Source: Myxococcaceae bacterium (GTDB taxonomy: Bacteria > Myxococcota > Myxococcia > Myxococcales > Myxococcaceae). From it: DNA of 53,069 bases. The stretch lies in contig RPRB01000014.1 in NCBI GenBank assembly GCA_003818285.1, positions 1 through 53,069 of the forward strand. The letters run 5' to 3'. The notes below the pieces were generated by a model. It was not told the DNA's origin. It searched no databases and worked only from the letters and a program-made list of their open reading frames with translations. This document shows, in pieces, positions 1 to 53,069 of this stretch (the stretch's first letter is position 1; the number at the start of each line of letters is the position of its first letter). Position numbers and translations under genes: made by a program.

Positions 1-717
1 CAGACACGGCTGACCTCCGCGCAGGCCGAGCGTGACCGCAATCGGGCCACTCTCCTGAAGGAGCAGGGAGCGATGTCGGTGGCCCAGTTCGAGGCCACCC
101 TGTCGCAGTGGAGCGTCGCTCGCGCCCGACAGGCCGAGGCCAGCTCCATCGCCGAGCGAACGGTGCTCCGTGCACCCTTCGCCGGGGTGATCAGCGCCAA
201 GGTCGCCAGCGTGGGAGACACCGCGCTGCCCGGGCAACCGCTCCTGGTCCTGGAGATGCCCTCCGCGCTCCGCTTCGAGGCGCAGGTCCCCGAGCGCGCC
301 GGGGAGGACCTGGCGGTGGGCGATCGCCTGCCCGTCCGTCTCGAGGGGCTGGACCGGGAGCTGGACGGACGGATCGCCGAGATCCAGCCCGCCTCGGACG
401 ATGCGACGCGGACCCGGCTGTTCAAGATCGACCTCCCCGAGACGCCCGGGCTCAGGACCGGCCGCTTCGGGCGCGTGCTGGTGAGCGAGGGACAGTCGCT
501 GGCGCTGACCGTGCCGTCGGAGGCGGTCGTCCGCCGCGGCCAGCTGGAGACCGTGTTCGTCGTCGAGTCGGGACAGGCACGGCTCCGGCTGGTGCGCTCG
601 GGCCGGGAACGGAATGGCCGGCTCGAGATCTCCTCGGGCCTTTCCGGGGGGGAGTCGGTGGTCCTCGCGGAAGCGGCGGAGCTGGTCGATGGTCAGCGGG
701 TCGAGGAGGCGCGATGA
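1..717 (+). CDS. RND efflux periplasmic adaptor subunit (HlyD/MFP family), 5' truncated by window edge
   Basis: The frame is open from base 1, so only the C-terminal part (about 238 residues) is visible and the true start lies outside the window. The visible part begins in the alpha-helical hairpin (Gln/Ala/Arg-rich), continues through the lipoyl half-motif (VLRAPFAGVIS, then a VGD..LPGQPL turn), and then the beta-barrel and membrane-proximal domains ending near VDGQRVEEAR. This order is typical of membrane-fusion proteins that link an inner-membrane RND pump to an outer-membrane TolC-like channel. The stop overlaps the start of the pump gene by 4 bases (ATGA), so the two are translationally coupled. 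No TolC homologue lies downstream; it could be upstream of the window. The substrate cannot be predicted. Confidence 0.9.
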   Translation, partial: QTRLTSAQAERDRNRATLLKEQGAMSVAQFEATLSQWSVARARQAEASSIAERTVLRAPFAGVISAKVASVGDTALPGQPLLVLEMPSALRFEAQVPERAGEDLAVGDRLPVRLEGLDRELDGRIAEIQPASDDATRTRLFKIDLPETPGLRTGRFGRVLVSEGQSLALTVPSEAVVRRGQLETVFVVESGQARLRLVRSGRERNGRLEISSGLSGGESVVLAEAAELVDGQRVEEAR

Positions 718-3700
718 GCCGCTCTCCTCGACTCGGCCTGGCAGGGACGCTCGCGCAGGCCTTCATCGGTTCCCGGCTGACCCCGCTGCTGGTGACCGGC
801 TCGGTCCTCCTGGGTGTGGTGGCGATCTGGGCGCTGCCCCGGGAGGAAGAGCCGCAGATCAAGGTTCCGGTGTTCGACGTCTTCGTCGCCATGCCGGGGA
901 CGAGCGCGGCGGAGATCGAGCGCCGGATCTCGGCACCCCTCGAACGCCTGGCCTGGGAGATCGCTGGCGTCGAGTACGTCTACTCGACGAGCCAGCCCGG
1001 GCGCGCCCTGGTGGTGGTGCGCTACCGCGTGGGCGAGGACCCCGAGCGTGCCCTGGTGAAGCTCTCCCGGAAGCTGCAGGCGAGCGCCGACCGGATGCCT
1101 CCCGGCGCCTCCCCGCCGCTGGTGAAGTCGCGCTCCATCGACGACATCCCGATCCTCGCGCTGACGTTCCATGCCAGAGAGGTCGACCACCTGACGTTGA
1201 GGAGGGTGGCCGCGGAGGTCGCAGCCGAGATCAAGCACCTCCCCGAGGTCTCCGAGACGTTGCTGATCGGCGGCTACCGGCGACAGCTCGGGATCCACCT
1301 CGACCCGGCATCCCTGGCCGCGCGTGGGCTGGCAGCCCTCGACGTGCGGCGGGCGCTCGGCCCCGCCAACCGGCAGGAGATCGTCGGCGCGCTGACCACT
1401 CTCGACCGGGAGGTCATCGTCCAGACCGGGGCCTTCTTCACCTCGGCCGACGAGGTGGCCTCCGCGGTGGTGGGCGTTCACGGAGGAAGACCGGTGTACC
1501 TCCGGGACGTGGCCCGCGTGGAGGACGGTTCCGAGGAGCCGAGGCAGTACGTGCTGTTCGGCAGCGGTGCGGCCAGGTCCGGCCCGGCTGCCGAGGAGCC
1601 CGCGGTGACGCTGGCCATCGCCAAGCGCCCGGGGAGCAACGCCATCGCCGTGGCAAGAGCCGTTCTGTCCCAGGTGGAGCACCTGAGAGGCACCGCCATC
1701 CCCCGCGAGATCGCGATCTCGGTCACCCGCAACTACGGGGAATCGGCGGCGGAGAAGTCGAACGAGCTCCTCTTCCACATGGCGCTCTCGGTGGTGGGCG
1801 TGTCGCTCCTGGTGCTGTTCCTCCTCGGGTGGCGCGAGTCGGCGGTGGTGGCGGTGGCCATCCCCTCGACGCTCTCGCTGATGCTCCTGCTGTTCCACCT
1901 GCTCGGCTACACCATCAACCGGGTCACGCTCTTCGCGCTGATCTTCTCCATCGGCATTCTGGTCGACGACGCCATCGTGGTGGTGGAGAACATCGTCCGC
2001 CACCGGGAGCTCGAGGCATCGAAGCGCGCCTCGCTCCGGGAGGTCGCGGTCCGCGCCGTGGCCGAGGTGGGAAATCCCACCGTGCTGGCCACGCTGACGG
2101 TGATCGCCGCCATCCTTCCCATGGCGTTCGTGGGAAGCCTGAACGGGCCGTACCTCCGTCCCATCCCGGTGGGCGCCTCGGCCGCGATGGTGTTCTCGCT
2201 CCTGGTCGCCTTCGTGGTGACGCCCTGGGCCGCGGTGCGCCTGCTCGGACACCGCCACGCCGGCGGCTCCGGCCACGACCGCGAGAACCGGGCGACCCGG
2301 GCCTACCGCTGGCTCATGTCCCGGCTGGTGAGCCGCCCGCGCTGGCGCTGGGGCTTCCTCGGCCTCACCGCATTCCTCCTGCTCGGAGCGATGGCCTTCG
2401 TCGCCACCGGATGGGTCCGGGTGAAGATGCTGCCCTACGACAACAAGAGCGAGCTGGAGATCGTCCTCGACATGCCGGAGGACAGCTCGCTGGAGCGAAC
2501 CGCGCAGGTGGCCCGGGAGATCGCGGCCGCGGTCCGGCAGGAGGCAGAGGTCACCGACTACCAGATCTACGTCGGCACCGCGGCACCGCATGGGTTCAAC
2601 GGCCTGATGCGGCACTACGATCTCCGCCGCGGCTCGAGCCGGGCGGAAGTGCAGATCAACCTCCTCCCGAAGGCCGAGCGGCGCGTCCAGAGCCACGCCT
2701 TCGCGCTCCGCATCCGTCCCGTCGTCACGGCGATCGCCGCGCGCCATGCCGCCCGGGTGGTCGTGGCGGAGGTGCCACCCGGCCCTCCGGTTCAACAATC
2801 GGTGGTCGCAGAGGTCTACGGCCCGGACGCGGGGGCGCGGCAGCGGCTGGCGGAGCGGATGCGAGCGCTCTTCCGCCGGACGCCCGGGGTGGTGGACGTG
2901 GACTGGTCTCTCGAGTCTCCCCAGCCCAAGGAGATCCTGGTGGTGGACAAGGAGAAGGCGGCGCTCCACGGGATCGACGCCGAGAGCGTCGCCCGGACGC
3001 TCCGGATCTCCGTGGAGGGTGAGCCGATCGGCCATCTGCACGTGCCGGCCGACGAGGAGGCGGTGGAGATCGTGCTCGACGTTCCCCGGAGCCAGCGAAC
3101 GGGAGTCACCGACCTCCTCGCGCTCCGGCTCCCGGATGGACGAGGTCAGTCCCTGGTGCCGCTGGGTGAGCTGGTCCGCGTCGAGAGCGCGTTCGAGGAC
3201 CGGACGATCCACCACAAGAATCTCCTGCCCGTGGTGTACGTCACCGGCGACGTCGCGGGAGGCGCCGAGAGCCCCGCCTACGCCATCCTCGAGATGGGGA
3301 AGGGGGTCGACCCGGCGGTGGAGGTCCACCACTCGACCCAGCCGGTGAGCGGTGCGCGGCCGGCCGTCAAGTGGGATGGCGAGTGGCACCTCACGCTCGA
3401 GCTGTTCCGGGACCTCGGCGGCGCGTTCGTGGTGTGCCTCCTCCTCATCTACGGCCTGCTCGTCGGCTGGTTCCGTTCCTTCACCACCCCGCTGGTGGTG
3501 ATGGCGCCCATTCCCTTCTCGCTGGTGGGCATCCTGCCGGCGCATGCCGCCCTGGGAGCGTTCTTCACCGCCACCTCGCTCATCGGCTTCATGGCCGGGG
3601 CGGGAATCGTGGTGCGCAACTCGATCATCCTGGTGGACTTCGCCGAAGGCCGCATTCGCCAGGGGCTCTCGGTCGAGGAGGCGGTGGTCGACGCCGGCGC

Positions 3701-3968
3701 CGTTAGGTTCCGCCCGATGCTCCTCACCGCGCTCGCGGTCACCGTTGGATCCGCGGTCATCCTCTTCGACCCCATCTTCCAGGGTCTGTCGATCTCGCTC
3801 GCGGCGGGAGAGATCGCCTCGCTGCTCATCAGCCGCATGGCGGTCCCGGTGCTCTACGCCATGGTGCGCGGGCGGGAGCTCGCGAGCAACGACGCCACGA
3901 GGACGCAGCGACGTCCCGAGCTCACGGTGGTCGAGGAGCCGGTGGCCGGAATCACCGGCGTCGGCTGA
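714..3968 (+). CDS. Efflux RND transporter permease subunit (AcrB/HAE1-like)
   Basis: This inner-membrane proton-driven pump of 1084 residues has the usual RND length. The start at 714 overlaps the adaptor stop (ATGA) and gives a normal N-terminus (MSRSPRLG, then TM1). The periplasmic porter segment follows (GTSAAEIERRISAPLE). The TM4 proton-relay pair is seen as Asp418-Asp419 in LVDDAIVVVENI. In the second half, the TM10 position that is Lys in E. coli AcrB (AKNAILIVEF) is Arg968 here (VVRNSIILVDF), a change seen in a subset of RND pumps. The porter loop and second-half TM cluster look complete, with no frameshift. By homology it should form a trimer with the adaptor encoded just upstream and a TolC-type channel. 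Multidrug, solvent or metal export cannot be told apart from sequence. Confidence 0.93.
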   Translation: MSRSPRLGLAGTLAQAFIGSRLTPLLVTGSVLLGVVAIWALPREEEPQIKVPVFDVFVAMPGTSAAEIERRISAPLERLAWEIAGVEYVYSTSQPGRALVVVRYRVGEDPERALVKLSRKLQASADRMPPGASPPLVKSRSIDDIPILALTFHAREVDHLTLRRVAAEVAAEIKHLPEVSETLLIGGYRRQLGIHLDPASLAARGLAALDVRRALGPANRQEIVGALTTLDREVIVQTGAFFTSADEVASAVVGVHGGRPVYLRDVARVEDGSEEPRQYVLFGSGAARSGPAAEEPAVTLAIAKRPGSNAIAVARAVLSQVEHLRGTAIPREIAISVTRNYGESAAEKSNELLFHMALSVVGVSLLVLFLLGWRESAVVAVAIPSTLSLMLLLFHLLGYTINRVTLFALIFSIGILVDDAIVVVENIVRHRELEASKRASLREVAVRAVAEVGNPTVLATLTVIAAILPMAFVGSLNGPYLRPIPVGASAAMVFSLLVAFVVTPWAAVRLLGHRHAGGSGHDRENRATRAYRWLMSRLVSRPRWRWGFLGLTAFLLLGAMAFVATGWVRVKMLPYDNKSELEIVLDMPEDSSLERTAQVAREIAAAVRQEAEVTDYQIYVGTAAPHGFNGLMRHYDLRRGSSRAEVQINLLPKAERRVQSHAFALRIRPVVTAIAARHAARVVVAEVPPGPPVQQSVVAEVYGPDAGARQRLAERMRALFRRTPGVVDVDWSLESPQPKEILVVDKEKAALHGIDAESVARTLRISVEGEPIGHLHVPADEEAVEIVLDVPRSQRTGVTDLLALRLPDGRGQSLVPLGELVRVESAFEDRTIHHKNLLPVVYVTGDVAGGAESPAYAILEMGKGVDPAVEVHHSTQPVSGARPAVKWDGEWHLTLELFRDLGGAFVVCLLLIYGLLVGWFRSFTTPLVVMAPIPFSLVGILPAHAALGAFFTATSLIGFMAGAGIVVRNSIILVDFAEGRIRQGLSVEEAVVDAGAVRFRPMLLTALAVTVGSAVILFDPIFQGLSISLAAGEIASLLISRMAVPVLYAMVRGRELASNDATRTQRRPELTVVEEPVAGITGVG

Positions 3969-4147
3969 GCACCCCCTCCGGCCCGCACCACCCGCGCGCA
4001 CGGCTGCGACTCAGGGCCGACTCGGGGCGCACCGGCCGTCTGACTTTGCCGAGAGCCGTCAGTGAAGAGCCGCTGGCCATGGCGTCTGCGGCGTGTCTGG
4101 GTGCAGGCTGCGGGTTGAGCACGGCGTTCGCGCACAAGGAGGAGGCC

Positions 4148-4618
4148 ATGAACGTTCGACTGATCGGCGTGTCGATCGCGCTCGCGCTCGGCGCACCACT
4201 CAATCCACCTGCGCAGGCACAACAGACCGCATCGCCCAAAACGGCGCTCTATGACCGACTGGGCGGGCTCAAGGGCATCAGCCTCGTGGTCGACGATTTC
4301 ATCGACCGGCTCGTCACCAACAAGACTCTGAACAAGAACCCCGCGATCAACGCCGGCCGCAAGTCGTCGCCGGCGCCATACCTGAAGGTTCAGGTGGCGC
4401 AACTGATGTGCGAGGTGACCGGTGGACCATGCAAGTATACCGGCAAGGACATGAAGTCCTCACACGCGCACATGAACATCTCGGAAAAGGAATGGGATAT
4501 CATGGCGGCCGAGTTCAAGAAATCACTCGACAAGTTCAAGGTACCCGCTGCCGAGCAGAACGAACTGTTCGAGATCGTCGGCAAGACCAAGGCCGATATC
4601 GTCGTCAGCAAGAGCTGA
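4148..4618 (+). CDS. Periplasmic group 1 truncated haemoglobin-like protein
   Basis: The ATG at 4148 is chosen because AGGAGGAGG lies just upstream and it yields a signal peptide (MNVRLIGVSIALALGAPL ending near AQAQQ). The mature part matches the truncated globin fold: ALYDRLGGLKGI helix A/B, VVDDFIDRLV, then the F-helix region KYTGKDMKSSHAHMNI, where the first His after SS is the expected proximal haem ligand. Family members bind haem and act in O2 or NO chemistry; most are cytosolic, so export is unusual though seen in some proteobacterial members. The gene is AT-richer than its neighbours (bases 4441-4500 are 50% G+C, against about 68% at 4801-4860), suggesting transfer from a lower-GC donor. 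It is separated from both flanking genes and is probably monocistronic. Confidence 0.85.
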   Translation: MNVRLIGVSIALALGAPLNPPAQAQQTASPKTALYDRLGGLKGISLVVDDFIDRLVTNKTLNKNPAINAGRKSSPAPYLKVQVAQLMCEVTGGPCKYTGKDMKSSHAHMNISEKEWDIMAAEFKKSLDKFKVPAAEQNELFEIVGKTKADIVVSKS

Positions 4619-4688
4619 AGGACCGCGGCATCGCAGCCGCCTGCCGCGGCATGTTCCGCTGCACTTCCACGAGCACGGGAGGTGCCTC

Positions 4689-5813
4689 ATGACTCGAGTC
4701 TCGAGCGAGGTTAGGCCCCTTCGACAGGAGATCGAGCCCGGTGTCGTCCGCGGGGCTTGGCAACACCGGCTCGAAGACGGCCGCACCCAGTGCGACCTCT
4801 GCCCCCGCTTCTGCAAGCTCCACGAGGGACAGAAGGCGTTCTGCTTCGTGCGCGAGGCCCGGAACGGGGAGATCGTCCTCACCAGCTACGGGCGGGCGAC
4901 CGGCTTCTGCATCGATCCCATCGAGAAGAAGCCTCTGAACCATTTCTATCCGGGCTCGAGCGTCCTCTCCTTCGGGACCGCGGGCTGCAACCTCGGCTGC
5001 CGCTTCTGCCAGAACTGGGACATCTCCAAGGCCCGCGAGGACAGCGTCCTCTCCGCGCGAGCGACACCGGCGCGGGTAGCCCAGGCGGCGCTCGAGGGGA
5101 GTTGCAGGAGCATCGCCTTCACCTATAACGACCCGGTCATCTTTGCCGAGTACGCGATGGACTGTGCCCTCGAGGCGCACGCGCGCGGCGTGAAGACGGT
5201 CGCCGTGTCGAGCGGTTACATGGCGCCGGAGGCGCGCAGCGAGTTCTACGCCCACATGGACGCGGCGAACATCGACCTGAAAGCCTTCACCGAGGACTTC
5301 TATCGCGGGCTCTGCTTCGCCCATCTCGATCCCGTGCTCGACACGCTTCGCTGGCTCAGACACCACACGACGGTCTGGCTCGAAGTCACCACGCTGCTGA
5401 TCCCAGGTCGCAACGACTCCGAGGAGGAGGTCGAGAAGCTCTGCCGGTGGTTCGTGAGCGAGCTCGGAGCCGACGTGCCGCTGCATTTCACCGCGTTCCA
5501 CCCCGACTTCATGCTGATGGACGTCCCGCGAACGCCGGCCGCGACTCTCACCCGGGCCCGCGAGCAGGCGATGGCCGCCGGGCTGAGGCACGTCTACACC
5601 GGGAACGTCCGCGATCCACGCGGCCAGTCGACCTTCTGCATCGGCTGCGGACGACAGGCCATCGGACGGGACGGGTACGAGATCACCGGCTGGCAGCTCG
5701 ATGCCCGAGGCCGGTGCCAGGTCTGCGAGACGACGCTCGTGGGGCACTTCGACACCGTGCCGGGCACCTGGGGCGCGAGGCGCCGCCCGGTCGTGCTCAC
5801 CGGCGGAGGGTAA
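4689..5813 (+). CDS. amrS: AmmeMemoRadiSam system radical SAM enzyme (AmrS)
   Basis: This 374-residue protein has the radical SAM cluster motif Cys100-x3-Cys104-x2-Cys107 (GCNLGCRFCQNW), preceded by an N-terminal Cys set (Cys35, Cys38, Cys42, Cys52) and followed by a C-terminal zinc-ribbon-like pair (CIGC and CQVC). Stretches such as FTYNDPVIFAEYA and NIDLKAFTEDFYRGLC are typical of the AmrS/PflA-activase-like family. GGGAGG precedes the ATG at good spacing. The Memo-like gene starts 4 bases after the stop, so they form one operon. Members of this family are expected to catalyse a SAM-dependent radical reaction together with Memo and AMMECR1 proteins; the physiological product is not established. 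A 9-bp direct repeat (CCGCGGCAT at 4623 and 4644) lies just upstream. Confidence 0.93.
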   Translation: MTRVSSEVRPLRQEIEPGVVRGAWQHRLEDGRTQCDLCPRFCKLHEGQKAFCFVREARNGEIVLTSYGRATGFCIDPIEKKPLNHFYPGSSVLSFGTAGCNLGCRFCQNWDISKAREDSVLSARATPARVAQAALEGSCRSIAFTYNDPVIFAEYAMDCALEAHARGVKTVAVSSGYMAPEARSEFYAHMDAANIDLKAFTEDFYRGLCFAHLDPVLDTLRWLRHHTTVWLEVTTLLIPGRNDSEEEVEKLCRWFVSELGADVPLHFTAFHPDFMLMDVPRTPAATLTRAREQAMAAGLRHVYTGNVRDPRGQSTFCIGCGRQAIGRDGYEITGWQLDARGRCQVCETTLVGHFDTVPGTWGARRRPVVLTGGG

Positions 5814-5817
5814 CTTC

Positions 5818-6654
5818 ATGTCCCCCGCCGCCCTCGGCGGCGTCCGCCCTCCCGCGGTGGCCGGGTCGTTCTATCCCGACGACGCTGGGCAGCTCGGCGA
5901 GACAGTGAATCGGCTCCTGACCTGCGCGAACCCTCCGGCCATCGACGGGTCGCTGCGCGCGCTGATCGTTCCGCACGCCGGCTACGTCTACTCGGGACCG
6001 ATCGCCGCCAGCGCATACGCGGTGCTCCGCAGGGAATCGCCCCTACCGCGGTGCATCGCGCTGCTCGGCCCCTCGCACTTCGTGCCCTTCGGTGGGCTGG
6101 CACTGCCGGAGGCGGATGCGGTCGCCACGCCCCTCGGCATCGTGGCCGTCGATCCGTTCGCCTCGTCACTGCCGCAGCGCTTTGGACAGGTGCTCCGCTC
6201 GGAACGAGCGCACCGTCGCGAGCACTCGCTCGAGGTGCAGCTGCCATTCCTGCAGCGCGTGCTGGCCCCCGGCTTCACCGTTCTGCCGCTGGTCGTGGGG
6301 GACACCCGGCCGGCAGAGGTCTCGGAGGTCATCGACCTCCTCTCGGATCGAGCGGGCATGCTGGTGCTGATCAGCACGGACCTGTCGCACTACCTCCCTG
6401 CGAAGGAGGCGCGCGCGGTCGACGGCCGGACCTGCGACATCGTGACGGCGGGGGAAGTCGAGAAGCTCGAGCCGGAGATGGCGTGCGGTCACCACCCGCT
6501 CTCCGGACTGATGCTCGCCGCGCGGCGCCGGGAGTGGGTCACGAAACTGCTCGACCTGCGCAACTCGTCGGACACGGCGGGCGACCCGGAGCGGGTGGTC
6601 GGCTACGGTGCGTTCGCGGTGGTGGAGCGCCGCCAGGTAGCCCGGGGCACCTAG
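5818..6654 (+). CDS. amrB: AmmeMemoRadiSam system protein B (Memo-like)
   Basis: This 278-residue protein of the Memo/LigB-type fold shows the family signatures VRPPAVAGSFYPDD at the N-terminus, LIVPHAGYVYSGPIAA (His of PHAGY), LLGPSHFVPF, SLEVQLPFLQ and LISTDLSHY. The His and Asp residues of these motifs correspond to the metal-site residues of Memo proteins. The ATG at 5818 begins 4 bases after the radical SAM gene stops, so the two are co-transcribed. The third partner, AMMECR1 (AmrA), which is often fused to or next to Memo, is absent: the next gene is on the opposite strand and converges, overlapping by 4 bases at the 3' ends. AmrA could be elsewhere in the genome. Confidence 0.93.
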   Translation: MSPAALGGVRPPAVAGSFYPDDAGQLGETVNRLLTCANPPAIDGSLRALIVPHAGYVYSGPIAASAYAVLRRESPLPRCIALLGPSHFVPFGGLALPEADAVATPLGIVAVDPFASSLPQRFGQVLRSERAHRREHSLEVQLPFLQRVLAPGFTVLPLVVGDTRPAEVSEVIDLLSDRAGMLVLISTDLSHYLPAKEARAVDGRTCDIVTAGEVEKLEPEMACGHHPLSGLMLAARRREWVTKLLDLRNSSDTAGDPERVVGYGAFAVVERRQVARGT

Positions 6655-7706
6655 AACGTCACCTGCTTCCGACCTGCGTCGACCGCCTTCAGCCACTTCA
6701 CCAGGCCGGGGAAGTACGTCTTCTGGTCGTCCCACATCGAGAAGTGGCTGCCGTCCGGGCAGAAGAGAAAGCTTCCGTTCTGGACCTGCCCGGCGACCCA
6801 CTTCATGTGGGCCGGGTCCATCGTGTCGTGCTTCGCCCCGATGACGAGCGTGGGCACCGACAGCTTTGGGAGGTCGCCCTTGCGGTCCCACTTCTCGATG
6901 CGGCCCGTCAGGCCGAACTCACTCGGCCCCTGCATCAGCACGTAGACCTTCTTGTTGAGCTTCGCGAAGGTCCGATTCACCGCGTCCGGCCACTCCGGTA
7001 GGCGGCAGATGTGCTTCGCATAGAAGTTCGGGATGAGCAGCGCTTCGTAGCGAGGGTTCTCGTACTCCTTCTTCGCCTCGAGCTCACGGATCTCCTTCAC
7101 CACCGCCGGATCCATCGCCTTCGCGAGCACGTCGTTGGCGTACCGGTTGTAGTCGGGAATGCTCATCATCATGTTGGAGATGACCAGCCCCTTGAGATTC
7201 TGTCCGTACCGCAGCGCGTACTCGACGGCGAGCATTCCGCCCCACGAGCTGCCCAGCAGGTAGAAGTTGTCGCGACGGAGCCCGAGCGCCTGCCGGACCT
7301 GCTCCACCTCGTCCGTGAAGCGGTCGATGGTCCACAGGTCCGGATCGTCCGGCTGGTCGGAGTAGCCCGAGCCGAGCTGATCGTAATAGATGAACTCGAT
7401 GCCCTCGGGCGGCAGGAAGCCCTCGAAGGACTCGAGGTACTCGTGGGTCACGCCAGGGCCTCCGTGGAGGAGGAGGACCTTGATGCGCGGGTTGTCTCCG
7501 AAGCGCTTCGTCCAGACCTTGAATTCGCCCTTGGGCGTCTTGATGGGGACGAGCTTCACCCCGCCGGAGCGGACGGCCTCGGAGTCCTGGAAGTAGGAGC
7601 GGAGACTGGGCGGCTGGCTCGCCGCCGCAGGAGACGAGGCCTCCGCCACGCTCGCGACCACGAGTGCCACGAGGAGGGCACACCGACGAAGGCGGGCGAG
7701 GACCAT
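6651..7706 (-). CDS. Secreted proline iminopeptidase-like alpha/beta hydrolase (S33 family)
   Basis: The ATG at 7706 is preferred over one 48 bases upstream because AGGAGG sits seven bases before it. The protein (351 residues) starts with a signal peptide (MVLARLRR, then ALLVALVVA, cleavage near AEASS). The core is an alpha/beta hydrolase: oxyanion motif HGGPG at residues 81-85, nucleophile elbow GSSWGG with Ser154, and late catalytic Asp and His candidates in AKHDTMDP and PDGSHFSMWDD. HGGPG with GSSWGG is the signature of prolyl aminopeptidase and tricorn-interacting factor F1-like enzymes. Predicted role: removal of N-terminal proline or another residue from peptides outside the cytoplasm. 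The strict substrate is unknown. It converges on the Memo gene. Confidence 0.88.
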   Translation of the reverse strand: MVLARLRRCALLVALVVASVAEASSPAAASQPPSLRSYFQDSEAVRSGGVKLVPIKTPKGEFKVWTKRFGDNPRIKVLLLHGGPGVTHEYLESFEGFLPPEGIEFIYYDQLGSGYSDQPDDPDLWTIDRFTDEVEQVRQALGLRRDNFYLLGSSWGGMLAVEYALRYGQNLKGLVISNMMMSIPDYNRYANDVLAKAMDPAVVKEIRELEAKKEYENPRYEALLIPNFYAKHICRLPEWPDAVNRTFAKLNKKVYVLMQGPSEFGLTGRIEKWDRKGDLPKLSVPTLVIGAKHDTMDPAHMKWVAGQVQNGSFLFCPDGSHFSMWDDQKTYFPGLVKWLKAVDAGRKQVTF

Positions 7707-7811
7707 GGGGCGCTCCTCCTGGCGGGACGAGGGAGCGGACCCTAGCAAGCTCAATGCTCGGCGTGGCGACAGCGACGACGAGCGCCGCCGGCTCGCGGGA
7801 TGCGGGCCCCC

Positions 7812-8090
7812 TCACATCTGCCGGAACCGGTGCGCATACGGGTGGCTGACCGGGATGCGCTCTGGATGGTCCCGCAGCACGATCTCCAGACCCCCGCACC
7901 CGAGCTTCCGGACGCCGAGGATGGCCCGCAGGTTCACCACGTAGCTTCGGTGCACGCGCCAGAACGCGTCGGGGTCCAGCTCCTCCAGCAGCTGCTTCAG
8001 GGGGCGTGAGACGAGGTGCTCGCGCTCGCGAGTGACCGCCGACCTGTACATCTCGAACGTCGGCTTCGGTCCTCCGCCGATCGGGCTCGG
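7812..8090 (-). pseudogene. LytTR DNA-binding domain remnant of a LytR/AlgR-type response regulator
   Basis: On the minus strand, a 79-residue reading frame from 8051 to 7812 encodes most of a LytTR DNA-binding domain: YRSAVTREREHLVSRPLKQL, LDPDAFWRVHRSYVVNLRAI, then LPVSHPYAHRF-like residues at the end (ERIPVSHPYAHRFRQM). The frame stays open upstream only to about 8090, where a stop occurs, and those residues (PSPIGGGPKPTFE) do not resemble the first LytTR strand. No CheY-like receiver domain is present. The most likely reading is a regulator that lost its 5' part, possibly when the upstream lipoprotein gene on the other strand was placed here. A short independently translated LytTR protein is possible but there is no ribosome-binding site to support it. 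Confidence 0.65.
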
Positions 8091-8193
8091 TCAGATCCTC
8101 CGGGTGCACCTGCCCCACGACGACCACGACGGCGATCGAGACCACCCGGGCGACGAGGACGACTGACCCGATGGGCCAGAAAAGGGACCGAAC

Positions 8194-8892
8194 ATGCGAA
8201 AGACCATGCTCTTCGTGATCGCGGGAGTGCTGGGGTGCGGAGGCAGCAGCGGGCCGGGAAGCAACGGCGGGACGAACCGCGCTCCCGTCGCGGTGCCGAC
8301 CGCGACCACCCTCGCGGTGGTGATGGGGCAGTCCACCGAGCTGCAGGCGCAGGCCAGCGATCCGGACGGAGATGCCCTGACCTACAGCTGGTCGCAGACC
8401 GCGCCGACCTCACCGCAGGGGACGTTCAGCTCGGCGACCTCGGGTTCTCCCACCTGGACCGCGCCCACTGTCGGGGCAACGACGGCGTTCACGCTCGCCG
8501 TCACGGTGTCCGACGGCAAGGGTGGCAGCAGCACGGCGGACCTGACGGTCTACGCGAAGACCTCGGCGGATCCGTCCTTCCTCGCCGAGGTCTCGAGGAT
8601 CCTCGCCAGGGTCTGTGGCGACTGCCACGGCGGCATCTCTCCCGCGGCCCAGCTGTCGCTCGAACCCAGCAGGTCGTACGGGGATCTGGTGAACGTCCCC
8701 GCAGTGGCCAGCTGCAGGGGCGAGCTGCGGGTCACGCCCGGGGACCCAGACCACTCGGTGCTGATCGGGAAGATGTCTGGGGCGTCCTGCGGACAGCGCA
8801 TGCCTCCTGCGGACCCCACCTACTATGACCGCGCGGCGGACGAGTTCGCGCTGGTCAGCACCTGGATCCAGAACGGCGCGCCGAGGAACTAG
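8194..8892 (+). CDS. PKD/Ig-like domain lipoprotein with a single c-type haem site
   Basis: This 232-residue secreted protein begins with a short signal and lipobox-like segment ([17 protein letters not shown], Cys15), a Gly/Ser linker, then one PKD/cadherin-like beta-sandwich ([12 protein letters not shown] to [12 protein letters not shown], residues about 29-121, with [12 protein letters not shown] typical of such domains). The C-terminal third carries a CxxCH haem-attachment motif (Cys141-Cys144-His145) followed by [15 protein letters not shown] and RMPP, a pattern seen in small cytochrome-like domains of surface proteins. It is probably a membrane-anchored haem protein; redox partners are not evident. 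Its TAG stop overlaps the dnaJ stop on the other strand at a shared CTAG, so the two genes are fully convergent with no room for a terminator. Confidence 0.8.
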
Positions 8893-9998
8893 CCGAACAG
8901 CTCGCGCACCTTCTCGAAGAAGGTCTTGGTCTGCGGGTGAGTCTGCTCGCCGGAGAGCTCGGCGAAGCGCTCGAGCAGCGCCTTCTGCTCCGAGCTCAGG
9001 TGCGTGGGGGTCTCCACCAGGATCCGCACGTGCTGGTCGCCGCGGCCCCCGCCGTGGAGGTGGGGGATGCCCTTGCCCTTGATGCGGAACACCTTCCCGC
9101 TTTGCGTGCCTGCGGGAATCTTCATCCGGTGCTTGCCGTCGAGCGTGGGCACGTCGAGCTGCGCCCCGAGCGCCGCCTGGACGAAGGACACCGGCACCTC
9201 GCAGAGCACCTCGGTGTCCTCGCGCACGAAGATGGGGTGGTCCTTCACGTGGATCACCACGTAGAGGTCGCCCGACGGGCCACCGTGGTCTCCGGGCTCT
9301 CCCTCCCCCCCGACCCGCACCCGCGTGCCGGTGTCGACCCCGGGAGGGATCTTCACCGTGAGGGTCGTCTGCCCATCGACGCGGCCCGCGCCCCGGCAGT
9401 AGGTGCACGGCGAGGTCGCGGTCTGGCCCGAGCCGCCGCAGGTGGTGCAGGGCCGGCTGACCGAGAAGAAGCCCTGCGTGTAGCGAAGCTCGCCCGCTCC
9501 TCCACAGGTCGGGCAAGTGTGCACCCGCTTGTCCGCACTCCCTGTCCCCTCGCAGTGCTCACAGCGCTTCGGCTTGGGAATCCGGACCTGCACCTCGGAG
9601 CCGAACGCGGCCTCCTCGAAGCTGATCTCCAGGTTGTAGCGGAGGTCGGCGCCGCGGGTCCGTCCGCCGCGCCGGGACCGGGTGGCGCCGAAGATGTCCC
9701 CGAAGATCTCGCCCAGGACGTCGTTCAGGTTGGAGGGGTTGAAGCCGCCGAACCCCTCGAACGGGCTCCCGCCGTGCCCGAAGCGGTCGTAGCGCAAGCG
9801 CTTCTCCGGATCCGACAGGACCTCGTAGGCCTCCGAGGCCTCCTTGAAGCGCTCCTCCGCCTGGTGGTCTCCGGGATTTCGGTCCGGGTGGTACTGGAGG
9901 GCGAGCTTCCGGTAGGCGCTCTTCAGCTCCGCCGCCGTGCACTCCCGAGCCACACCGAGGATCTCGTAGTAGTCACGCTTCGTCGCAGAGGCTGCCAT
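8889..9998 (-). CDS. dnaJ: Chaperone protein DnaJ
   Basis: The 369-residue Hsp40 co-chaperone has all class I DnaJ parts in order: J-domain with HPD at residues 37-39 ([11 protein letters not shown]), a Gly/Phe-rich linker ([17 protein letters not shown]), four zinc-binding CxxCxGxG repeats ([32 protein letters not shown]), then the beta-sandwich substrate domains and C-terminal tail. It stimulates DnaK ATPase and delivers unfolded clients. No dnaK or grpE lies beside it, so it is not in the classic operon. A possible sigma-70-like promoter is noted upstream at 10041-10068. Length is normal. Confidence 0.97.
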
Positions 9999-10040
9999 CC
10001 GTCGTGCTCAACCCTTCGAATTGAGGGGGAAACGGCGGGG

Positions 10041-10068
10041 AGCATAATGCAGGGAACTCACTCGGCAA
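10041..10068 (-). promoter_or_regulatory. Possible sigma-70-like promoter of dnaJ
   Basis: Read on the minus strand, TTGCCG (10068-10063) and TATGCT (10046-10041) are separated by 16 bases and sit about 43 bases before the dnaJ start. Each hexamer matches the consensus at four of six positions. An imperfect inverted repeat CTCAA-N9-TTGAG follows at about 10008-10026; it is not a CIRCE element. The call is from pattern only. Confidence 0.3.
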
Positions 10069-10079
10069 CGAGCGGGGCG

Positions 10080-10529
10080 CTAGACCTGCCAGATCTGGCT
10101 CGGACTGAGGCCCATCTCCCCGAGCCGGCGGCGCAAGCGTCGGTCGATGCTGCCCCGCCTGGTCCATCGAGGCACCACGAAGTGCAGCTCGGCCGCGTAC
10201 AGCCGCGCCGCGCTCGCCAGGAGCGACCAGCGGTTCTCGGAGCCCGGGTCGTCCACCGATTCCGGCAGCACCACCTCCAGCAGAAGGGGGGTCCGTCCAC
10301 TGTCGTGCTGGCGGCAGGTCAGATCCGGCCGGTGGTCCTCGAGGGTGCCGTTGAGCACCGTGGGCGCGGCGTGCCCGGGGAGCCGGGCCTTCACGTCGGA
10401 GTAGCCGAGCGTCTGGAAGAACTCCGCCATCAGCCAGAGGACCCGCTGCCGCGCCCCGTCGCGCAGCACCGCGTCGCAGCCGTCTGGCAGCCCACCCCCG
10501 GACTGAAACTTCCAGCGTTCGAGCTTCAT
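10080..10529 (-). CDS. Conserved-looking protein of unknown function, possible PD-(D/E)xK-like fold
   Basis: This is a 149-residue protein from the ATG at 10529 (an in-frame TTG 39 bases upstream is less likely). I do not recognise the family with certainty. It is soluble, with no signal peptide or membrane segment. The segment HRPDLTCRQ...TPLLLEVVLPES places an Asp before a beta-strand and a Glu within the next strand (D-x(n)-E-x-V), as in PD-(D/E)xK nuclease-like folds, and is followed by helical residues RWSLLASAARLYAAELHFVVP, similar to the usual strand-helix order. The conserved Lys position is Val, so catalysis is doubtful. It lies upstream of dnaJ on the same strand, 81 bases apart, and diverges from the ABC exporter gene. 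Confidence 0.6.
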   Translation of the reverse strand: MKLERWKFQSGGGLPDGCDAVLRDGARQRVLWLMAEFFQTLGYSDVKARLPGHAAPTVLNGTLEDHRPDLTCRQHDSGRTPLLLEVVLPESVDDPGSENRWSLLASAARLYAAELHFVVPRWTRRGSIDRRLRRRLGEMGLSPSQIWQV

Positions 10530-10613
10530 CCCGAGGTGTACGGTTTGAACGGGAGCCGAAACCGGCAATCCTTGACTTCAGCACGCGCCGGAACGCATGG
10601 CTGCTGAGCGGGC

Positions 10614-12365
10614 ATGACCTCCACCCTCGGCCGGCTCCTCGCTCTGCTGCGCCCCTCGGCGCGCCTCGTCGCGGGCGCGGTGCTCGCCGCGATGGTGAGC
10701 GCCGCGGCCGCCGCCGGCTACGCCTGGCTCATCGGCCCCCTGCTCCGGAGCGTGCTCCTCTCCGAGCCGATGCGCCTGGTGGGCCTGTACACCTCACCCG
10801 AGCGGGCTCGCTGGCTCCTGCCCGGGCTGCTCGTGGCGCTGGCGGTCGTCAAGGCGGGGGCCCAGCTGCTCCAGACTGGGTGGATGCAGGTGGCCGGACA
10901 GCGCGCCCTGGCCACTCTCCGCTCCGACCTCTACGCGCATCTGCTCGCCCTCCCACCGGCGACGCACGAGTCGAGGGCGAGCGGCGACGTGCTGAGCCGG
11001 CTCACCGCCGACGTCGCACAGGTGGAGTTCTCGGTCACCCAGGCACTCACCACCTGGGTGCGCGATGCGCTGCAGCTGCTGGCACTCCTCGGCGTGTGCC
11101 TGGTGCTGGACTGGAGGCTCTTCGCGCTGAGCTTCGTGGTGTTCCCCGCCGCGCTGGTTCCCATCACCCGCTTCGCCCGCGCGGTGAAGCGGGCCGCTCG
11201 CACCACCCAGGGCAGGCTCGGAAACCTGACCGCCCTGGTCGGCGAGCAGCTGCACGCGCTCCCTGTCGTCCAGGCCTTCGGGATGGAACCGCGGGTGCGA
11301 ACGGCGTTCGATGCCGAGCAGGCCCGCTATCTCCGGGAGATGGACCGCTCGCTCCTGCTCCGCGGCTCGGCCAGCCCGTCCATCGAGCTGCTGGGCATCA
11401 CCGGGCTGGCGCTCGCGCTGGCGGTGGGGGCGCAGGCGGTGCGGGCCGAGCCGGCGCTGGCCAGCCACCTGATGTCGTACGTGGGCGCGGTGCTCCTGAT
11501 GTACGGGCCGCTGAAGACCCTCTCCTCCACCCTCACCCAGGTGGTCGCCGGAGTCGGCGCGGCAGAGCGGGTGTTCGAGCTGGAGGACCGCCGCACGCCC
11601 CCGGACCGGGGCGAGCAGGCGCCCCCGCTGCACCGGGCGCTCCGCCTCGAGGACCTCCGCATCCAGTACGGCGAGGTGGATGCGCTCCGCGGACTCACCC
11701 TCGAGCTTCCCGCGGGCAAGACGGTCGCGGTGGTCGGCGCCTCGGGCGCAGGGAAGAGCACCCTGTTCTCCGCGCTTCTCCGCTTCGTGGATCCGGCGGG
11801 CGGACGCATCCTCTGGGACGGGCAAGACGTGCGAGGGTACAGCCGCGCGTCGGTGCGGGCGCGCATCGCCTGGGTGCCGCAGGAGCCGGTGCTCTTTGCC
11901 GGCTCGGTGCGTGACGCGGTCCGCGTCGGCAACCCGGACGCCACCGACCCCGAGGTGTGGAGCGCGCTGGCGCGGGCACACGGCGCCGAGTTCGTGCGGG
12001 CCTTGCCCCGGGGCCTCGACACGCCGGTGGGCGAGCGCGGTGCGCAGCTCAGCGGTGGACAGCGGCAGCGGCTCGCCATCGCCCGAGCGTTCGTCCGCGA
12101 GCCGTCGCTCCTCTTGCTCGACGAGCCCACCAGCAGCCTCGACGCGGCGAGCGAGGCCCTCGTGCAGGCCGGCCTCGCCGAGCTGAAGGCCGGCCGGACC
12201 ACCCTGGTGGTCGCCCACCGGCTGTCGACCGTGCGGAGCGCCGATCTCATCGTGGTCCTCGAGGCGGGCCGGGTGGTCGAGCAGGGCAACCACGAGCAGC
12301 TGGTGGCGCACGGCACCGTCTACCGGCGGCTGCTGGATCGCGGAGGCGCCGATGAGCCGGCGTGA
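10614..12365 (+). CDS. ABC transporter with fused permease and ATPase (MsbA-like exporter)
   Basis: The 583-residue half-transporter has an N-terminal six-helix membrane domain (about residues 15-310) and a C-terminal nucleotide-binding domain. Walker A GASGAGKST is at residues 375-383; the signature LSGGQRQR, Walker B LLLLDEPTSSLD and the H-loop VVAHRLSTV follow in order. Architecture and length match lipid A exporter MsbA and related multidrug exporters, which act as homodimers flipping lipids across the inner membrane. The start 'MTSTLGRLLALLRP' fits the cytoplasmic N-tail. The next gene overlaps its end by 14 bases, so the downstream unknown genes are probably co-transcribed. Whether lipid A is the substrate cannot be said; no lpx or kdo genes lie nearby. 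Confidence 0.9.
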   Translation: MTSTLGRLLALLRPSARLVAGAVLAAMVSAAAAAGYAWLIGPLLRSVLLSEPMRLVGLYTSPERARWLLPGLLVALAVVKAGAQLLQTGWMQVAGQRALATLRSDLYAHLLALPPATHESRASGDVLSRLTADVAQVEFSVTQALTTWVRDALQLLALLGVCLVLDWRLFALSFVVFPAALVPITRFARAVKRAARTTQGRLGNLTALVGEQLHALPVVQAFGMEPRVRTAFDAEQARYLREMDRSLLLRGSASPSIELLGITGLALALAVGAQAVRAEPALASHLMSYVGAVLLMYGPLKTLSSTLTQVVAGVGAAERVFELEDRRTPPDRGEQAPPLHRALRLEDLRIQYGEVDALRGLTLELPAGKTVAVVGASGAGKSTLFSALLRFVDPAGGRILWDGQDVRGYSRASVRARIAWVPQEPVLFAGSVRDAVRVGNPDATDPEVWSALARAHGAEFVRALPRGLDTPVGERGAQLSGGQRQRLAIARAFVREPSLLLLDEPTSSLDAASEALVQAGLAELKAGRTTLVVAHRLSTVRSADLIVVLEAGRVVEQGNHEQLVAHGTVYRRLLDRGGADEPA

Positions 12366-13119
12366 GCGCCGGAGCCGCGACGAGCCCGGGTTCGTCCACC
12401 GCTTCGAGGGTCCCGAGGTGCTGGCCGAGCTGCTCGGCATCGCCGGGAGCCCCCTCGAGCCCGAGGAGGTGCTGCGCCGCTTCCGCGCCGGACGCGCCGA
12501 AGGGGCCGAGGCCGGCGAGGTCATCCCCACGCTCTTTCCCGAGGCGCCGCGTTTCCCGAGCCCGGAGGTCGCCCGCTGCCTGTTCCAGAACCTGCTGGGG
12601 CTGTGGGACGCGGCGCAGTCTCCGGAATTCCGGCTCCCGTCCCGATCGGTCGCGCCCAGGCGGACACACCCGGAGAAGGTGGTGATTCCCGGTCTCCCTG
12701 GACCCACCGGTCCGGACTTCGCCTACGTGCAGGCCGTCCGGGCCTGGCTGGCGTCGGACCGGCGCGCCCGGGACCGCCTGAGCGATTCGTTCGAGAACCG
12801 GCAGGACGCCCTCCTGGGCTCCCTTGACGAGCGGGGCCTCTCGGACGAAGGTTGGGGGGTCCTCCGCCAGCTGGCGTTCGAGCTGCACGCCGTTCTCGAG
12901 CACGCAGATGGCGCCGCCCCGGCGTCGGTCCCGCCCGAGGCGCTCGAGGGCGACCCTGCGGCGAAGGCCCCGGTGGAGTTGAGTGGGCTCGTCGACCAGG
13001 CGCTCGCCTCGGCCGAGCAGGACAGTCCAGGACCGGTGCCGGCCGCGGAGCGCGAAACGATTCGCACCCTCGGGCGACAGGTGCTCGGCGCCCTGTGGGA
13101 GGCCCGGGCCCGGAGGTGA
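12352..13119 (+). CDS. Protein of unknown function encoded within the ABC exporter operon
   Basis: This 255-residue protein starts inside the last codons of the exporter gene (14-base overlap in another frame). I do not recognise a family. It is soluble, rich in Arg, Glu, Ala and Pro, has no signal peptide, and is mostly helical in appearance (PEVLAELLGIAGSPLEPEEVLRRFRAGRAEG, SEPEVARCLFQNLLGLWD-like segments). A Pro-rich loop (VVIPGLPGPTGPDF) sits near residue 110. The gene ends 7 bases before the next one. The tight packing suggests co-expression with the transporter, but that alone does not assign a role. Confidence 0.7.
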   Translation: MSRRERRSRDEPGFVHRFEGPEVLAELLGIAGSPLEPEEVLRRFRAGRAEGAEAGEVIPTLFPEAPRFPSPEVARCLFQNLLGLWDAAQSPEFRLPSRSVAPRRTHPEKVVIPGLPGPTGPDFAYVQAVRAWLASDRRARDRLSDSFENRQDALLGSLDERGLSDEGWGVLRQLAFELHAVLEHADGAAPASVPPEALEGDPAAKAPVELSGLVDQALASAEQDSPGPVPAAERETIRTLGRQVLGALWEARARR

Positions 13120-13126
13120 CGGGACC

Positions 13127-13678
13127 ATGGTGAAGGACGACGACGACGGCGGCGGCTTCACCGGGAAGCGCAACAAGAGCTGGCGGGAGATCGACGCCCG
13201 GCGCGGGAAGAGCAAGTACCACTCGCGGCAGGACGACCCGGCGCAGCAGCGCATCGAGCGCAGCGCGACCTACACCCGGTACAAGCAAGCCGCGGACTCG
13301 CTCTTCACCGGGGGCGCCCTCCCGGAGGGCCTGGCGAAGACCTTCGACCCGGATGGGAAGCGCCAGGCACAGAAGGAGGCGATGGCCAAGCTCCGCGAGC
13401 TCCCGGACCGCAAGGCCTGGGCTCAGGGGGTCATCGAGTATCTGGAGAAATACCCGGAGCTCCCCGAGGACCCGTATTTCCTCGACTCGCTCCTGGACCA
13501 CCCGCGGGAGCGGATCGTCGGCCAGGCGCTGGGGAAGCTCGAGGGAATGCAGGAGGCCGGGACACTGAAGGCGAAGCTGCCCAAGAGCCTCGACCAGCGG
13601 CTCAAGGCGCTGGAGCTCACCAGCATGGACCCCGAGCTGCAGCAGCGGGCCCGGGCGCTGCGCGAACAGCTCCGGTAG
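13127..13678 (+). CDS. Charged protein of unknown function (183 residues)
   Basis: The ATG at 13127 lies 7 bases after the previous stop. The protein is strongly charged: an acidic start (MVKDDDDGGG), a basic segment (GKRNKSWREIDARRGKSKYHSR), then helical repeats with LREL, VIEYLEKYPELPEDPYFLDSLLDHPRERIVGQALGKLEGM. The last part looks like two HEAT-like or TPR-like helices, and the N-terminal basic region could bind nucleic acid; neither is certain. No signal peptide. The stop (TAG) overlaps the GTG start of the acetyltransferase by one base, so the four genes from the exporter onward form one operon. Confidence 0.72.
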   Translation: MVKDDDDGGGFTGKRNKSWREIDARRGKSKYHSRQDDPAQQRIERSATYTRYKQAADSLFTGGALPEGLAKTFDPDGKRQAQKEAMAKLRELPDRKAWAQGVIEYLEKYPELPEDPYFLDSLLDHPRERIVGQALGKLEGMQEAGTLKAKLPKSLDQRLKALELTSMDPELQQRARALREQLR

Positions 13679-14148
13679 TGACCGCCGAAGCGAGCATCAT
13701 CCGTCCGGTCCGCCCCGGGGACGCGCCGGCCCTGCGCCGCATGCGCGAGGAGGCGGGGTGGGACGTGGAGAAGGTTCCCGCGTGGATCGCGGCGTCGCTC
13801 TCGGGCGAGCGCCCGACCTGGGTGGCCGAGCTCGGCGGTGAAGCGGTGGGAATGGTCAGCCTCGAGCTCGTCGATCCCGATCCCGAGGTCGCGGATGGAC
13901 TGGGCGTGGCCGCGGTGACCAGCCTCTCGGTGCTGGCCACTGCCGCACGCCGCGGCATCGGGCGCGCTCTGACCGTGTTCGCCGAGGACCAGGCCCGGGC
14001 CCGAGGCGTCCGGGTGCTCACCTTGAACACGCGGCCGACGAACGGAGCAGCTCTCGCGCTCTACGAGGGGCTCGGATACCGGCGCTGGAAGGAGCAGGAG
14101 CGCTCGTGGGGGCGGGCGGTCTTCCTGCGCAAGTCGCTCTGTGAGTGA
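13678..14148 (+). CDS. GNAT family N-acetyltransferase
   Basis: This 156-residue protein starts at a GTG that shares one base with the previous stop. It has the GNAT pattern: IIRPVRPGDAPALRRMREEAGW for strand 1/helix 1, AELGGEAVGMVSLEL for strands 2-4, then the acetyl-CoA pyrophosphate-binding loop LATAARRGIGRALTVFAEDQARARGV (R-x-x-G-x-G/A form, here RRGIGRA) and NTRPTNGAALALYEGLGY, the typical C-terminal strand and helix. It transfers acetyl from acetyl-CoA to an amine on an unknown small molecule or protein. It closes the operon that begins with the ABC exporter; a hairpin follows at 14200. Confidence 0.9.
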   Translation: MTAEASIIRPVRPGDAPALRRMREEAGWDVEKVPAWIAASLSGERPTWVAELGGEAVGMVSLELVDPDPEVADGLGVAAVTSLSVLATAARRGIGRALTVFAEDQARARGVRVLTLNTRPTNGAALALYEGLGYRRWKEQERSWGRAVFLRKSLCE

Positions 14149-14199
14149 ATTGTTGCGTTTGAGTTGCGGTCTTCGCTCGGATCGGTGAATAAGGCGCCG

Positions 14200-14225
14200 C
14201 GCGGGCGCTCGTTCGCCCGCGTCTT
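14200..14225 (+). terminator. Hairpin terminator candidate after the ABC exporter operon
   Basis: A perfect 8-bp inverted repeat, CGCGGGCG and CGCCCGCG (14200-14207 and 14214-14221), with a six-base loop CTCGTT, is followed by TCTT. The T-tract is short, but the stem is very stable and lies 51 bases after the stop codon. Confidence 0.5.
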
Positions 14226-14365
14226 GAGAGGACACCACACACGGTCGTACGTGCGCTTACCTCCCAGCGATAGGGCCGGGCGCTGGTTGATTTTCCAGTC
14301 AATGCGCGACCGGACCGTGTATGGACGCCCCCGCAACCCGTGCTTCTGACACGAAGGAGAAAACC

Positions 14366-15715
14366 TTGAAGCATCTGTTCTCACGCCTCGGCTGTCTGCT
14401 CGCGGCCGCGGCGCTCGCCTCGGCTTGCGGAGACGACAACAACAACGGCGGCGGCGGTGGCAACGTCGTGAACGTCGACCCGTCGATGACGGAGTCCGCG
14501 ATCTCGAACGTGTTCTCCAGCGCAGCCGCCGACTCGACCATCCAGATGGCGGCCGGGACCTACCACTTCACCAACTCGCTCAACCTCGCGACGAAGAACA
14601 ACATCACCGTGAAGGGCGCGGCGAAGGACACGACGATCCTCGACTGGAGCGGGCAGCTCGCCGGGGCGGACGGGCTCGTGCAGAGCATCGCTCCGGGCCA
14701 GACGGTCAAGACCATCTTCCAGGACTTCAGCATCCGCGACACGATCGGGGACGGCATCAAGGTCACCGGGGCCAACGGCCTGCACGTCGTCCGCGTCGGC
14801 GTCTCCTGGCCCACCCGGGCGACGCACGGGGGCTACGGGATCTATCCGGTTCAGTCGAAGAGCGTGCTCGTGGAGAACTGCACCGTCGATGGAGCGAGCG
14901 ACACCGGCATCTACGTCGGCCAGTCGGACGGCATCGTGGTCCGGAACAACGTGCTGACCAACAACGTGGCGGGAATCGAGATCGAGAACTCGTTCAACGC
15001 CGACGTCACCGGGAACGACTCCCACGACAACACCGTGGGCTTCCTGGTGTTCGACCTACCCAACCTCCCGCAGGTCGGCGGGCACAACGTTCGCGTCTAC
15101 AACAACACCTTCACCGACAACAATCACCCGAACTTCGGCGATCCGAGCGGCACGGTAGCCCGCGTGCCGGCGGGGACCGGCGGCGCGGTGATGGCCAACA
15201 GCAAGGTCGAGATCTTCGGCAACACCTTCAGCGGGAACACGACCGCCGGTTTCGCGGTCATCAGCTGCTTCACCGGCGTCGATCCATCCCCGTCTGGCGA
15301 GTGCACCTCGAACGCGCAGTACAGCCCGCTGCCCGGGAACATCTGGGTGCACGACAACACCTTTACCAACAACGGGACGGACCCCCTGGCGCACAACGCG
15401 ATGGGGCACCCGAGCTTCGACCTCGCTGGGCTCCTCGCCACCGGCTTCCCTCCGGGCCCCGGGGATCCGGGGTGGCTCGACGGACACGTCGCCGACGTCC
15501 TGTGGGACGGCGTCGTCATCTTCGGGAGCGGGGTGAATCCGTACTCGATCTGCGCGCAGAACAACACCGACCCCACCTTCCACTTCGCCAATCTGCACCT
15601 CGTGAGCGTCTTCTCGGGCACTCCGCTGAACGAGGCGCTGACCAACGACCAGACCGAGTTCAACTGCATGCCGCAGGGCTTCCCACTCCCGGCCGTTCCG
15701 GTGCCCACGTTCTGA
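14366..15715 (+). CDS. Parallel beta-helix lipoprotein (SO_2929-like)
   Basis: A TTG at 14366 is taken as the start because AAGGAG lies five bases upstream and it gives a clean lipoprotein signal (MKHLFSRLGC, LLAAAALASAC with Cys21). After an Asn/Gly linker, the protein (449 residues) is a right-handed parallel beta-helix: repeated NNITVKGA, LHVVRVGVSW, VLVENCTVDG, GIVVRNNVLTNN, VEIFGNTFSGN turns with Asn ladders. Together with the diheme cytochrome gene just downstream it matches the two-gene arrangement of TIGR03805/TIGR03806 families (SO_2929/SO_2930 of Shewanella), both exported and of unknown function. Beta-helix folds often bind or cleave polysaccharides, but no catalytic set is obvious. 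The leader upstream is unusually AT-rich for this region. Confidence 0.86.
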   Translation: MKHLFSRLGCLLAAAALASACGDDNNNGGGGGNVVNVDPSMTESAISNVFSSAAADSTIQMAAGTYHFTNSLNLATKNNITVKGAAKDTTILDWSGQLAGADGLVQSIAPGQTVKTIFQDFSIRDTIGDGIKVTGANGLHVVRVGVSWPTRATHGGYGIYPVQSKSVLVENCTVDGASDTGIYVGQSDGIVVRNNVLTNNVAGIEIENSFNADVTGNDSHDNTVGFLVFDLPNLPQVGGHNVRVYNNTFTDNNHPNFGDPSGTVARVPAGTGGAVMANSKVEIFGNTFSGNTTAGFAVISCFTGVDPSPSGECTSNAQYSPLPGNIWVHDNTFTNNGTDPLAHNAMGHPSFDLAGLLATGFPPGPGDPGWLDGHVADVLWDGVVIFGSGVNPYSICAQNNTDPTFHFANLHLVSVFSGTPLNEALTNDQTEFNCMPQGFPLPAVPVPTF

Positions 15716-15759
15716 GGCGCGGAAGGCCAGCGCAGACCTTCCAGGAGAGGTTCGGAAGG

Positions 15760-16842
15760 ATGTCGATCGCAGTCCGGGTGGTGATGGCCAGCGCGCTGTT
15801 TGCGCTGGCCGCGTGTGGCTCGAGCTCCAACGACACCTGCACGCCGAGGGTTCCCACCGATGATTCGGTTCCGGGAACGCTGGCGGAGTGGTGTCAGGTG
15901 GAGCTGGCGAACGGCGAGGTGAAGTCGCTGGCCGGCGACGTCGTCCCCTTCACCCTCACCACCCCGCTGTACTCGGACGGGGCGATCAAGCGTCGCACCG
16001 TCCGCTTGCCGCCGGGCTCCGCGGCCAGCTACGCGGATGCCGGCGCGCTGGGGTTCCCGGACGGCACGGTGTTCACCAAGAGCTTCGGCTTCCGCGAGGA
16101 TGCCCGGAACGCCGCGCTGCCCATCCGCTGGATCGAGACCCGGTTGGAGTGGAAGGCCGGCGGGGTCTGGAACTTCGTGGCTTATCGGTGGAACGACGCC
16201 GGCACCGAGGCGGTACCAATCCCCGGAGGGGAGGTGGTGAGCTTCTCCTACGTCGACGGCGACGGAGCGACGCAGGCCGCGAACTACCTCGTCCCGAGCA
16301 AGCTCCAGTGCGAGCAGTGCCACTCGGAGAGCGGTCCGGTCGCCCCGCTCGGTCCCAAGGCCCACTGGCTCAACGCCGACTACGCCTACGAGAGCGGTAC
16401 CGAGAACCAGCTGGCGCACTGGTCGCGGATCGGCATCCTCACCGGGGCGCCGGATCCGGCGAATGCGCCGCGCCTCCCGGTTGCGGCCGATCCCGACGCC
16501 GGCACGGTGGAGCAGCGCGCCCGCGCGTACCTCGAGGCGAACTGCGGCTTCTGCCACAACCCGACCGGGAACGCGCGCAACAGCGGTCTGTACCTCTGGA
16601 ACTCGATCACCGACCCGATCCAGCTGGGAATCTGCAAGCGCCCCGTCGCCGCGGGCCCGGGCGCCGGCGGTCGGCCCTACGACATCGTGCCCGGCAACCC
16701 CGACGCGTCGGTGGTCATCTATCGGATCGAATCCACCTCGCCCGCGTCGGCCATGCCGCAGATCGGCCGCAGCGTGGTGGACACGCACGGGGTGGAGCTG
16801 GTGCGGCAGTGGATCAGCGAGATACCCGGCACCTGCGACTGA
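15760..16842 (+). CDS. Diheme c-type cytochrome lipoprotein (SO_2930-like)
   Basis: This 360-residue lipoprotein has a short signal and lipobox (MSIAVRVVMASALFALAACG, Cys19). GGAAGG precedes the ATG closely. Two CxxCH motifs are present, at Cys184-His188 (CEQCH) and Cys262-His266 (CGFCH). The long N-terminal part (SLAGDVVPFTLTTPLYSDGAIKRR, LPIRWIETRLEW, VAYRWND) and the C-terminal DIVPGNPDASVVIYRIES segment match the SO_2930 family described as the partner of the beta-helix lipoprotein encoded 44 bases upstream. Both proteins would sit at the cell envelope, anchored by lipid, so a haem-dependent reaction or electron transfer on a substrate held by the beta-helix is a reasonable guess only. 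Confidence 0.86.
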   Translation: MSIAVRVVMASALFALAACGSSSNDTCTPRVPTDDSVPGTLAEWCQVELANGEVKSLAGDVVPFTLTTPLYSDGAIKRRTVRLPPGSAASYADAGALGFPDGTVFTKSFGFREDARNAALPIRWIETRLEWKAGGVWNFVAYRWNDAGTEAVPIPGGEVVSFSYVDGDGATQAANYLVPSKLQCEQCHSESGPVAPLGPKAHWLNADYAYESGTENQLAHWSRIGILTGAPDPANAPRLPVAADPDAGTVEQRARAYLEANCGFCHNPTGNARNSGLYLWNSITDPIQLGICKRPVAAGPGAGGRPYDIVPGNPDASVVIYRIESTSPASAMPQIGRSVVDTHGVELVRQWISEIPGTCD

Positions 16843-16990
16843 GACGGACGCCGACGTCGCAGGCCTGAAGCCGGAGTGCCACCCCGGCCGACGCCGGTCT
16901 GGACCGTGCGTGGCGCCATGACTGCGACAAGACCGCCCGATTCGGCTTCGGTTGCCTGAGGGCCGGGGATCGGGCAGAGCACACCCCCTC

Positions 16991-19216
16991 ATGTTCGTCG
17001 CCCTGGCCCGGGCCGTCTCCCGGCATCGCCTGGCCGTCCTCGCGGGCGCGCTCGCCATCCTCGCGCTGGCGGTGCTGTCGATCGTCCGGGGCGGGAGCCT
17101 GACCAGCGGCACCATCGAGGGCACCGAGTCCGCGCGCGCCGCGGAGCTCGTCCGCGGGGCCGCCGGGGCCGACACCGACACCAGCGTGGTCGCGCTGTTC
17201 AGTCATCCGAAGCTCGCCGCGACCGACCCGGTCTTCCAGAGCGCGCTGGCGCTCCACCTGGACAAGGTGAGCGCCCGCCCCGAGGTGGAGAGCGCGGTCT
17301 CGGTGGTGACCGTGCCCGAGCAGGCCCGCGCGCGCTTCATCTCGCGCGACGGCCGGACCGCCCTGGTGCTGGTGCGGCTCAAGGGGGACGAGAAGGCGGC
17401 GGTGAAGGCCTTCCCCGCGGTGAAGGCCGCCCTGCGCGACGGGCCCTTCACCGTGGCCATCACCGGCAAGCCCGCCTTCCTCTTCGACCTCAACACCGAG
17501 CTCGAGCACGACCTGCTGCGCGCCGAGCTCGTCTCCTTCCCCCTCGCGCTGGTCGTGCTCCTCTGGGTGTTCCGCACTCTCGTGGCTGCCCTTCTGCCCA
17601 TCGTCGTCGGCGGGCTGGCGGTGCTGGCGGGCGTGGGCGCGGTGCTCGCCCTCTCGCACCACCTGGACATGGCCCAGTACACGCTCAACGTGGTGAGCCT
17701 CATCGGGCTCGGCGTGGCCATCGATTACTCGCTGTTCATCGTCAGCCGCTTCCGGGCCGAGCTGGACGGCGGGTCGAGCGTGCAGGCCGCGCTGGAGCGC
17801 ACCGTGGACACGGCGGGGCGAGCAGTGGCGTTCTCCGGGCTCGCGGTCGCCGCCGGACTCTCCGGCCTGCTCTTCTACCGGGGCTCGTTTCTGGCGGCGA
17901 TGGGGCTGGGCGGGGCGATCGTGGTCGGCTTCGCGGTCCTCTTCGCCCTCACCCTCTTGCCGGTCATCCTCGGCTGGCTCGGGCGCCGGGTGGATCTGGG
18001 CCGCGTGCCGATCCCGCCCTTCGGTCTCCGGGCCGGGCTGTGGAAGCGTCTCGCCGGCTGGGTGATGAAGCACCCGCTCAAGGTGCTCCTGCCCACGCTG
18101 GCGCTCGTCGCCTTCCTGGGCTGGCCCTTCGTCCGGCTGCAGACCGCCGGCACCGACATCACCGCCTTGCCCGAGTCGACCGAGGCGCGCCAGGGGGCCG
18201 CGGCGCTGGCCCGGGCCTTCCCCGAGCAGAGCGCGACCCGGATCCTGGTCGCGGTGGAGCTCCCCGGAAACCCCTTCACGCCCGAGCGGGTGGCCGCGCT
18301 CTACGACGCCACCCGACGCTGGGCACGGCTCCCCGGCGTGGTGGGAGTGGAGAGCATCGTCAACCTCGACCCGCGGGTGACCCGCGAGCAATACCTCCAG
18401 CTCGCCAGCGCCCCGCCCGCGTTCCGCCCACCGGAGTTCGCACTCGCCGAGGCGGCGTACCTTCACGGAAAGGTGGCCGTCGTGCAGGTGCTCACCCCGG
18501 GGCCCGCCTCCAGTGCCGAGGCGCGGCAGCTGGTGAAGGCGCTCCGGCAGGACCGCGTGGTGGGGGACGGACGGGCATTGGTCGGCGGACAGACCGCCAG
18601 CGACGTCGACTCGACCGCGTTCGTGCTCGACCGGGCCTGGCTCGCGGTGGGGCTAGTGGTTCTGGTCACGCTCGTGGCGCTGTTCGTCCTTCTGGGCTCG
18701 GTGGTGCTCCCGCTCGAGGCGGTGGTGATGAACTTCCTCTCCCTCGCGGCGAGCTTCGGGGCTCTGGTCTGGATCTTCCAGGAGGGGCATCTGCGATGGC
18801 TCCTCCACTTCCAGCCCGGACCGCTCGAGCCGGCGCTGCCCGTCCTCCTCTTCTGCACCCTCTTCGGGCTCTCGATGGACTACCAGGTCCTCATGCTCTC
18901 CCGGATGCGCGAGGAGCTGGGTCGGACGCACGACAACCGCGCCGCGGTCGCCGAGGGTCTGGAGAGGACCGGAAGTCTCATCACCAGCGCGGCGGCGATC
19001 ATGGTCGCGGTGTTCGCGGCCTTCGCCCTGGCGAACATCCTCGTGGTCAAGGCGATGGGCGTGGGGATGGCGATTGCGGTTGCGCTCGATGCCACGCTGG
19101 TGAGAGTCCTGATCGTGCCCGCCACCATGCGTCTCTTCGGGGCCGCCAACTGGTGGGCGCCGCGGGCGCTGCAACGTCTGGCCCTCACGGCACACGGAGA
19201 GAAGAGCGCCCCATGA
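16991..19216 (+). CDS. MMPL/RND-type lipid transporter
   Basis: The 741-residue membrane protein (start ATG at 16991) has the MMPL layout: TM1, an exported loop of about 150 residues, a five-helix block (LVSFPLALVVLLWVFRTL, LNVVSLIGLGVAIDYSLFIVSRFR), a second loop, and a repeat of the block (LFGLSMDYQVLMLSRMREE). The paired motifs GVAIDYSLF and GLSMDYQVL contain the Asp-Tyr dyad used for proton coupling in MMPL proteins. Family members export lipids such as mycolates, hopanoids or sterols. Its stop overlaps the next start (ATGA), coupling it to a glycosyltransferase that converges on a squalene epoxidase gene. A role in sterol or glycolipid export is inference; methanotroph sterol transport also uses an RND-type protein (BstA). 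Confidence 0.9.
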   Translation: MFVALARAVSRHRLAVLAGALAILALAVLSIVRGGSLTSGTIEGTESARAAELVRGAAGADTDTSVVALFSHPKLAATDPVFQSALALHLDKVSARPEVESAVSVVTVPEQARARFISRDGRTALVLVRLKGDEKAAVKAFPAVKAALRDGPFTVAITGKPAFLFDLNTELEHDLLRAELVSFPLALVVLLWVFRTLVAALLPIVVGGLAVLAGVGAVLALSHHLDMAQYTLNVVSLIGLGVAIDYSLFIVSRFRAELDGGSSVQAALERTVDTAGRAVAFSGLAVAAGLSGLLFYRGSFLAAMGLGGAIVVGFAVLFALTLLPVILGWLGRRVDLGRVPIPPFGLRAGLWKRLAGWVMKHPLKVLLPTLALVAFLGWPFVRLQTAGTDITALPESTEARQGAAALARAFPEQSATRILVAVELPGNPFTPERVAALYDATRRWARLPGVVGVESIVNLDPRVTREQYLQLASAPPAFRPPEFALAEAAYLHGKVAVVQVLTPGPASSAEARQLVKALRQDRVVGDGRALVGGQTASDVDSTAFVLDRAWLAVGLVVLVTLVALFVLLGSVVLPLEAVVMNFLSLAASFGALVWIFQEGHLRWLLHFQPGPLEPALPVLLFCTLFGLSMDYQVLMLSRMREELGRTHDNRAAVAEGLERTGSLITSAAAIMVAVFAAFALANILVVKAMGVGMAIAVALDATLVRVLIVPATMRLFGAANWWAPRALQRLALTAHGEKSAP

Positions 19217-20403
19217 GCACCGTCCTCCTCGCCCTGGCCGTCCTCTCGCTGGTCTTGCTGGTCGAGGGCCACGTACGGCTGCGACGCGTCCTCGCCCGCC
19301 GTCCGGCTCCGCCGCCCTTTCCGGCGACCGCCCCCTCCATCTCCGTCATCCGCCCGGTGAAGGGGCTGGACATCGGGGCCCTGGACAACATCCGCGCCTT
19401 CCTCGAGATGGAATACCCGGGACGACTGGAGCTTCTCTTCGTGGTGGACTCCGAGGAGGACCCGGCCACCCCGGTCATCCGGCGGCTCATCGCCGAGCAC
19501 CCCACCACGGCCCGGCGGGTGGAGCTGCTCTTCTCCGGCTCGCCCCCCCCGCGTCGCACCGGCAAGCTCAACGCGATGCTGGTGGGGGTGGCCGCGGCGT
19601 CCGGTGAGCTGCTCGCCTTCAACGACTCGGACAGCCGCCCGGCGAAGGACCTCCTGGGTCGACTCGTCTCCGAGCTGCTCGCCAGGCCGGACTGCGGCTG
19701 CACCTTTGCCCCGGTGGTTGCCGCCGCGGACCGGCCCACCGCGGGGGACGTGGGCTACGAGCTGCTGATGAACGCCTGGTACGGCCCGACCGTGTCCTGG
19801 GCGGCCGAGCCCCGAGGCGAACTGGACTTCATCATGGGGCAGCTCATGGTCTGCCGGCGCCAGGCCCTCGATGCGGTGGGTGGGGTCGGCGTGGCCGAGG
19901 GCCAGTTCGTCGACGACATGTACATCGGCCGGGCGCTGTGGAACGCCGGCTGGAAGAACGTGGTCATCGAGTCGCCGCTGCGGATCGTCATCGGCGGGAT
20001 GGGACCGCTCCAGTTCTTCCGCACCTTCCGCCGGTGGATCCTCTTCAGCGAGGGCGGGCTGTCCTTCCGATTCACCTGGCCCAACTGGGTGCGCGGCGTC
20101 TCCTGCTGGGTGGCCTGGGCGGTGCTCGCCGTGGCGCTCGCCACCGGGAACCTCGCGGCTGCGGCGACGGCGCTGCTCCCCATCGCCTTCTCGGTCTTCA
20201 CCCAGGCCTCGCTCCAGCGCGCGTCCCACGGCCCGCGCATCCGCCTGCACCAGCTGTGGGTGCCGGCGGTGATCCCGCTCATCGGTGGAATGGTGCAGAT
20301 CGCCGCGAAGCTGAACCGCCGGGTGGACTGGCGGGGCCGGAGCTACGACCTGGACGCCGAGGCCCGGCTGGGGGCCAGCGGCTCGTCGGCGGCGGGGACG
20401 TGA
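19213..20403 (+). CDS. Family 2/21 glycosyltransferase (ceramide glucosyltransferase/HpnI-like)
   Basis: This 396-residue membrane glycosyltransferase has an N-terminal TM (VLLALAVLSLVLLVEG), a GT-A domain with PSISVIRPVKGLD, the LNAMLVG lobe, the metal-binding Asp-Ser-Asp at residues 138-140 (FNDSDSRP), the acceptor-base region FVDDMYIGRALWNAGW (Asp234, Asp235) and an RTFRRW motif at 270-275 close to the (Q/R)xxRW element, then two or three C-terminal helices. That set is typical of ceramide glucosyltransferases and HpnI, which acts on hopanoids. It starts in the ATGA overlap of the MMPL gene. Its 3' end overlaps the convergent squalene epoxidase gene by 61 bases. It could add a sugar to a sterol, ceramide or other lipid; the acceptor is not shown by sequence. 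Confidence 0.87.
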   Translation: MSTVLLALAVLSLVLLVEGHVRLRRVLARRPAPPPFPATAPSISVIRPVKGLDIGALDNIRAFLEMEYPGRLELLFVVDSEEDPATPVIRRLIAEHPTTARRVELLFSGSPPPRRTGKLNAMLVGVAAASGELLAFNDSDSRPAKDLLGRLVSELLARPDCGCTFAPVVAAADRPTAGDVGYELLMNAWYGPTVSWAAEPRGELDFIMGQLMVCRRQALDAVGGVGVAEGQFVDDMYIGRALWNAGWKNVVIESPLRIVIGGMGPLQFFRTFRRWILFSEGGLSFRFTWPNWVRGVSCWVAWAVLAVALATGNLAAAATALLPIAFSVFTQASLQRASHGPRIRLHQLWVPAVIPLIGGMVQIAAKLNRRVDWRGRSYDLDAEARLGASGSSAAGT

Positions 20404-21737
20404 GGAGCGGGGAGCGCGAGGATCCGGTCCTCGACCACCCCGGCCATCGCCGTGCGCAGGTGCGGGAGCGCCGAGGCGACCAGGAGCGCTCCGGCGTGCA
20501 TCGCCCGCCGCGGTCCCTGGACGGCCCGGACGCCGCCCGCCCCCAGGGCGAGCAGCCCGTGCGCCACGACTCGTGCGTACTCGCGCGCCATCACCGACAT
20601 GCGCGTCTCGCGGGTGGAGAGCAGGGACATCGAGATGCGCAGACCGGTGGGCGAGCGCTCCCAGTAGCGGAAGAGCCCGCTCCGCAGCGCCGCCATCTCG
20701 CCGGCGTCGCTGCTGAAGGCCTCGTAGAGGGACGAGGCCAGGGCAATCCGGGTGCGATTGGCGGGCCGGCGGGCACGGGCGTACGCGGCGAGCGCTCGCG
20801 GGACGTCGTTGCTCGCCTCGGCCATGACCCGGTGGAGCACCCGCGCGTCACGGACCGCCGAGGCCATGCCGCTCGCGCTCAGCGGATGGCAACACCCGGC
20901 GGCATCACCCACCAGCACCACGTGACCCTTGTAGACCTGGTCCATGATGCGGGTGTCGTTGGAGGCGACGAGGGGCGCCTCCCGCTGGAGCGCGACGAGG
21001 ATCGCCTGCCGCAGTGGTTCCGGGACGCCGGAGAGGATCTCCTGCTCGGTGCGGACGCGCTCGGGGCTGGAGCCGAGGGGCAGATCCACCATCACCCGCG
21101 CCTGGCTATCGGAGATGGGGTAGGCGAGAACCGGGGCCGGGCCACCGATGAAGAGGTGCCCGCGCCCGGCATGCGGAAGCGCCGAGGCCTCCACCATCAC
21201 GCCGATCATCGTGGAGAGCCGGACGTGCTGCTCGGCGATTCCGAGCGAGCGACGCAGCGGCGAGGCCCGCCCGTCGGCGGCCACCAGCATCCGGGTCCGC
21301 ACCCGCTCCGACTGACCTTCCCGGGACAGGGTGACCTCCACGCCGTCCGGCCCGTCGGAGACCAGGGCGACGCGCGACCTCCGGCGGACCTCGACGTCCC
21401 CGCGCTTCTCGAGCACGTCCAGCAGCGGGGTGACGAGCGCGTGGTGCTCGATGCCCAGGCCGCGGTTGCCCGGCGCGTAAGGGAGCAGCGCGGTCTTCTC
21501 CCCGTCCACCACCGCGAAGCCGATGATCGGAGCGCCGCCGGATCGCAGCACCTCGGAGAACCCGAAGGCGGTGAGCTCCTCCACGCCGATCGGGTGGAGC
21601 AACTCGCCTGCCAGCTGCTTGCGGCGATCCTGCCCCGCGTCGGCGAGGAGGGTGCGCAGGCCGAGCTGGGCCATGGCCGCGGCGGTGGTGCACCCCGCGG
21701 GGCCGCCACCGGCGACGAGCACGTCCACTTCCCTCAA
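20343..21737 (-). CDS. Squalene monooxygenase (epoxidase)-like FAD flavoprotein
   Basis: This 464-residue group A/E FAD monooxygenase has a TTG start with GGGGAGG about ten bases before it. The Rossmann motif VAGGGPAG is at residues 8-15, the DG motif AADGRASPLRR at 154-163, and the GD motif GDAAGCCHPLSASGM at 277-291. The His-Pro-Leu within the GD motif and the downstream hydrophobic C-terminal region (VVAHGLLALGAGG) resemble squalene epoxidases more than geranylgeranyl reductases, whose motif usually reads DPLTGEG. It would convert squalene to 2,3-oxidosqualene using O2. It is divergently transcribed from squalene synthase with about 95 bases between starts; the enzyme assignment leans partly on the adjacent DCTAE-type cyclase. 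Confidence 0.82.
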   Translation of the reverse strand: MREVDVLVAGGGPAGCTTAAAMAQLGLRTLLADAGQDRRKQLAGELLHPIGVEELTAFGFSEVLRSGGAPIIGFAVVDGEKTALLPYAPGNRGLGIEHHALVTPLLDVLEKRGDVEVRRRSRVALVSDGPDGVEVTLSREGQSERVRTRMLVAADGRASPLRRSLGIAEQHVRLSTMIGVMVEASALPHAGRGHLFIGGPAPVLAYPISDSQARVMVDLPLGSSPERVRTEQEILSGVPEPLRQAILVALQREAPLVASNDTRIMDQVYKGHVVLVGDAAGCCHPLSASGMASAVRDARVLHRVMAEASNDVPRALAAYARARRPANRTRIALASSLYEAFSSDAGEMAALRSGLFRYWERSPTGLRISMSLLSTRETRMSVMAREYARVVAHGLLALGAGGVRAVQGPRRAMHAGALLVASALPHLRTAMAGVVEDRILALPAPHVPAADEPLAPSRASASRS

Positions 21738-21832
21738 GGCAGCGTTTCCTCCCCGGCCCTTCTTCCGGGCCTTCTTATAGAGTGTGCCGCGCCTCGGCGC
21801 ATCTTCCGTCGCCTCTCCGTCGTAGGTGTTTC

Positions 21833-22873
21833 GTGACTGGACCCGAAGACTTCTGCCGTCGCGCTCTGCCGGAGGTGTCTCGCACCTTCGCGCTCAACAT
21901 CCCGGTTCTCCCGCCGCCGTTGGATCTCGTGGTGACGGTTGCCTACCTTCTGTGCCGCATCGCCGACACGCTCGAGGACGAGGCGCGAGGACAAGTTTCC
22001 GAACGGGCAGAGCTGTTTCACATGCTCGGACGCCTGGTGAAGCTCGAGCCTGGCTGGGAGGAGAGGAGCGCGGAGTTCGCCCGGCATTCGGTGGCCGCGC
22101 TGCGGCCGTCCGCCCCCACGGCCGAGGTGCAGCTCGTCCAGGGCACCCCGACTGTCCTGGAGGCCATGCGCGGCTTGCCGGACTGGACTCACCCGCACAT
22201 CGCCGCCTGCGTGGTCGAGATGACCGGCGGGATGGCGCAGATGATGATCGAGCTCGACGGGGGCGCGCCGCAGGGCTTGCCTGATCTGCGGGATACCCTT
22301 CAGTACTGCTACTACGTCGCGGGAACGGTGGGGGTGATGCTCACCGGACTGTTCGTCGACGGGTACGAGTCGGTGCGGCCACGCAGGTCCGAGCTGGTTC
22401 CCCGCGCGCCGGCATTCGGCCGCGCGCTGCAGCTCACCAACATCCTCAAGGACATCCGCGAGGATCTGGATCGCGGATTCTGCTGGCTCCCGCGCACATC
22501 CATGGCGAAGCACGGGCTCACGCCGGCCAACCTCCTTCTGCCCGAGAAGCGGGTCGCCGCGGTGGCCCTGCTCGACGACCTGGTGGCGGTGGCCCGGCAC
22601 GAGTGCGACGTGGCGTTCGAGTACTCGCTGATCCTGCCCCGCTCGGAGCCCGGGCTCCGTCTGTTCTGCCTCTGGCCGCTCCTGTTCGCGGTGCGGACGC
22701 TCGCGGTCCTGGCGCACAACCCGGCGGTGTTCGAGCCGGCCCCGGTGAAGATCGACCGGGAGACGGTCATGCGGATCATGGTTCTCACCCGCGAGAGCGT
22801 CGCCGACGATCGGGCGCTGGAGTCGCTCTACGCCGAAAGCGCGCGCGGGGTTCCCGAGGGGCGCAGGGCATGA
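21833..22873 (+). CDS. Squalene synthase (squalene/phytoene synthase family)
   Basis: The GTG at 21833 is the most likely start (an in-frame GTG at 21782 would add 17 poorly conserved residues). The 346-residue protein has both Asp-rich metal sites of the trans-isoprenyl synthase family: DTLED at residues 45-49 and DIREDLDRG at 207-215, plus RTFALNI near the start and YCYYVAGTVGVM, all in the usual spacing. These bind the Mg-diphosphates of farnesyl diphosphate. Overlap with the cyclase gene by ATGA shows it feeds that pathway, so squalene is the expected product; a phytoene synthase is less likely because no carotenoid desaturase is nearby. Confidence 0.92.
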   Translation: MTGPEDFCRRALPEVSRTFALNIPVLPPPLDLVVTVAYLLCRIADTLEDEARGQVSERAELFHMLGRLVKLEPGWEERSAEFARHSVAALRPSAPTAEVQLVQGTPTVLEAMRGLPDWTHPHIAACVVEMTGGMAQMMIELDGGAPQGLPDLRDTLQYCYYVAGTVGVMLTGLFVDGYESVRPRRSELVPRAPAFGRALQLTNILKDIREDLDRGFCWLPRTSMAKHGLTPANLLLPEKRVAAVALLDDLVAVARHECDVAFEYSLILPRSEPGLRLFCLWPLLFAVRTLAVLAHNPAVFEPAPVKIDRETVMRIMVLTRESVADDRALESLYAESARGVPEGRRA

Positions 22874-24816
22874 CCGCTCCCCGGAGCCGTGCCACGCCCT
22901 CCGCGGTCGATCGGGGGCTGGAGGTGCTCGCCGCCACCCAGGACGCGGGCGGCTCGTGGAAGGGCGACTACGGCGGACCGCTCTTCCTGGTGCCGGTCTA
23001 CGTCGCGGGCCTGGAGCTGCTCGGACGACCGCCCGATCCGGCCACGCGCGAGGGATTCATCACCTACCTCCGCGGGCACCAGAATCCCGACGGCGGCTGG
23101 GGGCTGGACGTCGAGTCGCACAGCCATGTCTTCACCTCGGTGCTGGTCTACGCGACCCTGCGGCTCCTGGGCGTCCCGGCCGAGGATCCGCAGCTGCAGC
23201 GGGCGCGCGCCTGGTTCCTCCCGCACGGGGGGCCGCTGTCGAGCGGCTCGTGGGGGAAGTTCATCCTCGCGATGCTGGGGCTCTACGAGTACCAGGGCCT
23301 CGTTCCCCTGCCGCCCGAGCTGTGGCTCCTCCCCGAGTCGCTGCCGCTGCACCCCTCGAAGCTCTGGTGTCACTGCCGGATGGTGTACCTGCCGATGAGC
23401 TGGCTGTACGGCCGGCGGGTGCGGGCGAAGCAGACGCCGCTGCTCGCCGCCATCCGGAGCGAGATCTACGCCCAGCCCTACGAGAGCGTGGACTGGCCGG
23501 CGGCGCGCGAGCGCGTGGCGGGGACCGACGCGTACACGCCGAGGACGTCGTATCTCCGGGCGGCCAACGGAGTGCTCGGGCTGTGGGAGCGGTTCGCGCC
23601 GGCCGGAGCGCGCGAGCGGTCGCTGCAGATGGTGCTCGACCAGATCCGCCGCGAGGACGAGGCGACGAATCACATCTGCATCGGCCCGATCAACAAGGTG
23701 CTGAACACGGTGGTGTGGCAGATCGCCCGGCCGGGAGGTCCCGAGGTCGAGGCGCACGTGAAGCGGCTACCGGACTATCTGTGGCGCGCCCCGGACGGCC
23801 TGAAGATGCAGGGCTACAACTCGTCCGAGCTGTGGGACACCGCGTTTGCCGTCCAGGGCATTCTCGCCACCAGGGGGGTCGAGCGGATGCGCCCGGTGCT
23901 CGAGCGCGCGGCGCACTACATCGAATCCAACCAGGTGCTCGAGGACGTGGCGGAGATGGAGAAGGGCTACCGGCACCGGAGCCGCGGCGGCTGGCCGTTC
24001 TCCACCCGCGCCCACGGGTGGCCGATCAGCGACTGCACCGCGGAGGGGCTCAAGGCCTCCCTGTTGCTGGAGAAGGTCGGGATGAACCAGGTCCCGCGAG
24101 CACGGCTCCGCGAGGCGGTGGAGGAGATCCTCTCGCTCCAGAACGAGGACGGCGGCTGGGCGACCTACGAGCTGCAGCGCGGGCCGAAGTGGCTCGAGGC
24201 GCTGAATCCCTCGGACGTGTTCTCCACCATCATGGTGGACGTCTCCTACGTCGAGTGCACGTCGGCCTGCGTCCAGGCCCTGGCCGCCTGGAGGACCTTC
24301 GCGCCCGAGGACGAGGCGTGGCTCCGGGAACCCATCCGGCGGGGTGAGCGCTTCATCCGCAAGGTGCAGCGCGCCGACGGCTCGTGGGAGGGCAGCTGGG
24401 GCGTGTGCTTCAGCTACGGAGCCTGGTTCGGGACGGCGGGTCTGGTGGCCGCGGGAGCGCGTCCGGACGATCCCGCGCTCCGTCGCGCCGCGGACTACCT
24501 CCAGGCCCGGCAGCGGTCAGACGGGAGCTGGAGCGAGACGCTGGAGTCCAACCGGCAGCGCCGCTGGGTGGACGGGCAGCGCGGGCACGCGGTGCAGACC
24601 TCGTGGGCAGTGCTGTCGCTCGCGGCATGCGGGCGGCGCGACTCCGAGGCGGTGCGCCGGGGCGTGGTCTGGCTGCGCGAGCACCAGGGCGAGGACGGCC
24701 GCTGGCCGGATCAACCGATCACCGGCGTGTTCAACCGGACCTGCGCGATTCACTACGACATCTACCTGCGCCTGTTCCCGGTCTGGGCGCTCGCCGTGTG
24801 CGGGACCGCGAGCTGA
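22870..24816 (+). CDS. Oxidosqualene cyclase, predicted cycloartenol synthase
   Basis: This 648-residue triterpene cyclase has several QW repeats (QNPDGGWG, QNEDGGWATYE, VQRADGSWEGSW, RQRSDGSWSE, HQGEDGRWPD). The catalytic motif is DCTAE with Asp388, the form found in oxidosqualene cyclases; squalene-hopene cyclases have DxDDTA instead. At the three positions that decide product outcome in plant cycloartenol synthase (Tyr410, His477, Ile481 of Arabidopsis CAS1), this protein has Tyr316 (MQGYN), His382 (AHGWP) and Ile386 (PISDC); spacing is within one residue. Lanosterol synthases differ at these positions. Together they predict that 2,3-oxidosqualene is cyclised to cycloartenol, as known for Stigmatella. 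It is translationally coupled to squalene synthase (ATGA). The N-terminus is shorter than in eukaryotes. Confidence 0.93.
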   Translation: MTAPRSRATPSAVDRGLEVLAATQDAGGSWKGDYGGPLFLVPVYVAGLELLGRPPDPATREGFITYLRGHQNPDGGWGLDVESHSHVFTSVLVYATLRLLGVPAEDPQLQRARAWFLPHGGPLSSGSWGKFILAMLGLYEYQGLVPLPPELWLLPESLPLHPSKLWCHCRMVYLPMSWLYGRRVRAKQTPLLAAIRSEIYAQPYESVDWPAARERVAGTDAYTPRTSYLRAANGVLGLWERFAPAGARERSLQMVLDQIRREDEATNHICIGPINKVLNTVVWQIARPGGPEVEAHVKRLPDYLWRAPDGLKMQGYNSSELWDTAFAVQGILATRGVERMRPVLERAAHYIESNQVLEDVAEMEKGYRHRSRGGWPFSTRAHGWPISDCTAEGLKASLLLEKVGMNQVPRARLREAVEEILSLQNEDGGWATYELQRGPKWLEALNPSDVFSTIMVDVSYVECTSACVQALAAWRTFAPEDEAWLREPIRRGERFIRKVQRADGSWEGSWGVCFSYGAWFGTAGLVAAGARPDDPALRRAADYLQARQRSDGSWSETLESNRQRRWVDGQRGHAVQTSWAVLSLAACGRRDSEAVRRGVVWLREHQGEDGRWPDQPITGVFNRTCAIHYDIYLRLFPVWALAVCGTAS

Positions 24817-24935
24817 CGGCGGAAGCGGGCTCCGCTGGAACGAACGGTGTCCCCCGTGAGCCCGTCCCCGCTCGGGACACTCGGTTCACTGCATCCGGGG
24901 AGCGGTTCGCCGCACGCCATGCAAGCGTGTCGGAA

Positions 24936-27089
24936 ATGCGTCTTGCTCCCAGCCTCACCGCCCTCACCCTGCTCGCCTGCGCCGGTGGTCCCGCGCCGGC
25001 GCCGTCGCGACCCGCGCCGCTGTCCGCCGCCCCGGCGCCGTCGAGCGTGCAGCCGCCGCCGGCCCTGAACGAGCCGGTGGGAGTCGCCGCAGCGCGCCTC
25101 TCCGGGCCCGCTTCCGGCCTCACCGCCGCCTGCCAGGATGCGATGGCTCGAACGCGGACCGGGATCGAGGCGGTGAAGACGAGCCTCCCGCCACGCGACA
25201 CCGTCGCCACGCTCACCGCCTACGACGACGCGCTCGCCGCCGCGGGGGACCTCGCCTCGCAGGCGGCGGTGGCGCGGCAGGCCAGCCCCGACGCGGGGAT
25301 GCGCAAGGCCGGCGAGGAGTGCGGCCGGCAGATCCAGGCGCTGCTGACCGGGATCAGTCAGGACCGCACCCTGTACCAGGTCCTCTCCGGGCTCGATCTC
25401 TCCGGGCAGGATCGGGCCACCCGATGGTGGATGGAACGCGAGCTGCGCGATTTCCGCCGCGCGGGCGTTGACCGGGACGAAGCGACCCGGGAGAGGGTCC
25501 GGGCGCTGAACGACGACATCGTGGCGATCGGCCAGGAGTTCGACCGGAACATCCGCGAGGGAACCAGGACCGTCGCCTTCGCTCCGGCAGAGCTCGCCGG
25601 GCTGCCCGACGACTTCCGCAAGGCGCATCCTCCGGGTGCCGACGGGAGGATCAGCCTCACGACGGACTACCCGGACTACAAGCCGTTCATGGCCTACTCC
25701 CGGAGCGGCAAGGCGCGCGAGGCGTTGTGGCGCGCCTACAACACCCGCGCGCCGGCCAACGCCGAGGTGCTCACCCGCCTCCTGGCAAGGCGCCACGAGC
25801 TCGCGACCGCGCTGGGCTACGCGCACTGGGCTGACTACATCACCGAGGACAAGATGATCCGCAGCGGCAAGGCCGCCTCGGACTTCATCGAGCGGATCTC
25901 CACCGCGGCGAGGCCCCGCTCGGAGGTCGAGCTCTCCATCCTGCTGGCGCGCAAGCGCAAGGACGACCGAGGGGCGACCCGGTTCGAGGCCTGGGATTAC
26001 TCCTATGAGTCGAACCGGGTGAAGGCCGAGCAGTACCGGTTCGACGCGAAGACGGCTCGCCCGTACTTCGAGGCCACCCGCGTTCTGGACGGAGTCATGG
26101 GCGTCACCGGCAAGCTGCTCGACATCTCCTACCGGCCCGTCCAGGGCGCGACGGTCTGGCACCCTGAGGTGCGAGTCTACGACGTCATCGGAGGGCCGTC
26201 GTTCGAGGAGCGCGCGGGGCAGGCTGTGGGGCGCGTCTACCTCGACCTCCATCCTCGCGAGAACAAGTACAAGCACGCGGCCCAGTACACGGTCATCAAC
26301 GGCCAGAGGGGGCACCGGCTCCCGGAAGGAGCGCTGCTCTGCAACTTCCCCCGCTCGGGCGGGCTGATGGAGTACGACGACGTCCAGACCCTGTTTCACG
26401 AGTTCGGACACCTGGTTCACCACGTCCTCGGGGGGCACACCCGCTGGGCCGCGAACTCGGGGACGAGCACCGAGCGGGACTTCGTCGAGGCCCCGTCGCA
26501 GATGCTCGAGGAGTGGACGCGTGACCTGGGCGTGCTGCAAGGCTTCGCCCGCCACGTGAAGACCGGAAAGCCGATCCCGACGTCGCTGGTCCGGAAGCTC
26601 CGGGCCGCCGAGGAGTTCGGGAAGGGCATCGACGTGCGGCAGCAGATGTTCTACGCCGCGACCAGCCTGCACCTCCACGATCGCGACCCGAAGGGAATGG
26701 AGCCGACGGCCTTCGTGGCGGACCTCCAGTCGCGCTACGGCGCGTTTCCGTTCGTTCCCGGCAGCACGTTCTACACCGCGTTCGGCCACCTGAACGGATA
26801 CAGCGCCGTCTACTACACGTACATGTGGTCGCTGGTCATCGCGAAGGACCTCTTCACCGCGTTCGAGTCGACTGGCGTGTTCGATCGCGAGAGCGGCGCG
26901 CGCTATCGCCGCAGGATTCTCGAGCCAGGCGGAGGAAAGCCCGCCGCGGAGCTGGTGACCGACTTCCTGGGCCGGCCCTACGACTTCGCGGCCTACGAGG
27001 CGTGGCTGAACCGGGGAACACTCCCGGGGCCGCGGCGAGAGTCAGGCCCGGCACGCGGACCGGAGAACCGTCCGGCAGCGCTCCACTGA
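24936..27089 (+). CDS. M3 family metallopeptidase lipoprotein, copy 1
   Basis: This 717-residue protein has a lipoprotein signal (MRLAPSLTALTLLACAGG, Cys15), a Pro/Ala-rich linker and then a helical oligopeptidase fold. The zinc motif HEFGH is at residues 488-492, with the third ligand Glu in DFVEAPSQMLEEW. The C-terminal FGHLNGYSAVYYTYMWS region is typical of thimet oligopeptidase-like M3 enzymes, which cut short peptides inside a closed channel. As a lipoprotein it would act in the periplasm or at the outer membrane, unlike the cytosolic M3 enzymes. It is one of two tandem paralogues; the second copy starts 177 bases downstream. A short related sequence (GCGGTTCGC) occurs in both upstream leaders, consistent with tandem duplication including the leader. 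Confidence 0.9.
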   Translation: MRLAPSLTALTLLACAGGPAPAPSRPAPLSAAPAPSSVQPPPALNEPVGVAAARLSGPASGLTAACQDAMARTRTGIEAVKTSLPPRDTVATLTAYDDALAAAGDLASQAAVARQASPDAGMRKAGEECGRQIQALLTGISQDRTLYQVLSGLDLSGQDRATRWWMERELRDFRRAGVDRDEATRERVRALNDDIVAIGQEFDRNIREGTRTVAFAPAELAGLPDDFRKAHPPGADGRISLTTDYPDYKPFMAYSRSGKAREALWRAYNTRAPANAEVLTRLLARRHELATALGYAHWADYITEDKMIRSGKAASDFIERISTAARPRSEVELSILLARKRKDDRGATRFEAWDYSYESNRVKAEQYRFDAKTARPYFEATRVLDGVMGVTGKLLDISYRPVQGATVWHPEVRVYDVIGGPSFEERAGQAVGRVYLDLHPRENKYKHAAQYTVINGQRGHRLPEGALLCNFPRSGGLMEYDDVQTLFHEFGHLVHHVLGGHTRWAANSGTSTERDFVEAPSQMLEEWTRDLGVLQGFARHVKTGKPIPTSLVRKLRAAEEFGKGIDVRQQMFYAATSLHLHDRDPKGMEPTAFVADLQSRYGAFPFVPGSTFYTAFGHLNGYSAVYYTYMWSLVIAKDLFTAFESTGVFDRESGARYRRRILEPGGGKPAAELVTDFLGRPYDFAAYEAWLNRGTLPGPRRESGPARGPENRPAALH

Positions 27090-27266
27090 CGCCTCACCGC
27101 GGGTGACGAGGGCCGGCCATCGTGCCCCGGCGGTCGCTCTCCGGACTCCGTCCAGCGCGGAACAGGCGGTTCGCTGCACGGCGGTGACCCTCCGCGGCGC
27201 TCCGTGCGAGAGTGCCGCCCTTTCTCGCGACCCCATCCGGATGGTCGCCCTTCTCGAAAGTCACCG

Positions 27267-29408
27267 ATGCGCCTCGTCCTCGTCCTACCGACCCTGACGG
27301 TCCTCGCCTGCGCCAGCGCGCCCGTACCGGCGCCTGCGCCCTCGACCACCGCCGCCAAGACGGCCGCTCCGGCCCCGGCCAAGGCTCCTCCCGCGCTCGA
27401 CGAGCCGGTGGGCGCCGCCGCCGCACGCCTCTCCGGACCGGCCTCCGGCTTCACCACCGCCTGCAAGGCTGCGATGGAGCGGGCGCGCGCCGGGCTCGAC
27501 GCGGTGAAGGCCAGCTCGCCGCCGCGTGACATCGTCGCCACGCTCACCGCCTACGACGACGCGCTCGCCGCGATCACCGACGCCGCCGCCCAGACCGAGC
27601 TGGCGCGCCAGGGTAGCCCGGACCCGGACATGCGCAAGGCGGGCGAGGAGTGCGACCGGCAGCTGCAGGCGATGTTCACCACCATCAACCAGGACCGCGC
27701 GCTCTACGACGTGCTCTCCTCCGTCGACCTCTCAGGCCAGGACGTCAGCACGCGCTGGTGGATGACCCGTGACCTGCGGGATTTTCGCCGCGCGGGGGTG
27801 GACCGTGACGAGGCCACGCGCGAGAAGGTTCGCGCGCTCAAGGATGAGCTGGTCGCCCTCGGGCAGGAGTTCGAGCGCAACATCCCCGCCGACGTGAAGA
27901 AGGTCGCCCTCGGCCCTGCGGACCTCGCAGGGTTGCCGGCCGACTACCTCGCCGCGCACCCCCCGGGTCCGGACGGGAAGATCGTCCTCACCACGGATTA
28001 TCCGGACTACTTCCCGGTGCGGAACTACGCGAAGAAGGCCTCCACCCGCGAGGCGATGTGGCGAGCGTTCATGACCCGCGCCGCGCCCCAGAACATCGCC
28101 GTGCTCGAGCGGCTGCTCGTCAAGCGCCAGGAGCTCGCCCGGACCCTCGGATACGCGAACTGGGCGGACTACATCACCGAGGACAAGATGATCCGCAGCG
28201 GGAAGGCGGCCTCGGACTTCATCGAGCGGATCACCACCGTCTCCGGAGCTCGCGCGGCGCAGGAGAAGAAGCTGCTGCTCGACCGGAAGCGGAAGGACGT
28301 GCCGGGAGCCAAGGCGCTCGACCCGTGGGACATCGTCTACTACGGCGAGGTGGTGAAGGCGGAGCGCTACCGCTTCGACGCACAGAAGGCCCGGCCATAC
28401 TTCGAGGCCGGTCGAGTCTTCCAGGCAGTGCTCGACGTCTCGGGGAAGCCCTTCGACTTATCCTATCGCCCGGTGGACAGCGCGACGGTCTGGCACCCCG
28501 ACGTCCGGACCTTCGACGTCATCGCCGGCGCGTCGTACGGCGATCGCGCGGGAAAGTTGCTGGGCCGCGTCTACCTGGACCTGCACCCGCGCGAGGGGAA
28601 GTTCAAGCACGCCGCCCAGTTCTCGATCATCTACGGCCAGGCCGGACAACGACTCCCGGAGACCGCGCTGCTCTGCAACTTCCCACGGCCGGGCGGGCTC
28701 ATGGAGTACGGCGACGTCAGGACGCTGTTCCACGAGTTCGGCCATCTGGTGCATCACGTGCTGGGCGGCAATACCCGGTGGGCGGCGAATTCCGGTGTGC
28801 GCACCGAATGGGACTTCGTCGAGGCACCCTCGCAGATGCTCGAGGAGTGGATGCGCGACCCGGGCGTGCTCCGGAGCTTCGCGAAGCACGTGAAGACCGG
28901 TGAGCCGATCCCGGCGAAGATGGTGGAGCAGCTCCGCGTGGCCGAGGAGTTCGGGAAGGGCCTCGAGGTGCGGCGGCAGATGTCCCTGGCCGCCCTCAGC
29001 CTCCATCTGCACGATCGCGAGGCGCAGGGCCTGGACTCCACCGCGGTCGTCGCCGAGTCGATGGAGAAGTACTGGACCTTCCCCTACGTGAAGGACACGT
29101 ACCTGCAGACCTCGTTCGGGCACCTGAACGGGTACAGCGCGATCTACTACACGTACATGTGGTCCCTGGTCATCGCCAAGGACCTCTTCACACCCTTCGC
29201 CAACAAGGGCGTGTTCGACCGCGAGACCGCGAACCGGTACCGCGATCGAATCCTCGCCATGGGTGGCGGAAAGCCTGCGGCGGACCTGGTGAGCGACTTC
29301 CTCGGACGGCCCTACGACTTCAAGGCCTACGAGGCCTGGCTCGATCGAGGCGCGCTGCCCGGGGCGCCGAAGGGTCCGCCCCGAGCCGGCCCCACGGCGG
29401 TGCGCTAG
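27267..29408 (+). CDS. M3 family metallopeptidase lipoprotein, copy 2
   Basis: This 713-residue protein is clearly paralogous to the gene immediately upstream: the same lipobox start (MRLVLVLPTLTVLACA), the same Ala/Pro linker, the same LSGPASG, RKAGEEC, DRDEATRE and ADYITEDKMIRSGKAASDF stretches, and HEFGH at residues 489-493 with Glu in DFVEAPSQ. All zinc ligands are kept, so both copies should be active. Differences concentrate in the linker and in the middle helical domain (for example FPVRNYAKKAS against KPFMAYSRSGK), which may alter peptide choice. The stop lies in a 10-bp palindrome (GCGCTAGCGC), and the convergent di-haem gene ends three bases later. Confidence 0.9.
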   Translation: MRLVLVLPTLTVLACASAPVPAPAPSTTAAKTAAPAPAKAPPALDEPVGAAAARLSGPASGFTTACKAAMERARAGLDAVKASSPPRDIVATLTAYDDALAAITDAAAQTELARQGSPDPDMRKAGEECDRQLQAMFTTINQDRALYDVLSSVDLSGQDVSTRWWMTRDLRDFRRAGVDRDEATREKVRALKDELVALGQEFERNIPADVKKVALGPADLAGLPADYLAAHPPGPDGKIVLTTDYPDYFPVRNYAKKASTREAMWRAFMTRAAPQNIAVLERLLVKRQELARTLGYANWADYITEDKMIRSGKAASDFIERITTVSGARAAQEKKLLLDRKRKDVPGAKALDPWDIVYYGEVVKAERYRFDAQKARPYFEAGRVFQAVLDVSGKPFDLSYRPVDSATVWHPDVRTFDVIAGASYGDRAGKLLGRVYLDLHPREGKFKHAAQFSIIYGQAGQRLPETALLCNFPRPGGLMEYGDVRTLFHEFGHLVHHVLGGNTRWAANSGVRTEWDFVEAPSQMLEEWMRDPGVLRSFAKHVKTGEPIPAKMVEQLRVAEEFGKGLEVRRQMSLAALSLHLHDREAQGLDSTAVVAESMEKYWTFPYVKDTYLQTSFGHLNGYSAIYYTYMWSLVIAKDLFTPFANKGVFDRETANRYRDRILAMGGGKPAADLVSDFLGRPYDFKAYEAWLDRGALPGAPKGPPRAGPTAVR

Positions 29409-29411
29409 CGC

Positions 29412-30749
29412 TCAGAGCGAGCGGAGGAAGGTGAGCAGCTGCTCCTGGGACGCGGGCGGCAGCCCGTCGAACGCCGCCCGCGCGGCACGGGCCTCTCCCT
29501 GGTGCCGGGAGATCGCCTCCCGGAGGGTGAAGGAGAGCCCGTCGTGCATCAGCCGGCTCCGCGTGCGCAGCCCCCAGAGCGGGGCGGTGCGGATCCGGTT
29601 TGCGCTCTCGGCGAACGACGCCTGCATCGCCATGAACTGCGGGCCGTGGTGTTCGGGCACCGCGAGCACGATTCCATCGCCGGTGCCCACGTCGTGCATC
29701 AGGTAGTCGCTGTAGGGATGGATGGTCCGGCTCCCGAGCGCCTGGGGGACGCGGTACGCGCCATCGAACAGCGGAGTGCCGGGCGGTGCGGTGGTGAGCG
29801 TGGGTGCGTGACAGACCGCGCAGCCGATGGACTCGAAGACGGTCGAGCCGTTGCGGGCCTCCGCCGTGGCCGCCAGCCGCGCATCCCGGGGCGGAGCCTT
29901 GGTAGCGCGGATGAAGCGCGCGAACCGGTCCACGTCGGTGGCCCCGGTCTCGTCCGGACGGTCCTCCGGGTCCGGCACCGTGTCACAGAGGGAAGTCACG
30001 TCCTTGGGTCGCAGTGGACTGGTGACGCCCATCTCGTTCAGGTACGCGTCCGCGGAGAACGAGAGCAGGCTCGCGTGCTCGGACTTCCACCCGAAGCGGC
30101 CCACCCACGCCCTGCTCGGTGACTCGAGCACCGGAACCAGCATCACGGTGCCGCAGACCCCGAGCTCGGGCTGGCCGCACTGCCAGCGGGAGATGGCCTG
30201 GAGAAGCTCGTCCGGAACCGCCTCGACGTAGCCGTCGCCCAGCACGCTGATCGAGAGGCGAAGGGCGCGGATGTTCTCCGTCTCTGGCAGGTGTTGCTGG
30301 GCGTCGCCGTCCGGGAACTCCGCGCCGGGGCAGATCGCCTTGTCGTTGATCAGCGTGCGGCCGGTCACCACCACGCTTCCGCCGCCGATGCGCACCTGGG
30401 GGAAGACGAACGCGCCCTGCTCATCGCGGTGACCGGCCCGCAGCTCGGTGACCTGGCTTCCTCCACCGGCGATGGGGTTCTCGTGGCAGTCGCGGCACGC
30501 GTGAGCGTTGTAGAGCGGGCCGAGCCCCTCGGAGATCTCCTCCTGGGAATCGAAGGCGGCCTGGTCGGCGCGGTGGGTCGCCAGGTCCACCATCCCGTTC
30601 GGGAGCCCGTCGAAGGCGGCCAGTGCGTCGGGGGAACCGGCCGCCGGCGGAGCCGGAGCCCGCGGCGGAGCTCGCGTCGAGGCAGGGGTGTACGGGGCCG
30701 TCGCGGTGCAGGCGGTGCAGGCGAGGACACAGCTGAGCAGGCGCCACAT
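29412..30749 (-). CDS. Di-haem oxidoreductase family lipoprotein (DHOR, cytochrome c peroxidase-related)
   Basis: This 445-residue protein starts with a short lipoprotein-type signal (MWRLLSCVLACTAC). It has two CxxCH haem sites: Cys85-Cys88-His89 (ACRDCHEN) and Cys310-Cys313-His314 (GCAVCHAP). Segments QEEISEGLGPLYNAHAC, RIRTAPLWGLRTRSRLMHDG and TLREAISRHQGEA match the DHOR/thiol-oxidoreductase-like family (PF06537), which is related to bacterial cytochrome c peroxidase and MauG. The last motif (LMHDG..TL.EAI..H.GEA) is the family's C-terminal signature. It would act in the periplasm in redox reactions or peroxide removal; the substrate is unknown. It converges on the second M3 peptidase with only three bases between stops. 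Confidence 0.88.
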   Translation of the reverse strand: MWRLLSCVLACTACTATAPYTPASTRAPPRAPAPPAAGSPDALAAFDGLPNGMVDLATHRADQAAFDSQEEISEGLGPLYNAHACRDCHENPIAGGGSQVTELRAGHRDEQGAFVFPQVRIGGGSVVVTGRTLINDKAICPGAEFPDGDAQQHLPETENIRALRLSISVLGDGYVEAVPDELLQAISRWQCGQPELGVCGTVMLVPVLESPSRAWVGRFGWKSEHASLLSFSADAYLNEMGVTSPLRPKDVTSLCDTVPDPEDRPDETGATDVDRFARFIRATKAPPRDARLAATAEARNGSTVFESIGCAVCHAPTLTTAPPGTPLFDGAYRVPQALGSRTIHPYSDYLMHDVGTGDGIVLAVPEHHGPQFMAMQASFAESANRIRTAPLWGLRTRSRLMHDGLSFTLREAISRHQGEARAARAAFDGLPPASQEQLLTFLRSL

Positions 30750-30852
30750 GGCGCACCTCCCTCGCGTCCGTGCTCCCCTCCGCGAGACGCTGCCCGGCCC
30801 TTCTATGACACCCAGGGAGGCAGCGGCAACGCCGGGGGACGGGGCGCGCGGA

Positions 30853-31332
30853 TCAGCCCGGAATGACGTTGGGTGTGCCGGACTTCGTCGCCGTCCACTG
30901 CACGGAGTAGGCGCAGCTGGTGGGCTGGAGCTGCTCGACCGTCACGGTTGCCTCCAGACCGTTGAGACTGAAGTGGCCGGCGATGGTGAGCCGGAAGCTC
31001 GCCGGGCTCACCACCACGGTCTTCGGCGTGGTCTGGAAGTTTCCGGCCGTGTCCACCGTGCCCGAATAGCTGGTTCCGGCGTGGGCGAGCGTCAGGGTGG
31101 TCGCCCCGGGGGCATGGGTCACGGTCGTCACCGCGTCCTGCACCGCGGCGTCGGCGCAGGTCGACCCGGGCAGCAGCGCGGCGTGCGTCGGGTAGCTCCC
31201 GCCCACCGAGAGGAGGTTTCCTCCGCCCCCATCGGGAGTGCCGCCGCCGTCACCGCCGTCTGCGCCTGCGCAGCCCGACAGCGCCAGCGAGGCGAGGAAC
31301 GGGAGGAGCGACCGGCGGGTGCGGGAGCGCAT
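30853..31332 (-). CDS. Hypothetical lipoprotein with beta-rich domain
   Basis: The ATG at 31332 gives a lipoprotein signal (MRSRTRRSLLPFLASLALSGCAG, Cys21) behind GGGAG at a suitable distance. The 159-residue product has a Gly/Asp linker, then a short beta-rich domain with repeated Thr and Val (TTVTHAPGATTLTLAHAGTSYSGTVDTAGNF). Two Cys residues (STCADAAV and PTSCAYSV) may form a disulphide. I do not recognise a family. It sits 104 bases upstream of the di-haem gene on the same strand, so they might be co-transcribed. Confidence 0.7.
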   Translation of the reverse strand: MRSRTRRSLLPFLASLALSGCAGADGGDGGGTPDGGGGNLLSVGGSYPTHAALLPGSTCADAAVQDAVTTVTHAPGATTLTLAHAGTSYSGTVDTAGNFQTTPKTVVVSPASFRLTIAGHFSLNGLEATVTVEQLQPTSCAYSVQWTATKSGTPNVIPG

Positions 31333-31530
31333 GGGCTCCCGGGCGAGCAACCGCCATGCCGTTTCGTCGCGGACACAAGGACGGTTCGCTGCAGCGCCTG
31401 GGCAATCCGCTGCACCGGCGGTGCGAGCGCGTCGCGTGTCCGGAACGCGGTCGCCGGATCCGGGACGCGCCGGCTCGCCTCGGCGCACCGCGGCCGCCCG
31501 GGGCACGCGTGGCCCAGGCACCCCGGCTGC

Positions 31531-31779
31531 TCAGGCCCGCTTCTTCAGCTCGGACTGGTGCTGCTGGATGAAGGCACGGATCTCCTCGCCCATGTCCAGC
31601 AGCTTGAGCCACTGCTCCTGGTACAGCGTCACCGGGAAGCGCCCGAGCCCGTACACCGACAGGCCGCCCTTCTCGCTGACCTTCATCGAGACCGCACCGG
31701 ACCGCCGGGTCCGGAGGGTCTCGTTCTCGGCCTTCAGTCGCTCCAGCTCTGCGCGCAGCTCGTCCTCGGCGGTAGGCAT
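31531..31779 (-). CDS. Small coiled-coil protein with conserved-looking C-terminal domain
   Basis: The product is 82 residues from the second in-frame ATG (MPTAEDELRAELERLKAENETLRTR), with a clear heptad coiled coil; a first ATG three codons upstream is also possible. The C-terminal half (MKVSEKGGLSVYGLGRFPVTLYQEQWLKLLDMGEE) is a compact, aromatic-rich stretch of a type I recall from small uncharacterised bacterial proteins, though I cannot name a family. No signal peptide or membrane helix. The coiled coil suggests a dimer. It lies 91 bases downstream of the GYD gene on the same strand. Confidence 0.7.
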   Translation of the reverse strand: MPTAEDELRAELERLKAENETLRTRRSGAVSMKVSEKGGLSVYGLGRFPVTLYQEQWLKLLDMGEEIRAFIQQHQSELKKRA

Positions 31780-31870
31780 GGGGTGCACCGTATCCGGGCC
31801 GGAGAGCGCCGGGGAGACCGACGTCGAGGGGTGGACGGCGCCCGTCCGCTCCCCGGCAATCCCCGGACTC

Positions 31871-32164
31871 TCAGGGGATCGAGGCGATGACCTTGCGGTA
31901 GTCGGTCTCGTTGAAGACCCGCAGGGTCTCGGTCCGCACGTTGCCCAGCGAGCCGAGGGTCAGCGTCACGCGCGCCGCCGTCTCGTCGTCCGGACCCTCG
32001 ATGATGACCACCGCGTCGTATTTCCCCAGCGCGAGGTAGAACGACTTGATCTCCGCCCCGGCGGCCTGCGCCATCTTCTTCGCCGCTTCCAGCCTCGCCG
32101 GGCTCTCCTTGATGTTGCGAATGCCCTGATCGGTGTACCGCACCAGCGTCACGTAGGTCGGCAT
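31871..32164 (-). CDS. GYD domain protein
   Basis: The 97-residue protein (MPTYVTLVRYTDQGIRNIKESP) fits the GYD family (PF08734): an N-terminal beta-strand, an alpha-helix with RLEAAKKMAQAAG, then IKSFYLALGKYDAVVIIEGPDDETAARVTLTLGSLGNVRTETLRVF. GKYD is the form of the GYD motif here. These small proteins are ferredoxin-like dimers of unknown role. The gene is next to the small coiled-coil gene on the same strand and diverges from the alcohol dehydrogenase gene. Confidence 0.9.
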   Translation of the reverse strand: MPTYVTLVRYTDQGIRNIKESPARLEAAKKMAQAAGAEIKSFYLALGKYDAVVIIEGPDDETAARVTLTLGSLGNVRTETLRVFNETDYRKVIASIP

Positions 32165-32330
32165 GATTCAGCTCCTTCCGCGGCCGACGCCGGCACTCCG
32201 CCAGCGCCGGTCGCGGCACAGTGGACCCCTCGTGACTCGACCGCAAGAGACGGCGGTCCGCGCCTCCCTCCGGGCGCGCTTGCGGCAGGAGTGGATTCCG
32301 TTCGCGGCCGATCGGGTCCATCTTCCGAGC

Positions 32331-33320
32331 ATGCGCGCCCAGATTCTCGACCGGTCCGGAGGGCCTCTCACGCTGCGTGAGGTCGACGACCCACGCTGCG
32401 GCGAGGGTCAGGTCCGGGTGAAGGTGAGCGCCTGTGGCGTCTGCCGCACCGACCTGCACGTGCTCGACGGGGAGCTGACCCGACCGAAGCTCCCGCTCAT
32501 CCTGGGGCACCAGATCGTCGGAACGGTGGTGGAGCAAGGGGAGGGCGTGACCTCTCCGTCCCTCGGTGAGCGGGTGGGCATCCCGTGGCTGGGGTGGACC
32601 GACGGAACGTGCATCTACTGCCGTTCCGGGCGGGAGAACCTCTGCCTCGCGGCGCGGTTCACCGGGTACACCCTCGACGGGGGCTACGCCGAGCAGGCGG
32701 TGGCGGACGCGCGCTTCTGCTTCCCGCTCGCCCCCGGGCTGGAGGACGTGCACACCGCGCCGCTGCTCTGCGCCGGGCTCATCGGGTACCGCGCGTTGCG
32801 GCTGGCGGGCGAGGCGCGACGGATCGGCTTCTACGGGTTCGGTGCCTCGGCCCACCTCCTGGCCCAGGTGGTCGTCGCGCAGGGCATGGAGCTCTACGCC
32901 TTCACCCGGGATGGCGACGCGCGAGGCCAGGCCTTCGCCCGCGAGCGCGGCGCGGTGTGGGCCGGAGGTTCCAGCGAGCGGCCACCGGTGCCCCTCGAGG
33001 CGGCCATCGTCTTCGCCTCGGCGGGGGAGCTGGTGGTCCGGGCCCTGGAGGCGCTCGCCCCTGGCGGCACCGTGGTCTGCGCAGGCATCCACATGAGCGA
33101 CATCCCCTCGTTCCCGTACGAGAAGCTGTGGGAGGAGCGGAGCATCCGGTCGGTGGCGAACCTCACCCGCGAGGACGGACGGCAGTTCCTGCCGGTCGCC
33201 GCGCGGCTGGGCATCCGGCCCGAGGTGACGGTGTTCCCGCTGGAGCAGGCCAACGAGGCGCTCCGGGCCCTCCGCGAGGGCCGCTTCACCGGGGCGGCGG
33301 TGCTGACGATCGCCCGCTGA
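32331..33320 (+). CDS. Zinc-binding alcohol dehydrogenase family protein
   Basis: The ATG at 32331 gives a 329-residue medium-chain dehydrogenase. The GroES-like domain has the catalytic zinc residues in ACGVCRTDLH and GHQIVG, and the Rossmann part has IGFYGFGASAHLLAQVVVA in place of the usual GxGxxG. The structural zinc lobe reads TDGTCIYCRSGRENLC: only three of the usual four cysteines are present, with Asp at the first position. It probably oxidises an alcohol or reduces an aldehyde with NAD(P)H. It diverges from the GYD gene and converges with the helicase gene after 51 bases. Confidence 0.88.
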   Translation: MRAQILDRSGGPLTLREVDDPRCGEGQVRVKVSACGVCRTDLHVLDGELTRPKLPLILGHQIVGTVVEQGEGVTSPSLGERVGIPWLGWTDGTCIYCRSGRENLCLAARFTGYTLDGGYAEQAVADARFCFPLAPGLEDVHTAPLLCAGLIGYRALRLAGEARRIGFYGFGASAHLLAQVVVAQGMELYAFTRDGDARGQAFARERGAVWAGGSSERPPVPLEAAIVFASAGELVVRALEALAPGGTVVCAGIHMSDIPSFPYEKLWEERSIRSVANLTREDGRQFLPVAARLGIRPEVTVFPLEQANEALRALREGRFTGAAVLTIAR

Positions 33321-33371
33321 GCGCCCCGGTGCCACCGAGGCAGACGGGTCTGGCGGGTCGGCTGCGCCGGC

Positions 33372-36300
33372 TCAGCGGGCGAGGACGAACGCGCAGACCG
33401 AGTCGAGCTGGAGCCGGAGCCCCTCGAGCGCCTCGACCAGCGTGCGGTGGTGGGCCCGCTCCTCGCCGAGCTGGGCCTGGATCGCCGCCGGCGGCAGCCC
33501 CTGATGGCGCAGGGCGCGCTCGAGCCGGACGAGAGAGCGGTCGCGCTCGTCCTCGAGCTTCTTCCGCGCCGCTCCCTGCATCTCGCGCAGCTCCGCGCCC
33601 GCAGCGCGCGTGGCCTCGGCCATGGCCGGGTCGACGAACCTGCCCAGATCCGGGAACGCGGCGCGGACCTGGTCTCCCTGGAGCGCGCGTCCTTCCTCGC
33701 GCGCGAGCAGGTCGAGGAGCCGCGGCTCGAGGCCGGGCGTCCCGTCCGCGCCAGCGGTCACCGCCACCCGGATCAGGCTCCGGTCGAGCACCCGCGAGAG
33801 CTGCCGCGAGGGCACCCGAGCACCGGGGCTGGTGTCCTCCGGCTCCGGGGGCACCACGTGGAAGAGGACCTCGAGGCCGCGCGCCGGCGCCCCTCGGTGC
33901 TGGATGGCCCGGCACCCGTTCCGCCCGTAGGGCCCGTCGCGGAGGAAGCCGAACAGCGCCTCGACGATGGAGTGACCGGTGGCGAAGAACTCGATCTCCT
34001 CCTGCTCCACCGCGGTGTCGCGCCAGAACGTCCCGAGGACGGTGCGCTCCTCCCCGAGCTCCAGCCCTGGCAGCGCCTCGACCTTGAGCGCATGTCCGAA
34101 GTGGAAGGCGCACTGGAACGCATCCACTTGCTCATCGGTGTCCACGCCGATGCCCACCCGGCGCGCCAGCTCGGTGACCGTCTCCTCCAGCCGCTCGTCG
34201 AGATCGCGGGCGATGGCCCAGAGGCCGTCCTCCAGCGAGCCGTCCCGGTCCAGCTCGAGGCCGATGCGTGCCCCGGCTCGATCGACGAGTGCCTGCACCG
34301 CTTCCCGATCGAAGCTGCGCTCGTCGAGCAACGGGTCATACGCCCGGCGAATCGCGGTCCGGGCCTCGGCGACACGAGCCGCCAGCGTGGTGCGGTACGC
34401 GGCTCGCTCCGCGGGGGTGGCCAGCGCCAGCTCGAGGATGCGCGGCTCGACCTCCTCCAGCACCGCGTCGAGGCCGCCCACCGTCTCGCCAAACACGCCC
34501 ACCGCATCCGCGAGCAGGGCGAGGACGTCCGAGGCGAGCGTGCCCCGGACGTCGAAGACGTGGATATCCACCGGCTGGGTCTGGCCGATGCGGTCGAGGC
34601 GGCCGATGCGCTGCTCCATCGTCGCCGGGCTCCAGGGAAGGTCGTAGTTCACGAGGTGATGCGCGAACTGGAAGTTCCGGCCCTCTCCGCCCACCTCCGT
34701 GGAGATCAGGATCTTGGGCCCGTCCGGATCGCGGAAGCGGGCCACCTGGCGGTCGCGTTCCACGAGCGCGAGCTCGCCGTGGTAGCCCAGCGCCTCGATT
34801 CCGTCCGCCGAGAGGAGCGCGCGGAGGCTCTCCAGCGTCGCCTGAGCCTCGGTGAACAGGAGCATCTTCGCCTCGGGCTCGTCTTCCCAGACGTCGGCGA
34901 GGAGCGCCCGGAGCGCCTGGTACTTCGCATCGCGCTCGGGAAGCACGGGCGGCGAGTCAAGGAGTCCGCTCGCAGCCTGGGTGAACGCCACCGGAGAGGA
35001 GTCCAGTCGCCGGAGCAGTCCGGCGAGCGCCGCGCCTCGGACCGAGCCCGCCCGCACCGCGGCCAGCACCGCGTCCCGGGCCAGCAGCTCGGCCTCGGGG
35101 GGCTCGACCACGTGCCGGTGGAGCCGGCGAGCGCTGAATCCGCCCACCCGGGCGCGGCGGTTCCGGACCAGCGCCTCGGAGAGGCTGTAGGTCTCGGCCA
35201 GGTGGGCGAGCAGCGCGGCCCGGTCGGTGAGAGCGGCGAGCTCCCGGTCGTCCGGAAAGCGAAGACGGAGAGCGCCGACGGCCGACGCGGCCTCGGCGTC
35301 GTCTCCTTCCAGCAGGGCACGGACGGTGCGCGAGAGCGCCTCCTGCCGCTCGATGCGTGCCCGGAACGCGGCGGCGTCGGGGGCCGTCACCGGGTCGAGC
35401 AGGGTCAGGAGCGCCCGGTACTCGTCCGGGTCGAGCTGCATCGGAGTGGCGGTCAGGAGCAGGAGCCCCCAGGTGCGGGTGGCGAGCGCCTCGACGGCGG
35501 CGAAGGCCTTCTCCCCGCGGAGGTGGTGCGCCTCGTCGACGATGATCAGATCCCAGTTCGCGGCAGCGACCTCCTCGAGCTCCTCCGGGGAGCGAGAGAG
35601 GAGCTCGAGGCTGGTGACCACCCGCGAGAAACGCTCCCAGGGCGAGAGCTCGGGCTCCTCGCGCCGGCTCCGCGCCAGCCGCTCGCCGTCCACGAGGGTG
35701 AACAGCTGCTGGAACTTGTGAAACAGCTCGGCCAGCCACTGGACGGTGAGGTGGCTGGGAGTCACCACCAGGACGCGCGCGGCCAGCCCGGAGAGCCGCA
35801 GCGCGGAGAAGATCATCCCCGCCTCGATGGTCTTGCCCAGTCCCACCTCGTCGGCGAGCACGAACCGGGGCCGGCGGGCGGAGAGCACCCGCTGAACCAC
35901 GCCCACCTGGTGTGGCTTGACCATCACCCGGCTGGCGAGGAGCGCGCCGAGCGCATCGTTGCGTCGCTCCTCGTCCAGGGCCAGCGCCTGCCGGCGGAGG
36001 AGGAAGGCACGGGCATCGGCCACCCTCCCCTCTCGCATCATGGTGAGGAGGTCGGTGTCTGGCGGAGGAGCGTGGACCTCCGACTCGGGGAGCTCGTCCT
36101 CGCCCCCATCCTCGTAGCGGAGCACGTACCGGCGCAGCCCGCGGCCACCGGGTTCCTCGCCGGTGATCGTCGCCGCCCGGCCCTTCCCGGTCCGCACCCG
36201 ATCCCCAGGCACGAACGGGTGCGGGAGCAGGGTGTTCCCGCGGGTGGAGACGAGAGTCGGTTGCGAGCGGCCGGGGAAGAGGACCTCGGCCAGCGCTCCG

Positions 36301-36398
36301 CCCTCGAGCGTGCGGAGGAGATGCCCCACCCCCCACTCGGGCTGCAGGGCGTAACGGACCTTCATTCCTGGGACGAATGCCACGTCCGGCGTTTGCAC
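33372..36398 (-). CDS. SNF2/RapA-like DEAD/DEAH ATPase (RNA polymerase recycling type)
   Basis: This 1008-residue SWI2/SNF2-type ATPase has an N-terminal beta-rich region (VRYALQPEWGVGHLLRT, VPGDRVRTGKGRAATI, residues about 10-105) like the RapA Tudor-like domains, then helicase lobe 1 with Walker A DEVGLGKT at 183-190 and DEAH at 288-291, SNF2 lobe 2 with TEVGGEGRNFQFAHHLVNYDLPW and QRIGRLDRIGQTQPV (motifs V and VI), and a long C-terminal domain. RapA binds RNA polymerase and recycles it from stalled complexes. GTG at 36398 is the longest start; an ATG 33 bases further in (MKVRYALQ) is an alternative without a better ribosome site. It could instead be another helicase-like repair protein. 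Confidence 0.87.
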   Translation of the reverse strand: MQTPDVAFVPGMKVRYALQPEWGVGHLLRTLEGGALAEVLFPGRSQPTLVSTRGNTLLPHPFVPGDRVRTGKGRAATITGEEPGGRGLRRYVLRYEDGGEDELPESEVHAPPPDTDLLTMMREGRVADARAFLLRRQALALDEERRNDALGALLASRVMVKPHQVGVVQRVLSARRPRFVLADEVGLGKTIEAGMIFSALRLSGLAARVLVVTPSHLTVQWLAELFHKFQQLFTLVDGERLARSRREEPELSPWERFSRVVTSLELLSRSPEELEEVAAANWDLIIVDEAHHLRGEKAFAAVEALATRTWGLLLLTATPMQLDPDEYRALLTLLDPVTAPDAAAFRARIERQEALSRTVRALLEGDDAEAASAVGALRLRFPDDRELAALTDRAALLAHLAETYSLSEALVRNRRARVGGFSARRLHRHVVEPPEAELLARDAVLAAVRAGSVRGAALAGLLRRLDSSPVAFTQAASGLLDSPPVLPERDAKYQALRALLADVWEDEPEAKMLLFTEAQATLESLRALLSADGIEALGYHGELALVERDRQVARFRDPDGPKILISTEVGGEGRNFQFAHHLVNYDLPWSPATMEQRIGRLDRIGQTQPVDIHVFDVRGTLASDVLALLADAVGVFGETVGGLDAVLEEVEPRILELALATPAERAAYRTTLAARVAEARTAIRRAYDPLLDERSFDREAVQALVDRAGARIGLELDRDGSLEDGLWAIARDLDERLEETVTELARRVGIGVDTDEQVDAFQCAFHFGHALKVEALPGLELGEERTVLGTFWRDTAVEQEEIEFFATGHSIVEALFGFLRDGPYGRNGCRAIQHRGAPARGLEVLFHVVPPEPEDTSPGARVPSRQLSRVLDRSLIRVAVTAGADGTPGLEPRLLDLLAREEGRALQGDQVRAAFPDLGRFVDPAMAEATRAAGAELREMQGAARKKLEDERDRSLVRLERALRHQGLPPAAIQAQLGEERAHHRTLVEALEGLRLQLDSVCAFVLAR

Positions 36399-36479
36399 CG
36401 CTTCGGTGAGCTACGCAAGCCTCACGAGCGGTCGACTCTCAGCTGACCGGGGTCTGCTCCCCGCTCACCGGGCGCGCTT

Positions 36480-37811
36480 TCAGCGGTCGACGCGCTCGGC
36501 GGTGGTGGCTGCCTCCGGCGGCTGCAGACCGAACCCGTGCAGGGTCAGCGCGTTCTCGCGGAGCACGCCCTTGCCGATCTGCAGAGCCTGGGCCTTGGTG
36601 ACCAGCCCGTCGCTCACCATGCGCGACAGGGCGATGGCCAGCGCCGCGCGGGTGGTCTCCGCGCCGAGGAAGGTCAGCTCGGGCCAGCGCAGCTGCGAGG
36701 CAGAGGGATCGGAGGCGGCGTCGGTCGCGAAGCACACCCGCTCCGGCGCGAGCTCGAACCAGCGGCGGAGCGACTCCCCCAGCTCGGTCGGCGAGCGCAC
36801 CAGGTCCTGGACGCTCACGTCGGCGTAGACGTTGGGCCGGAGCAGGAGCGGCCCGGTCTCCTTGTCGAAGGGGAAGCCGCCGTGCACCAGAAGCCACTTC
36901 GTCTTCTGCAGGCGAGGGTCGGCCATCGATGCCCCGAGGAGGATCGGGTTGCCGTAGCCGACGATGCCGGTGGCATCGCGCGACATCCCGGTCTTCACGT
37001 GCACCACCAGGCCCACCCGTCCGGCCTCGGCGGCCAGATAACGGAAGGTGTAGTCCTGGAAGGCCTTGAGGTCGGCGGGATTGGCGCCGAACTCGCCACC
37101 AATGACCAGCCGTCCGTAGGCCGCGCGCGCGACCTCGGCGTTCACCTCGGCGAAGTCCAGCCCGCGCCACGCCGAGATCCCGACGTCGATGCCCACCGCG
37201 CCCTCGGAGACCCAGCGCTCGAGCGCGGCGGTGACCACCTTGCCCAGGTACTCGTCCAGCCCCTTGGGCAGGGTGTACATGCGCGCGGCGATGAAGAACG
37301 GCTTCAGCGCCTCGGCGGAGTCCTGGGCGAACGGACGCAGGAAGACGTCGGCCCGGGGCACGAAGCGGAAGCGCTCCAACCCCTTTCCGGTCAGCGGGTC
37401 ACCGGAGACGATGGCCATCTCGACGCTGGCCAGGTCGAGCATGTGGTTGGAGAACTCCGCGCCCAGGTCCTCGACCAGCAGCTCACGAGCTTGCTGCAGC
37501 TCGGCGAAGCGCTTCTCGGGCTCGGCGAAACGCTTGTCCGACGGGTCGGGGACGTTCACCTTGTAGAGGAGCTTCCAGGTCCGGGCCCACTCGGGGCCGA
37601 GGCCGCGCAGCCGGAGCGGGAGGTCGGTCGCGCTGCGCTGCTGGGCGAGTGCCTTGCCAGCCGGCTCGACGCGGTTGATGAGCAGATGCGAGTGCGCGTC
37701 CACTGCCTTCACCTTCGCGAGCTCGGTGAGCAGCGCGCGATCGGCCGACTGGGCCAGGACGGTGGAAGGCAGGACGGCGGCGACGAGGAACGGAACGAGC
37801 CGACGGACCAT
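36480..37811 (-). CDS. Secreted amidohydrolase-fold protein
   Basis: The 443-residue protein starts with a signal peptide (MVRRLVPFLVAAVLPSTVLAQ). The mature part has the TIM-barrel amidohydrolase layout: DAHSHLL near the start (HxH metal pair), a late HVKTGM (strand 4-5), LLVHGGFPFDKETG (strand 6 His) and FATDAASDPS (strand 8 Asp). These correspond to the metal ligands of amidohydrolase-2-like enzymes such as uronate isomerase relatives and decarboxylases. Substrate unknown; a periplasmic location is inferred from the signal. It lies 81 bases downstream of the helicase gene start on the same strand and 48 bases from the ABC1 kinase stop. Confidence 0.82.
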   Translation of the reverse strand: MVRRLVPFLVAAVLPSTVLAQSADRALLTELAKVKAVDAHSHLLINRVEPAGKALAQQRSATDLPLRLRGLGPEWARTWKLLYKVNVPDPSDKRFAEPEKRFAELQQARELLVEDLGAEFSNHMLDLASVEMAIVSGDPLTGKGLERFRFVPRADVFLRPFAQDSAEALKPFFIAARMYTLPKGLDEYLGKVVTAALERWVSEGAVGIDVGISAWRGLDFAEVNAEVARAAYGRLVIGGEFGANPADLKAFQDYTFRYLAAEAGRVGLVVHVKTGMSRDATGIVGYGNPILLGASMADPRLQKTKWLLVHGGFPFDKETGPLLLRPNVYADVSVQDLVRSPTELGESLRRWFELAPERVCFATDAASDPSASQLRWPELTFLGAETTRAALAIALSRMVSDGLVTKAQALQIGKGVLRENALTLHGFGLQPPEAATTAERVDR

Positions 37812-37859
37812 GAACTGCGCAAGCCTCGCACGCCTCGGCCGGCCTGGCCATCCGGCGGC

Positions 37860-39158
37860 TCAGCCGAGCAGCGGTAGCAGGCTCAGGTAGAAGGGGCGGA
37901 AATCTCCGCGCGCACCGAGGAGGCGCAGGTTCTGCTGCAGCCCCCCGAAGGCACGGACGAACATCACTCCCTCCGCGGGAGGACGGATCTTCAGGAATTG
38001 CGCGGCGTGCCTGGCGAAGAGTTTACGGCTGTCGGGGGCCATGGTGTCGTGTGCGTAGTCGTAGTCGTCGGTGCGCAAGGCGCGGCCCGCGACGTGGAGC
38101 AGCTCCTCGAGGAGCGGGCGCGCCTCCTCGTCCGGCAGATCCACGGTGAAGCCGACCCGGCGCACCAGGGTGAGCACGTCGATCGGCTTCTGCTCCAGCA
38201 CCCAGTGGAACACGTCGCGGTGACCTTCGAAGAACTCGCGGCTGAAGCGCTTCACGCTGCCGAAGTCGAGCACCCCCAGCCTCCCGTCCGGCATCACCGT
38301 GAAGTTTCCGGGATGCGGGTCGGCGTGCACCGTGCCGTCGACCAGGAACGCGCCGTGGATCGCGCGGATCAGCAGGCCCGAGACGCGCAACCGCTCGGCG
38401 TTGTCCGGGTGCGAGGTCAGGAAGGTCTTGAGGGTTTGCCCCGGGAGGTACTCCATGGTCAGCACCCGGCTGCTGGTGCGCTCGTCGACGATCTCCGGAA
38501 CCACGATGTCGGGCAGTCCCGCCGAGGCCCGGGCGAACTCGCGCGCCAGACGGCCCTCGCGGGAGTAGTCGAGCTCGTGGGCCAGTTCCTCGGCCAGCTC
38601 GTGGAAGTACTTGCGACCGTCGAGTGCGCGGTGGGTGAGGGCCATGGTCCTCACCACTAGGCCCAGGTTGTCGATGTCGCTCCGGAGCGCCTGATCGATC
38701 CCCGGGTACTGCACCTTCACCGCCACCTCGCGGCCGTCGCGCAGGCGTGCTCGGTGGACCTGCCCGAGGCTGGCGGCGGCCATCGGCTCGCGGCTGAACT
38801 CGGCGAAGAGCTCATCGGGGCTGCCGCCCAGCTCGTCCTCGAGCACCGCTGCCACCCGCTCGAATGGCATCGGCGGGGCCTCGTTCTGCAGCCGGGCCAG
38901 GACCGCGCGCACCTCGGGCGGGAAGAGGTCCGGGTCCATGCTGGCCACCTGCCCCAGCTTCATCGCCGCGCCCTTGAGGTCGCCGAGCGTCGCGACGAGC
39001 TTCTCGGCGGTTCCCTTGCCGATGCTGCTCGGGTCGAAGCCAGCCAGCCGCTTCACCCCGCGGGCGAGCGCGTCGCTGCCGAGGTGTGCGCCGAGACCGG
39101 CGAGCTTCCGCAGCCGGGCGAGTCGTGAGGACGGCGGCCCGTCCGGGTCCTTGGCCAT
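37860..39158 (-). CDS. ABC1/AarF/UbiB family protein kinase-like protein
   Basis: The MAKDPDG start at 39158 is chosen; two upstream in-frame starts are possible but none has a clear ribosome site. This 432-residue protein has the ABC1 signatures in order: KGTAEKLVATLGDLKGAAMKLGQVASM (the KxGQ helix), MAAASLGQVHRARL (Ala-rich loop in place of the kinase Gly-rich loop), VAVKVQYPGID (catalytic Lys), VHADPHPGNF (catalytic Asp) and LDFGSV (metal-binding DFG). The family affects ubiquinone or other isoprenoid lipid metabolism. The gene faces away from the DprE1-like gene. Confidence 0.9.
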   Translation of the reverse strand: MAKDPDGPPSSRLARLRKLAGLGAHLGSDALARGVKRLAGFDPSSIGKGTAEKLVATLGDLKGAAMKLGQVASMDPDLFPPEVRAVLARLQNEAPPMPFERVAAVLEDELGGSPDELFAEFSREPMAAASLGQVHRARLRDGREVAVKVQYPGIDQALRSDIDNLGLVVRTMALTHRALDGRKYFHELAEELAHELDYSREGRLAREFARASAGLPDIVVPEIVDERTSSRVLTMEYLPGQTLKTFLTSHPDNAERLRVSGLLIRAIHGAFLVDGTVHADPHPGNFTVMPDGRLGVLDFGSVKRFSREFFEGHRDVFHWVLEQKPIDVLTLVRRVGFTVDLPDEEARPLLEELLHVAGRALRTDDYDYAHDTMAPDSRKLFARHAAQFLKIRPPAEGVMFVRAFGGLQQNLRLLGARGDFRPFYLSLLPLLG

Positions 39159-39229
39159 GACAGTCGCCGAGCACATAACGTCCGTCGGGCGGCCCCGCGG
39201 TCCCATGTCGAAACGGGGGTGATGCCAGC

Positions 39230-40555
39230 ATGTCGCCGGGGCGAGAGACCGTGGTACGCCAGCCTGCCGTGGAGCGGTCGGGAGACTCTGCTGGCCCCGA
39301 GAGCTGGGGGCGGTACCCCAGGGTGGCGCAGGAGGCGCTGCCGCTGGCGTGGGCGGATGACCCGCTCCCGTCCGGGGTGCCCGTCCTCGCCCACGGCATG
39401 GGGCGCAGCTACGGCGACAGCTGCCTGAACGCCGAGGGCCCGGTGCTCCTGACCCGCGAGCTCCGGCGATTCATCTCCTTCGACGCGGACACGGGCGTGC
39501 TCCGGGCCGAAGCCGGGACCTCGCTGGGGGAAGTCACCCAGCTGGTGCTCGGGCGCGGCTGGATCCCCCCCGTGCTTCCGGGGACGCAGTTCGTCACCCT
39601 GGGCGGCGCGGTGGCCAACGACATCCACGGCAAGAATCACCACCGCTCCGCCGCCTTCGGCCGGCACGTCCGCGCACTGGGGCTGCGCCGGAGCGACGGC
39701 AGCCTCAGCACGCTCTACCCCGGAGACCCCCTGTTCGCGGCGACCGTGGCCGGGCTGGGGCTCACCGGGCTGATCACCTGGGTGGAGATGCAGCTCGAGC
39801 GGGTTCCGAGCGGCTGGATCGAGGCGCAGGGCATCCGGTTCGCCTCGCTGGAGGAGGTCGAGGCCCTGGACGACGCGTCGCGGGACACCCACGCGCACAC
39901 CGTGGCCTGGATCGACGGGCTGGCGCGCGGCAAGGCCCTGGGGCGCGGCGTGTACTTTCGCGGCAACCCCGCCGAGGGCCCGGCGACGCCCCCCCGGCGT
40001 CCGAGCCCGAAGAACCTTCCCTTCGAGGCGCCGGAGTTCCTCCTCTCGCCGTTCCTCCTGCGGACCTTCAACGCGCTCTACGATCACCTTCCCCGCTGGC
40101 GCTCGCGGACCTCGGCGTGGAAGTTCTTCCACCCCCTCGACGCGCTGGGTGGATGGAACCGGCTCTACGGACGGCGCGGCTTCTTCCAGCATCAGTCGGT
40201 GGTGCCGGACATGGAAGGCGTGCGGGCCCTCCTCGCGCTGACCTCCACCCGCGGCCAGGCGGCGTTCCTGACGGTGCTGAAACGCTTCGGGTCGCTGAGC
40301 TCCCCGGGGATGCTCTCCTTCCCGCGTCCCGGCTGGACGCTGGCGATCGACGTCCCCAACCGTGGCGAGGAGACGCTGGCCTACCTGGACGAGATGGACG
40401 CGGTGGTGCGGACCTACGGCGGAGCGATGTACCCGGCGAAGGACGCGCGGATGTCGGCGGAGACCTTCCGGCTCGGGTATCCCCGGCTGGACGAGTTCGC
40501 GACGTTCATCGACCCGGCGTTCCGGTCGCGCTTCTGGTCGCGGGTGATGGGATGA
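39230..40555 (+). CDS. FAD-binding oxidoreductase, DprE1-like
   Basis: The 441-residue VAO-type flavoprotein has the FAD-binding AHGMGRSYGDSCLN, AEAGTSLGEVTQLVLGRGWIPPVLPGT and GGAVANDIHGKNHHRS stretches of decaprenylphosphoryl-ribose 2-oxidase (DprE1), and the C-terminal AKDARMSAETFRLGYPRLDEF block with Lys404 matching the DprE1 Lys418 region. At the position of mycobacterial Cys387 (GWNICVDFP), this protein has Ala372 (GWTLAIDVP). That Cys is the covalent target of benzothiazinones, so the homologue would be naturally insensitive. The stop overlaps the partner SDR gene (ATGA), as in dprE1-dprE2. The sugar substrate in this organism is not known; other VAO oxidases of polyprenyl sugars are possible. 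Confidence 0.87.
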   Translation: MSPGRETVVRQPAVERSGDSAGPESWGRYPRVAQEALPLAWADDPLPSGVPVLAHGMGRSYGDSCLNAEGPVLLTRELRRFISFDADTGVLRAEAGTSLGEVTQLVLGRGWIPPVLPGTQFVTLGGAVANDIHGKNHHRSAAFGRHVRALGLRRSDGSLSTLYPGDPLFAATVAGLGLTGLITWVEMQLERVPSGWIEAQGIRFASLEEVEALDDASRDTHAHTVAWIDGLARGKALGRGVYFRGNPAEGPATPPRRPSPKNLPFEAPEFLLSPFLLRTFNALYDHLPRWRSRTSAWKFFHPLDALGGWNRLYGRRGFFQHQSVVPDMEGVRALLALTSTRGQAAFLTVLKRFGSLSSPGMLSFPRPGWTLAIDVPNRGEETLAYLDEMDAVVRTYGGAMYPAKDARMSAETFRLGYPRLDEFATFIDPAFRSRFWSRVMG

Positions 40556-41301
40556 ACGGGGCGCAGCGGGTCCTGGTGCTCGGAGCGACCAGCGGCATCG
40601 CCCAGGCGGTCGCGCGGGTCTACGCCGCGTCCGGGGCGCGCTTGGCGCTGGTGGCTCGCTCGCGCGAGCACCTGTCCGCCGTGGCCGCCGACCTCGCGGT
40701 GCGCGGAGCCGAGGTGGTGCTGCAGCGAGCCACGGACCTCTGTGAGATCGAGCGCCAGCGGACGCTCATCGCCGAGGCCGAGCGGGCGCTGGGCGGCTTC
40801 GACGTGGTGCTGGTGGCGCACGGGGTGCTCCCCGATCAGCAGGCCTGTCAGCAGGATCCGCGGCGGGCGGTCAGCTCGTGGGACGTGAACTTCGCCAGCG
40901 CGGCGACGCTGATGGAGGCCGCGGCCGAGCGGATGGTCGGCGCGGAGGACGGGGTCCTCGGGGTTCTCTCGAGCGTGGCCGGCGACCGGGGCCGCGCCGA
41001 CAACTACGTGTACGGTGCGGCGAAGGCAGCGCTGACCACCTACGCGAGCGGGCTCGCTCATCGGCTGCGGGGGACCGGCGTCACGGTGGTGATCATCAAG
41101 CCGGGGCCCGTCGGCACCCCGATGATCGCCGGGCGGAACCTGTCCCCGCGCCTGGTCGCCGACGTGGACGTGGTGGGACGCCGGATCCACCGCGCCCTCG
41201 AGCGCGGCGAGCGCATGCTCTACGTCCCCGGGAAGTGGCGGTGGATCATGGCCGTCATCCGGGCACTCCCCATCCGCATCTTCGAGCGCCTGCGGTTCTA
41301 G
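40552..41301 (+). CDS. SDR family oxidoreductase, DprE2-like
   Basis: The 249-residue short-chain dehydrogenase has the nucleotide motif LVLGATSGIAQAVARVYAASG (TGxxxGIG type), the VAHGVL loop, the catalytic Ser in LSSVAGDRGR and Tyr-x3-Lys in NYVYGAAKAALT, then PGPVGTPMI. The C-terminal segment MLYVPGKWRWIMAVIRALPIRIFERLRF is amphipathic, as in DprE2-type membrane-associated SDRs. Coupled by ATGA to the DprE1-like gene, the pair would carry out two-step epimerisation of a polyprenyl-linked sugar through a keto intermediate. Confidence 0.87.
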   Translation: MNGAQRVLVLGATSGIAQAVARVYAASGARLALVARSREHLSAVAADLAVRGAEVVLQRATDLCEIERQRTLIAEAERALGGFDVVLVAHGVLPDQQACQQDPRRAVSSWDVNFASAATLMEAAAERMVGAEDGVLGVLSSVAGDRGRADNYVYGAAKAALTTYASGLAHRLRGTGVTVVIIKPGPVGTPMIAGRNLSPRLVADVDVVGRRIHRALERGERMLYVPGKWRWIMAVIRALPIRIFERLRF

Positions 41302-41307
41302 ACACCT

Positions 41308-41347
41308 GCCGTAACGAGGTGTCCGCAACGAGGTGTCTGGCACCTCG
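41308..41347 (-). repeat. 40-bp hairpin repeat, copy A
   Basis: Read on the minus strand, this 40-base stretch (CGAGGTGCCAGACACCTCG then GTTGCGGACACCTCGTTACGGC) is nearly identical to 49558-49597 on the plus strand (about 36 of 40 positions). The first 19 bases form a perfect 7-bp stem, CGAGGTG and CACCTCG, around CCAGA. It lies 7 bases after the DprE2-like stop. The form resembles REP elements that are moved by REP-associated transposases, but none is present here. Confidence 0.65.
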
Positions 41348-41431
41348 AAGGGATGACGGAACCACCTGTTCTCCCTGGTCTTTCGTGATCTGGACGTCCT
41401 TTACTGTTTATTGACAGGAATTACTGTCTTG

Positions 41432-42088
41432 ATGATGATGTCGGTCGTGCAACTAGCAACGGTGCAGGCCGCCGTGCAGGTCCTCGATGCCGCAGAGACG
41501 GCTTCAGCGCTGCTGGATCCGTCCCGGCTGCGCATCCTGACGGCGCTGCGGGAGCCTGACTCGAGCGCCGGGGTGGCACGCACGCTCGGCCTTCCCCGCC
41601 AGCGGGTGGGGCACCACGTCCGGGCGCTGGAAGCGGCAGGGCTGCTCACCTGCGTCGGCGAACGGAAGAAGCGGAACTGCATCGAGCGGCTGCTGCAAGC
41701 CACCGCCCGCGCGTACGTGCTCGCGCCCCGGCTGCTGGGAGAGCTCGGGCTGTCCGCCGACGAGGTCCGGGACCGCTTCTCCAGCACCTACCTGCTCGCG
41801 GCGGCGAACCGGGTCATCGAGGAGGTCGGCGCGCTGCGGCCCCGTGCGGAGGCGGCGGGCAAGAAGCTCCCCACTCTGACCCTCCAGACCGAGGTCCGCT
41901 TCGCCTCCGCCCGATCGCAGAACGAGTTCCTCGAGGAGCTGCTCGCCGCTTTCTCCGAGCTGGTCTCCCGCCATCACCGGCCCGACGCCCCTGGCGGCCG
42001 CACCTTCCGGATCTCGCTCCTCGGACATCCGGCGCTCGCGCCGGAGCCGCCTGCCTCGCCTTTCCCCACGCAGGAGACGACGTCATGA
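41432..42088 (+). CDS. ArsR-type helix-turn-helix transcriptional regulator
   Basis: The product is about 218 residues from the first of three consecutive ATG codons at 41432 (a TTG at 41411 is the longest start). The winged-helix segment reads SALLDPSRLRILTALREPDSSAGVARTLGLPRQRVGHHVRALEAAGLLTCVGERKKRNCIER, with the recognition helix around RQRVGHHVRALE. The C-terminal half may bind a ligand or dimerise. ATGA overlap couples it to an AHSA1-domain gene, an arrangement common for ArsR-type regulators. Just upstream, TTACTGT occurs twice, 20 bases apart (41401 and 41421), and may be a binding site. Confidence 0.85.
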   Translation: MMMSVVQLATVQAAVQVLDAAETASALLDPSRLRILTALREPDSSAGVARTLGLPRQRVGHHVRALEAAGLLTCVGERKKRNCIERLLQATARAYVLAPRLLGELGLSADEVRDRFSSTYLLAAANRVIEEVGALRPRAEAAGKKLPTLTLQTEVRFASARSQNEFLEELLAAFSELVSRHHRPDAPGGRTFRISLLGHPALAPEPPASPFPTQETTS

Positions 42089-42912
42089 GCCCCGGCGAAT
42101 CCTCCAAGCGCCCCCGAGTCCTCGAGTTCACCGTCGATCTGCCGACCGATCCGGACACCGTCTGGCGACTCCTGACCGATCCCGCCGGGCTCGCCGAGTG
42201 GTTCGCGCCCCAGGTGGAGGGCTCGGGCCAGCCAGGCGGCAACCTCACCCTCAGCTGGGGCCCCGACATCCGCTGGAGCACGAAGGTGGCCGCGGCCGAG
42301 CCGGGCCGGCTCGTGCGCTGGCGTGACGACTACGAGGCGTACCAGCAGCTTCCGCAGACCGCGTCTCCGGTGGTCCTCGAGTGGGAGCTCTCGCCCGGAC
42401 CTGGAGGAACGCGGCTGCGGCTGGTCCACTCCGGCTTCGGCGAGGGAACCGACTGGGACGACATGTATGACGGCACGAAGGCCGGCTGGACCTTCTTTAT
42501 GTGGCACCTGCTCGAGACCGTTCGCCACCACCTGGGCCACCGACGGACGGTGGTGTTCGAGCGCAGGTCGAGCACGCTCACCCGCGAGGCGCTCGGAGAG
42601 CGGCTCTTCGGCCCGGACGGGCTCGCGCTCGACCCGGCGCGTCCGCAGAGCGGAACGGCCGCGCAGCTCTCCCTGGGCGGTCAACGGCGACGGTTCGAGG
42701 TCCAGCACGCGCGGCTCCCCACGAACCTGTTCGGCAAGCTCCCCGACCTGGGGGGGGCGATCCTCCTCGTGGAGATGGAGCCAGGGCGCACCGGCCCCCT
42801 GCAGACCGGACTCTGGCTCAGCATCTGGGATCTCGTCCCGGACAGGGTCGAGGCGGTGCGTGCTCGAATGCGGTCGATGGCCGACGCGGTGTTCGGTCCC
42901 CGGGCGAGCTGA
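42085..42912 (+). CDS. SRPBCC/AHSA1-domain protein
   Basis: This 275-residue protein starts in the ATGA overlap with the ArsR-type gene. The N-terminal half is an AHSA1-like domain: EFTVDLPTDPDTVWRLLTDPAGLAEWFAPQVEG, RLVRWRDDYEAY, WELSPGPGGTRLRLVHSGFGEG and GTKAGWTFFMWHLLETVRHHLG, the usual helix-grip fold with a hydrophobic pocket. The C-terminal half (from about residue 155) adds an unfamiliar domain with LFGKLPDLGGAILLVEMEPGR and SIWDLVPDRVEAVRARM. The role is unknown; AHSA1 partners of ArsR regulators are thought to bind small hydrophobic molecules. Confidence 0.85.
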   Translation: MSPGESSKRPRVLEFTVDLPTDPDTVWRLLTDPAGLAEWFAPQVEGSGQPGGNLTLSWGPDIRWSTKVAAAEPGRLVRWRDDYEAYQQLPQTASPVVLEWELSPGPGGTRLRLVHSGFGEGTDWDDMYDGTKAGWTFFMWHLLETVRHHLGHRRTVVFERRSSTLTREALGERLFGPDGLALDPARPQSGTAAQLSLGGQRRRFEVQHARLPTNLFGKLPDLGGAILLVEMEPGRTGPLQTGLWLSIWDLVPDRVEAVRARMRSMADAVFGPRAS

Positions 42913-42981
42913 CTCGCGAGGCCCTTGCGGCGAGGGACCCCGCTTCCCAAGCTTCGGGCCTTCGCCGAGGAGGCGGGATCG

Positions 42982-43506
42982 ATGTTCGAACGCGAGCCCA
43001 ACGCAGGCGACGTGCTGACCGATGCGGCGCTCGGAGCTCTCGCGGGCGCCGCGGCCACCGCCCTGATGTCCCCGCTCACGACGTACCTCTCCAAGCACGA
43101 GCCCGAGCCCGCCAGGCGCAAGGAGCAGGAGGTCACCCGACGGCTCGGGGCTCCACCCACGGTGAAGGCGGCCGAGAAGCTCGCCGGGGCGGTGGGTGCC
43201 TCGATTCCCGCCGACCGGCGTTCCCTCGCGGGCGAGGTGATGCACTACGGGTTCGGGACCTTCTGGGGCGCGGTTCTCGGGGCGTTCGCCAGCCGGTGGA
43301 GGCCCCTTCCGCCCGGCGCGGGCGTGGCGCTGGGAATCCTGCTGTGGCTCAGCGTGGACGAAGGGGCGCTCCCGGCCCTCGGGCTGAGCGGAAAGCCCAA
43401 CGAATACCCGCGCGAGACCCACGTCCGTGGCCTGGCCGGGCACATCGCCTACGGGGTGGTCCTGGATCGGACCCTCGCCCTCCTCCGGAGCACCCTCCGG
43501 CGGTAG
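42982..43506 (+). CDS. Membrane protein, DUF1440-like
   Basis: The ATG at 42982 follows GAGGAGG by about nine bases and gives a 174-residue protein. It has several hydrophobic segments (ALGALAGAAATALMSPLTTYL; GTFWGAVLGAFAS; GVALGILLWLSV; GLAGHIAYGVVLDRTLALL) and the stretch KHEPEPARRKEQEVTRRLG, similar to DUF1440/YagU-type inner-membrane proteins. The function is not established; YagU of E. coli has been linked to acid resistance. It ends about 200 bases before hppA. Confidence 0.72.
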   Translation: MFEREPNAGDVLTDAALGALAGAAATALMSPLTTYLSKHEPEPARRKEQEVTRRLGAPPTVKAAEKLAGAVGASIPADRRSLAGEVMHYGFGTFWGAVLGAFASRWRPLPPGAGVALGILLWLSVDEGALPALGLSGKPNEYPRETHVRGLAGHIAYGVVLDRTLALLRSTLRR

Positions 43507-43604
43507 GCCCGCTCACCGCGCCAAGCAGTCGGACCTGCGACGTTCGGGGCGCCCTTGCGTCCACCCTTCAAGTCGGGGCCCGGGGTGTGCTATGCGCCCG
43601 CCCG

Positions 43605-43638
43605 CCACGGAAGGGGGTGCACTCCCCGAATTCCGTGG
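43605..43638 (+). promoter_or_regulatory. Stable hairpin in the leader of hppA
   Basis: Perfect 8-bp arms CCACGGAA (43605-43612) and TTCCGTGG (43631-43638) enclose an inner GGGG/CCCC stem (43613-43616, 43624-43627). It is not followed by a T-tract, so it is not a terminator. A weak promoter-like pair (TTCAAG at 43567, TATGCG at 43591) would start transcription right at this hairpin, which would then protect the 5' end of the mRNA. Confidence 0.4.
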
Positions 43639-43682
43639 AACGAGGCTGCGCTGAAGCGTCCGCGCGATGCGGGCGGCCAACC

Positions 43683-43702
43683 CCTCGATCGTCCTTTCGA
43701 GG
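43683..43702 (+). promoter_or_regulatory. Inverted repeat covering the hppA ribosome-binding site
   Basis: CCTCGA (43683-43688) and TCGAGG (43697-43702) form a 6-bp stem with an 8-base loop. The 3' arm overlaps GAGGAG (43699-43704), the ribosome site for the ATG at 43713. Pairing would block ribosome entry, so the stem could control translation; this is inference from sequence only. Confidence 0.35.
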
Positions 43703-43712
43703 AGATGAGCAC

Positions 43713-46187
<2,475 letters not shown>

Positions 46188-46213
46188 GATCGCCCGGGCG
46201 CTTGCTTCACCGC

Positions 46214-46257
46214 CGCCCGCCTGGAGCCACTGCGCTTCCGGGCGGGCGCCGTCCTTT
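46214..46257 (+). terminator. Terminator candidate after hppA
   Basis: Arms CGCCCGCC (46214-46221) and GGCGGGCG (46241-46248) pair perfectly with a 19-base loop, followed by CCGTCCTTT. The T-run is short, so strength is uncertain. Confidence 0.4.
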
Positions 46258-46298
46258 GCAGAGGGGGACTCTCGCCCGCGGGTGGTAAGCCCCGGGTC

Positions 46299-47243
46299 AT
46301 GGAGAGTCAGCGTCGCCGCCCGCGCATCGGAATCGCCGCGCTGCTGGTAGCCCTGGCCACTGGGTGCACCCACGCGCCAGGACCAGCTGCCGGCGGCACG
46401 ATCGCCCAGGTGAACGTCGTCCACGAGTTCCTCGACGCCTGGAGCACGGTCCGTTCCGCTCCGCGACCCGAGCAGGTGGCGCGCACGCGAGAGGCGCTCC
46501 TCGGCACCCATCCCGAGCTCTTCGGTCCCGAGGTCTTCGGCCCGACGCCCGCGCTCGACCGAGATCTCGAGAAGCTCATGGTGGAGATGCCCCGGCTGGA
46601 GCCGAAGCTCCGGGCGCTCGCCGAGCGGATGCCGGGCGAGGTCCAGCGCAGCGCGCAGCGTTTCCTCGACCAGTTCCCCGAGCTGGACTGGTCCGGGCCC
46701 GTCGCCTCGAGCCTCTCCTTCAGCCAGTTCGAGGCGGTGTGGCGAACGGTTTCCGGTCGCCGGACTCTGGTGCTCGGACTCGACGCCATCGCCTACTACC
46801 GTGGCCCGTACGCGCCGATGGATCCGGTGGTGCACCATGCACTGGCGTCGGCGCTTCTGCCGCCATGGAAGGGCCCCGGGCCTGCGCCCCTGTGGTGGAC
46901 GGTCTGGGAGGAGGGATTCCCACTGGCCGCCGTCCGCACCATCGACCCGGGCGTGAGCGACGCAGATCTACGATTGCCGAACGAGGGCCGCGACCCGGCG
47001 TACCTCGCGGTGCTCGCCCGGCGGGTGCGCGGCGTGCTCGACTCGACGAAGGACTCGGACCGCCGTCAGCTCACCGGAGGAGCCGGTGCGACCGCGGCGA
47101 GCACCGGCCGCTGGCTCGCGCTCCGGGTCGGACAGCACGTCCTGGCGGGCCGGACCCTGCACGAGGCCGCCCGGATGAGTGGGCCCCAGCTCCGGAGCGC
47201 GGTGGACGCGGCGCTGGTCGCGCTGCAGCGACCGGGGAGCTGA
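46299..47243 (+). CDS. Hypothetical lipoprotein, possible degenerate DUF2268-like protease fold
   Basis: This 314-residue protein has a lipoprotein signal (MESQRRRPRIGIAALLVALATGC, Cys23). It resembles, weakly, DUF2268-type zinc proteases: a helical first half, then RRTLVLGLDAIAYY followed by a region where HExxH is expected and a later EEGF. Here the motif is HHALA (from His179), lacking the Glu and the second His, so metal catalysis is unlikely. WTVWEEGFPLAAVRTIDPG follows, as the EEGF(A/P) helix does in that family. It may be an inactive relative. It is monocistronic in appearance, 111 bases after hppA. Confidence 0.65.
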   Translation: MESQRRRPRIGIAALLVALATGCTHAPGPAAGGTIAQVNVVHEFLDAWSTVRSAPRPEQVARTREALLGTHPELFGPEVFGPTPALDRDLEKLMVEMPRLEPKLRALAERMPGEVQRSAQRFLDQFPELDWSGPVASSLSFSQFEAVWRTVSGRRTLVLGLDAIAYYRGPYAPMDPVVHHALASALLPPWKGPGPAPLWWTVWEEGFPLAAVRTIDPGVSDADLRLPNEGRDPAYLAVLARRVRGVLDSTKDSDRRQLTGGAGATAASTGRWLALRVGQHVLAGRTLHEAARMSGPQLRSAVDAALVALQRPGS

Positions 47244-47432
47244 CCCCGACCCCAGCCGCGGTGCCCGCGGGTCGCCGAGAAGGTGCGCACCTGTCGCGCG
47301 CGCCCGCCGCTGCCCGGAACCAACCGAAACAGTGGACCGGAGTGCAGAGTGACGGACTTCACGGCAGGTCCCGCGCCGATCGCTGCAACTCGCGAGCGGC
47401 GAGCGCTCGAGATCGGCTGAGCTGGAACCCTC

Positions 47433-48305
47433 ATGCTCGTCGCCCTGCTCGCGCTGCTCACCGCCTCGGACGGTGGTCTCTCGGAGCTCGAGGAGTTCAG
47501 GGAGCGGGTCAACCGCCCGGTGGCGCTCACCGTGCCCGGGACGCACCGGGTGCAGATCCTCTCCGACAGGCCCTATGGCCCGGGGGACAAGGCTCATCGC
47601 TTCGACGCCTACCTTCCCGAGCGGCGCGACCGGCGCGCCGCGGTGGTGGTGCTGGTGCACGGCGGCGTGAGCGCGGACGTGCCGTTCCGCCCAAAGGACT
47701 GGGGCCTGTACCGCTCCTGGGGGCGACTGCTCGCGGCCTCCGGCTTCGTGGCCATCGCATTCAACCACCGGCTCAGCTTTCCGGATCCGATGCTGGCCGA
47801 GGCCGACCAGGACCTCACCGCGATGCTCCAGACGGTGCGTGCCCAGTCGAGGACGCTCGGGGCAGATCCCTCACGGATTGCGCTCGTCGCCTTCAGCGGC
47901 GGCGGGCCGCTGCTCTCGCGGCCGCTCAGGGAGGAGTTGCCTGGGGTGCGTGCGCTCGCGGGCTTCTACCCATTCCTCGACCCCCGGAAGAGCGCGCTGC
48001 ACCAGCGATTCCTGAAGCCGGACGCCCTCACGGCCTTCTCCCCTGCGGCGCAGCTGCGCACGCCGGTGGCGCGACGGATGCCGTTCTTCCTCGCCCGCGC
48101 GGGCAAGGACGCCATCCCCGACATCCTCCCCGGCATCGACGCCTTCGTCGCCGAGTCGCTCGCCGCCGGGACACCCCTCACCCTCTTCAACCATCCCGAG
48201 GCGCCGCACGGCTTCGACCAAGAAGCCGGCCCGCGCACCCGGGAGGTGCTCCTCGCGTTCCTGGCCTTCCTCCAGACCCATCTCGCGGAACGCCCTCCCT
48301 CCTGA
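47433..48305 (+). CDS. Alpha/beta hydrolase (dienelactone hydrolase/BD-FAE-like)
   Basis: This 290-residue protein starts with a short hydrophobic segment (MLVALLALLTAS) that may act as a signal or anchor. It has HGGVSAD (oxyanion region), FNHRLSFPD, nucleophile elbow AFSGGGPLLSRPL (Ser in F-S-G-G-G), the Asp candidate in AGKDAIPD and His in EAPHGFD. This order is that of alpha/beta hydrolases such as dienelactone hydrolases and acetyl esterases. Substrate unknown. It lies about 190 bases after the lipoprotein gene. Confidence 0.82.
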   Translation: MLVALLALLTASDGGLSELEEFRERVNRPVALTVPGTHRVQILSDRPYGPGDKAHRFDAYLPERRDRRAAVVVLVHGGVSADVPFRPKDWGLYRSWGRLLAASGFVAIAFNHRLSFPDPMLAEADQDLTAMLQTVRAQSRTLGADPSRIALVAFSGGGPLLSRPLREELPGVRALAGFYPFLDPRKSALHQRFLKPDALTAFSPAAQLRTPVARRMPFFLARAGKDAIPDILPGIDAFVAESLAAGTPLTLFNHPEAPHGFDQEAGPRTREVLLAFLAFLQTHLAERPPS

Positions 48306-48428
48306 GCCTGCGATCGCGCGAGGGGCGTTCGCCGGAGCGCGGACCCGAGGACCGGCTTGGCGCGCTCACGACCGCCGTGTTAACGCCCCTGCCCCCCAGA
48401 GGAGACTGGAGAGGTTCGAGGGAACGCC

Positions 48429-49367
48429 GTGAGCAATGCCGGGATGTCACTGTTGCGCTTCACCTTTCTCGGCACGTCGGCCGCTCAGCCGACGATCCAC
48501 CGGAACCTCTCCGGCCTGGCGGTGAAGGCGGACTCGGACCTCCTGCTCTTCGACTGTGGCGAGGGCAGCCAGCGGCAGATGATCCGCTACGGGACCGGGT
48601 TCGCGGTGGACGCGGTGTTCTTCACTCACTTCCACGCCGACCACTACCTGGGGATCATCGGCTTCCTGCGCACGCTCGGGATGATGGGGCGGGAGGAGAA
48701 GCTGGTCCTGCACGGACCGGTACCGGCGAAGCGGCTCCTCAACCAGGCGGTACACCTGGGCGTGGACCAGCTCGGCTTTCCGCTGGAGATCGTCGAGCTG
48801 AAGGATGGTGACCGGATCCAGCGGCATGGGTACGCGGTGCGGGCCATCGGCGTGCAGCACCGGATCAACGCTCTCGGCTACGTCCTCGAGGAGGACGTGC
48901 GCGCCGGCCGCTTCAATCTGGAGAGGGCACGAGCGCTGGGGGTCCGCGAGGGGCCCGACTTCGGGCGGCTGCAGCGGGGAGAGTCGGTGGTCGCCCTCGA
49001 TGGCAAGACGGTGAACCCTTCCGACGTGATGGGCGCCGCCCGGCCGGGCCGGAAGCTGGTGCTCTCCGGCGACACCCGCCCCTGCGAGGCCGTGGCCGAG
49101 GCGGCCCGGGGCGCGGACATCCTCATCCACGAGTCGACCTTCTCCGACGACGATCAGGCCCGGGCGCTGGAGACGCGGCACTCGACCGCGCGCGAGGCCG
49201 GACGCATCGCGCAGCAGGCGGGAGCTCACCGGCTCATCCTCACCCATCTGAGCTCGCGCTACGACACCGACTTCGGACGGCTGCTCGCGCAGGCGCGCGA
49301 GGAGTTCCAGGGGCCGGTCGAGGTCGCGCACGACGGGCTCACCGTCGACGTGCCGGTCCGCGAGTAG
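48429..49367 (+). CDS. rnz: Ribonuclease Z
   Basis: This 312-residue metallo-beta-lactamase-fold nuclease matures the 3' ends of tRNA. The GTG at 48429 is preferred; a second start five codons in (MSLLRF) is possible. Signatures: FLGTSAAQPT and RNLSGLAVK at the N-terminus, zinc motif THFHADHYLG (His67, His69, Asp71, His72), GDTRPCEAVAEAARGAD with the bridging Asp, IHESTF, and LTHLSSRY with the last His. The middle LEEDVRAGRFNLERARALG is the tRNA-binding exosite region. Length fits the short bacterial form. Confidence 0.95.
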   Translation: MSNAGMSLLRFTFLGTSAAQPTIHRNLSGLAVKADSDLLLFDCGEGSQRQMIRYGTGFAVDAVFFTHFHADHYLGIIGFLRTLGMMGREEKLVLHGPVPAKRLLNQAVHLGVDQLGFPLEIVELKDGDRIQRHGYAVRAIGVQHRINALGYVLEEDVRAGRFNLERARALGVREGPDFGRLQRGESVVALDGKTVNPSDVMGAARPGRKLVLSGDTRPCEAVAEAARGADILIHESTFSDDDQARALETRHSTAREAGRIAQQAGAHRLILTHLSSRYDTDFGRLLAQAREEFQGPVEVAHDGLTVDVPVRE

Positions 49368-50041
49368 CACCCCTCCCGCCCGGGCGGGCACCTGGACCAG
49401 CCTCGCCTGCGCATCCGGGACGCGGGGCGCGTCGATACGGGGGGATCGCCTCGTTCGGGGCCCGTCGCGCCACCTCGAGCCCGTCGTCGTTGTTCTGAGC
49501 GGGATCATCGGATCCGAGCGGTGCTTCCGGCCGTGAACCCACACGAGGTGCCTCACACGAGGTACCAGACACCTCGTTACCGACACCTCGTTACCGCCTC
49601 GTCTACACAGCTCGTTCACTTCCTGCCGCACAACGCGCGGGAAATGCCAGGCACCTCGTTACCAGGCGCCAGACTACCCGGGACCACCACCGCGTGACGC
49701 TCGGGGGCAGTGTCGACGACGCATCGCGCCGGGCGGCGACGCGCACATCCATCCGGATCAGCTCCACGGGAGTGGACCGGCAACCCTCCCGCTGCAGACC
49801 GGGCGCGGACCGCTGCACGAGACCCGGCGCACGACACCGGACACCTGATCCACAATTCGCTCCAGCTCCCCGTGCGCGTCGCACCGCATGCAACAGTCAG
49901 GGGCTCCGAGGAGGCGCCGGCGCTACTGCCTGCACTCGCAAGCCCGCACACGGACAGCGAGGCAATGGTGGCAGACGCCATGCACTGCCCCTCTGCGGTT
50001 CCGCCCGGAACTCCCCGCGGCGGCGATTCGGAGGTACTGCC
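49368..50041 (+). other. Intergenic region with repeat cluster; no gene recognised
   Basis: This 674-base stretch has the hairpin repeat cluster at 49541-49670. The remainder (49368-49540 and 49671-50041) is GC-rich and open in several frames, but none starts with a ribosome site, none resembles a known family, and codon use is not clearly coding. It may be decayed sequence. The last 100 bases hold the leader and a GGAGG ribosome site for the small lipoprotein at 50042. Confidence 0.5.
49541..49670 (+). repeat. Hairpin repeat cluster, copy B
   Basis: This holds the second copy of the 40-base repeat (49558-49597: CGAGGTACCAGACACCTCG, then two CGTTACCG-type units), a preceding ACACGAGGTGCC/ACACGAGGTACC pair (49541-49566), and a partial copy GCCAGGCACCTCGTTACC (49646-49663). 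It is in the opposite orientation to the copy at 41308. The core unit is GACACCTCGTTAC. The hairpin stem is CGAGGTA with CACCTCG (one mismatch). Confidence 0.7.
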
Positions 50042-50434
50042 ATGCGTCGGGCCATTCTGGGTGTGTTTCTTCTTCTCGCCGCGTGTGGCGGCGACGTCCG
50101 CAAGGGCGGTGAGGCCGTCAACCGTGCTCCGCAGACCGTCGACCAGCGAGCGGAGCGGGCCCGGTACCTGATGACGTCCGACGCGCAGGAGGTGATCGCC
50201 TCCTTTGCCAGGTCGTACGCCCAGGACGCCCTGGATACCTGCCTCAACGCCTGGGTCGATGAGAATGCCGCGGAGATACTCGGAGCCCCGGCGTCGAAGC
50301 CGCACCGGGTCCTCCTCCGGTGGTTCCTGGCCCAGTGCCTCGCCGGCGCCGTGCCCGGGGACGTCCGCGCCGACCGCGACCAGGGCCTGCGGAGCGATCG
50401 GCCCGCCGAGGCCCGCGCCGACACCAGCCGGTAA
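50042..50434 (+). CDS. Small hypothetical lipoprotein
   Basis: The ATG at 50042 follows GGAGG by about six bases. The 130-residue product has a lipoprotein signal (MRRAILGVFLLLAACGG, Cys15). The mature part is helical (VDQRAERARYLM, EVIASFARSYAQDALDTCLNAWVDENAAEILG) and ends in a charged tail (DRDQGLRSDRPAEARAD). I do not recognise a family. It is followed by the CHASE2 cyclase after 45 bases, so the two may be co-transcribed. Confidence 0.72.
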   Translation: MRRAILGVFLLLAACGGDVRKGGEAVNRAPQTVDQRAERARYLMTSDAQEVIASFARSYAQDALDTCLNAWVDENAAEILGAPASKPHRVLLRWFLAQCLAGAVPGDVRADRDQGLRSDRPAEARADTSR

Positions 50435-50479
50435 TTCCCTGCTCCTCTCCAGCTCCCGGTAGCATCGAGGGCCGCATCC

Positions 50480-52774
50480 ATGGCGGCCCTTCGCTTCTCA
50501 TGGCCCTGGGCTCTGGCCCTGGCGACGGCGTCCACGATGGTCGCGCTCCTCGCGGGGCGCTTCCCGGGACTGCACAACGCCGAGGACGCCGCCTACGACC
50601 TGCGCCTGACCACCTTCACCCCCCCGCCGGCCCGCGAGAAGAACATCGTCATCCTCGGCGTCGACGACGCCACGGTGCAGGGGCTCCGCGCCAACGAGAG
50701 CTACGCGCGCGCCTGGGGCAACTGGCCCTACGCCCGCTCGCTCTGGGCGCGGGTGCTGACCCACCTCGAGGCGATGGGGGCCCGCGCGGTGGTGCTCGAC
50801 TTCACGATGGACGAGCAGAGCACCGACCGCGGGCAGGATGCACTCCTGCGCGAGGCCATCGCCCAGCTCCACATCCCCGTGGCGCTCGGCTACGCGGTCA
50901 ACGTCCCCTCGCAGAACGGAGAGCCGCTGCCCGAGGTGACGCCCCGGAACTGGACGGTGGAGCACCGGGCGCCCCGGGCTCGCCAGCCATCCGAGGACCC
51001 GTTCGCGCCGCCGGAGGGCACCGAGGCCCCGCCCACGCCGGAGCTGGTGGCGAGCGTGCTGGCCTTCCCGGTCCAGTCCGGGCGGTCGCTCCCGGACCTC
51101 GCGGTGGACCTGCCCGGAGCCCCGCGAACCATGCGCCACCCCGTCCCGCCGGTCGGGCCGCTGCTCGACGTCGTGCCCGCGCTCGGACTCGTCTACCCGG
51201 AGCCGGATCCGGACGGGAAGCTGCGCCGCACCCGATTCGCCTATACCGACGGAGCCAATCGCTACGTCACGCTCTCGGTCGCGCTCGCCGCGGATCTGCT
51301 CGGGGCCGACGCGCTGGTGCTCGCCCCGGGGAAGCTGCAGCTCGGTCCGCGGACCATCCCGATCGACGCGGACGGCAGCGCGGCGCTCGACTACGCCGGA
51401 ACGCTCGGGCAGCGCTTCGATGCCCGGAGCCTCCTCGCGGTGGTGGACGACTCGGTCCGCCGCGAGCGCGGCGAGCCGCCGCATCTCGGACCGGACTTCT
51501 TCCGCGGGAAGGTGGTGCTCATCGCCGGCTTCGCGGTGGGCACCTTCGACATGAAGGCCACGCCGTTCGACAGCGCCACCGTGGGAGTGGTCAAGCCCGC
51601 CACCGAGCTGGCGTCGCTCCTCGGCGGCCGCTTCATCACCCGCGCGCCCTTCGCGGCGACCGCGGTCCTGGCCTTCCTCGTCGCGCTGGGCTCGGCGCTG
51701 CTCATCCTCGCCACCCGGAACGTCTGGGTGGAGGGACTGTGGCCGCTCGCCGCGCCGGTCCTGCTCTTGCTCGGCACGGGATGCCTCCTCGTCTGGACCA
51801 AGGTGCACGTGGCCCTGGTGATCCCGGTGCTCGCCGGGTCCATCGCCAGCCTCGCCGCGGTGGCGGTCAACCATCTCTACGCCGACCGCGAGCGCGCCCG
51901 GGTGAAGGCGATGTTCAGCCGCTACCTCTCGCCCCAGGTGGTGGAGCAGCTGGTCTCCCAGCCCGAGCTTCCGCGGCTGGCCGGTGAGCAGATCGAGGTC
52001 ACCGCCTTCTTCTCCGACATCAAGGGCTTCAGCACCTTCAGCGAGCGGTTCGCCCACGACCCGCAGGGGCTGGTCCGCGTGCTCAACACCTACCTCACCC
52101 GGGTGAGCGGGGTGCTTCTGCAGCACGGGGCCTGTCTCGACAAGTACATCGGCGATGCGGTGGTGTGCATCTTCGGCGCGCCGCTGCGGATGGAGGACCA
52201 TGCCCGCCGGGCCTGCGCCGCCGCGCTCGACGTCCAGGCCGAGGTGGAGCGCATCCGTGCCGACTTCGTGGCCCAGGGCCTTCCGGACGTCTACACCCGA
52301 GTCGGGCTCAACACCGCGGTGATGTTCGTCGGCAACTTCGGGAGCGAGCAGCTCTTCAATTACACGGCGATGGGCGACGGGATGAACCTCGCCTCCCGCC
52401 TGGAGGGCGCGAACAAGCCGTATGGCTCGCGCATCCTCATTGGACCGCGGACCCAGGCGCTGGTGTCGGATGCGTTCGAGACCCGGGAGCTGGACCGGGT
52501 CCGGGTGGCGGGGAAGCACGAGGCGGTCGCCATCCACGAGCTGCTCGGCCGGAAGGGCGAGCTCTCTTCGACGAAGCAGGAGGTCTGCGCGCTCTACGCC
52601 GAGGGACTCGCGCTCTGGCGTGCGGCGCGCTTCTCCGAGGCGCGCGCGGTGGTCGCCCGTGCGGTCGCGACGGACCCGGAAGACGCGCCTTCCCGGGCGC
52701 TGCTGGCGCGGTGCGACAGGCACCTCACCTCGCCTCCGCCCGCTTTCGATGGAGTCGTCGACCTGGACAAGTAG
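50480..52774 (+). CDS. CHASE2 domain-containing adenylate cyclase
   Basis: This 764-residue receptor cyclase has an N-terminal TM, an extracytoplasmic CHASE2 sensor (about residues 25-385; IVILGVDDATVQGL, NWPYARSLWARVLTHLEAMGARAVVLDFTMDE), three TMs (about 390-465), and a class III cyclase catalytic domain. Metal-binding Asp513 (FSDIKGF) and Asp559 (GDAVV) are present, with Lys555 and Asp633 (MGDGMN) at substrate positions that favour ATP, and transition-state Asn636 and Arg640. All catalytic residues appear intact, so cAMP is the likely product. A short TPR-like helical tail (CALYAEGLALWRAARFSEARAVVARAV) follows. The signal sensed by CHASE2 is unknown. Confidence 0.93.
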   Translation: MAALRFSWPWALALATASTMVALLAGRFPGLHNAEDAAYDLRLTTFTPPPAREKNIVILGVDDATVQGLRANESYARAWGNWPYARSLWARVLTHLEAMGARAVVLDFTMDEQSTDRGQDALLREAIAQLHIPVALGYAVNVPSQNGEPLPEVTPRNWTVEHRAPRARQPSEDPFAPPEGTEAPPTPELVASVLAFPVQSGRSLPDLAVDLPGAPRTMRHPVPPVGPLLDVVPALGLVYPEPDPDGKLRRTRFAYTDGANRYVTLSVALAADLLGADALVLAPGKLQLGPRTIPIDADGSAALDYAGTLGQRFDARSLLAVVDDSVRRERGEPPHLGPDFFRGKVVLIAGFAVGTFDMKATPFDSATVGVVKPATELASLLGGRFITRAPFAATAVLAFLVALGSALLILATRNVWVEGLWPLAAPVLLLLGTGCLLVWTKVHVALVIPVLAGSIASLAAVAVNHLYADRERARVKAMFSRYLSPQVVEQLVSQPELPRLAGEQIEVTAFFSDIKGFSTFSERFAHDPQGLVRVLNTYLTRVSGVLLQHGACLDKYIGDAVVCIFGAPLRMEDHARRACAAALDVQAEVERIRADFVAQGLPDVYTRVGLNTAVMFVGNFGSEQLFNYTAMGDGMNLASRLEGANKPYGSRILIGPRTQALVSDAFETRELDRVRVAGKHEAVAIHELLGRKGELSSTKQEVCALYAEGLALWRAARFSEARAVVARAVATDPEDAPSRALLARCDRHLTSPPPAFDGVVDLDK

Positions 52775-52805
52775 ACTCCGGCACGTCGTCCCGGAGGGTC
52801 TTCCG

Positions 52806-53069
52806 ATGCGAAAGTCAGCAGCAGTGCTCGCGCTCGTCCTGGGCGCGGGCGCAGCGTGGGCGCTCACCCCGGGAGACCGGGTCTACGTGCGTGGGCGCGA
52901 CGTGGCCATCCTCCAGAGCACCGCGACCAACGCGGCGACCCTGGTCAAGCTCCAGCCCGGTGACGCCGTGGTGTGGCGCGGCGCCGACAAGAAGAAGCCG
53001 ACCTGGCACCGGGTGGAGACAGCCGGGAAGAGCGGCTTCGTCTACTTCGCCAACCTGTCCACCACTCCG
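52806..53069 (+). CDS. Secreted SH3-like domain protein, 3' truncated by window edge
   Basis: The ATG at 52806 follows GGAGG; 88 codons are seen before the window ends. It starts with a signal peptide (MRKSAAVLALVLGAGAAWA). The next part reads LTPGDRVYVRGRDVAILQSTATNAATLVKLQPGDAVVWRG, then TWHRVETAGKSGFVYFANL, which fits a bacterial SH3 domain (the W-x-x-V and G-x-V-Y-x-N strand ends). Such proteins act in the envelope and often bind cell-wall peptides. It lies 31 bases downstream of the cyclase gene. Confidence 0.8.
   Translation, partial: MRKSAAVLALVLGAGAAWALTPGDRVYVRGRDVAILQSTATNAATLVKLQPGDAVVWRGADKKKPTWHRVETAGKSGFVYFANLSTTP

Follow-up and report, generated by a model that had tools for sequence, protein, structure and literature searches.

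A predicted cycloartenol synthase of the Myxococcaceae and its linked glycosyltransferase and transporter genes

In the oxidosqualene cyclase (OSC) family, an acid opens the epoxide, a cyclization cascade and shifts reach the C9 cation, and a Tyr-His pair acting with an Ile would direct proton loss from C19 and cyclopropane closure. This Tyr, His and Ile combination has been called invariable among cycloartenol synthases, and bacterial lanosterol synthases with Tyr, His and Val are on record (PMC5101207). In the bacteria tested by Wei et al., including Cystobacter fuscus, Ile or Val at position 453 of the human enzyme matched the production of cycloartenol or lanosterol, respectively (PMC4919349). 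For the Myxococcaceae, a study from 2025 inferred vertical inheritance of the cyclase within the family and predicted that its Osc forms cycloartenol, in agreement with the lipids of Stigmatella and Cystobacter (PMC12004948).

The window analyzed here is a stretch of 53,069 nucleotides on contig C39 of a 5.77-Mb, 502-contig Myxococcaceae genome, whose closest named relative is the Myxococcaceae metagenome-assembled genome Chersky_276 (89% identity). Its cyclase resembles the Myxococcaceae cycloartenol synthases of Stigmatella aurantiaca and Cystobacter fuscus (TIGR03463) by a score above the subfamily cut-off, by its place in the family clade carrying Tyr-His-Ile (Y-H-I) and by the squalene synthase and epoxidase genes that adjoin it, as in relatives. 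It differs from them in being about 65–70% identical to relatives of other genera and in having a product that is only predicted, and its locus has an extra glycosyltransferase gene which is lacking in the genomes of genus g8, the ones with the top TIGR03463 scores. The features of the locus are as follows.

16952..19216, + strand: MMPL/RND-family transporter, candidate sterol-lipid transporter (PF03176, 261 bits; synteny; co-occurrence)
19213..20403, + strand: GT21/HpnI-like membrane glycosyltransferase, 396 aa, with an ATG overlapping the MMPL stop by 4 bp (PF13506, TIGR03472, phmmer)
20343..21737, - strand: squalene epoxidase, an FAD monooxygenase, transcribed away from the synthase-cyclase pair (PF08491 SE, 108 bits; PF01494, 110 bits; same place in relatives)
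21738..21832, no strand: intergenic region of about 95 bp between the epoxidase and the synthase-cyclase units, presumed to hold divergent promoters
21833..22873, + strand: squalene synthase, likely GTG start at 21833, longest ORF from 21782 (PF00494, 165 bits)
22870..24816, + strand: 2,3-oxidosqualene cyclase, predicted cycloartenol synthase, 648 aa (TIGR03463; fold match to human OSC)
23815..23817, + strand: codon of Tyr316 (human T381, CAS1 Y410; alignments)
24013..24015, + strand: codon of His382 (human C449, CAS1 H477; alignments)
24025..24027, + strand: codon of Ile386 (human V453, CAS1 I481; alignments)
24031..24045, + strand: DCTAE motif, D388 to E392, with D388 the catalytic acid (human D455) and C389 equivalent to C456 (alignments)

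The cyclase, its fold and its relatives

The cyclase ORF is uninterrupted, and its ATG and the stop of the squalene synthase gene before it share 4 bp (ATGA). An alternative in-frame GTG lies upstream at 22603; because of this overlap, the ATG at 22870 is the natural start. Profile searches gave 882 bits with NCBIfam TIGR03463 (2,3-oxidosqualene cyclase; curated cut-off 851) and 595 bits with TIGR01787 (cut-off 323), the matches covering residues 12–644. The catalytic motif is DCTAE, where hopene cyclases have DXDD. The human OSC 1w6k was the top PDB match of an AlphaFold2 model of the protein (mean pLDDT 87.6, pTM 0.89; TM 0.95, rmsd 1.8 Å, 44% identity). In the sequence alignment, D388, C389, C463, H168, W322, F377, Y433, W510 and F621 are equivalent to human D455, C456, C533, H232, W387, F444, Y503, W581 and F696. 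All the catalytic and cavity positions inspected agreed with both Arabidopsis CAS1 and human OSC (Y34, W166, H168, W322, F377, D388, C389, Y433, C463, W510 and F621).

In a quick tree, for which long branches were warned of, the cyclase fell inside a Myxococcaceae clade with Corallococcus, Myxococcus and Citreicoccus (29 rows, SH-aLRT 99) and not with the plant or human enzymes. This placement bears on an older proposal, reviewed in PMC4919349, that the Stigmatella enzyme came from a plant. A recent acquisition of the present gene from a plant or alga appears extremely improbable, given its position deep within the family clade and far from CAS1, a gene order common to several genera, and the vertical inheritance inferred by the 2025 study (PMC12004948). 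With CAS1 the window cyclase has in common the triad (Y410/H477/I481 in CAS1) and the cavity residues that were compared, whereas it lacks the plant N-terminal region and is distant in the tree. Two plasmid-encoded proteins shared 35–36% identity with the cyclase along almost its entire length, one from Planktothrix agardhii (NZ_LR882940.1, 53993-55873) and one from a Streptomyces (NZ_CP030772.1, 578888-580789). The next plasmid matches had 29–30% identity, one of them being annotated as a squalene-hopene cyclase.

The triad residues and the predicted product

The first-pass annotation had placed Tyr316, His382 and Ile386 at CAS1 Tyr410, His477 and Ile481, with spacings of 66 and 4 residues. 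Both points held. The three residues stood opposite T381, C449 and V453 of human 1w6k in the phmmer alignment and opposite the CAS1 residues in the MAFFT alignment, unambiguously in each. The CAS1 sequence aligned was one which we take to be the reference; its length of 759 and the positions of Y410, H477, I481 and D483 agreed. The flanks are MQG-Y-N leading to W322 (human W387), and HGWPI-S-D388-C-T-A-E (human D455). An alignment shift behind the triad was rejected by both alignments and by the fold superposition (TM 0.95), which left the residues unshifted against CAS1 and human lanosterol synthase. A chance origin was rejected as well, since Y-H-I is kept in all 30 clade members (the 29-row clade plus L138).

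The three residues do not carry equal weight. The annotation had taken all of them as marks of a cycloartenol synthase, against the usual Thr, Cys or Gln, and Val of lanosterol synthases. That contrast describes the animal and fungal lanosterol synthases, but bacterial lanosterol-type enzymes carry Tyr, and some have His with Val. Y-H-I occurred in 58 of the 76 aligned cyclases (window, CAS1 and human enzymes included), a sample drawn from relatives of the window and thus biased toward Y-H-I. Nearly all the bacterial OSCs collected have Tyr at human position 381. The synthases of methanotrophs and other bacteria of the lanosterol type share with the window cyclase the family, the catalytic acid and Tyr381, but differ at 449, where they have Asn or Gln, and at 453, where they have Val (Y-N-V or Y-Q-V; L103, L066, L064, L059, L060), against His and Ile in the window cyclase. 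Since these enzymes also have the Tyr, Tyr381 carries no product information in bacteria, as judged from the aligned sequences, and should not serve there as a cycloartenol marker. His449 was also paired with Val, as A-H-V, in two deep branches (L128 and L137). Ile453 never occurred without His449 in the aligned set (58 Y-H-I and one F-H-I).

Among bacteria, only the Ile or Val at position 453 has been shown to follow the product, a rule that rests on few analyzed strains. The cycloartenol prediction thus rests mainly on Ile386, with His382 and the clade in support. The window cyclase has the full Tyr/His/Ile pattern of cycloartenol synthases at human 381/449/453, with Ile386 where lanosterol synthases have Val. 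Of the earlier argument, therefore, Ile386 stands, backed by His382 and the clade, and Tyr316 drops out as non-discriminating. Cycloartenol is well supported as the predicted main product, and the case from three residues was overstated, as Tyr does not discriminate in bacteria and His also occurs with Val. The triad confirms a prediction already published for the whole family and is not new.

We infer the product, and the role that each triad residue would play, from the plant mutagenesis literature. The squalene synthase and squalene epoxidase of the adjoining genes would supply (3S)-2,3-oxidosqualene, and D388, braced by C389 and C463, would protonate its epoxide. A chair-boat-chair cascade followed by hydride and methyl shifts would then give a C9 lanosteryl-type cation. 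Tyr316 and His382, with Ile386 keeping the cation in register, would favor giving up a proton from C19, with ring closure to the 9,19-cyclopropane, over formation of the 8,9-alkene.

Residues other than those of the triad are known to take part in product control. With about 44% identity only to human OSC in the fold alignment, and few product data for bacteria, the enzyme might give mixed products, or lanosterol or parkeol, despite Y-H-I, through second-shell residues that would differ from those of plant cycloartenol synthases. We consider this improbable, as no tested bacterial enzyme with I453 made lanosterol (PMC4919349) and the clade found in the tree corresponds at family level to that of the known cycloartenol producers (PMC12004948). 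Taken together, the protein is very probably a Myxococcaceae 2,3-oxidosqualene cyclase, passed down vertically, with cycloartenol as its main product.

Three other groups of cyclases in the alignment had unusual active sites or motifs. L128 and L137 are deep-branching, with Ala at 381, a one-residue deletion shortly after it and the His-Val pair. L115 and L119, near the branch of the Myxococcaceae cycloartenol synthases, have Tyr-Gln-Val, an altered KSY motif and Thr for the cavity Phe (human F696), and their product is hard to predict. The actinobacterial OSC-like L061 of Nocardia sp. alder85J (10001-11863) carries Phe-His-Ile, has DGTAE in place of DCTAE and differs at several cavity positions; its gene adjoins those of a squalene epoxidase and a squalene synthase and possibly serves a different triterpene.

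The locus in relatives and the sterol pathway of the genome

The order MMPL (+), glycosyltransferase (+), epoxidase (-), synthase (+) and cyclase (+) was repeated in ten relatives with enough flanking sequence (L035, L037, L041, L043, L044, L046, L048, L051, L111 and L138). The squalene synthase scored 100 bits with TIGR01559, below the cut-off of 287. Scanning the divergent region (21738..21832) for consensus elements revealed no promoter. In L044 (MAG PMG_225), partial second copies of the epoxidase and cyclase genes (5839-9592), apparently degenerate duplicates, lie beside the intact set.

The genus Corallococcus carries the same Y-H-I cyclase, and Corallococcus coralloides gave no detectable sterol (PMC4919349), so expression or activity of the window cyclase is not assured. 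This lack of sterol despite the genes, together with the degenerate extra copies in L044, would fit a cyclase that is silent or inactive in the window organism, its residues being an inherited relic. Such a relic seems quite improbable for a full-length ORF with a complete catalytic set and 89% identity to the sister genome, the more so as the linked pathway genes are intact and conserved across genera.

The cyclase was the single squalene/oxidosqualene cyclase match of the genome; neither a second cyclase nor a separate hopene cyclase was found in the 502 contigs. The sole P450 match, on contig C77, scored 266 and 248 bits with albaflavenone and pentalenene oxygenases, 211 with the putative P450 7wzl and 129 with CYP51. 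It thus resembles terpene oxygenases more closely than CYP51, and no CYP51 candidate was found in the genome, so cycloartenol is probably not demethylated at C-14. In agreement with this, cultured Myxococcaceae lack most downstream sterol steps (PMC12004948). As no downstream pathway was recognized, the 9,19-cyclopropane presumably stays closed, in contrast to the plant pathway.

Two further candidates for sterol steps were not retained. An ERG4/ERG24 sterol-reductase homologue lies on another contig of the genome, C46 (L149:8019-9086, +; 127 bits, and 126 bits to a solved Delta14-sterol reductase). It was present in several other family members, but searches of the sister genome (82% complete) and of g6, g8 and g20 genomes did not find it, and for that reason it was not accepted as part of the cyclase system; a binning error is a possible source of the gene. 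None of the several geranylgeranyl-reductase-like proteins of the genome could be assigned as the C-24 reductase Bsr in a comparison made without a Bsr reference sequence.

The linked glycosyltransferase and transporter

The glycosyltransferase (19213-20403) matched PF13506 Glyco_transf_21 with 66 bits and a ceramide glucosyltransferase with a phmmer E-value of 1.8e-16. With TIGR03472 (HpnI) it gave 119 bits, below the cut-off of 310, in a genome where the hopene cyclase that would accompany a true HpnI was not found. The MMPL protein (16952-19216) gave 24.6 bits with NF045600, the BstA sterol transporter, against a cut-off of 1400. The glycosyltransferase is therefore HpnI/GT21-like, and the pump falls in the broad family to which HpnN and BstA belong (PMC10942540), but both proteins stay far below the curated cut-offs for HpnI, HpnN and BstA. 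As no hopene cyclase was found in the genome, the partner lipid is unlikely to be a hopanoid of the organism's own making.

Co-occurrence was analyzed in 96 family genomes, of which 47 had the cyclase and 49 did not. The transporter was found in 35 of the 47 and none of the 49 (Fisher p 3e-16), and the glycosyltransferase in 27 of the 47 and again none of the 49 (Fisher p 2e-11), both values coming from related genomes and thus not from independent trials. Genus g20 is the more telling case: among its 27 genomes, the identical five hold cyclase, glycosyltransferase and transporter. The cyclase-positive genomes of genus g8 have only the transporter of the two linked genes. Outside the family, the glycosyltransferase was also found in G056 and G008, with no cyclase there among the matches listed, so its link to the cyclase is strong, not absolute.

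The five-gene order and the restriction of both genes to cyclase-positive genomes within the family suggest that cycloartenol may be glycosylated, exported or both. Cycloartenol would be the simplest candidate acceptor of the glycosyltransferase, another lipid being possible. We tentatively propose, on the grounds of gene content and linkage, that the five-gene block might make a cycloartenol glycoside or other glycolipid conjugate, which the MMPL protein might move toward the outer membrane.

Intact sterol conjugates of sterol-making bacteria have been reported as unidentified (PMC10202945), and no paper linking Myxococcus, oxidosqualene cyclase and glycosyltransferase turned up in the literature collection that we searched. 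If the proposal is true, the product would be the first intact sterol conjugate to be defined in a sterol-making bacterium, with a dedicated conjugation gene, and the block would be the sterol counterpart of the HpnI/HpnN hopanoid system. The locus names candidate genes for sterol glycosylation and transport, and because these occur in culturable Corallococcus and Myxococcus strains, the question of sterol conjugates is directly testable.

Elsewhere in the window, two tandem genes of M3-family peptidases lie directly 3' of the cyclase (24384-27089 and 27204-29408, +). The gene at 39230-40555 (+) encodes an FAD-linked oxidase like the decaprenylphosphoryl-ribose oxidase DprE1 (322 bits, below the cut-off of 500).
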